Below, piece after piece: positions 1 through 32,887 of a DNA stretch of 32,887 bases. Every line of letters begins with the position of its first letter. The stretch's first letter is position 1. The translations under genes and the position numbers were made by a program. Under the pieces are notes generated by a model that saw only the letters and a list, made by a program, of their open reading frames with translations, was not told the origin of the DNA and did no database searches. Source of the stretch: an uncultured Verrucomicrobia subdivision 3 bacterium (GTDB lineage Bacteria; Verrucomicrobiota; Verrucomicrobiia; Limisphaerales; UBA11358); assembly GCA_903827955.1 (NCBI GenBank), contig CAIKKJ010000041.1, positions 1 to 32,887 on the forward strand, in the 5' to 3' direction.

Positions 1-1387
<1,387 letters not shown>

Positions 1388-1408
1388 AAAACGTTAGTTG
1401 ATTCATAT

Positions 1409-1428
1409 GTCTGATCGTAAAATCAGAC
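1409..1428 (-). other. small perfect hairpin in the 16S leader
   Basis: GTCTGAT and ATCAGAC form a 7-bp perfect stem with a 6-nt loop, about 20 nt upstream of the mature 16S 5' end. It lies downstream of boxA, where rRNA leaders often fold locally before RNase III processing. Its role is inferred from position only. Confidence 0.5.
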
Positions 1429-1516
1429 GCTATTACTAATTATTTGGTTAAAACCCTCAAAATCAGCCAACTAACTGGCTTCTTTTGAAGGGGCTCTTAC
1501 TAATCGCACAATTCAA

Positions 1517-1528
1517 TTTTCAAAGAGC
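1517..1528 (-). promoter_or_regulatory. rRNA boxA antitermination site
   Basis: The minus strand reads GCTCTTTGAAAA, a close match to the bacterial boxA bound by NusB/NusE (S10) in rRNA leaders (E. coli TGCTCTTTAACAA). It lies about 130 nt before the 16S 5' end and directly after a boxB-like hairpin, the usual order boxB-boxA in rrn leaders. It would let polymerase read through the rRNA operon without Rho termination. Confidence 0.8.
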
Positions 1529-1531
1529 TGC

Positions 1532-1548
1532 AGATGCTTTACGCATCT
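1532..1548 (-). other. boxB-like stem-loop preceding boxA
   Basis: AGATGC and GCATCT pair over a 5-nt GTAAA loop (minus strand). The stem ends three bases before boxA. The position matches the boxB hairpin of rrn leaders; the function is inferred from this order. Confidence 0.5.
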
Positions 1549-1562
1549 TAAATGCTTGTCAA
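1534..1562 (-). promoter_or_regulatory. alternative rRNA promoter candidate with perfect TTGACA
   Basis: A perfect -35 hexamer TTGACA occurs at 1562-1557 (minus strand). The hexamer 17 bp downstream, AAGCAT, is a poor -10 and falls inside the boxB-like hairpin, which would then not be transcribed whole. This makes it weaker than the 1741-1714 candidate. In its favour, it lies after the terminator-like hairpin, so transcripts from here would not meet it. Confidence 0.25.
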
Positions 1563-1585
1563 AACCGCCCACCTATTCAGGGGAC

Positions 1586-1625
1586 AAAAAAAACCCGAGT
1601 GCCGAACCACAAACTTTTTACTCGG
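1586..1625 (-). terminator. intrinsic terminator-like hairpin upstream of 16S
   Basis: On the minus strand CCGAGT (1625-1620) pairs with ACTCGG (1600-1595) over a 19-nt loop, then one G and a run of eight T (1593-1586). This is a normal Rho-independent terminator shape. It could end the metallopeptidase transcript (stop at 1802), or act as an attenuator if 16S is transcribed from 1741-1714. Two competing pairings exist: ACTCG at 1640-1636 with CGAGT at 1624-1620, and TCGGC at 1605-1601 in the loop with GCCGA at 1626-1622. Confidence 0.6.
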
Positions 1626-1713
1626 CAATCAGATTCGAGTTTTGAGAACGGCCTGCGTTCATTTTCAACCGGCTTTTCCGCCGCCCAACCGCTTGTAGCG
1701 CGAAGGGACGTAG

Positions 1714-1741
1714 AATCTATCAAAGATATAAAACCTTGCAA
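1714..1741 (-). promoter_or_regulatory. candidate sigma-70 promoter for the rRNA operon
   Basis: Minus strand: TTGCAA at 1741-1736, a 16-bp spacer, then TAGATT at 1719-1714 (four of six -10 matches). The start would fall near 1707, about 320 nt before 16S, upstream of boxB and boxA. An A/T tract (TTTTAAAAAAACTC) lies just upstream of the -35, in the place of an UP element. Confidence 0.4.
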
Positions 1742-1801
1742 GAGTTTTTTTAAAATAATTTCAGGACGCGCAAAACATCAAAATCCCCTTTTTTTTCAAG
1801 C

Positions 1802-2173
1802 CTATTCCAATCCTCGCTCGGTTAAATCATTCTCACCTAACCCTAAATAATGTCCCAGCTCGTGCAAAAATGTTGTGCTCACCTCGTCACAAAAGATGGT
1901 TTCATCACCCTCCGCAAAATCCCATATATTTCCAATAAATAATATGATTTGTGGCGGCATCGGGGTTGCATCTTCATCTAAAAACTCAGCACCAGCGAAT
2001 AATCCCAATGTGTCTGGCGCGATTCCATCCGCTTGCAATCCATTATTTGGCACCCATTCAAGGGTTACGGGCAATCTTGCCGCGCGTTCCCTCAGTGGCC
2101 CCGGCAACTCCGCCAACGTCATCTCAACTTCTTTTGTCGCCAGCGCACACAATTTATCCCAGTTCAAATTCAC
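1802..2173 (-). CDS. small zinc metallopeptidase family protein (Zincin_1, PF06262-like)
   Basis: A 123-residue protein with the zincin motif HELGHYLGLGE near its C-terminus: H104, E105 and H108 fit HExxH, followed by G111 and an acidic residue at 114, as expected for a third ligand. This layout, a short protein with HELGH at the very end, is that of the Zincin_1 family of soluble bacterial minimal metallopeptidases whose substrates are largely unknown. The chosen start is GTG at 2173; an in-frame TAA lies four codons upstream, so the start cannot move much. No signal peptide or membrane segment is seen, so it is probably cytoplasmic. It is divergent from the M16 protease gene and 60 nt upstream of the candidate rRNA promoter. 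Confidence 0.85.
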   Translation of the reverse strand: MNLNWDKLCALATKEVEMTLAELPGPLRERAARLPVTLEWVPNNGLQADGIAPDTLGLFAGAEFLDEDATPMPPQIILFIGNIWDFAEGDETIFCDEVSTTFLHELGHYLGLGENDLTERGLE

Positions 2174-2274
2174 CCAGAAAATTTACGGGAATCACGGTTG
2201 CTGGCAACTGCGCAACGGCTTTTTTTCTCGCTCTTGAACGGCGCGTGTTTATGGTTGTCTGAAATTTAATTTTT
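2174..2274. promoter_or_regulatory. shared intergenic region of two divergent metallopeptidase genes
   Basis: These 101 bases separate the GTG of the HExxH protein from the ATG of the M16 protease and must hold both start regions. A near-perfect palindrome GTTGCTGGCAAC lies at 2197-2208. GTTGC can also pair with GCAAC at 2212-2216, followed by GGC and seven T, giving a terminator-like shape on the plus strand just before the M16 gene. No convincing -35/-10 pair was found. Confidence 0.4.
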
Positions 2275-4944
2275 ATGACTTCAAAAAATTTTAATGCAAA
2301 AAGCTTCTTGCTTGCTTCTGGCTTTTTCATCGCGCTGTTTTTTTCTAGAGCCAGCACCGCCCAGGAGATTTTACGCGAAACACTTCCCAACGGTCTGCAA
2401 GTGATCATCGTCCGCAACACACTCGCGCCCGTCGTCACCACAATGGTGAATTATAAAGTCGGTTCCGACGAGACACCCGCCGGATTTCCCGGCACCGCGC
2501 ACGCGATGGAACACATGATGTTTCGCGGCAGCCCCGGGTTGAGCGCCGATCAACTTGCCGCCGCTGCCGCCGCGATGGGCGGCAATGACAATGCCGACAC
2601 ACAACAGGCCGTCACTCAATATTTTTTCACCACGCCGTCGGAAAATCTTGAGGTCGCGCTGCGCATTGAGGCGACGCGGATGAAAAAACTTTTGCCGGAC
2701 GAATCGCTCTGGACAAAAGAGCGCGGCGCGATCGAACAGGAAGTTGCACAGGATTTGTCGAATCCCGTTTACGTTTTCTACACGCAACTCCTGGAAGCCA
2801 TGTTCAAAGGTTCGCCTTACGAACACGACGCCCTCGGTTCACGCCCGTCGTTTGACAAAACCACCGGTGCCGATCTCCGCAAATTTCATGACGACTGGTA
2901 TTACCCGAACAACGCCATCCTCGTCATCGTTGGTGATGTGCAACCCGCTAAAGCACTCGCACAAGTGAAAGAAATCTTCAGTAGCCTGCCCGCCAAAAAA
3001 CTTCCCGTGCGGCCGGAATATAATTTTTCACCTGTAAAACCAACCACTTTACATCGCGACACCGATTTGCCCTACGGCATGACCGCAGTCGTTTTTCGCT
3101 TTCCCGGCTCGGACAACCCCGACTTTGCCGCCGCCCAGATTTTATCTGACGTGTTGAGCAGCCAGCGCGGTAAACTTTACGGTCTCGTGCCGGACGGCAA
3201 GGCCATCTTCGCGCAATTTGAATATGAAACCTTGCAACATGCCGGCCTGGGCTACGCCATCGCCGGATTTCCAAGCGGCGGTAATCCGACAAATTTGGTG
3301 AACAACGTGAACGAGATTCTGCTCGCAGAAATCACCAACGGCATCAGTGCCGAGCTTGTCGAAGCCGCCAAGCGCCATGAAATCATGAGTGCCGAACTCG
3401 CGAAAAATTCCATTCAAGGCTTGGCAAACGCTTGGTCCAGCGCCGTCGCCATCGAAGGCCGCAATTCTCCCGACGACGACATCAACGCCATCCGCCAAGT
3501 CACCGTGGACGATGTGAACCGCGTTGCCAAAAAGTATCTCGATTTCGAACACGCCATCACCGCGATTCTCACGCCGCAAGATTCTGGCAAACCGATTTCC
3601 TCCAAAAGTTTTGGTGGCGCGGAAAATTTCACAGCAGCCAAAAATGCCAACGTGAAACTGCCTTCGTGGGCGAAAAAACTCACCGACAAACTGCCTGAAC
3701 CCGTCTCGACGTTGAACCCGTTCACAACGAATCTATCCAATGGAATCAAGCTGATTGTGCAGCCACAGTCTGTCAGCGGCACGGTCAGCGTGCGCGGCCG
3801 CGTGAAAAACAACGCCAAGGTGCAGACGCCCGCCGGCAAGGACGGCGTGGATCGCGCGCTGGACGAACTGTTTTCCTACGGCACAAAATCACTCGACCGT
3901 CTCGCCTTCCAAAAGGCATTGGACGACATTGCCGCCAACGAAACCGCCGGCGCGGATTTTTCGCTCGAAGTGCTGCCAGAAAATTTCGCGCGCGGCGTGC
4001 AGTTGCTCGCGGACAACGAACTTTCGCCAGCGCTGCCGGAAACTGATTTCAAAATCATCCAGACGCAGCTCGCCGCGAAAGTCGCCGGCGAACTGCAAAG
4101 CCCCGACCACATCGCCGGTCATGCGCTGACCGCCGCGCTATTTCCCAAAGGCGACCCAGCGCAACGCGAGGCGACAGCAGACAGCGTCAAATCACTGACG
4201 ATTGATGATGTGAAAAATTATTATGCCAGCGCGTTCCGACCTGATTTGACCACGATTGTGGTTATTGGAAATATTTCCATTGAGAACGCTGTGGCCACCA
4301 TCGAGAAAAACTTTGGCGGCTGGCTGGCCCAAGGGGAAAAGCCGAACACGTTGTTTCCGACCGCGCCAAACAATTCCGCCGTGGTCACGCAGGTTCCTGA
4401 CGCGGCGCGCGTGCAAAACAAAGTGACCCTCGCCCACACGCTCGCCCTCACGCGCACGAACGCCGATTATTATGCGCTGCAACTCGGCAATCACGTTCTC
4501 GGCGGCGGCCTTTACGCCACGCGGCTCTATCATGATTTGCGCGAGCAGGGCGGGCTGGTTTATTACGTCGGCTCCAGCTTCAACATCGGCCAGACACGCG
4601 GCGTCTATCAATCCGCTTACGCGTGCGACCCGCAAAATGTCGCCAAGGCACGGGCGATGATTCTGCGCGACCTGAAACAAATGCAGACGGAAAAAGTAAC
4701 CGAACGCGAATTGCACCAGGCCAAGCTCATGCTGCTGCGCGACATTCCGCTCGCCGAGGCCAGCGTGGGCAGCATCGCCGGCGGCTGGCTAGCGCGTTCC
4801 GGTCAAGACTTGCCGTTGGATGAACCGGTGCGCGCTGGAAAAATTTATGCGCAGCTCGACGCGAAGGAAGTTCAGGCCGCGTTTGCGAAATGGCTGCGTC
4901 CTGCCGACCTTGTGCAAGTGACGCAAGGCCCGGAGCCACATTGA
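2275..4944 (+). CDS. secreted M16 family (insulinase/pitrilysin-like) zinc protease
   Basis: An 889-residue protein with two M16 halves. The N-terminus has a signal peptide (a few charged residues, a hydrophobic stretch at about 11-24, then ASTAQE), so it should act in the periplasm or outer envelope. The inverted zinc motif HAMEH is at residues 76-80, with the downstream acidic ligand in the EQE cluster near 154-156, as in active M16 enzymes. The second half (from about residue 480) ends with the LYHDLREQGGLVYYV segment typical of the inactive C-terminal M16 domain, which helps bind substrate. Both halves in one chain is the pitrilysin-like arrangement. It is transcribed alone; the next gene starts 144 nt later beyond hairpins. 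No Shine-Dalgarno precedes the ATG. Confidence 0.93.
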   Translation: MTSKNFNAKSFLLASGFFIALFFSRASTAQEILRETLPNGLQVIIVRNTLAPVVTTMVNYKVGSDETPAGFPGTAHAMEHMMFRGSPGLSADQLAAAAAAMGGNDNADTQQAVTQYFFTTPSENLEVALRIEATRMKKLLPDESLWTKERGAIEQEVAQDLSNPVYVFYTQLLEAMFKGSPYEHDALGSRPSFDKTTGADLRKFHDDWYYPNNAILVIVGDVQPAKALAQVKEIFSSLPAKKLPVRPEYNFSPVKPTTLHRDTDLPYGMTAVVFRFPGSDNPDFAAAQILSDVLSSQRGKLYGLVPDGKAIFAQFEYETLQHAGLGYAIAGFPSGGNPTNLVNNVNEILLAEITNGISAELVEAAKRHEIMSAELAKNSIQGLANAWSSAVAIEGRNSPDDDINAIRQVTVDDVNRVAKKYLDFEHAITAILTPQDSGKPISSKSFGGAENFTAAKNANVKLPSWAKKLTDKLPEPVSTLNPFTTNLSNGIKLIVQPQSVSGTVSVRGRVKNNAKVQTPAGKDGVDRALDELFSYGTKSLDRLAFQKALDDIAANETAGADFSLEVLPENFARGVQLLADNELSPALPETDFKIIQTQLAAKVAGELQSPDHIAGHALTAALFPKGDPAQREATADSVKSLTIDDVKNYYASAFRPDLTTIVVIGNISIENAVATIEKNFGGWLAQGEKPNTLFPTAPNNSAVVTQVPDAARVQNKVTLAHTLALTRTNADYYALQLGNHVLGGGLYATRLYHDLREQGGLVYYVGSSFNIGQTRGVYQSAYACDPQNVAKARAMILRDLKQMQTEKVTERELHQAKLMLLRDIPLAEASVGSIAGGWLARSGQDLPLDEPVRAGKIYAQLDAKEVQAAFAKWLRPADLVQVTQGPEPH

Positions 4945-4965
4945 AGCTCATCCGCAAAAAAACGA

Positions 4966-5013
4966 AGCCCTACGCCGACTTGGCTTGGCAGGGCTGACCT
5001 GCGGGTCAGTCCT
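4966..5013. repeat. two overlapping hairpins between the M16 gene and yicC
   Basis: Hairpin one pairs AGCCCT (4966-4971) with AGGGCT (4990-4995). Hairpin two pairs AGGGCTGACC (4990-4999) with GGTCAGTCCT (5004-5013), ten pairs including one G-U over a TGCG loop. They share 4990-4995, so only one can form. On the minus strand hairpin one is followed by TCG and seven T, a terminator shape, although no minus-strand gene ends here. On the plus strand it may serve as a weak terminator or mRNA stabiliser for the M16 gene, or be a REP-like repeat. Confidence 0.55.
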
Positions 5014-5088
5014 AATTAAGATGGGGACGAGGCGGGTTGCGCCAAAATTGATTCGCCCTGCGCGCCCGCTTTTCGCATATTGCGCCGA

Positions 5089-5970
5089 ATGAAATCCATG
5101 ACGGGTTACGGTCGCGGCGAGTGCGCGCAAGACGGCTTCAAGATCACGGTCGAGTTGAGCAGCGTCAACCGCAAGCAGGCCGAGGTCTCGGTCACGCTAC
5201 CTCGCGAATTGGACATGCTCGAAGCGCAGATCCGCGACGCCATCAACCGCGTCGTCGCGCGCGGCCGCGTGAACGTCCGCGTTTCGCTTCATGCCGCCGA
5301 GGGCAAAGAATCCGCCCGCAAACACATCAACCACGCGCTGGCCAAGGATTACGCGGCGGAATTCGCGCGGCTGGGCAAGGCGCTGAAAATTTCCGGCGCG
5401 GTCACGCTCGACCAGGTTTTGCGCGCACCGGGCGTTTTTCAAACCGACGAGCAACTGGCGGAGTCGGAAGATTTGTGGCCGGCGGTGGAGAAGGCGTTGA
5501 ACGCCGGTTTGTCCGCGCTGCTGAAAATGCGCGAACGCGAAGGCGCGCATCTGGCGAAGGATTTGTCCGCGCGCATCGGCGTGATGAGCGGCGCGGTCAG
5601 CAAAGTCCAGAAACAGTCGCCGCAGACGGCGGAGAATTACCGGCAGAATCTGCTGGCGCGCATCAAGGCGGCGGGGTTGGAAAATATCGCGCCGGATGAC
5701 GAACGCTTGTTGAAAGAAATTGTTTTGTTCGCCGACCGTTCGGACATCACGGAGGAACTGACCCGATTGCAAAGTCATTTCCAGCAGTTCGCGGACTGCG
5801 CGAAGTCGAAGGAGCCGGTCGGCCGCACATTGGATTTTCTCGCGCAGGAAATGAACCGCGAAATCAATACCATCGGCTCGAAGGCGAATGACGCCGTTAT
5901 CTCACGCGAGGTGGTAACGCTCAAGACAGAGCTTGAACGGTTCCGCGAGCAGGCGCAAAACGTGGAATAA
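5089..5970 (+). CDS. yicC: YicC/YloC family endoribonuclease
   Basis: A 293-residue protein beginning MKSMTGYGRGE, the family's characteristic N-terminus (MxxSMTGF/YxR). This fixes the start at the ATG at 5089 rather than the in-frame TTG at 5080. The C-terminal part carries the DUF1732 block: DERLLKEIVLFADRSDITEELTRL, then GRTLDFLAQEMNREINTIGSKAND, near residues 205-275. Proteins of this family are endoribonucleases active on RNA in vitro and tied to stationary-phase survival. It is followed by gmk after three bases, a gene order (yicC-gmk) conserved across many bacteria. It is the first gene of a plus-strand run of ten closely spaced genes. Confidence 0.95.
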   Translation: MKSMTGYGRGECAQDGFKITVELSSVNRKQAEVSVTLPRELDMLEAQIRDAINRVVARGRVNVRVSLHAAEGKESARKHINHALAKDYAAEFARLGKALKISGAVTLDQVLRAPGVFQTDEQLAESEDLWPAVEKALNAGLSALLKMREREGAHLAKDLSARIGVMSGAVSKVQKQSPQTAENYRQNLLARIKAAGLENIAPDDERLLKEIVLFADRSDITEELTRLQSHFQQFADCAKSKEPVGRTLDFLAQEMNREINTIGSKANDAVISREVVTLKTELERFREQAQNVE

Positions 5971-5973
5971 ATC

Positions 5974-6597
5974 ATGGCCGAAAAAAAACCAGCGCCGTTG
6001 TTAGTGTTGATTTCCGCACCGTCAGGCGCGGGCAAGACGACCTTGTGCGACGGCTTGCTGGTGGCGTGCCCGAGCATGACGCGCGCCGTGACTTGCACCA
6101 CGCGCGAACCGCGCAAGGGCGAAAAGGACGGCGAGGATTATTATTTTTTGAAGGCGGAAGATTTTCTCCGGCGCGTGCAGGCGGGAAATTTTCTCGAGCA
6201 CGCCACGGTCTACGGCAACAGCTATGGTTTGCTGAAATCGGAACTGCTCTCAAAACTGCGGGCGGGCAAAGACGTGTTGCTGAACGTGGACGTGCAAGGC
6301 GCGGCAACTATTCGCGCGGCGGCGGAAGAGGAGCCGGAATTGAAACGCGCGCTGGTCACGGTATTTCTCACCACGCCGTCGCTGGACGATTTGGAAACGC
6401 GGTTGAAAAAGCGCGGCGCAGACGACGCGGCGGTCATCAAGAAACGTCTCGCGGCGGCAAAACAGGAGGTCGCGCAGTGGAAAAATTTTGATTACCTCGT
6501 CATCAGCACGTCCAAGCAGGAAGATTTGCGGCGCACGTTGGCGGTGGTGGAATCGGAGAAGATGCGCGTGGCGCGGTCACACGCGCCGGAGTTTTGA
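5974..6597 (+). CDS. gmk: guanylate kinase
   Basis: A 207-residue enzyme that phosphorylates GMP to GDP with ATP in the cytoplasm. The P-loop SAPSGAGKTT is at about residues 14-23, followed by the GMP-binding region with TCTTREPRKGEKDGEDYYFL (about 41-60) and the EHATVYGNSYG segment (about 74-84), all standard for bacterial guanylate kinase. The length matches the family. It starts three bases after yicC. In many bacteria rpoZ follows gmk and then the coaBC gene; here the 34-nt gap to coaC has no room for rpoZ. Confidence 0.97.
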   Translation: MAEKKPAPLLVLISAPSGAGKTTLCDGLLVACPSMTRAVTCTTREPRKGEKDGEDYYFLKAEDFLRRVQAGNFLEHATVYGNSYGLLKSELLSKLRAGKDVLLNVDVQGAATIRAAAEEEPELKRALVTVFLTTPSLDDLETRLKKRGADDAAVIKKRLAAAKQEVAQWKNFDYLVISTSKQEDLRRTLAVVESEKMRVARSHAPEF

Positions 6598-6631
6598 ATT
6601 GCGGATTGTGAATATCAGTTAAGATTGTGGC

Positions 6632-7180
6632 ATGAGCGTTTCCAATAAAATCGTTCTCGGCGTGACTGGTTCTATCGCCGCGCACAAAGCGGCGGATCTC
6701 GCGTCGCTGCTCACGAAGGCTAAGTGCGATGTGCGCGTGGTAATGACGGCGGACGCGCAGCACTTCATCACGCCGTTGCCGTTCAAGACGCTCACGCGCA
6801 ATCCGGTGGTGACGAATCTCTACGACGAGGTCGAAGGCTGGCAGCCGACGCACATTTCGCTCGCGGACGAAGCCGACTTATTCATCATCGCGCCGGCGAC
6901 GGCAAATGTCATTGCGAAGCTGGCACACGGCATCACCGACGATGCACTGACGTGCATCGCGCTGGCACTAAATTCCAAGGCGAAAATTTTGATCGCGCCC
7001 GCAATGAACGGAAAAATGTGGCTGCACGCGGCCACGCAGGCCAACGTGGCGACGTTGAAAAAGCGCGGTGCGAAATTCATCGGGCCGGACGAGGGAATGT
7101 TATCGTGCGGTTACGAAGGCATCGGCCGTTTGTGGCCGGTCGCAAAGATTGCGGAGCACGTCTTGAAACAGTTGCGTTGA
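6632..7180 (+). CDS. coaC: phosphopantothenoylcysteine decarboxylase domain protein (CoaC-type flavoprotein)
   Basis: A 182-residue HFCD-family flavoprotein. It has the N-terminal VTGSIAAHKAADL flavin-binding segment (residues 10-22), the active-site histidine in THISL (H74), the PAMN substrate-binding motif (about 124-127) and the substrate-clamp cysteine in LSCGYEGIGR (C159). These residues define the decarboxylase that converts 4'-phosphopantothenoylcysteine to 4'-phosphopantetheine in CoA synthesis. The protein ends where the CoaC half of the common CoaBC fusion ends; the CoaB synthetase domain is absent and is not encoded nearby. A standalone CoaC with CoaB elsewhere is the simplest reading. 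The stop is four bases before the histidine kinase ATG. Confidence 0.88.
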   Translation: MSVSNKIVLGVTGSIAAHKAADLASLLTKAKCDVRVVMTADAQHFITPLPFKTLTRNPVVTNLYDEVEGWQPTHISLADEADLFIIAPATANVIAKLAHGITDDALTCIALALNSKAKILIAPAMNGKMWLHAATQANVATLKKRGAKFIGPDEGMLSCGYEGIGRLWPVAKIAEHVLKQLR

Positions 7181-7184
7181 TTGC

Positions 7185-8609
7185 ATGAAATCCCGGCGAC
7201 TCGAATGGCTGAAGCGGCTGCCGGCGCTGTTTGAGATTCCCGCGCCGGATCCGGATCGCGCCCGGCTGCGCATCGAGGTAATGGAGCGCAACACGATGCT
7301 GGCCATCAAGGCGGTGCTCGTAGGCATCGTTCTGTATTCCTTCAACTACCGGTCGCAATGGATGGCGCTCGCCTTGAATTCGCTCACCATTACGGTGGAG
7401 ACCGTGCAGCTGGTATTCTGGTTTTATATTTTGGCCAATGTTTTCCTGGCCATTCCGGTCATGGCCGGGCGGCGCGTGCCGATGGCGTTGCTGCAATGGA
7501 CGGTGGTGACCAGCGCGCTGACGGACGGCCTGTTGCTGACGGGAATGACCCTGATCACTGGCGGACTGGACAGCATCCTGTTCTGGCTGTTCATCGGACT
7601 GATCTTACGGAACAGCGTCAGCGTGCCGCCGGGTTTCTCGCAGTTGTTCCTGAACTTCGCCATCAGCCTGTGCTATGTGGTGGTGGCGGTGCTGGATCAC
7701 TCCATCACCGCGAGCCTGTCCGAGGAGGATTTGCGGGCGCTCAACTACACACCGCGCGATGAACTGGGCGAAGTTTTTTTCCTGCGGCTGCTGGTGCTGT
7801 GGCTGGTCACCATCACCAGCTACGGCGTGCAGGCGTTTTTGGAACGGCAGCGGCTCGCGATCGAGGAAGCCAGCGAGTTCGCCGCACGCGAAGGGCAGTT
7901 GCGCTCCGCCGGACGGCTGGCGGCGGAGTTCGCGCACCAGATCAAAAATCCGCTGGCGGTGATCAACAACGCCGCCCACTCGCTGGAACGTTCCGTGCGC
8001 GAGAATAAAAATTCCGCCGCCCAGCAGATTGAAATCATCCAAGAGGAAGTCGCGCGCGCCGACCGGGTCATCACGCAGATCATGGGCTACGCACAGTTGA
8101 GCGAAGGCCGCGTAGAAAAATTGGACGTCATCGCGAAAATTGAGAAGGCGGTCGCGCAGGTTTTCCCCGCCGCCGTGCCAACGGGTATTGACGTAAAAAC
8201 AAAATTATCCGGGCCGTTTCCCCCGTTGCTGATGCAGCGCGGGCACCTTTCAGAAACGCTCGTCAACCTGTTGCAAAATGCGCGTGAAGCCTTGGGCGAC
8301 AGCGGCACCGTTGTCATCACGGCCGAAACCCGGCGCGACCATGCCGTGGTGATTTCCGTGGCCGATGACGGCCCGGGGATTCCGCCGGAAAAACGCGAGC
8401 GCATCTTCGAGGCATATTTCACCACCAAGGAAAAAGGCACCGGCCTCGGGCTCGCCATCGTGAAACACAACGTGGAGCTTTACGGCGGCACGGTGCGTGT
8501 GGAATCGCAACCGGGAAATTCAAATCATGATAATTCAAATCTTGGAAAGGGTGCGAAATTCATCGTAACCTTCCCGGCAAAATCGCTGCCGCAACCGTTT
8601 GTGCAATGA
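7185..8609 (+). CDS. membrane sensor histidine kinase, NtrB/AtoS-like
   Basis: A 474-residue kinase. Residues about 35-215 contain five or six hydrophobic segments joined by short loops, so the sensor is probably the membrane domain itself and not a large periplasmic domain. The dimerisation/phosphoacceptor helix has AEFAHQIKNPL with H251 as the phosphorylated histidine. The ATPase domain has the N box (LLQNAREAL), G1 (DDGPGIP), F (FEAYFTTK) and G2 (GTGLGLAI). A 15-nt direct duplication adds the residues NSNHDNSNLG near the end of the ATPase domain. The gene overlaps the response regulator gene by four bases (ATGA), so the two are translated together and certainly form a pair. The signal is unknown. 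Confidence 0.93.
   Translation: MKSRRLEWLKRLPALFEIPAPDPDRARLRIEVMERNTMLAIKAVLVGIVLYSFNYRSQWMALALNSLTITVETVQLVFWFYILANVFLAIPVMAGRRVPMALLQWTVVTSALTDGLLLTGMTLITGGLDSILFWLFIGLILRNSVSVPPGFSQLFLNFAISLCYVVVAVLDHSITASLSEEDLRALNYTPRDELGEVFFLRLLVLWLVTITSYGVQAFLERQRLAIEEASEFAAREGQLRSAGRLAAEFAHQIKNPLAVINNAAHSLERSVRENKNSAAQQIEIIQEEVARADRVITQIMGYAQLSEGRVEKLDVIAKIEKAVAQVFPAAVPTGIDVKTKLSGPFPPLLMQRGHLSETLVNLLQNAREALGDSGTVVITAETRRDHAVVISVADDGPGIPPEKRERIFEAYFTTKEKGTGLGLAIVKHNVELYGGTVRVESQPGNSNHDNSNLGKGAKFIVTFPAKSLPQPFVQ
8517..8546 (+). repeat. 15-nt in-frame direct duplication inside the histidine kinase
   Basis: AATTCAAATCATGAT and AATTCAAATCTTGGA sit side by side; the first ten bases are identical. They encode NSNHD and NSNLG, between the conserved PG and KGAKF of the ATPase C-terminal strand, where relatives usually read directly PGKGA. 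The block is A+T-rich in a G+C-rich gene, which suggests insertion of a short repeat into a tolerated loop. Confidence 0.7.
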
Positions 8610-10012
8610 GCCTCCCGCTGCCACCCGTGCTCGTCGTGGATGACGAGAAAAACATGCGCCGTTCGCTCCAGATCATGCTGGGCGACGAAGGCTATGCCGT
8701 GCGCGCCGCCGAGTCCGCCGAAGAAGCGCTGCGGCTGCTCGCCACGGAGGATTTTTTCATGGTCATCACCGATGCCCGCCTCGGCGGCATGACGGGTTAT
8801 GAATTTCTCACCAAGCTAAAAAACCAGTGGCCGGAAATCCCGGCGCTGATGATCACCGCGTTTGCCACGCCCAAGCTCGCGGTCGAGGCCATCAAGGCCG
8901 GCGCGCTCGATTACCTCGCCAAGCCGTTCGAGCCAGAGGAATTGTTTCACGCCATCGCCCGCTGTGCGGAACGCTACCGCCTGTTGCGTGAAAACGCCGC
9001 ACTGCGTTCCCGCGCCGGCGAAATCATCGGCCTCGAGCAAATCGTCGGCGAGTCGGCAAAACTGCGCGAACTGCGCCAGCTCATCCGCACCGTGGCTGCG
9101 ACCGATGCGCGCGTTTTGGTGCTCGGCGAAAGTGGCACGGGCAAGGAGCTCGTCGCCGGCGCGCTGCACAGCTTGAGCAACCGGCGCAACGAGCATTACG
9201 TCCGCATCAACTGCGCGGCGATCCCCGAGGCGCTGCTGGAAAGTGAATTGTTCGGCCACGAAAAAGGTTCGTTCACCGGCGCGGTCAAACAAAAGCTCGG
9301 CCGTGTCGAAGAAGCCGACAAGGGCACGATTTTTCTCGATGAAATCGCGGACATGGGCAAGCCGCTTCAGGCGAAACTGCTGCGGTTTCTGGAGGACGGC
9401 ACGTTCACGCGCGTCGGCGGCACGGAAGAATTGCGCGTCAATGTGCGGCTCATCGCCGCGACGAACCGCGACATTGCGCAGGCGATTACAACGGGGGATT
9501 TTCGCGAAGATTTATTTCACCGCCTAAACGTGGTGCAGTTTAATTTGCCGCCGCTACGTGAACGCGGCGAAGACGTGCTGCTGCTGGCCGAGCATTTCCT
9601 GAAAAATTTCCGGGCGAAAATGAACAAGACCGTCAACGGCTTTACGCCGGCCGCGCGGCAAAAACTGCTCGCACAACGCTGGCCCGGCAATGTGCGCGAG
9701 CTCCGCAACGTTATCGAACGCGCGCTGATTTTGGAAACCAGCCGCGAAATTCAGCCGGCCGTCCTGCCGGATTTTGCCGTAGAATCCCGCCTGCAAAAAC
9801 CCACGTCCGCCGCCACGCCGGACGAATCGCTGGATGACGCCCTCGGGCGACACGAGCGCGAAATCATCCAGACCACGCTGGAGCAGAATAATTTCAGCCT
9901 GACACGCACCGCCGAAAGGCTTAAGCTGTCCCGTCATTCGCTGCGTTATCGGATGCAGCGGTTGAACCTGAAATTTGAAGGCGACCACGGTTCGCCGAGC
10001 GCAGCCGACTGA
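8606..10012 (+). CDS. sigma-54 dependent response regulator, NtrC family
   Basis: A 468-residue three-domain regulator. The receiver domain (residues 5-120) has the acidic pair DDE near 12-14, phosphoacceptor D56 (ITDARLGG) and the conserved lysine in LAKPFEP. The AAA+ domain (about 145-375) has Walker A GESGTGKE from residue 174, the sigma-54 contact loop GSFTGA from residue 221 in place of GAFTGA, Walker B TIFLDE, and the arginine-finger region LFHRLNV. The C-terminus is a Fis-type helix-turn-helix (FSLTRTAERLKLSRHSLRYRMQRL). It should activate sigma-54 promoters when phosphorylated by the upstream kinase. It is seven bases from the next gene, so the downstream lipid/glycan genes may be co-transcribed or controlled by it, but I found no convincing -24/-12 promoter in the window. 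Confidence 0.96.
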   Translation: MSLPLPPVLVVDDEKNMRRSLQIMLGDEGYAVRAAESAEEALRLLATEDFFMVITDARLGGMTGYEFLTKLKNQWPEIPALMITAFATPKLAVEAIKAGALDYLAKPFEPEELFHAIARCAERYRLLRENAALRSRAGEIIGLEQIVGESAKLRELRQLIRTVAATDARVLVLGESGTGKELVAGALHSLSNRRNEHYVRINCAAIPEALLESELFGHEKGSFTGAVKQKLGRVEEADKGTIFLDEIADMGKPLQAKLLRFLEDGTFTRVGGTEELRVNVRLIAATNRDIAQAITTGDFREDLFHRLNVVQFNLPPLRERGEDVLLLAEHFLKNFRAKMNKTVNGFTPAARQKLLAQRWPGNVRELRNVIERALILETSREIQPAVLPDFAVESRLQKPTSAATPDESLDDALGRHEREIIQTTLEQNNFSLTRTAERLKLSRHSLRYRMQRLNLKFEGDHGSPSAAD

Positions 10013-10019
10013 TTAAAAG

Positions 10020-10262
10020 ATGTTTCAATTACCAGCCAACGGGGCCAAGGCCGACTGGGTCATGTTCGCCATCATGGCCGTTGCCATCGGCGTGTCGGTA
10101 TGCGCCGTGACGCTCTGGATGGTTTTCTACCGGCCAAAATCTAAGAAGCGCCACCGCAAGCAACGCCGCAAACGCCATCAACGCCAGCACAATCCCACGC
10201 TCGCGGAAAAAGGCGGCTTGCCGCCCATGCGCGACCCCGACCAACCGCCGCGCGGCCCCTGA
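10020..10262 (+). CDS. small single-pass membrane protein with a strongly basic tail
   Basis: An 80-residue protein that I cannot assign to a named family. One hydrophobic segment (about residues 13-36) is followed by a dense Lys/Arg/His stretch (about 39-57), then a polar, proline-rich end (NPTLAEKGGLPPMRDPDQPPRGP). The charge pattern predicts N-out, C-in orientation with the basic tail in the cytoplasm, where it could touch acidic lipid or RNA. The gene is wedged seven bases after the response regulator and two bases before the squalene synthase gene, which supports it being real and co-expressed. A role in the neighbouring lipid pathway is possible but rests on location alone. Confidence 0.7.
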   Translation: MFQLPANGAKADWVMFAIMAVAIGVSVCAVTLWMVFYRPKSKKRHRKQRRKRHQRQHNPTLAEKGGLPPMRDPDQPPRGP

Positions 10263-10264
10263 CC

Positions 10265-11134
10265 ATGCAGCACAGCCACGCGCTCACCAAAAAAAGCGCC
10301 TCCAACCTCGCGCTGGCTTTCATCCTGTTGCCGCGCGAAAAACGCGATGCCATGTCCGCGCTCTACGCCTTCTGCCGCGCGGTGGATGATGTCGCCGATG
10401 AAGATTCCGTGCCGACGGAAAAACGCCGCGCACAGCTTGCCGCCTGGCGCGCGGACATCCGGCGCGCCTGCGAAAACAAACCTCCGCAGTTCGTCCTCAA
10501 CCAGGAATTCGCCCCGGTCATCCAAAAATTTAAACTGCCGTTCGCGCTATTTGACGAACTCATCCAGGGCTGCGAAATGGACCTGGAAAAATTACGCTAC
10601 GACAATTTTGACGAGCTGGAACTATATTGTCACCGTGTCGCCTCCGTGGTTGGCCTGTTGAGCATCGAGATCTTCGGCTACAAAAATCCCGCATGCCGCG
10701 ATTACGCCGTCCAACTCGGCCAGGCGTTGCAACTCACGAATATTTTGCGCGACGTGAAGAACGACGCCGCGCGCGGACGGATTTATCTGCCGCTGAGCGA
10801 GCTGAAAAAATTCGGCGTCACCGAAGCGGAGATTTTGGACGGGAAATTTTCGGAACGCTATCAGGCACTCGCCCAAAGCATCGCCGCCCGCACGAAGAAC
10901 TTTTATTCGCGCGCGCAAAAAACCTTGCCGCCGGCTGACCGCCAGGCCATGGTCGCCGCCGAGCTGATGGGCAGCGTCTATTGGGCATTACTGCAAAAAC
11001 TGGAACGCGGCCGCTTCGATGTCTTCGGCGCGCAGCCGTTGAAATTGTCCAAGCCGCACAAGCTCGCACTGATCTTCAAATCCTGGCTGCGCCATGCCGC
11101 CGGCGCCACTTCGCCCAGCTATGGCCAGCCCTGA
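10265..11134 (+). CDS. squalene/phytoene synthase family protein (HpnC/HpnD-like)
   Basis: A 289-residue all-helical trans-isoprenyl diphosphate synthase, head-to-head type. The first aspartate-rich motif is DDVADED from D41 after LYAFCRAV, and the second is DVKND (D163, D167) within NILRDVKNDAARGRIYLP, the Mg-diphosphate binding sites of the family. Such enzymes join two prenyl diphosphates to presqualene diphosphate, squalene or phytoene. The sequence ALYAFCRAVDDVAD is closest in style to HpnD (presqualene diphosphate synthase) of the bacterial HpnCDE route, but HpnC or a C30/C40 carotenoid enzyme cannot be excluded. No second synthase, HpnE or squalene-hopene cyclase is in the window. Its 3' end overlaps the deacetylase gene. 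Confidence 0.9.
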   Translation: MQHSHALTKKSASNLALAFILLPREKRDAMSALYAFCRAVDDVADEDSVPTEKRRAQLAAWRADIRRACENKPPQFVLNQEFAPVIQKFKLPFALFDELIQGCEMDLEKLRYDNFDELELYCHRVASVVGLLSIEIFGYKNPACRDYAVQLGQALQLTNILRDVKNDAARGRIYLPLSELKKFGVTEAEILDGKFSERYQALAQSIAARTKNFYSRAQKTLPPADRQAMVAAELMGSVYWALLQKLERGRFDVFGAQPLKLSKPHKLALIFKSWLRHAAGATSPSYGQP

Positions 11135-11951
11135 AACGCGCCGACTCATCGTCAATGCGGACGACTTCGGCCTGTCATCTTCCGTCAACGCGGCCGTCAT
11201 CCGCGCGCACCGCGACGGCATTTTGACGACGGCCAGCCTGATGGTGAATGAGCCGGGCTTTGATGAAGCCGTGCGGCTCGCGCAGGAAAACCCCCAACTG
11301 GGCGTCGGATTGCATCTGACTTTTTTGATGGGGCACGCCGCATTGCCGCCGGAAAAGATTCCCGGTCTCGTCAATGCGCGCGGCGAATTCAGCAATTCAC
11401 CCGTCGGCGTCGGGATGAATTATTTTTTCAAACGCCATTTGCGCGAACAACTGCGCGCGGAAATCCACGCGCAGTTTGAGAAATTTCACGCGACCGGCCT
11501 GACGCTCGACCACGTCAACGGCCACCTGCACCTGCACCTGCATCCGACCATCTTCAAAATTCTCATGGCCGACGCGGACAAACTCCGCATTACGCAGCTG
11601 CGGCTCACGCGCGACTGCCGGGCACGCAGCCGCCGGCTGTCGCGCGGAAACCTATTTTACAAGGTCTCGCACGCGGCCATCTTTGACTTTCTTTCCCGAC
11701 GCGCCAAAAAAGTTTTGAGGGCAAAAAAAATCCGCCACGCACAAATCACCTTTGGCTTGCTGCAGGATTCGCGCGTGGATGAGGATTATGTTTTGCAGCT
11801 GCTGCCGGAGTTGCCGGCCGGCGATTCGGAGCTTTACTCGCATCCGTCGCTCGACAAGTTTAAGCATGAGTTCGATGCTCTCGTCAGCCCGCGCGTAAAG
11901 CTGGCGGTTGAAAAACTCGGCATCCAGTTGATCCGCTACCAGGATTTGTGA
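11121..11951 (+). CDS. ChbG/HpnK (YdjC-like) family sugar deacetylase
   Basis: A 276-residue protein starting at ATG 11121 (MASPETRR); an earlier in-frame ATG at 11094 would add nine residues and a larger overlap. The metal site is visible as NADDFG (D14, D15) at the N-terminus and the histidine-rich GLTLDHVNGHLHLHLHP in the middle, plus GVGLHLTF. ChbG removes an acetyl group from chitooligosaccharides, while HpnK deacetylates N-acetylglucosaminyl-bacteriohopanetetrol. The position directly after a squalene synthase gene, overlapping it by 14 bases, favours an HpnK-like lipid role. It is followed after one base by a small transporter and then a glycosyltransferase. The exact substrate is inferred, not shown. 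Confidence 0.87.
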   Translation: MASPETRRLIVNADDFGLSSSVNAAVIRAHRDGILTTASLMVNEPGFDEAVRLAQENPQLGVGLHLTFLMGHAALPPEKIPGLVNARGEFSNSPVGVGMNYFFKRHLREQLRAEIHAQFEKFHATGLTLDHVNGHLHLHLHPTIFKILMADADKLRITQLRLTRDCRARSRRLSRGNLFYKVSHAAIFDFLSRRAKKVLRAKKIRHAQITFGLLQDSRVDEDYVLQLLPELPAGDSELYSHPSLDKFKHEFDALVSPRVKLAVEKLGIQLIRYQDL

Positions 11952-11952
11952 T

Positions 11953-12408
11953 ATGGCAAAAATATTGATCGTTCTTTTCATCGCCTTCGCCTTCGAGGCG
12001 TTCGGCGTCATCACGCTCAAGCAGGGCATCAACGTCATCGGCGCGCGTTACACCGAACGCCAGACAGCCGGCGTGGCGACGTGGAAAAACGTGCTTACGC
12101 TTGTCGGCAACTGGTTCACGAACAAAAATGTTTTGCTCGGCCTGCTGCTGGAAACGATTTTTTTCATCCTGCTGCAATACCTGCTCGGCCAGCGCGACGT
12201 GAGTTTTGTCTGGCCGCTGACGGCGGTCAGTTTTGTGATGACCACGCTGGCGGCGCAATTCATTTTGCACGAACGCGTGGATGCCGTGCGCTGGGGCGGC
12301 GTGACGCTCATCGTGCTCGGCGCGATACTCATCAGCTACGGCGAGCACAACAAGGAAAAGCCGGTGCCGCCGGCGCCAAACCTTTCCGACCGACCGGCCG
12401 CGCCGTAA
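11953..12408 (+). CDS. small EamA/DMT superfamily membrane protein, possible lipid-linked sugar flippase
   Basis: A 151-residue protein with four predicted helices (about 3-22, 55-80, 85-105, 112-130), the half-size DMT layout seen in small multidrug resistance proteins and in ArnE/ArnF, which flip undecaprenyl-phosphate aminoarabinose. The C-terminal pair reads SFVWPLTAVSFVMTTLAAQFILHERV then WGGVTLIVLGAILISYG, a typical EamA ending, followed by a short charged proline-rich tail. It starts one base after the deacetylase stop. In this context, next to a deacetylase that would expose an amino sugar and a glycosyltransferase, an ArnE/F-like flippase for the glycolipid is a reasonable inference. 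It may need a partner to make a four-plus-four dimer. Confidence 0.8.
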   Translation: MAKILIVLFIAFAFEAFGVITLKQGINVIGARYTERQTAGVATWKNVLTLVGNWFTNKNVLLGLLLETIFFILLQYLLGQRDVSFVWPLTAVSFVMTTLAAQFILHERVDAVRWGGVTLIVLGAILISYGEHNKEKPVPPAPNLSDRPAAP

Positions 12409-12453
12409 ATTTTGCGCCGGGGTTTTTCCATCAATAAGACTGAACCTGCCGCC

Positions 12454-13605
12454 ATGATCACTGCCACCGCACCGCGCGTCGTCCATGTTTTTCCGAACAG
12501 CGCGCGGCTGTCCTGCGGGCCGTGCAACGCGATCATGGCGTTCATGGAATGCCAGTTGCAGCAAGGGCTGGAAGTCCAGGCGCTGTCGCCCGCCGACCCG
12601 CACATCGCCGCCGAACGCCGGCAACCCATTGAACATCTGCCAATCCAGGAATTTGATCTGGCCACGGAAGATTTCTGCGCCCGGGCGCTGAAGCTGGCGG
12701 AAGCTCCGCGCACGGTCTTTCACTTTCACGGCATCGAGCCGTGGCTCGACACGCTGGGACGCGCGTTGAAAAAAAATTCCACGCCGCAAGTTTTCACCTC
12801 GCACGGTCAGTTGCATTTCAACGGCGGCTGGCACGCGCTGAAAAAATTCACATTTCTGAATTGTTTCAGCGGCTTCATCCGCCGCATGGACGGACTGCAT
12901 TTTTTGACACGGCACGAGCAGCAACGCAGCCGGTTCATCCTGCCCGGCCTGGCCGCAACCATTTTTGTGCAGCCGAACCTCGTGCGGTTGCCGGCCGAGA
13001 CAGGCATCGTCCCCGCCGCCCGCGCGGCGCTGGGCATCCCGGCGGAGGCATTTGTATTTGCGTATCTCGGACGGCTGGACGTGAACACCAAGGGTCTGGA
13101 TTTTCTCGTGCCGGCGTTCGCGGAAATTTCGCGCACGGCAGATGCGCGGCTGGTGCTCATCGGCCCGGACTTTGCCGGCGGCCGTGAATTGCTGGAGCAG
13201 CTCGCCAAAAAACTCGGCTGCGCGGATAAAATCATTTTCGCCGGCCCGCAGGTTGGCGCGGTGAAATGGGGCTTTTTGAAAATGGCCGATGCGTTCGTCT
13301 CGCCGTCGCGCTGGGAGGCGTGCAGCATCGCGCAGGCGGAGGCCATCGGGCTGGGGCTGCCGACGATTGTCTCCACGGAGATCAACCTCGCCCCGGAAAT
13401 GGTGAAGCGTGGCGCGGCGCTGGCCGCGCCGCTGGAAGTGTCCGCGCTGGCCAGCGAGATGCGGCGGCTGATGCAAGATGTCGCGCTGCGAGAATCGCTC
13501 GCAACGGCGGGGCGGAAATGGGTGGACGCGGAATTTTCTTTTGCGAACGCGGGGCCGCGCTTCACGGAATTTTATCGCTCGGTGCTGGCAGGTGCTTCGC
13601 GGTAA
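12454..13605 (+). CDS. glycosyltransferase, GT4-type
   Basis: A 383-residue GT-B glycosyltransferase. The ATG at 12454 is preferred over an in-frame TTG at 12412 because the conserved start RVVHVFPNSARLSCGP follows it. The C-terminal half has the hallmarks of GT4: FAYLGRLDVNTKGLDFL, the nucleotide-sugar binding part, and PSRWEACSIAQAEAIGLGLP with the EX7E-type glutamates near residues 288-296. It lies 45 bases after the transporter and ends the long plus-strand gene run, so it probably adds the sugar to the lipid made by the upstream genes. Its last 44 bases overlap the end of the convergent GT9 gene. Confidence 0.9.
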   Translation: MITATAPRVVHVFPNSARLSCGPCNAIMAFMECQLQQGLEVQALSPADPHIAAERRQPIEHLPIQEFDLATEDFCARALKLAEAPRTVFHFHGIEPWLDTLGRALKKNSTPQVFTSHGQLHFNGGWHALKKFTFLNCFSGFIRRMDGLHFLTRHEQQRSRFILPGLAATIFVQPNLVRLPAETGIVPAARAALGIPAEAFVFAYLGRLDVNTKGLDFLVPAFAEISRTADARLVLIGPDFAGGRELLEQLAKKLGCADKIIFAGPQVGAVKWGFLKMADAFVSPSRWEACSIAQAEAIGLGLPTIVSTEINLAPEMVKRGAALAAPLEVSALASEMRRLMQDVALRESLATAGRKWVDAEFSFANAGPRFTEFYRSVLAGASR

Positions 13606-14554
13606 ACAATTCGACGCGCGGCCAGACTTCCGCCGCCGTCACGTCGTGCAGGCAGAACGGTTTTTCGTAGCGGCAATAATCCGAGCACGGCTTATAAGGG
13701 CAGCCTTTGCCTTCAAAAATTTCCGCCTGCGGATGCAGCGGCACAAACCATTCGTGCATGGACGGGCCGTAGAGCGTGAACGTGGGCACGCCGCAGATCG
13801 CCGCGAGATGGCCGGGGCCGGAGCAGTTGCCGATGAAAATGCCGGCGCGGTCAATGTGCGCGAGCAGTTCCGGCACGGTGCGCGGGCAGACGGGATTTTC
13901 GCCGTGGGCCTGCCACCAGGCGAGCTGGTCGGGGTCGCAGGCGAGCTGCACGGTGATTTTTTTTTCGCGCAGGTTCGCGGCGAGGCGCTGGAAATTTTCC
14001 AGCGGCCAGATGCGCGCCGGCAGCCGCGCGCCGGAATGGACGAGCGCGATGGCCTGGTGCGCCCGCGGCATCAGCGGCAATTCGGTGCGGGCGGGTAGTT
14101 CCAGACCGAGGGCGCGACCGGCGGTGCGCCAGAATTCGTAGCGGTGCGCCAGCGGATCGGGACGCGGCAGTTCGGTGGTAAGGTAACGGTGGCTTTTGAG
14201 GCGCGAAAAGCCGAGGCGTTGCGCCGCCCCGAAAAATTTCAGCGCAAAATGGTCGCGCGGATCCCAGCGGGCAGAGACGGCATAGTCAAATTTTTCCGTG
14301 ACGAGCCGGCGGCGCAGGCGGAACATTTCCCGCCACGGCCAGTGCCAGAATTTATATTTGCCGTGAAAGGCCGTCCACGGCGCGGTGAACACCTGCACGC
14401 GGACGTCCGGCCAGAGGCGCGGGCGTAATTCTTCGGCGAAGGGTTTGGCGACGAGCGTGACTTCGAATTTTTCCGTGGCCGCGCGGAGGAAGGGCGTGGC
14501 GATGACGAGGTCGCCGAGGCCCCACAGTTCCAGAACTAGCAGCCGGGGTTTCAC
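13562..14554 (-). CDS. glycosyltransferase family 9 (heptosyltransferase-like)
   Basis: A 330-residue GT-B protein from a GTG at 14554. The N-terminus LELWGLGDLVIATPFLRA is the GT9 signature (GxGD...P), and the donor domain has FIGNCSGPGHLAAICGVPTFTLYGP at about 238-262, matching the heptosyltransferase ADP-sugar site. A cysteine-rich stretch CPYKPCSDYCRYEKPFC lies near residues 285-301. Family members add heptose or related sugars to lipopolysaccharide core in the cytoplasm. It follows the Wzy/WaaL-like gene by six bases and is the last gene of this minus-strand block. Its stop lies inside the convergent glycosyltransferase gene, a 44-bp tail-to-tail overlap. A different donor sugar is possible. 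Confidence 0.9.
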   Translation of the reverse strand: MKPRLLVLELWGLGDLVIATPFLRAATEKFEVTLVAKPFAEELRPRLWPDVRVQVFTAPWTAFHGKYKFWHWPWREMFRLRRRLVTEKFDYAVSARWDPRDHFALKFFGAAQRLGFSRLKSHRYLTTELPRPDPLAHRYEFWRTAGRALGLELPARTELPLMPRAHQAIALVHSGARLPARIWPLENFQRLAANLREKKITVQLACDPDQLAWWQAHGENPVCPRTVPELLAHIDRAGIFIGNCSGPGHLAAICGVPTFTLYGPSMHEWFVPLHPQAEIFEGKGCPYKPCSDYCRYEKPFCLHDVTAAEVWPRVELFTAKHLPAPSDKIP

Positions 14555-14560
14555 GCGCGG

Positions 14561-16123
14561 TCAGACGGGCTGGATGTGCGGCTGATCCGGCCGGGACGGC
14601 AGGCGACGGATCATCTGGCTGGCAACGGCTTTGACCGACGGCGCGGAGCGGATGCCCCAATTGAATGCCACGCTGAAGCCCGCGAGCTTGGCGAATTCGC
14701 CGATGTCATCCGAGTAGCTGCCGAACAGGAAGAAGTAGCCGATGAAACGGTTCAAGGACATGACGAACAGCAGGGCGTTGACGGTTTTTATCTCCGGATC
14801 GCCGTAGCGGTAGTTGCGATACAAAATAAAAATCGCCGCGAGCGCGACCCACAGATAGCTGATCATCCCCCACAGGCCGAACGGCATCAAGGTTGAGAGC
14901 AGACCATTATGATAATCCATGGAGACGGCCAGACCTTCCTGACTGTGGTCGAAGCCGGACGCGGTGCCTTCAAATGCGCCGCCGCCCATCATGCTAAAAT
15001 CATCCGCATGCAGGGCATAGCCTTTGCCCAGCAGCAGGTATTGCGGAACTTTTGGCCAGACATCATTCCAGATTTGTTCACGCCATTTTTTGCTGCCATC
15101 GGCATCCATCACGGCGGCGGAGTCCAGATGCAGCGGCAAAAAGGAGATGGACCGCTGAAAGGTAAAGGGCAGCTTGCTCGCAAACGGAATCAGCACGGCG
15201 AGCGCCATCGTCCCGAACAACGCGAACACCAGCAACAACCGGGTGCGGTGCAGCCCTTCCATGAAAAATAGCATCAACACAGTTTCGGTATAGCTGATCA
15301 CGGTCAGACGGAAACCACCGACCATCGTCAGCATCATCGCCATCGCAAAAACACCAAACCGGACCGGGTGCTGGCCGGAAAAAATTCCCCGCAGGCCATG
15401 CCGGGCCAGCAGAAAATTCGCCACGCAACCGGCGGTGGTGGCCATCGCGCCCAGGCGGGAAATGCCGAAGGAGAAATCTCCCGCCGCCGATGACACGGAG
15501 GAAGGCGGAAACAGCAGGTTGATGTAGTTCAACGGGGCGGGCAGCACCGGAAACAAGTCGCTGAAGAAGGCCGGCGTTCCCGCCAGAAACAAAAACACCA
15601 CATACAACGTCCGTTTTTCCTTCGGAATCCGCCGGCTGATCAAGGCGAAAAATGTGGCGATACCGACAAACATCGCGAGATATTTTTTCCCGCCACCAAC
15701 ATCGCCACCAAGTGCTTTCAGGCCGATGCCTCCGGTCAGCTCCGCCGTAAGTAGCGCCATGGCTGCCGTGTAAAACATCGCCCAAGTCATCACCGAGGCC
15801 TTGAGGAAATGCCGTTCGCTGTTGAGCGCCCGCTCAATCAGGGCAATGATGAAGCACAAAATCACCACCACTTGCGCCAGCGGCGGATTGCCCTTGAGAA
15901 AAAAACAATACATCGGGCAGCCCAGTCCGAACACCATGAGCGGATAATGCCATTTGATGAAAATGGGCGAGGCCAGCACCGCAATGACGAGACCGACCAC
16001 GAACAGGTTGGAGTAATCCGGGCGATTGCCCACTTCCGTCATGATATAGCCCATCATGATAGCCAGCGGAATGCACACCGCGTAGGTGATTAGCATCCGG
16101 ATGGCTTGGGCGGGGTTCGTCAT
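14561..16123 (-). CDS. O-antigen polymerase/ligase-like polytopic membrane protein
   Basis: A 520-residue protein with about ten to twelve hydrophobic helices and one large hydrophilic region at about 330-415, the arrangement of Wzy polymerases and WaaL O-antigen ligases (PF04932-like). The loop contains LLLGKGYALHADDF and later FDHSQEGLAVSMDYHNGLLSTLMPFG; the GKGY...YHNGLL pattern, with His and Asn, is seen in the active loop of this superfamily. It should polymerise or transfer lipid-linked glycan on the outer side of the inner membrane. Whether it is a polymerase, ligase or exopolysaccharide protein cannot be settled. Its base composition is a little less G+C-rich than neighbouring genes. 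It is followed by the GT9 gene after six bases. Confidence 0.8.
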   Translation of the reverse strand: MTNPAQAIRMLITYAVCIPLAIMMGYIMTEVGNRPDYSNLFVVGLVIAVLASPIFIKWHYPLMVFGLGCPMYCFFLKGNPPLAQVVVILCFIIALIERALNSERHFLKASVMTWAMFYTAAMALLTAELTGGIGLKALGGDVGGGKKYLAMFVGIATFFALISRRIPKEKRTLYVVFLFLAGTPAFFSDLFPVLPAPLNYINLLFPPSSVSSAAGDFSFGISRLGAMATTAGCVANFLLARHGLRGIFSGQHPVRFGVFAMAMMLTMVGGFRLTVISYTETVLMLFFMEGLHRTRLLLVFALFGTMALAVLIPFASKLPFTFQRSISFLPLHLDSAAVMDADGSKKWREQIWNDVWPKVPQYLLLGKGYALHADDFSMMGGGAFEGTASGFDHSQEGLAVSMDYHNGLLSTLMPFGLWGMISYLWVALAAIFILYRNYRYGDPEIKTVNALLFVMSLNRFIGYFFLFGSYSDDIGEFAKLAGFSVAFNWGIRSAPSVKAVASQMIRRLPSRPDQPHIQPV

Positions 16124-16180
16124 ATTTGCGACATCAAAAATTGAACACCGTAAAAATACGCCATTGCCCGCCTAAACCGC

Positions 16181-16208
16181 AACCGGAAACCAGAAACCGG
16201 AAACTTGA
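16181..16208. repeat. two-unit 14-bp repeat (AACCGGAAAC family)
   Basis: AACCGGAAACCAGA and AACCGGAAACTTGA lie next to each other in the 159-base gap between the acyltransferase and Wzy/WaaL-like genes. The same 14-bp unit, in close variants, occurs three times at 21037-21078. The rest of the gap (16124-16282) shows nothing else I can identify. Confidence 0.65.
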
Positions 16209-16282
16209 GGCCAGAAATAAAGCTCCCGTTCACTTGCCGATTACTGTCACGAAATCACTCGTGGGTTTTTAGGTTTCCATCT

Positions 16283-17482
16283 TCAGGTCTTTTTTAGGCT
16301 ATCGCGGACGCGGTTCAAAATTGGCAACGAGAAATACCGGTAGACGAGGACCGACAAACCAAAAGTCACCGCCAGCGGCACCACCGTCACCCATGCATAC
16401 GCCAGCACGCTGCCGTGCGATTTTCCGGCATGATCGAGAAACAGCCGGACGACCGGCCCGTGAAACAAAAACCATTCAAAGCTCACGATGCCCACAAACC
16501 GCAGCCACTTCATCGCGAGGAACCGCGCACCCAAGCCCGCCGGATTGAACACGAAAAACAGCATCAACATTGCCGCCACCGCCGGCAGCAGATGGGAGAT
16601 TTCAATGCTCCACTGCGTTTTATGCGCCTTGATGTCGTATTGATCCTGCCACAAGCCCCAATAGACCAGCGTCACCACCATCAGCCCCACTCCAGCGTAG
16701 CCCAGCCCGCCGAGCGCACGCAAATTTTCCAAGGCAACTTTCTTCGTCAACGGCACGAACACCGACGCAAATAGAACGCCCCACGCAAAGTAATCCAACT
16801 GGCAGGGAAACCGCGTCAGCTTGTGCAGGATTTCCGCCTGTAACGGATCCGTATAATCCGGCAGCACATGCACGTTCTCCGGCCAGACGAGTTGACGCGC
16901 CAGCAACGGCACGAGGAACAGCACACCGAAAATCACCGCCCCGGTGCGTTCCACCGACAGGCCGCGCGTCAGCCAGAACAACAACGGCAGCAGCAAATAG
17001 AAATGTGATTCCACCAGCAAACTCCAGTAAGACAGATTGAACGGCACGGGCACCGGCGTAAAATTCGCCAGCCCCGTAGCCCACTTCCACGCCGATTCGA
17101 AATACGCTACGTCATGAAATTGCAGCCAGTAAAAAATCAGGAATACGACCACCGAGAGATAGAATGGCGGTAGAATTTTGGCGAGCCGTCGCCGCGCGTA
17201 GCCGCGCTGATACCAAAACTGCGGATCCGTCGCGCGTTTCTGAAAAAACGGATAGGAAATGAGAAACCCCGACAGCACGAAAAATATTGGCACTCCCATC
17301 CAGCCCGACTGGATCACACCCCAGTTGAACATCCGCACCAGCCAGCCGTGGTCGGGATTGACGTAAAGTGTGTGGAACGATACGACCAGCAGAATCGCCA
17401 CGCCGCGCAAGCCGTCCAGCGCATCAAAGTGGCTGCCGGTGCTGGCAACAATTTCCCAGCGTTGAAGTTTGGGCGCGTTCAT
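16283..17482 (-). CDS. acyltransferase family 3 (OafA/YrhL-like) membrane protein
   Basis: A 399-residue membrane protein with about ten helices. The N-terminal FDALDGLRGVAILLVVSFHTLYV is the family signature, with the catalytic histidine in SFHT (about residue 37), followed by GWMGVPIFFVLSGFLISYPF. The domain runs to the C-terminus (FEWFLFHGPVVRLFL); there is no fused SGNH esterase domain, unlike longer OafA proteins. Members move acetyl or other acyl groups across the inner membrane onto O-antigen, Nod factors or peptidoglycan. Here it sits between a methyltransferase and a Wzy/WaaL-like gene on the same strand, so O-acetylation of a surface glycan is the likely role. The FkbM gene ends 27 bases upstream. 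Confidence 0.93.
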   Translation of the reverse strand: MNAPKLQRWEIVASTGSHFDALDGLRGVAILLVVSFHTLYVNPDHGWLVRMFNWGVIQSGWMGVPIFFVLSGFLISYPFFQKRATDPQFWYQRGYARRRLAKILPPFYLSVVVFLIFYWLQFHDVAYFESAWKWATGLANFTPVPVPFNLSYWSLLVESHFYLLLPLLFWLTRGLSVERTGAVIFGVLFLVPLLARQLVWPENVHVLPDYTDPLQAEILHKLTRFPCQLDYFAWGVLFASVFVPLTKKVALENLRALGGLGYAGVGLMVVTLVYWGLWQDQYDIKAHKTQWSIEISHLLPAVAAMLMLFFVFNPAGLGARFLAMKWLRFVGIVSFEWFLFHGPVVRLFLDHAGKSHGSVLAYAWVTVVPLAVTFGLSVLVYRYFSLPILNRVRDSLKKT

Positions 17483-17509
17483 GACATTGGCTTCGCCGGC
17501 GGCCGATTT

Positions 17510-18481
17510 TCAATTCGTTTGCAACAACTGTTCCACGTCGCTGCTGGCAAGGTAGCCGACTTCTGACGTGATTTTTTCGCGCGGAACAAGCAGGAAGTCC
17601 TTCAACTGGCGGGGCCGGGAAAAATCCGCCGCCGTCATCCGGAAAAACCCGTCCAGCGTGATGGCAAACGGCACATAGCCCAGCTCATCCACCACCGCAA
17701 GCGTTTCGCGGTTGTTGTTGCGGAGAGTTTTGGTGGCGGAATCAAAGTCCTCACACGGCAAAATTTCACAGACCATCCACGGGCGGCGCGCGGCGATGAA
17801 TTTTTTCGCGCCCCGCAGCACGGCGGCCTCAAAATTTTCCACGTCAATCTTCAGCGCGCACGGCCCGTCCGGCAGCGGCTGCCCGGCCACAAATGAATCC
17901 AAGGTCACGCATTGAATCTCCACGGTCTCGACTTTTTCGTGATGCGCCTGCCAGGAATCCGCGCGCAGCGTGGCGGACTGTTCCACCTCCACCGCGCCGG
18001 TGAAGACGGGGATGAAAATTTTTTGCACGCCTTCACGATCGCTCAAGGCGAGGCGGAAAACATTTTTCTCGGGCAGCCCGTTAGCCCGGTGGAACGCACA
18101 GTTTTTTTCCCAGATGGCCGGCACCGGCTCGAACGCATACGTCACCGTCTCCTTGCAAGCCACGCCGGCATAGACCGCATACAAACCCATGTTGGAGCCG
18201 ATGTCGAAAAAGACCCGCGCCCGCTGCGCCAGCAGGGCAATCGCCCGGCTCGTCGCCTGTTCGTAAGCTTCCGGCCCGTCCCAAAACAGGGTGGTGGAAT
18301 AGACCAGCGCCACGTCTTCGGGGAAATTTAAATCAGCATCCAAAAATCGGATCCGGCCGCCGCTGATGACCAGCCGCCGGGCGATACGGTCGGTGAATCG
18401 GGCATAACCGCGCCGGATTTTTTGGATCAATGGAAAGAACATCCGCACCGGCGAACTGGGTTTGGCGACGATATTCTTCAT
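17510..18481 (-). CDS. FkbM family SAM-dependent methyltransferase
   Basis: A 323-residue class I methyltransferase. The SAM-binding motif I is FFDIGSNMGLYAVYAG at about residues 92-107, followed by TYAFEPVPAIWEKN, and the diagnostic FkbM segment CALKIDVENFEAAVLRGAKK lies near 208-228. FkbM enzymes O-methylate hydroxyls of polyketides, sugars and glycans. The N-terminus is basic (about residues 18-40) with no signal peptide. It heads a minus-strand block with the acyltransferase, Wzy/WaaL-like and GT9 genes, so the substrate is probably a sugar of the surface polymer. It is divergent from a GT4 gene across 98 bases. Confidence 0.92.
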   Translation of the reverse strand: MKNIVAKPSSPVRMFFPLIQKIRRGYARFTDRIARRLVISGGRIRFLDADLNFPEDVALVYSTTLFWDGPEAYEQATSRAIALLAQRARVFFDIGSNMGLYAVYAGVACKETVTYAFEPVPAIWEKNCAFHRANGLPEKNVFRLALSDREGVQKIFIPVFTGAVEVEQSATLRADSWQAHHEKVETVEIQCVTLDSFVAGQPLPDGPCALKIDVENFEAAVLRGAKKFIAARRPWMVCEILPCEDFDSATKTLRNNNRETLAVVDELGYVPFAITLDGFFRMTAADFSRPRQLKDFLLVPREKITSEVGYLASSDVEQLLQTN

Positions 18482-18579
18482 GATGGCAACGGCCAGAATT
18501 TGCGGATTTGCCGGGCCAATCTCAAATCAATTCCTACGCATTTGCCATTTACGACCAGAAATCGCACAATCCGCGCACT
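18482..18579. promoter_or_regulatory. divergent start region of the FkbM and GT4 genes
   Basis: This 98-base stretch lies between a minus-strand ATG at 18481 and the preferred plus-strand GTG at 18580, and is more A+T-rich than either gene, so it probably holds both promoters. No clear -35/-10 pair was recognised. The plus-strand frame is open back to a TTG at 18508, so part of it could be coding. Confidence 0.35.
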
Positions 18580-19869
18580 GTGCCAATCCGCCAGCCCAAA
18601 GTAATTCTCGACATCGCCTTTCTCGGCCACGCCCACGACGAACGCACTGCCCGGCGCGGCGCGCAACGCGTCGCCGGAAAAATTTTTGAAGGCCTGCGCG
18701 CCACCGCAAAATGCGATCTAACTTACACCGCCAGCGCGCACCTCGCCGGGGCGTATGAATTTCTCCAGTCCCAATCTATTGACCCGCAGCAACGCCTGGC
18801 CTACGACCCAGCGCAACTGGACCGCAGCCGGCGCGGCCGGAACGTCGTCCGCGCCATCCAACGGAATATCACCAACCGTTCGCTGCTCGCCCGCGCCCGG
18901 CGGCGGCTGCTCGCCAGCCGCGCCACGCGCCTTTTGCGCGGCGAGCAGGACTTCAATCCCGCCTGGCTCGACCAGGCGGACATCTTCCACTCGCCGCACA
19001 CGCCGTTCCCGCGCGCGGTGCGGGAGCATCCGCGCATCAAAAAATTTCTCACGCTGCACGACTTCATCCCGCTGACCAACCCGGAATATTTTGTCTGGCC
19101 CGCCAAGCCGTTCATGGACGGCGTGCTGGCCTGCCTCACGCCGGAGAATTTCGCCTTCTGCGTCTCGGAAACCACGCGCAACGACGCGTTGAACTATTCG
19201 CGCATCCCGCCGGAAAACGTCTTCGTCACCCCGCTCGCGGCGGATGAAAAATTGTTCCAGCCCGTCACCGATGCCGCGCAGCTCGCCGCCGTCCGCGCGC
19301 AATTTAAAATTCCCGATGCGCCGTATTTCCTCGCGGTATCCGCGCACGACCGGCATAAAAATTTTCCGCACCTCATCCGCTGCTTCGGCACGCTGGTGGA
19401 TTCCGGCGAGTTGCCGGAGGCCAACCTCGTCATCGTCGGCCCGAATCCCAGCCACAGCGCGGAAGTGATAGCGGCGCTCGCCGCCCATCCGCGCGCCCGC
19501 GCACGCGTGATCATCGCCGGATTTGTGCCGGATGAAAATCTGGCTGCGCTTTACAGCGGCGCGGTGGCATTTTTATTTCCGTCGCTCGCGGAAGGCTTCG
19601 GCATCCCGCCGCTGGAAGCGATGCAATGCGGCACGCCGGTCATCGCTTCCAACACCACGTCCATCCCGGAAGTCGTCGGCGACGCCGGAATCCTGCTGCC
19701 GCCCACGGACGAGGACGCGTGGTGCCAGAACATCCTGCGCCTCGCCCGTGACGAAAAATTGCGGGGCGAGCTGCGGGCCAAATCGCTGGTGCGCTGCAAA
19801 TTATTTTCGTGGCCGCGGTTCACCGAGGCCATCCTGCGCGGTTACGAATTCAGCCTGGCCGCCCGATGA
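18580..19869 (+). CDS. glycosyltransferase, GT4-type
   Basis: A 429-residue GT-B enzyme if started at GTG 18580 (PIRQPKVILDIAFLG). An in-frame TTG at 18508 would add 24 polar residues with no family look, so the later start is preferred. The acceptor half has FHSPHTPFP and FLTLHDFIPLTNPE; the donor half has FLAVSAHDRHKNFPHLIRCF and FLFPSLAEGFGIPPLEAMQCGTP, with the EX7E glutamates near 337-345, and then SIPEVVGDAGILLPP. This matches mannosyl/rhamnosyl-type GT4 enzymes of O-antigen assembly. It overlaps the following GT4 gene by ATGA, so the two are translationally coupled and probably add successive sugars. Confidence 0.9.
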   Translation: MPIRQPKVILDIAFLGHAHDERTARRGAQRVAGKIFEGLRATAKCDLTYTASAHLAGAYEFLQSQSIDPQQRLAYDPAQLDRSRRGRNVVRAIQRNITNRSLLARARRRLLASRATRLLRGEQDFNPAWLDQADIFHSPHTPFPRAVREHPRIKKFLTLHDFIPLTNPEYFVWPAKPFMDGVLACLTPENFAFCVSETTRNDALNYSRIPPENVFVTPLAADEKLFQPVTDAAQLAAVRAQFKIPDAPYFLAVSAHDRHKNFPHLIRCFGTLVDSGELPEANLVIVGPNPSHSAEVIAALAAHPRARARVIIAGFVPDENLAALYSGAVAFLFPSLAEGFGIPPLEAMQCGTPVIASNTTSIPEVVGDAGILLPPTDEDAWCQNILRLARDEKLRGELRAKSLVRCKLFSWPRFTEAILRGYEFSLAAR

Positions 19870-21050
19870 AATTTCTCGTCGTCACCAACCTCTACCCGCC
19901 GCACCACATCGGCGGCTACGAGCTGGGCTGCCGCGATGTCGTGGAAAAACTCCGGCAGCGCGGCCACGCAATCCGCGTGCTCACGAGCAGTTTTCAAAAC
20001 GAAAAAACGGAGACGCCGACCGGTGAGATAGCGGTGGAACGCACGTTGCAGTTCAACCCGGATTCCGCCGCGCCGCCGCACAAAAAACGCGCTGAGTCGC
20101 GCAAGCTGGTGCAGGCGGTGCAGGCATTTTCACCGGACGTAGTTTATTTCTGGAACCAGGCCGGGCTTTCGGCCTGGCTGCCATTTACCGCCCACCGGCA
20201 CGGCTGCCGCACGGCCTTTTTTTTGTCGGACACCAACTTCGTTTCGTGGCGCATCGGCGCGTGGCTTACAGGCGCGGCGGAAAAAAACCGGCTCATCCGC
20301 GCGCTGTTCGGCAAAACCTTTCTCGTGCGCGGCTGGCCGGTGGTGCAAAACCGCGTCTGTCATTTTTGCAGTGATTTCATCCGACAGGCCGCGGTGAAAA
20401 ACGGGATTGCCGTCGCGACGCGCGGTTCCACCGTCGCCCATTGGGGCATTGAACTGGCGCAGTTCACGGCGCCGCCGCGCGAACGGTGGCCGGTGAAAAA
20501 ACTGCTCTACGTCGGCCAGATGATTTCGCAAAAGGGTGCCCACACGGCCATCGCCGCGCTGGGGCTGCTGGCGAAGGAAAAAGATTTTTCCGGACTCACC
20601 CTCACCCTCGCCGGCGGCGGCCTGCAGCCGGATTACGAAAAAAAATTGCGCGCACTGCCCGCGCAACTCGGCATCGCCGACCGCGTGATTTTTCTCGGCA
20701 AAGTGCCGCGCGCGGATTTGCCACGGGTTTATGCGGAACACGACGTTTTGGTTTTTCCGTCGGAGTGGGACGAGCCGTTTGCCATCACGCCGCTGGAGGC
20801 GATTCACAGCGGCCTCGCCGTTGTGGGCACAACGACGGGCGGCAGTGGCGAACTGTTCCGCAATCGCGAGACGGCGATGACGTTTGCGGCGGGCGACGCG
20901 GCCGACTGCGCGCGGGCCATCCGCGAACTCTGCGGTAACCGTGAGCTGTTTGAAAAAATTACTGCCAACGCGCGACACGAGGTGCGAACGAAGCACACGC
21001 TGGATGCGATGGTGGACAAGATTGAAGCAAACCTGAAACTGGAGACCTGA
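19866..21050 (+). CDS. glycosyltransferase, GT4-type
   Basis: A 394-residue GT-B enzyme. The start at 19866 is fixed by MKFLVVTNLYPPHHIGGYELGCRDVVEKL, the standard GT4 beginning with the glycine-rich loop GGYE. The donor half has KLLYVGQMISQKGAHTAIAAL, VIFLGKVPRADLPRVYAEHDVLVFPSEWDEPFAITPLEAIHSGL with the EX7E pair near residue 303-311. It overlaps the upstream GT4 gene by four bases. The 3' end is unusual: its last codons (KLET and the stop) are formed by the first unit of a 14-bp repeat array, so the C-terminal residues are repeat-derived. A convergent gene follows after a strong hairpin. Confidence 0.92.
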   Translation: MKFLVVTNLYPPHHIGGYELGCRDVVEKLRQRGHAIRVLTSSFQNEKTETPTGEIAVERTLQFNPDSAAPPHKKRAESRKLVQAVQAFSPDVVYFWNQAGLSAWLPFTAHRHGCRTAFFLSDTNFVSWRIGAWLTGAAEKNRLIRALFGKTFLVRGWPVVQNRVCHFCSDFIRQAAVKNGIAVATRGSTVAHWGIELAQFTAPPRERWPVKKLLYVGQMISQKGAHTAIAALGLLAKEKDFSGLTLTLAGGGLQPDYEKKLRALPAQLGIADRVIFLGKVPRADLPRVYAEHDVLVFPSEWDEPFAITPLEAIHSGLAVVGTTTGGSGELFRNRETAMTFAAGDAADCARAIRELCGNRELFEKITANARHEVRTKHTLDAMVDKIEANLKLET

Positions 21051-21078
21051 AACTGGAGACCTGAAACCGGAAATCCTA
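21037..21078 (+). repeat. three-unit 14-bp tandem repeat overlapping a gene end
   Basis: Units AACTGGAGACCTGA at 21037-21050 and again at 21051-21064 are identical; the third at 21065-21078 is AACCGGAAATCCTA. The first unit supplies the stop codon of the GT4 gene. The unit is the same family as the pair at 16181-16208 (11 of 14 bases match the first of those units). Confidence 0.75.
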
Positions 21079-21107
21079 AAACGCGGCGCGAAAAAGTTTC
21101 AGGTCTC
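21056..21107. terminator. long inverted repeat between convergent genes, probable bidirectional terminator
   Basis: GAGACCTGAAAC (21056-21067) pairs perfectly with GTTTCAGGTCTC (21096-21107), twelve base pairs over a 28-nt loop that itself contains GCGGCGCG. Further ACCTGA copies in reverse orientation continue to about 21128. It sits between the GT4 gene ending at 21050 and the GT9 gene ending at 21134. There is no strong T run directly after the stem in either direction, so it may work as a weak terminator or an mRNA end-protecting structure. Confidence 0.5.
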
Positions 21108-21133
21108 AGGTCTCAAATTTCAGGTTTCGTCTT

Positions 21134-22087
21134 TTAGAGATTCGCCGTCTGCACTTCAAGCAGCGTGCCGTATTTTGAAATCTGCTCGGCGACGGCGGTG
21201 ATGACCTGCGGCGGCTGGATCACGTCCATGCACTTGCGGTCGAAGTCGCACGGGTTGCGCAGCCAGCATGGCGCACACTTCACTTGGCTGTAGAGATTTT
21301 TATTAGCGACGTAGCCGGTCTGCGACGGCTTTTCCCGGCCGCCGTAAAGGATCACACTCCGGCAATCCACCGCGCGAGCGAGGTGCATCAGAAATCCGAC
21401 CAGACCGACAAACACCAATGAATTTGCCAGGATGGCCGCGGACTGGCGCAGCGTGGTCTGGCCGCGCATATCAACCGCACCTTCAAGTTTCGGGTCTTTT
21501 GCGTGGCCGAGCTGGATGACAGTCACATCACAGCGCAGTTCGGCGCAAACTTCCTGAAAGCGCTCGGGATACCATTCCTTATTACGCATGGAATGCGCGG
21601 CGGACAGGCCCGATGACTGCATCACCACCTGGTTGTCCGCAAGCTTGCCGGCGGTAAATTCCTCGGGTGTTAGAAAAAGATACGGACGCAGTTCCACCGG
21701 GCCGCCGAGGCCAGCCAGCCGGCACATGGTCAGCATGATGTGTTCGCCGGGTATCTGGTCGGCGTCGCGCAACGGATCGTATTCCGCGTAACTGAGACGC
21801 GTGAAGGGCAGGCCGGCGCGCAGTAGCCAGTTCAGGCGCGGCCGCGGGTTGTAGATGACCTTGTCAATGTCGGGATTATTGGTGAACAGGCCGGCGTAAT
21901 TCGTGGCGAGGGCGAGGTTGTGGTGGCCGCGTTTTTTAAGCTCGCGGAAAACCATCGTGGTCATCAGATCGTCGCCGATGCCGCCAGTGCCTTGAAAGTA
22001 GTCGCGTGGAAAACCGAGCCGGACGCGGTTGGCCAGTCCGGCGAACGGAGTCACGACCGCAGTGGCGATGTCCGCTGTCTTGCCCAT
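21134..22087 (-). CDS. glycosyltransferase family 9-like protein
   Basis: A 317-residue GT-B protein of the heptosyltransferase/GT9 type. The N-terminal loop GTGGIGDDLMTTMVFRELKKRG fits GxGD, and the donor side has VFVGLVGFLMHLARAVDCRSVILYGG at about 226-251. The segment KCAPCWLRNPCDFDRKCMDVI near residue 270-290 holds four cysteines, similar to the cysteine stretch of the other GT9 in the window. In the donor region the usual serine/glycine loop (NDSGxxH) is replaced by VGLVGFLMH, so the donor may differ from ADP-heptose. It is the last gene of a minus-strand block with three methyltransferases, Wzt and a GT2. Confidence 0.8.
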   Translation of the reverse strand: MGKTADIATAVVTPFAGLANRVRLGFPRDYFQGTGGIGDDLMTTMVFRELKKRGHHNLALATNYAGLFTNNPDIDKVIYNPRPRLNWLLRAGLPFTRLSYAEYDPLRDADQIPGEHIMLTMCRLAGLGGPVELRPYLFLTPEEFTAGKLADNQVVMQSSGLSAAHSMRNKEWYPERFQEVCAELRCDVTVIQLGHAKDPKLEGAVDMRGQTTLRQSAAILANSLVFVGLVGFLMHLARAVDCRSVILYGGREKPSQTGYVANKNLYSQVKCAPCWLRNPCDFDRKCMDVIQPPQVITAVAEQISKYGTLLEVQTANL

Positions 22088-22129
22088 GCGGGGAGATTCC
22101 TGTTTTGACCGGAAAAATTCAACGCAATT

Positions 22130-22795
22130 TTATTGCGACAGTTTCACGCCGCCTTTGCGCGGCTGCACGAGCGACACGCCGAAGTTCTGGTCAATCGTGA
22201 TGACCGGATAGCCCGCCGCGCGCAGTTCCTCGACGAATCGCGGCACGCCCATGTCCGCGCGGTCGTGCTGACCGTCGGGGCGTAAATCCCAAAGCGTGTC
22301 GTGAAAGATGACGACGCCAAATTCGTTCAGGTGCGGCAGAAATAATTCCCAGTCCGCCTTCACGCCTTCGTAACTGTGGTCGCCGTCAATGAAGATGAGG
22401 TCGATTTTTTTGTCCCAGCCCTTCGCCGCAGCGCCGGAAGTTTTGCGGACAATCTCGACAAATTCCGTGACGCCCGCCTGGCGTAAATTTTCCGAGATGA
22501 TGGCGAAGGAATCTACGGAGTTCGTGTCGTTCCAAGTCGTCACGCTGTGCGGGTCAATGGCGTAAAGTTTCCCGCCGCCGTTGCGCCGCAGCGCGAGGCC
22601 CACGGCGCACGCGGACTTGCCGCGCGCCGAGCCGATCTCGACGCAGACCTTTGGTTTGAGGGAGCGCGCCAAGCCGTAAAGCAGCCACGCGGAATCGCCG
22701 AGGCCGGACAGAAAGCCGGGCGAATCAATGTAAAATTCCCGCGAGCGCAGTTTGGGAAACCAGCGGGCGGCAAAGCCGCGGAGTTTGGAGGTCAT
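22130..22795 (-). CDS. class I SAM-dependent methyltransferase (Methyltransf_24-like)
   Basis: A 221-residue methyltransferase. Motif I is VCVEIGSARGKSACAVG at about residues 50-66, the acidic motif II is YAIDPH, and LIFIDGDHSYEGVKADWELF (about 133-152) and VVIFHDTLW follow. IDGDHSYEGV is characteristic of the Methyltransf_24 group found in polysaccharide and LPS clusters, whose D and H residues bind a metal. The probable reaction is O-methylation of a sugar. It follows the next methyltransferase gene by six bases and precedes GT9 by 42. Confidence 0.87.
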   Translation of the reverse strand: MTSKLRGFAARWFPKLRSREFYIDSPGFLSGLGDSAWLLYGLARSLKPKVCVEIGSARGKSACAVGLALRRNGGGKLYAIDPHSVTTWNDTNSVDSFAIISENLRQAGVTEFVEIVRKTSGAAAKGWDKKIDLIFIDGDHSYEGVKADWELFLPHLNEFGVVIFHDTLWDLRPDGQHDRADMGVPRFVEELRAAGYPVITIDQNFGVSLVQPRKGGVKLSQ

Positions 22796-22801
22796 GTTGG
22801 T

Positions 22802-23392
22802 TCAGGAAATTTTTTGCGCGACGAGTTCCCACGAATAAATGTCCACCAGCGGGTTTTCGTGGATGAATTTCACGCCGCCGATTTGTTGCAGCGTGGCCTT
22901 CATTTTTTGCAGCGAGAAATCGGCGTGCTTGTGGTTTTCGTTATACATCTGGCCGGTGCGCTGGCAGTGCGCGCGGTAAATTTGTTCGTCGGGACAGAAA
23001 ATAATCAGGTTGCCGCCGGGTTTGAGCACGCGCAGCCACTCGCGCAAAACCGTTTCGGTATCGGGAAAATCTTCGAGCAGGTGCGAGGAATAAATGTAGT
23101 CCAGCACGCCGTCGCGGAACCAGTGCAGCTTCGTGGCATCACCGCCGAGCTGCACGGAATGGGCGCCGGTATCGGCATACGGCCGCGGGCTGTCCACGCG
23201 GATGGCCTGCGCGGAAATCGGGTCACCACCAAAGCCCAAGTCCACGCCGTAGCCGCTGCAAAACGGCAGCAGCCGCGCGCGGCATTTGGAAGTTTCGCTC
23301 GCATAGGTTTGCTCGCCCGGACGGAGTCCTAAATGTTGTAAGGCGCGTTTTAACATTCGCCGCACGCATGGCCGGTTGTCAGGGGTGTTCAT
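22802..23392 (-). CDS. class I SAM-dependent methyltransferase (Methyltransf_11-like)
   Basis: A 196-residue protein with a shortened Rossmann domain. Residues about 47-62 (GYGVDLGFGGDPISAQ) form motif I, DSPRP follows motif II, and LDYIYSSHLLEDFPDTETVLREWLRVLKPGGNLIIFCPD (about 96-135) is the usual post-motif block of Methyltransf_11. The N-terminus lacks extra domains. Such proteins are common in glycan clusters, methylating sugars or acting on lipid carriers. It lies six bases from the TylF-like gene upstream and six from the next methyltransferase gene, so the three are one unit. Confidence 0.85.
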   Translation of the reverse strand: MNTPDNRPCVRRMLKRALQHLGLRPGEQTYASETSKCRARLLPFCSGYGVDLGFGGDPISAQAIRVDSPRPYADTGAHSVQLGGDATKLHWFRDGVLDYIYSSHLLEDFPDTETVLREWLRVLKPGGNLIIFCPDEQIYRAHCQRTGQMYNENHKHADFSLQKMKATLQQIGGVKFIHENPLVDIYSWELVAQKIS

Positions 23393-23398
23393 GCGAAA

Positions 23399-24133
23399 TT
23401 ACTGGGCATGTTTGAACACCAAAGCCTGGCCGGTTGGCAGGCACAGCGGGACACAAATCTGATTCTTAAAAAACTCATCAACCGCTGCTCGCGCACCGGG
23501 ACATGAAGGAAATCCGTAATCATCAAAAATAATGAATCCGCCTACAGACAGTCGGGGCCAGATGAAGGCGAGGCAATCCAATATGGATTTGTAGATATCC
23601 ACGTCAATGTGGGCGAGGGCAATCGTAGCTTGCTCCAGTCCTTTGAAGGTGTCTGGGATAAAGCCTTTGCGGGCGATGCATATTTTTTCATGGCCCACGT
23701 ATTGGCGGACTGATTCCAGCGATGTATCTGAAAAATCCCCCTGCTGATGCCAGTCTTTGGTCGGATCGGTCTGGGGCATTCCGGCGAACGTATCAAACAG
23801 ATACAAACGTTTGTCGGGCGCAAAGCGGCTTAACATCGCCGCCATCATGGCCGCCGTCCCGCCCTTGTAAACACCGCATTCCCACACATCACCAGGAACC
23901 GACACGGCCTGTCGTATCAAGGTGTAAAGAACATAACAGCGATCCGGGGAAACCAGTGATTTTGGGGAGGCCAAGTCATAGTATGTCTTAAACTCACCGC
24001 CTCCTAACCAGGGGGAATAAAGCGGCTGATACAGTCCGGCATCAGGAATGTCAGGCAGCGGCGCGGGCGGTTTGATCCGCGTAATTTCACACTGACAACT
24101 CCGGGCAAGCGCGCGGATAACTTTTTTAATCAT
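23399..24133 (-). CDS. TylF/MycF family sugar O-methyltransferase
   Basis: A 244-residue protein. The ATG at 24133 (MIKKVIRAL) is preferred over an in-frame TTG at 24148. Motif I is VWECGVYKGGTAAMMAAML at about 83-101. LFDTFAGMPQTDP, ALAHIDVDIYKS (about 175-186) and GFIIFDDYGFPSCPGARAAVDEFF hold the aspartates that bind Mg2+ in MycF and TylF, which O-methylate deoxysugars of macrolides. Related enzymes occur widely in O-antigen clusters. By eye the gene is only about half G+C, clearly lower than its neighbours, and it uses more A/T-ending codons, which suggests recent acquisition. Confidence 0.92.
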   Translation of the reverse strand: MIKKVIRALARSCQCEITRIKPPAPLPDIPDAGLYQPLYSPWLGGGEFKTYYDLASPKSLVSPDRCYVLYTLIRQAVSVPGDVWECGVYKGGTAAMMAAMLSRFAPDKRLYLFDTFAGMPQTDPTKDWHQQGDFSDTSLESVRQYVGHEKICIARKGFIPDTFKGLEQATIALAHIDVDIYKSILDCLAFIWPRLSVGGFIIFDDYGFPSCPGARAAVDEFFKNQICVPLCLPTGQALVFKHAQ

Positions 24134-24185
24134 AATCGAATCACACAAATACTAAATCTGGCTGAATGGGTTTCGAGATAAAAAT

Positions 24186-25457
24186 TTACCCGCTGGCCGC
24201 AGTCGTCTTCCACTGCCACTCACTCCTCAGCCGGACACCAGCGCCTTGACGCGCAATGTGTCCCGGAGTTTTCAATCCAATATTAATTTCAATCTGCGAA
24301 AACGCGGGAAGATAATCCATGGTGAAGCTGTCACCCGAACGCGAGCCGAGGTCGAGTGCGTAAAGCCCGGGAGCGAGACAAAGCTCCGGGATCGAAAAAT
24401 CCACACAGCAACTAGTTCCGGCCTTCAAATCCGCCCGATACCCATCCTGAAAATCAGTTTCGTAAGTCAGCAACCGAATGCCTTCCAGCGTTGAAAAACC
24501 GATGCCCATGGTGATGGCATCCACGTCCTGCAAAGCGCGAAAGTGAATCCGCGCAGAAACCATTTCGCCGTGTTGCAGCGGCAAACCGGAGAGCCATTCC
24601 AGTTTTTCAATTCTTAATTTGCGGCCAAAATCGCCGAGGCGCGGCAGGCTGCCCAAGTCCATGACCGCCGTTTGCGAACTGGCGTTCGAGGTGAGATAGT
24701 CATCCACAATCTGGCGCGCGGGGCCGCTTTTGACCAAGCGTCCCTGCTGCATCCAGATGCCCGTGCGGCAGAGCGTGGTGACCGCGCCCATGTTGTGGCT
24801 CACGAACAAAACCGTGCGCCCGCCTTTGCTCACGTCCTGCATTTTGCCGAGGCATTTTTTTTGAAACGACGCGTCGCCGACCGCGAGCACCTCGTCCACG
24901 ATGAGAATTTCCGGCTCCAGATGCGCGGCCACGGCGAACGCGAGCCGCACATACATCCCGCTGGAATAGCGCTTCACCGGCGTGTCGAGGAATTTTTCCA
25001 CCTCGGCGAACGCCACGATCTCGTCGAACTTGCGCGTGATCTCCGCCTTGCTCATGCCGAGGATTGCGCCGTTGAGAAAAATATTTTCGCGCCCCGTAAG
25101 CTCGGGATGAAAGCCGGTGCCGACTTCGAGCAAGCTCGCGACGCGACCGCGCAATCGGATTTTGCCGGTGGTCGGCTCGGTGATGCGGCTTAACAATTTC
25201 AGCAGCGTGCTTTTGCCCGCACCGTTGCGGCCGATGATACCGACGACATCACCGGACGCGATTTCAAACGAGACATCCTTGAGCGCCCAGAATTCTTCGG
25301 TGGAATTTGATTTTCCATTTTCAGATTTCCGATTCAGAAAACTTTTCGCCTTGTCCGCGATGACATCGCGCAGCGCCTTGTAGCGGCGACCTTGCTGCTG
25401 ATGTTGCAGTAGATATTTTTTGCCGACGTTCTCGACCTGGATGGCGGGCTGGCTCAT
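24186..25457 (-). CDS. polysaccharide export ABC transporter ATPase with C-terminal extension (Wzt-like)
   Basis: A 423-residue protein. The ATPase domain (about 5-255) has Walker A GRNGAGKS at 76-83, signature YSSGMYVRLAFA, Walker B ILIVDEVLAVGD and the switch histidine in FVSHNM. EVGTGFHPELTGRENIFLNG is typical of the Wzt/TagH/KpsT polysaccharide exporters. The remaining about 160 residues form a beta-rich domain like Wzt-C, which in E. coli O8/O9a binds the methylated end of the finished O-antigen. Residues 42-53 (NRKSENGKSNST) are a low-complexity, A+T-rich insert before the ATPase core. The start overlaps the GT2 stop by four bases. The Wzm permease that must pair with it is not in the window. 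Confidence 0.95.
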   Translation of the reverse strand: MSQPAIQVENVGKKYLLQHQQQGRRYKALRDVIADKAKSFLNRKSENGKSNSTEEFWALKDVSFEIASGDVVGIIGRNGAGKSTLLKLLSRITEPTTGKIRLRGRVASLLEVGTGFHPELTGRENIFLNGAILGMSKAEITRKFDEIVAFAEVEKFLDTPVKRYSSGMYVRLAFAVAAHLEPEILIVDEVLAVGDASFQKKCLGKMQDVSKGGRTVLFVSHNMGAVTTLCRTGIWMQQGRLVKSGPARQIVDDYLTSNASSQTAVMDLGSLPRLGDFGRKLRIEKLEWLSGLPLQHGEMVSARIHFRALQDVDAITMGIGFSTLEGIRLLTYETDFQDGYRADLKAGTSCCVDFSIPELCLAPGLYALDLGSRSGDSFTMDYLPAFSQIEINIGLKTPGHIARQGAGVRLRSEWQWKTTAASG

Positions 25458-26383
25458 TTATTTTTCGCCACGAGTTTTTCCAGTTCGAGCAGACGCAAAT
25501 TCATACTGTTCAAAATCAGCCCGAGGCCGAACGAGAAAAACGCCAGCAGCACCAATGACGCGGCGAGCACCGCGCTCGGCACGGCATAGACGTAATGGAA
25601 CTTGAAGAATTCCAAAATCGGCCGCAGCCCCGCTGCGAATCCCAGCAGCAGCAGCACGATGCTGATCGCGCCAAAAAAGGTCAGCGGCTTGTAAGATTTC
25701 ACGATGAGGAACAGCCGCAGCAGCACGAGGAAGCCGTCGGAAAAAGTGTTCAGCTTGGAAAAACTTCCCTCCGGCCGCGCGCGATACGGTGCGGGCAGTT
25801 CCTTGATGACTTGTCCGCGATACAGCGCCTGCAACGTGAGCTCGGTCTCCACATCAAACCCGGCAGCGGTGATGGGAATCTGACGCGCCGATTCGCGGGT
25901 GAAGGCGCGGTAGCCGGAAAAAATATCGGAGACGCTCGACTTGAACATCCAGTTGATGATGCCGCAGACCATCTGGTTGCCCGCGACGTGCAGCGGGCGA
26001 AAAGATTTTTCGCCGTGCGACGTGAGTCGCGTGGCGGCAGTCATGTCCGCATCGCCGCGCAAAATCGGTTCCAGCAATTTGTGAACATGGCTGGCCTCGT
26101 AAGTGTCATCGCCATCCACCATCACCAGAATGTCCGCGTCCACCTGCTCGAACATCGCGGCGACGACGTAGCCTTTGCCCTGGCGTTTTTCGCGGCGCAC
26201 AATCGCGCCGGCCTTCGCAGCGATTTCCGCCGTGCCGTCAGTGCAATTGTTGTCATAGACGTAAATGTCCGCCTCCGGCAGCTCGCGGCGGAAATCCGTC
26301 ACGACCTTACCGATGGTCAGCGCTTCCTGGTAGCAGGGAATCAGCACGGCAATGCTGGGTTTGGCTTTCGGCGAACCGGTCAT
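25454..26383 (-). CDS. family 2 glycosyltransferase with C-terminal membrane anchor
   Basis: A 309-residue GT2 enzyme of the dolichyl/polyprenyl-phosphate sugar synthase type. It has VLIPCYQEALTIGKVV (13-28), YDNNCTDGT (43-51), the metal-binding DGDD at 90-93 and GFDVETELTLQA then the RPEGSFSKLNTFSDG loop. Two hydrophobic helices follow (about 232-256 and 266-292), which anchor it to the inner membrane. Such enzymes transfer a sugar to undecaprenyl phosphate. It is the first gene of the minus-strand block and overlaps the Wzt start by four bases, so a lipid-linked sugar made here may be an early step of the exported glycan. Confidence 0.93.
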   Translation of the reverse strand: MTGSPKAKPSIAVLIPCYQEALTIGKVVTDFRRELPEADIYVYDNNCTDGTAEIAAKAGAIVRREKRQGKGYVVAAMFEQVDADILVMVDGDDTYEASHVHKLLEPILRGDADMTAATRLTSHGEKSFRPLHVAGNQMVCGIINWMFKSSVSDIFSGYRAFTRESARQIPITAAGFDVETELTLQALYRGQVIKELPAPYRARPEGSFSKLNTFSDGFLVLLRLFLIVKSYKPLTFFGAISIVLLLLGFAAGLRPILEFFKFHYVYAVPSAVLAASLVLLAFFSFGLGLILNSMNLRLLELEKLVAKNK

Positions 26384-26465
26384 AAAAAATTTATCTGATT
26401 CAGTGCGGAATACTTAACTTCATGTTGGCCAAGCAACCGGTGATTTGCCAGCGCATATTTCGGAG

Positions 26466-26588
26466 GCGAACGGCGGTGGGGGTCAGTTCGGAATTTGGAT
26501 TCAGAGGTTGGCGCTGCAATCGGTGAGGCTCCGGCTTCCTCGCCCCCTTGGGGGAGAGGGGACAAAATCAAACTGACCCGCCGCGAAC
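26466..26588. mobile_element. MITE-like element with terminal inverted repeats and 6-bp direct repeats
   Basis: Six-base direct repeats GCGAAC at 26466-26471 and 26583-26588 flank a 111-bp body. Its ends are inverted: GGCGG(TGGGG)GTCAGTT on the left and AACTGACCCGCC on the right, perfect over twelve bases apart from five extra bases in the left arm. The middle holds a second hairpin, CCTC-G-CCCCC over TT against GGGGG-A-GAGG (26538-26559). There is no coding capacity. The arrangement is that of a non-autonomous transposable element or a REP-type repeat. It lies in the divergent gap 26384-26631, about 45 bases before the GMC oxidoreductase start; the rest of the gap shows nothing further. Confidence 0.5.
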
Positions 26589-26631
26589 AGGCTTGCAGTT
26601 TGCGCGCCCATGATTTTCCCTGTGCCGCACC

Positions 26632-28206
26632 GTGCCTGAAAAAATCCATTGCGTCGTCGGCTCCGGCCCCGCTGCCGTGTCGTGCGCCAAGGCACTGCTG
26701 GCGCGCGGCGCAACCGTCCTGCTGCTCGACGCCGGCCAGCAACTGGAGCCGGAGCGCGCCGCCATCGTGCAATCGCTCGCCGCACAGCCGCCGGAAAATT
26801 GGGACGCGGCGGCGCTCAAAAAAATTCAAGCGCACATCCCGCCCGGTGAAAAAAATCTGCCAGACAAGCTGCTCTTCGGTTCCGACTTCATCTATCGCGG
26901 CGCGGAAAAATGGATTCCATGGCGCGGCGAAAATGTGGATTTGAAACCGTCGCTCGCCCTCGGCGGCCTTGGCAATGTCTGGGGCGCAGCCATGCTGCCG
27001 TATCGCGACGCAGACATTACCGATTGGCCGATCCAGAACGCGCAGCTCGCCGCGCACTACGAAGCCGTGGCGAAATTCACCGGACTATCTGGAGTGGCCG
27101 ATGATTTGGAAGAATGGTTTCCGCTGCCGAAAGATGTTTCCCCGCCCGCCCGCGCCAGCCGGCAGGCGGAAATGTTGCTCAGCAACTTGCAACACCATCG
27201 CGAACGCCTCCGCACGCGCGGCTGGCGTTTTGGCCGCGCCCGCGTGGCCATCCGGGGTGGCGACTGCCGCCACTGCGGCCAGTGCATGCAGGGCTGCGTC
27301 TATGACGCCATCTACAATAGCGCCTTCACCGTGCGCGAAATGTCGGCGGATAAAAATTTCACGCTCCGCACCGGCGTTGTCGTTACTCGCGTTGAGGAAG
27401 CGGTGGACGGCGTGGAAATTTCCGCAACCGACATGGCGTCCGGACAGGAATTAAAATTTTCCGCCGCGCGCGTCTATCTCGCCGCCGGCGTGATTCCCAC
27501 CGCGCAAATTGTTTTGCGCTCGCGCTCGCTGTTCGACCAAGCGGTGTGGCTGAAGGACAGCCAGTATTTTTTATTTCCCGTCTTGCTCGCGCGCGGCGCG
27601 GGCGACGTGCGGCGCGAGGCGCTTTACACTTTGAGTCAGGCGTTCATCGAATTGCAGCGCCCGGAAATCAGCGCGCGCACCGTGCATTTGCAAATTTACA
27701 CTTACAGCGAACTCATCGGCCAGGCGTTGCGCCGCAGCTTCGGCCCGCTGGCCGGCGCGCTCGAACCGCTCGCGCGGAAACTGGAGGAGCGGCTCGTCAT
27801 CGTGCAGGGCTTTTTGCACTCGGACGATTCGCGCGCCATCGAGATGATTTTGCGGCGCGAAAATTCCGGCGACCGGCTGCACTTGCGCGCGCTGGACAAT
27901 GTTGCGCCGCGTCCGGCCATCAAACGTGTCGTGCGCGAACTGATGAAAAATTTTCGCGCGCTCGGCGGCATTCCGCTGTCGCCGCAACTGCAAATCCCCA
28001 ATCCTGGCCGCAGTTTTCACAACGGCGGCTCGTTTCCCATGCGCGCGAATCCCGGCGCGTTGGAGACGGATATTTTCGGACGGCTGCCCGGCTGGGAAAA
28101 AATTCACATCGCTGACGCCTCGGTGCTGCCGACCATTCCGGCGAACACGATCACCTTTTCCGCGATGGCCAACGCGCACCGCATCGGCTGGGAAACGGCG
28201 GAATAA
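26632..28206 (+). CDS. GMC-like FAD-dependent oxidoreductase with four-cysteine motif
   Basis: A 524-residue flavoprotein from a GTG at 26632. The N-terminal VVGSGPAAVSCAKALLARGATVLLLDAG is the FAD-binding Rossmann fold. SLALGGLGNVWGAA follows at about 107-120. The GMC-type C-terminus has FHNGGSFPM and HIADASVLPTIPANTITFSAMANAHRIG. Between the halves, C212, C215, C218 and C222 in CRHCGQCMQGC form a CxxCxxCxxxC pattern like that of [4Fe-4S] ferredoxins and of some long-chain alcohol and sterol-type GMC oxidases. The likely reaction is oxidation of an alcohol or sugar hydroxyl; the substrate is unknown. No signal peptide is evident. The epimerase gene follows 48 bases later on the same strand. 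Confidence 0.85.
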   Translation: MPEKIHCVVGSGPAAVSCAKALLARGATVLLLDAGQQLEPERAAIVQSLAAQPPENWDAAALKKIQAHIPPGEKNLPDKLLFGSDFIYRGAEKWIPWRGENVDLKPSLALGGLGNVWGAAMLPYRDADITDWPIQNAQLAAHYEAVAKFTGLSGVADDLEEWFPLPKDVSPPARASRQAEMLLSNLQHHRERLRTRGWRFGRARVAIRGGDCRHCGQCMQGCVYDAIYNSAFTVREMSADKNFTLRTGVVVTRVEEAVDGVEISATDMASGQELKFSAARVYLAAGVIPTAQIVLRSRSLFDQAVWLKDSQYFLFPVLLARGAGDVRREALYTLSQAFIELQRPEISARTVHLQIYTYSELIGQALRRSFGPLAGALEPLARKLEERLVIVQGFLHSDDSRAIEMILRRENSGDRLHLRALDNVAPRPAIKRVVRELMKNFRALGGIPLSPQLQIPNPGRSFHNGGSFPMRANPGALETDIFGRLPGWEKIHIADASVLPTIPANTITFSAMANAHRIGWETAE

Positions 28207-28210
28207 TTTT

Positions 28211-28240
28211 ATCCGTGTTCATCCATGTCTATCCGTGGTT
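28211..28240 (+). repeat. three-unit 10-bp tandem repeat ATCCRTGTYY
   Basis: ATCCGTGTTC, ATCCATGTCT and ATCCGTGGTT stand in a row in the 48-base gap between the GMC oxidoreductase and epimerase genes. I recall similar ATCCGTGTTC-type strings between genes in several environmental bacteria; they are of unknown function. Confidence 0.75.
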
Positions 28241-28254
28241 AAATTTTGTCCGGC

Positions 28255-29112
28255 ATGAAAAAAATCTGCGCCATCACCGGCAGCAACGGCTACGTCGGCG
28301 GCGCTGTGAAAAAATATTTCGCCGCGCGCGGCTGGGAAATCCTGGAGCTGACGCGCCGGCCGGGGCGCGATTTTCGCGCCGCCGCGTTTCAACTCGGCGA
28401 TGACGTTTCGCCGGAGCTGCTCGCCGGCGTCACGGCATTCGTGCATTGCGCCTACGATTTCACGCCGCTGCGCCGCGAGGAAATTCACGCGGTGAACGTG
28501 GAGGGTTCGCGGAAAATTCTCGCGGCGGCGCGCGCGGCGGGCGTGCCGAAAGTCATTTTCATCTCCAGCATCAGCGCGTTTACCGGCTGCCGCTCGCTTT
28601 ACGGACAGGCGAAACTGGCGATTGAAAAAATCGCGCTCGACCACGGCGCACTCGTCCTCCGCCCCGGCCTCGTGCATGGCGACGACGCGGGCGGAATGTT
28701 CGGCCGGCTGGCCGCGCAGATTCAAAATTCAACCATCGTGCCGCTGATCGGCGGCGGCCGGCAGATTCAATTTTTGGTTCACGCGGATGATCTGGCGGGC
28801 TTCGCGGAAAATTTTGCGGCAGGGAAAATTGAAATTGCACCGCAGATTTTGACCGCCGCGCATCCGCAGCCGTGGCCGTTCAAGGAATTGCTTTTGGAAG
28901 TCGCCCGGCGGCAGGACAAAAAAATCAATTTCCTGCCCGTGCCGTGGCGACTCGTGTGGTGTGGCTTGAAAACCGCGGAAGTTTGCGGGCTGAAGTTGAA
29001 TTTCCGCAGCGACAGCCTGGTGAGCCTGATGCACCAAAATCCTGCGCCGGATTTTTCAGCGAACGAAAAAATCGGGCTGGCCTGTCGACCGTTCCGCGCT
29101 GGTTTGAGTTGA
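28255..29112 (+). CDS. NAD-dependent epimerase/dehydratase family protein (extended SDR)
   Basis: A 285-residue extended SDR starting at ATG 28255; an in-frame TTG at 28246 would add three residues. The cofactor loop is TGSNGYVGGAV (about 8-18), the active-site pair is YxxxK as Y116 and K120 (YGQAK), and the FISSISAF strand supplies the serine. LRPGLVHGDDAGGMF and FLVHADDLAGF are typical of sugar-nucleotide epimerases, reductases and atypical sterol/lipid dehydrogenases. It follows the GMC flavoprotein, and the pair could carry out oxidation followed by stereo-inverting reduction or epimerisation of one compound, possibly a nucleotide or lipid-linked sugar. The stop is 11 bases from the convergent GT-C-like gene. 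Confidence 0.88.
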   Translation: MKKICAITGSNGYVGGAVKKYFAARGWEILELTRRPGRDFRAAAFQLGDDVSPELLAGVTAFVHCAYDFTPLRREEIHAVNVEGSRKILAAARAAGVPKVIFISSISAFTGCRSLYGQAKLAIEKIALDHGALVLRPGLVHGDDAGGMFGRLAAQIQNSTIVPLIGGGRQIQFLVHADDLAGFAENFAAGKIEIAPQILTAAHPQPWPFKELLLEVARRQDKKINFLPVPWRLVWCGLKTAEVCGLKLNFRSDSLVSLMHQNPAPDFSANEKIGLACRPFRAGLS

Positions 29113-29123
29113 ATGCCGAAAAA

Positions 29124-30995
29124 TTACGGCAGTTTCGCCAGCAACCAGGCTTCCGGCTCCTTGCCGGCGTGGATGGGCAGCATGAATTCTGCAACGCGCT
29201 CCGCCTGGTAGCGCGCCAGCCAACCGGCGGCGTCCGTGTGGGCGTGATGCGCCAGAAATTCCTCGCTGACGAGCGCGTAACGGATGCCTTGATGCTGAAC
29301 GAACTCAAGCGAATCATCTTTGGATATGTGCAGAATCCGGCGCGCCCCGAACGGCCGCCACAACGCCGCCTCCGGTTCGTCGAACGTGACAAGGCCCAGC
29401 GGATTCGCGGCCGGCGGTAACACCGCCAGCACCGGCGCAAATGAATCCGCTCGCCCGCCATACACGGAATAAACTTTGGCCGCGCGCTGGAGCAGATGAT
29501 TGGAGGAATGTTCCGCATCCGTGGCCGACAAAATCGCGTTCGCCGGCCACAGCGGCCGTTGCGGCGAGATGACCAGCAGCAAGGCGGCGGCGGCCATGAC
29601 CGCGCCACCGGCAAAGCGCCACGTGCGTGAATGAAAAATTTTTCCTGCCACCGGCCCGGCCAGCACCGGCGCCGCGAGCAGGACGTAAAATGGCAATAGA
29701 TAGCGCGCCGGGCCGGAAATGCCCACGCGCAAAACAAACACGCCGACGCCGGCCCAAACCGCAAGCAGGATGAGCGTTTCGGAGGCGAAAAACTTCGGCG
29801 GCCACCCTTCGCGGCGGGAAATTTTTTTGGCGAGCAAGGCGAGCACGAGCAGCGTCACGCCGCAGCCCAGGCCGGCGGATTCTTCGACCTGCATTTCCGG
29901 CAAGATAAATCGCGCCAGCCCCGGTTCAAAATTTCCGGCCATGCGCGCCTTCCACGTTTCTGGCAGCACGCGCTGCACCAGTTCCTGCCATTGGCCGGTG
30001 CAGGGAAAAACCGGCGGCACGAGGTTCCAGAGCACGAGGTTGACGGAAGTGACCGGCAAGCGCAGCAGCTCATGGCCGCCGCCGATGGGAGTTTCCTCAA
30101 GCTTCGCGCCCATCCAATCGCCGCAGTAGCGTGTATTCAGCACCGAGGTGGGAATCATCGAGGCGGAAACGGCCAGTGCGCCGACCGCGAGCGTGGCGAA
30201 GGGACGGCGCAACAGCAGCAGCAACGCCGGCAACGCCGCGATGCCCCACGGCAAAAGTAAAATCACGTTGAATGCCTTCACCGCCGTCATCAACGCCGCC
30301 GCCAGACCCGAGGTCCAAAGCTGTGAAATATTTTTTTCGCGGGCGGCGCGCAGGGCGAATTCAAAGGCGGCCAGCGTGAGCAACGCGCCGAACATGTCGT
30401 TCACCACACTGCCCGCCTGCAACACATAGCCGTAGCCGCTGGGAAAAATCCACATCCAATACCACGCCGCGCGCGGGCGCACACCCAGCCGCGTGAGCAC
30501 GGCAAACACGCGTCCCGGCAGCAGCAAAAAGGAGATCACATTCAGCAAAAAAACCAACCGGTCCGTGTGCAGAAATAAAAACTGCGGCGCGGTGAGCCAT
30601 TCAAAACCGGCGGTGCGCGTGTTCAACCGGGGAAAATCCGTGTGCACCCAGTGCCATTGCTCCGCCGCCAGCCAGTGCAGCACGCGCGTGGTGCGATACG
30701 CCAGCGAATCGTAGTTGCAGGCCTCGTGCAGCGCGCCGCCGAGAAACGCGAGAAACGCGAGCGTGAGAAAAGCGAACGGGAAAAACCGCCGGAACCGGCG
30801 GCGGATTTTGGGCAGTCGGATTTTGGGCAGCAACCGCGCGCCGGTCTTTTGCCGCCACAGCAGCAAACCGCCAAGACCGATGGCGAAGGCGGCGGTGTAA
30901 CCCGTGCGGTTCAACTGGTGCAGCGCGGAAAGCGTCCAGCCAACGGCATTCAGATACGCGCAGAACCAGATCCAGATGACGATGGGCGACGGCAT
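29124..30995 (-). CDS. polytopic membrane protein, GT-C/GT39-like glycosyltransferase candidate
   Basis: A 623-residue integral membrane protein with about eleven to thirteen hydrophobic helices up to residue about 480 and a soluble C-terminal part of about 140 residues. The first outside loop holds ACNYDSLAYRTTRVLHWLAAEQWHWVHTDFPR, where an acidic residue and the basic pair sit as in the catalytic loop of GT-C enzymes that use polyprenyl-phosphate sugars. A strongly basic segment (KIRLPKIRRRFRRF) lies at about 58-71. The family cannot be named with certainty. It is alone on its strand, next to the epimerase gene, and faces argH across 128 bases. Transfer of a sugar to lipid A or a surface glycan on the periplasmic side is a plausible role. 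Confidence 0.72.
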   Translation of the reverse strand: MPSPIVIWIWFCAYLNAVGWTLSALHQLNRTGYTAAFAIGLGGLLLWRQKTGARLLPKIRLPKIRRRFRRFFPFAFLTLAFLAFLGGALHEACNYDSLAYRTTRVLHWLAAEQWHWVHTDFPRLNTRTAGFEWLTAPQFLFLHTDRLVFLLNVISFLLLPGRVFAVLTRLGVRPRAAWYWMWIFPSGYGYVLQAGSVVNDMFGALLTLAAFEFALRAAREKNISQLWTSGLAAALMTAVKAFNVILLLPWGIAALPALLLLLRRPFATLAVGALAVSASMIPTSVLNTRYCGDWMGAKLEETPIGGGHELLRLPVTSVNLVLWNLVPPVFPCTGQWQELVQRVLPETWKARMAGNFEPGLARFILPEMQVEESAGLGCGVTLLVLALLAKKISRREGWPPKFFASETLILLAVWAGVGVFVLRVGISGPARYLLPFYVLLAAPVLAGPVAGKIFHSRTWRFAGGAVMAAAALLLVISPQRPLWPANAILSATDAEHSSNHLLQRAAKVYSVYGGRADSFAPVLAVLPPAANPLGLVTFDEPEAALWRPFGARRILHISKDDSLEFVQHQGIRYALVSEEFLAHHAHTDAAGWLARYQAERVAEFMLPIHAGKEPEAWLLAKLP

Positions 30996-31123
30996 TTTTC
31001 GGGTGCAGCTTTGTAAGCCTTTGCCCGTGTCAAAGCAACCAAATTGGCGGTCGTGGCGACGCCGACGCGCAACAAAAAACAGTGTCTTTCCCGCCCGACT
31101 GTGGTTTTAATTAGCCAGAATTT
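30996..31123. promoter_or_regulatory. divergent start region of the GT-C-like gene and argH
   Basis: These 128 bases lie between two divergent ATG starts and should contain both promoters. The end nearest argH is A+T-rich (TTTTAATTAGCCAGAATTT), which is likely the argH leader. No ARG-box-like palindrome, clear -35/-10 pair or Shine-Dalgarno site was recognised. Confidence 0.3.
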
Positions 31124-32524
31124 ATGAGCAAAAAATCTCCCGTCTCCCGCAGCGGCCGTTTCGCGAGCGGCCCCGCCGCTGATGTCGCGCAATTCACCGA
31201 GTCCATTTCTTTCGACTGGCGTCTGTGGCGGCACGACATTCTTGGCTCGATGGCGCATGCCGAAATGCTCCGCGCCATCGGCGTGCTCACCAAAAAAGAA
31301 TGCACCGCCATCGTGCGCGGCCTCGACGCCATTGGCAAAGAAATCAAGGCCGGAAAATTTTCGTGGAAGGCCGAACTCGAAGACGTTCACATGAACATCG
31401 AGGCTGAGTTGACCAAGCGCGTTCCCGCTGGCGCAAAATTGCACACCGCCCGCTCACGCAACGACCAGGTCGCGCTCGATGTGCGGCTTTGGTTGCGCGA
31501 CGAAGTCACCGCGCTGCTTGGCGAAATTGCCAATCTCCAGCGCGCCCTCGTCTTGCTCGGCGAGAAGAATGCCGAGGTCATCATCCCCGGCTACACGCAC
31601 ATGCAGCGTGCGCAGCCCGTCTATCTCGCGCACCATCTGCTTGCTTACGTTGAGATGCTCGAACGCGATTGCGAGCGGCTCTGGGACTGCCATTCGCGCG
31701 TGAACGTCTGCCCGCTCGGCAGCGGCGCGATTGCCGGCAGCACCCTGCCGCTAAAACGGGAACTCGTCGCCAAACTCCTGAACTTTGTGAACGACGCCGG
31801 GCAGGTTCAGCTCACGCAAAATTCCATGGACGGCGTGAGCGACCGCGATTTCATGATCGAATTCGCCGCCGCCGCCGCGTTGCTCGCCGTTCACATTTCG
31901 CGGCTCGCGGAAGATGTGATTCTCTGGGTCAGCACCGAGTTCAATTACATCAAGATCGCCGACGCCTACACCACCGGCTCGTCGCTCATGCCGCAGAAAA
32001 AAAATCCTGACATCGCCGAACTCGCGCGCGGCAAGACCGGCCGCGTCGTCGGCAACCTCATGGCGCTGCTCACGCTGCTCAAGGGATTGCCGATGACTTA
32101 CAATCGCGATTTGCAGGAAGACAAGGAACGCCTGTTCGACACCGCCGACACCGTGCGTGCCACCACACGTCTCATGGCCGCGATGTTGAATAATACGACG
32201 GTGAACAAGCCTGCGTGCGCCACCTCCGCGAGCGATCCCGCGTTGCTGGCCACGGACCTCGCAGATTATCTCGTGCGCAAAGGCATGGCGTTCCGGGCCG
32301 CGCATCACGTCGTCGGCGCGGTCGTGGCGCTGGCGGAAAAGACCGGCAAGCCGCTGAATCAGCTCTCGCTCGCCGAAATGCAAGGCGTGGATAAAACCTT
32401 CGCCCGCGATGCGCTGGGCGTGTTCAATCTGAAAACGGCGATGGCGAAACGGAACATCACCGGCGCCCCGGGAACCAAAGAAGTCGCCAAGCAACTAGCA
32501 AGATGGCGGAAGCAGCTTTCGTGA
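31124..32524 (+). CDS. argH: argininosuccinate lyase
   Basis: A 466-residue cytoplasmic enzyme that splits argininosuccinate to arginine and fumarate, the last step of arginine synthesis. The fumarase/aspartase signature GSSLMPQKKNPD starts at residue 285, with the catalytic serine in the SS pair. The other two conserved regions are HTARSRNDQVALDVRLW (about 107-123) and GYTHMQRAQPVYLAHH (about 156-171), which carries the general-acid histidine. Full length. It is unlinked to other arg genes in the window. A DedA-family gene follows after 53 bases. Confidence 0.98.
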   Translation: MSKKSPVSRSGRFASGPAADVAQFTESISFDWRLWRHDILGSMAHAEMLRAIGVLTKKECTAIVRGLDAIGKEIKAGKFSWKAELEDVHMNIEAELTKRVPAGAKLHTARSRNDQVALDVRLWLRDEVTALLGEIANLQRALVLLGEKNAEVIIPGYTHMQRAQPVYLAHHLLAYVEMLERDCERLWDCHSRVNVCPLGSGAIAGSTLPLKRELVAKLLNFVNDAGQVQLTQNSMDGVSDRDFMIEFAAAAALLAVHISRLAEDVILWVSTEFNYIKIADAYTTGSSLMPQKKNPDIAELARGKTGRVVGNLMALLTLLKGLPMTYNRDLQEDKERLFDTADTVRATTRLMAAMLNNTTVNKPACATSASDPALLATDLADYLVRKGMAFRAAHHVVGAVVALAEKTGKPLNQLSLAEMQGVDKTFARDALGVFNLKTAMAKRNITGAPGTKEVAKQLARWRKQLS

Positions 32525-32577
32525 TTTAGCTCAGCCAAATCTTGCCCCGTTTTCTTTTTCCGCTATAACCACCCGCC

Positions 32578-32887
32578 ATGCACGAATTGATTCAGAAGCT
32601 GAACGACTGGTATTCCCACGCGCTACAATCCGGCGGCTATCCGCTCGTCGCCTTCATGATGACGGTGGAAAGCTCGCTCTTCCCGCTGCCGAGCGAAATC
32701 GTCATCCCGCCCGCCGCGCATCTTGCGCACACGGGGCAAATACCGCTGTCGCTCTGGGGCATCGTGCTCGCGGGAACCATCGGCTCGTGGCTCGGCGCGA
32801 CGGTGATGTATTGGGCGTCACGCGTCGCCGGTCGACCGCTGGTGATGAAGTTTGGAAAATATTTTTTTATCTCCGAGGAAAAAGTCG
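32578..32887 (+). CDS. DedA (VTT/SNARE-associated) family membrane protein, 3' end off-window
   Basis: The first 103 codons of a gene starting at ATG 32578, cut by the window end. The protein begins MHELIQKLNDWYSHALQSGGYPLVAFMMTVESSLFP, then LPSEIVIPPAAHLAHTG, a hydrophobic helix LWGIVLAGTIGSWLGATVMYWAS, and RVAGRPLVMKFGKYFFIS. The acidic residue and PSE in ESSLFPLPSE, and the G-x-x-x-G helix, are hallmarks of DedA membrane proteins, now linked to undecaprenyl phosphate and phospholipid translocation. It may share a transcript with argH. A carrier-lipid recycling role would fit a genome with this much glycan synthesis nearby, but that is inference. Confidence 0.9.
   Translation, partial: MHELIQKLNDWYSHALQSGGYPLVAFMMTVESSLFPLPSEIVIPPAAHLAHTGQIPLSLWGIVLAGTIGSWLGATVMYWASRVAGRPLVMKFGKYFFISEEKV

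Follow-up and report, generated by a model that had tools for sequence, protein, structure and literature searches.

What is a half-size DMT membrane protein doing directly downstream of a hopanoid deacetylase, and to which pathway does its operon belong? The window, by which we mean the whole stretch of 32,887 nucleotides analysed here from an uncultured Verrucomicrobia subdivision 3 bacterium, carries five plus-strand open reading frames at positions 10020–13605, separated by 2, −14, 1 and 45 bases, and their coordinates bear out the spacings given in an earlier note on this DNA. That note had taken the five genes for a self-contained unit, whose boundaries have to be redrawn at both ends: the same-strand run starts upstream of sm80 with yicC, gmk and the genes for a flavoprotein, a histidine kinase and a response regulator (gaps from yicC to sm80 of 3, 34, 4, −4 and 7 bases), and the terminal GT4 gene falls outside.

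5080..5970, + strand: YicC/YloC family endoribonuclease, upstream operon partner (TIGR00255, 247.8 bits, cut-off 167.5; order conserved)
5974..6597, + strand: guanylate kinase, gmk (TIGR03263, 183.8 bits, cut-off 160.45)
6632..7180, + strand: CoaC-type flavoprotein, phosphopantothenoylcysteine decarboxylase-like (Pfam Flavoprotein; TIGR00521 and TIGR02113 below cut-offs)
7185..8609, + strand: sensor histidine kinase (HisKA, HATPase_c)
8606..10012, + strand: NtrC-type sigma-54 response regulator (Response_reg, Sigma54_activat, HTH_8)
10020..10262, + strand: sm80, HpnD companion, 80 aa (no Pfam or NCBIfam match)
10265..11134, + strand: HpnD, presqualene diphosphate synthase, 289 aa (TIGR03465, 295.5 bits, cut-off 278.6; PF00494)
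11121..11951, + strand: HpnK, hopanoid aminosugar deacetylase of the YdjC family, 276 aa, ATG at 11121 (TIGR03473, 281.5 bits, cut-off 232.6)
11953..12408, + strand: half-size DMT/SMR-like membrane protein, candidate hopanoid flippase, 151 aa (EamA, 26.7 bits, cut-off 28.2)
12454..13605, + strand: GT4 glycosyltransferase, outside the conserved unit, 383 aa, ATG at 12454 (PF00534)

Extent of the conserved unit

Conservation of gene order in relatives had been set as a check beforehand, and it held: 33 of 58 relatives have HpnD, HpnK and DMT in succession on the same strand, most of these 33 with sm80 ahead, a recurrence beyond chance. The upstream order, from yicC to the response regulator, is likewise found in relatives. 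sm80 itself, which precedes HpnD in 44 of 46 named loci, has a single hydrophobic stretch, a basic tail and the C-terminal motif NPTLAxxGGLPPxR (the motif being taken from an alignment-free listing). A scan for promoters and terminators gave no signal above the rest, with counts approximating those of shuffled sequences.

The earlier note had cast the GT4 protein as the glycosyltransferase of the module. No GT4 homologue was found in 53 related loci (tblastn, E 1e-4; some of these loci end soon after DMT), and GT4 therefore lies outside the conserved unit. Where readable, the gene following DMT in relatives is often a convergent HpnG-like gene. In the window, GT4 adjoins genes for GT9, O-antigen ligase-like, acyltransferase, FkbM, methyltransferase and Wzt-like proteins. 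On both grounds—the 0/53 count and the glycan-type neighbours—we rejected it as a module member; it belongs to the edge of a neighbouring glycan cluster, and the GlcNAc transferase to be expected is HpnI.

Enzymes of the operon and hopanoid genes elsewhere

By profile score, the synthase and the deacetylase both pass the cut-offs of HpnD and HpnK, in agreement with the earlier reading of an HpnD/HpnK-type operon with a half-size DMT gene. Both assignments also withstood comparison with their closest alternatives. A ChbG-type chitooligosaccharide deacetylase, which would place the operon outside hopanoid metabolism, belongs to the same YdjC family, and the solved structures nearest to HpnK are general YdjC/chitooligosaccharide deacetylases. 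However, the window protein reaches 281.5 bits with HpnK versus 129.9 with chitin disaccharide deacetylase (cut-off 227), scores on which we rejected ChbG identity; HpnK co-occurs with HpnI-like genes across genomes, and an HpnI-like gene adjoins HpnK in G048. We give this reading next to no credence. Residues D14, D15, H65, H131 and H135 of HpnK are invariant among 16 aligned homologues.

Could the HpnD-type synthase supply a C30 carotenoid glycoside instead of a hopanoid? The best-scoring solved structure for the window's HpnD is indeed CrtM, and HpnE is missing at cut-off (the second SQS_PSY gene of the genome could make squalene). Yet the synthase passes the HpnD cut-off (295.5 bits versus 278.6), the genome holds SHC, HpnH and HpnJ, HpnD lies in one run with HpnG-like and SHC genes in four loci (L165, L170, L179, L180), and the frame of this genome that comes closest to HpnE is a protoporphyrinogen oxidase, all of which makes a carotenoid product very unlikely.

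Where, then, is the hopanoid core? It is dispersed, and the supposedly self-contained module depends on genes elsewhere in the genome. SHC (679 bits, cut-off 431.1) lies away from the operon, and HpnH adjoins HpnJ, both over cut-offs, so that by profile these three proteins belong to their families as HpnD and HpnK do. An HpnI-like match of 282.7 bits (cut-off 310) ends at a contig end and a 44-bit piece opens another contig, the pieces not being joined; the HpnI cut-off itself is passed in 5 of 59 genomes. The HpnG-like phosphorylase scores 101.4 bits with TIGR03468, under the cut-off of 187.1, which is passed in 0/59 genomes; no other NCBIfam family matches it better than TIGR03468, and it passes Pfam PNP_UDP_1 (71, cut-off 25.1). 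With SHC, HpnH, HpnJ, HpnI-like and HpnG-like genes present elsewhere, the operon product, judged from these sequences, is most likely a hopanoid, one of the sterol-like lipids of bacteria, rather than a carotenoid glycoside. Of the two options left by the earlier note—core genes elsewhere or a non-hopanoid product—the balance falls on the former.

The genome search proposed there recovered shc and hpnH over cut-offs and hpnG in part, as a gene of the right kind scoring below threshold; neither hpnC nor hpnE was recovered over cut-off. HpnE, already missed next to the operon, is under cut-off genome-wide and in all 59 genomes (0/59). For HpnC (cut-off 250.45), the result covers the only two PF00494 proteins found in a draft genome that is 95% complete, namely the window protein (187.3 bits) and the second SQS_PSY protein (82.8 bits); the latter matches none of HpnD, HpnC and squalene synthase well, with little to choose between the three, and its matches among solved structures are weak. 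According to the portion of PMC9543262 used here, neutrophilic Verrucomicrobia have a squalene synthase gene and acidophilic ones HpnCDE. SHC passes its Pfam cut-off in 55 of 59 genomes, some of the matches being weak or partial.

Linkage and distribution of the DMT gene

The earlier note did not know of a link between a half-size DMT protein and HpnK. The link is real and conserved: DMT lies at most 600 bases downstream of HpnK on the same strand in 48 of 52 verrucomicrobial-type loci (including L157 and L196, where its first base is the last of the HpnK match), and it takes the same position in four Geobacter-type and one Nitrospirae hopanoid loci, hence in three phyla in all. The four loci of the 52 without it are L178, where 216 bases remain to the contig end, L167, L190 and L200. 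DMT is also present in L210 and L214, two truncated verrucomicrobial loci not counted among the 52. In L165, L170, L179 and L180, the run HpnD-HpnK-DMT-HpnG continues into SHC. Further copies of the same family adjoin HpnI-like genes (G012, G026) or an HpnG-like gene (G034), and a more distant half-size DMT adjoins HpnI-like genes in G001 and G016. For other copies, in G045, G032 and G031, the surrounding stretches examined gave no hopanoid-profile match. Among 26 loci with a divergent HpnK, one of them (L213) from a Verrucomicrobia MAG, DMT was present in 5/11 with another hopanoid-type gene and in 0/15 without, as counted by eye and with the weak HpnJ-profile match of L223 (96 bits) not taken as context.

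Across 59 genomes, DMT and HpnK are both present in 38, both missing in 12 and found one alone in 9; for HpnK and HpnI-like genes, the corresponding numbers are 39, 14 and 6. These counts rest on hand-made lists and author-chosen thresholds (HpnK at least 260 bits, HpnI-like at least 200, DMT at least 150), by which the HpnI-like gene of G045 was counted as present from two partial matches and the distant DMT of G001 and G016 as absent. HpnK and HpnI-like genes occur without DMT in G048 and G010 (HpnK being cut by a contig end in the latter), and an HpnI-like gene without DMT in G009. Conversely, five genomes (G002, G007, G029, G044, G058) hold DMT without HpnK and HpnI at the chosen thresholds, G002 nevertheless possessing a divergent pair. 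Since DMT is kept in these five, the amine is not its only reason. An independent-pairs test on the HpnD tree yielded only two supported pairs and decided neither way, on a poorly resolved tree (4 of 45 inner branches starred) that included 48 of the 59 genomes.

The Geobacter-type and Nitrospirae DMT proteins are 22–28% identical to that of the window and may have been recruited independently; a tree of DMT proteins rooted on a single paralogue family gave no decision on a single origin of the Geobacter-type, Nitrospirae and verrucomicrobial proteins.

A candidate flippase and its relation to HpnL

In 28 genomes of our own choosing, HpnL passed its cut-off in 0/19 with DMT versus 5/9 without (p 0.0013), a mutual exclusion within the tested set; for five of the nine (G064–G068), DMT was sought only in the HpnK neighbourhood, over 5 kb or less. 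Weak HpnL-like matches were seen in two DMT genomes (88 and 45 bits) and no match in the DMT-less G018 and G068. Restricted to Verrucomicrobia of known status, HpnL over cut-off was seen in 1/4 without and 0/14 with DMT (p 0.22), and any HpnL match in 3/4 without and 1/14 with DMT (p 0.019). HpnL (TIGR03476) is, like DMT, a hopanoid-linked membrane protein, located near HpnK in L215, L225 and L226, but it comes from another family (LPG_synthase_TM/flippase-like; a 318-position model, PF03706) and shows the opposite distribution in the tested genomes. Its function is not established according to the part of PMC12583986 used here.

An AlphaFold2 model of the window DMT (pLDDT 90.3, pTM 0.69) has EmrE and Gdx-Clo as its top structural matches, at a Foldseek probability of 1.00 but an E value of 0.07; against EmrE it reaches Z 11.1 at an rmsd of 3.5 over 109 residues, a Z of 11 being in the grey zone reachable by helical bundles. 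A sequence-profile search of solved structures returned no SMR chain, only weak SLC35 and NIPA stretches. E15, in TM1, and W87 are present in 44/44 verrucomicrobial rows and 0/5 Geobacter-type and Nitrospirae rows, all five of which have Asp or Glu four residues past E15. By eye, the two residues presumably occupy the positions of the central Glu and binding-site Trp of EmrE. SMR transporters such as EmrE and Gdx possess such a central Glu and binding-site Trp (PMC9574504, in the portion used); lipid SMRs, per the review in the sections used, often have Asn, in contrast to the conserved TM1 Glu of DMT. The best named matches, ArnE and phn_DUF6, are both below cut-offs, ArnE at 32 bits (cut-off 92), and a Geobacter-type DMT scores 42.9 bits with ArnE and 32 with ArnF (cut-off 99). 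ArnE/ArnF are likewise half-size SMR/DMT proteins, encoded in operons for attaching an aminosugar to a lipid; unlike the arnE/arnF-like pair, DMT is a single gene here.

How might these proteins work together? HpnD would convert farnesyl diphosphate to presqualene diphosphate en route to squalene, and SHC, HpnH and the HpnG-like enzyme would make the extended hopanoid, to which HpnI would add GlcNAc; HpnK would remove the acetyl group and HpnJ make the cyclitol ether. DMT, acting as a dimer whose subunits have four helices each, would carry the polar-headed hopanoid across the inner membrane, from its inner leaflet to its outer one, a job possibly done by HpnL in other hopanoid producers. Flipping, substrate, dimer and HpnL equivalence are what we infer here. 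On balance, we lean slightly towards a hopanoid operon with partner genes dispersed over the genome, in which DMT is an SMR-like protein that replaces HpnL as the flippase of extended or aminosugar hopanoids. More tentatively, we put forward that flipping extended and aminosugar hopanoids at the inner membrane is its dedicated role, DMT and HpnL being unrelated and interchangeable solutions to one step.

Two other roles deserve consideration. DMT might flip or export extended hopanoids generally, i.e. bacteriohopanetetrol and its derivatives, with no particular preference for aminosugar forms. The five genomes with DMT in absence of HpnK and HpnI speak for this, with HpnH over cut-off in all but G044, as does linkage to HpnD and HpnG-like genes besides HpnK and HpnI-like ones; the strong co-occurrence of DMT with HpnK and a conserved membrane acid that would suit a cation speak against it, and we consider it somewhat doubtful. 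Alternatively, DMT might be an operon companion for a substrate unrelated to hopanoid flipping—a nucleotide sugar, a polyprenyl-phosphate sugar, a drug or a polyamine. This is unlikely given that DMT is linked again and again, across three phyla, to genes for HpnK, HpnD, HpnI-like and HpnG-like proteins, and given its absence beside the HpnK-like genes of the 15 divergent loci lacking hopanoid context, even though DMT/EamA proteins are diverse, the ArnE and phn_DUF6 matches are below cut-offs and the copies in G045, G032 and G031 had no hopanoid-profile match around them.

If the flippase reading is true, what would it add? As described in the part of PMC12583986 used here, HpnI yields BHT N-acetylglucosamine, HpnK its deacetylated form and HpnJ the cyclitol ether, and carriage to the outer membrane is attributed to HpnN, perhaps HpnM; passage of a polar-headed hopanoid across the inner-membrane bilayer is a step without assignment there. 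DMT beside HpnK in three phyla, in genomes without HpnL over cut-off, makes this gap directly testable, and interchangeability of DMT and HpnL would account for HpnL and place a step at the inner membrane ahead of HpnN on the hopanoid's way to the outer membrane. The enzymes of this genome are those of the known hpn pathway (hpnD, shc, hpnH, hpnG, hpnI, hpnK, hpnJ). Here, however, the genes are dispersed, HpnD-HpnK-DMT share an operon with sm80 and the genes of a two-component system, HpnE is missing at cut-off in the 59 genomes, HpnG-like and most HpnI-like genes are below cut-offs, and none of the 19 tested DMT genomes has HpnL over cut-off. We found no published role for an HpnK-linked DMT protein in the open PMC literature, searched in part by titles and abstract openings, and PMC7231039 nowhere uses the word EamA. 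The small transporter recurring beside HpnK may be a flippase new to the hopanoid pathway. In the portion of PMC12654047 used here, where it is only listed, with neither a function nor a link to HpnK, an EamA-like transporter accompanies squalene-hopene cyclase in the predicted hopanoid cluster of Leptospirillum ferriphilum, again from the Nitrospirae.

Gene order and families of the operon

The window comprises one complete contig of a draft genome (3.86 Mb, 213 contigs, 95% complete). Re-reading of its open reading frames agreed exactly with the five genes and the spacings reported in the earlier note:

10020-10262, + strand: sm80, small protein of 80 residues
10265-11134, + strand: HpnD, squalene/phytoene-type synthase
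11121-11951, + strand: HpnK, deacetylase
11953-12408, + strand: DMT, half-size DMT/SMR-like membrane protein of 151 residues
12454-13605, + strand: GT4 glycosyltransferase

The enzymes of the operon are unexceptional representatives of known families: The synthase passes the cut-off (the family model's own score threshold) of the HpnD equivalog (295.5 vs. 278.6 bits), and the deacetylase that of HpnK (281.5 vs. 232.6 bits), with 129.9 bits to the chitin disaccharide deacetylase model. DMT is a half-size EamA/DMT protein that falls just below the Pfam cut-off (26.7; cut-off 28.2) and far below that of the ArnE model (32 vs. 92 bits).

HpnD, HpnK and DMT occur on one strand and in this order in 33 of 58 relatives. 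Among the named loci, i.e., the best 80 HpnK matches (including Verrucomicrobia subdivision 3, Limisphaerales and Pedosphaera MAGs), 48 of 52 verrucomicrobial-type loci have DMT on the downstream side of HpnK at a distance of at most 600 bases (46 counted by script, two read from the locus listing). From the previously proposed five-gene unit, GT4 drops out, since no GT4 homologue was found in 53 related loci. The genes upstream (yicC, gmk, a coaC-type gene, histidine kinase, sigma-54 regulator and sm80) recur in relatives, so the unit extends further in that direction. Downstream of the operon, relatives often carry a convergent HpnG-like gene, and in four loci (L165, L170, L179, L180) the run continues past DMT via an HpnG-like gene to SHC. 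GT4 adjoins a glycan cluster encoding GT9, O-antigen ligase-like, acyltransferase, FkbM and further GT4 proteins and a Wzt-like ATPase. This cluster (13562-25457) occupies the site where many relatives carry the HpnG-like gene.

The sm80 protein matched no family among the Pfam and NCBIfam profiles. It has a single hydrophobic stretch, a basic tail and the C-terminal motif NPTLAxxGGLPPxR, and its gene immediately precedes HpnD in 44 of 46 named loci among the matches listed; the pairing is also seen with HpnK on another contig (L128) or without HpnK (L135). One guess is that sm80 anchors HpnD to the membrane or regulates it. At 7185-10012, a histidine kinase and an NtrC-type sigma-54 regulator are encoded between the coaC-type gene and sm80-HpnD, as in many relatives, and are missing in L119 and L121; the pair may control the hopanoid genes.

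Hopanoid genes elsewhere in the genome

What is the product? That shc, HpnE and HpnH/HpnG lack a neighboring copy holds within the window, but SHC, HpnH and an HpnG-like gene are present elsewhere in the genome. SHC scores 679 bits (TIGR01507, cut-off 431.1), and HpnH (354.9; cut-off 225.05) adjoins HpnJ (736.9; cut-off 577.6). An HpnI-like match of 282.7 bits (cut-off 310) is ended by a contig edge, and a further 44-bit piece lies on a second contig; an HpnG-like phosphorylase, on a different contig from the window, reaches 101.4 bits, under its cut-off of 187.1. Across 59 genomes, the HpnI cut-off was passed in five and the HpnG cut-off in none. The available part of PMC12583986 gives the step order as HpnI, HpnK, HpnJ. 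Most probably, the pathway yields an aminosugar or cyclitol-ether hopanoid.

Two genomes without the usual HpnK and HpnI (G002 and G017) carry, at L257 and L258, a YdjC deacetylase (HpnK profile, 94–97 bits) and an HpnI-like glycosyltransferase (74–80 bits), which adjoin a strong HpnJ (808–812 bits), a possible alternative aminosugar set.

As for the squalene step, no genome of the 59 passed the HpnE cut-off, and the best HpnE-like frame of the window's genome is protoporphyrinogen oxidase. At least two SQS_PSY matches occur in 50 of the 59 genomes, here HpnD and a divergent second protein on another contig (G000:C210; L002:1405-2469) with weak likeness to HpnD (94.6 bits), HpnC (82.8) and squalene synthase (63.3). 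Judged by gene content, the predicted route to squalene does not comprise the complete HpnCDE set.

Association of DMT with hopanoid genes

Geobacter and Trichlorobacter loci (L203, L204, L205, L207) share the run HpnJ-HpnK-DMT, and the order at a Nitrospirae locus (L216) is HpnJ-HpnK-DMT-SHC. In L203 and L216, the DMT protein scores above the EamA cut-off. Among the matches listed, 26 loci have a divergent HpnK, and DMT occurs in 5/11 with another hopanoid-type gene vs. 0/15 without (read from locus listings; Fisher p 0.007). Within the order, DMT copies adjoin an HpnI-like gene in two genomes (G012, G026) and an HpnG-like gene in a third (G034); in G001 and G016, the neighbor of an HpnI-like gene is a more distantly related half-size DMT. 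Around the copies in G045, G032 and G031, no hopanoid-profile match was found within the stretches fetched.

Presence was scored in the 59 genomes at 260 (HpnK), 200 (HpnI-like) and 150 bits (DMT). HpnK and HpnI-like genes were both present in 39, both absent in 14 and alone in 6; DMT and HpnK in 38, 12 and 9; DMT and HpnI-like in 39, 9 and 11, respectively. These genomes are kin by ancestry, and a tree-based pair test, with two supported pairs only, decides nothing; one genome per family (24) gave 15 with DMT and HpnK, 5 with neither and 4 with one alone (p 0.007). Five genomes (G002, G007, G029, G044, G058) have DMT but neither HpnK nor HpnI as scored here, which counts against an amine-only role.

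DMT as a candidate flippase

An AlphaFold2 model of DMT (49 sequences; pLDDT 90.3, pTM 0.69) is all-helical and nearest to Gdx-Clo and EmrE, with Z up to 11.1, a value attainable by chance among helical proteins. E15 in the first helix, which judged by eye would correspond to the EmrE glutamate, is Glu in 44/44 verrucomicrobial rows. In the five rows of Geobacter-type and Nitrospirae proteins, Asp or Glu stands four residues further on; the HpnI-side copy of G012 has Gln, and Asn occupies the second site in the distant paralogues. According to the part of PMC9574504 available, ArnE/F-type lipid SMRs often carry Asn for the central Glu, and their substrates are non-cationic. An acid kept in this region would suit a cationic head group, e.g., that of a glucosaminyl hopanoid.

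In L215, L225 and L226 (Acidithiobacillus, Proteobacteria), HpnL is encoded near HpnK, and DMT is absent there; we therefore looked for HpnL in 28 genomes of our choosing. HpnL exceeded its cut-off in G006, G064 (L215), G065 (L225), G066 (L226) and G067 (L200), none with DMT as checked (genome-wide for G006 only), vs. 0/19 DMT genomes, two of which gave weak matches (G056, 88 bits; G062, 45 bits); within Verrucomicrobia alone, numbers are too few for this contrast to reach significance. Other DMT-less genomes had HpnL below the cut-off (G048, 145 bits; G055, 162 bits) or no match (G018, G068), and the cut-off was passed in 0/14 control genomes. HpnL belongs to the LPG_synthase_TM family, the G006 protein also passing a flippase-like domain model, and its function is given as not established in the accessible portion of PMC12583986. 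This pattern suggests DMT and HpnL as two unrelated putative flippases for one step.

An EamA-like gene near hopanoid genes is already in print, since PMC12654047, in the part available, lists such a protein for a hopanoid cluster predicted in Leptospirillum, giving no role. Among the open PMC papers listed on hopanoids or HpnK together with flippases or the EamA, DMT, ArnE and small multidrug resistance families, none assigned this protein. The arrangement and the DMT partner amount to a new version of the hopanoid system, in which DMT is a candidate, open to testing, for a step so far unassigned.

At the operon site, DMT falls into two classes, 64–89% vs. 40–48% identical to the window's protein (11953-12408), unlike HpnD and HpnK, which are ~65–86% identical within the same genus. 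The class to which the window's protein belongs clusters with the G012 and G026 copies that adjoin HpnI-like genes; this grouping suggests replacement of DMT in place.
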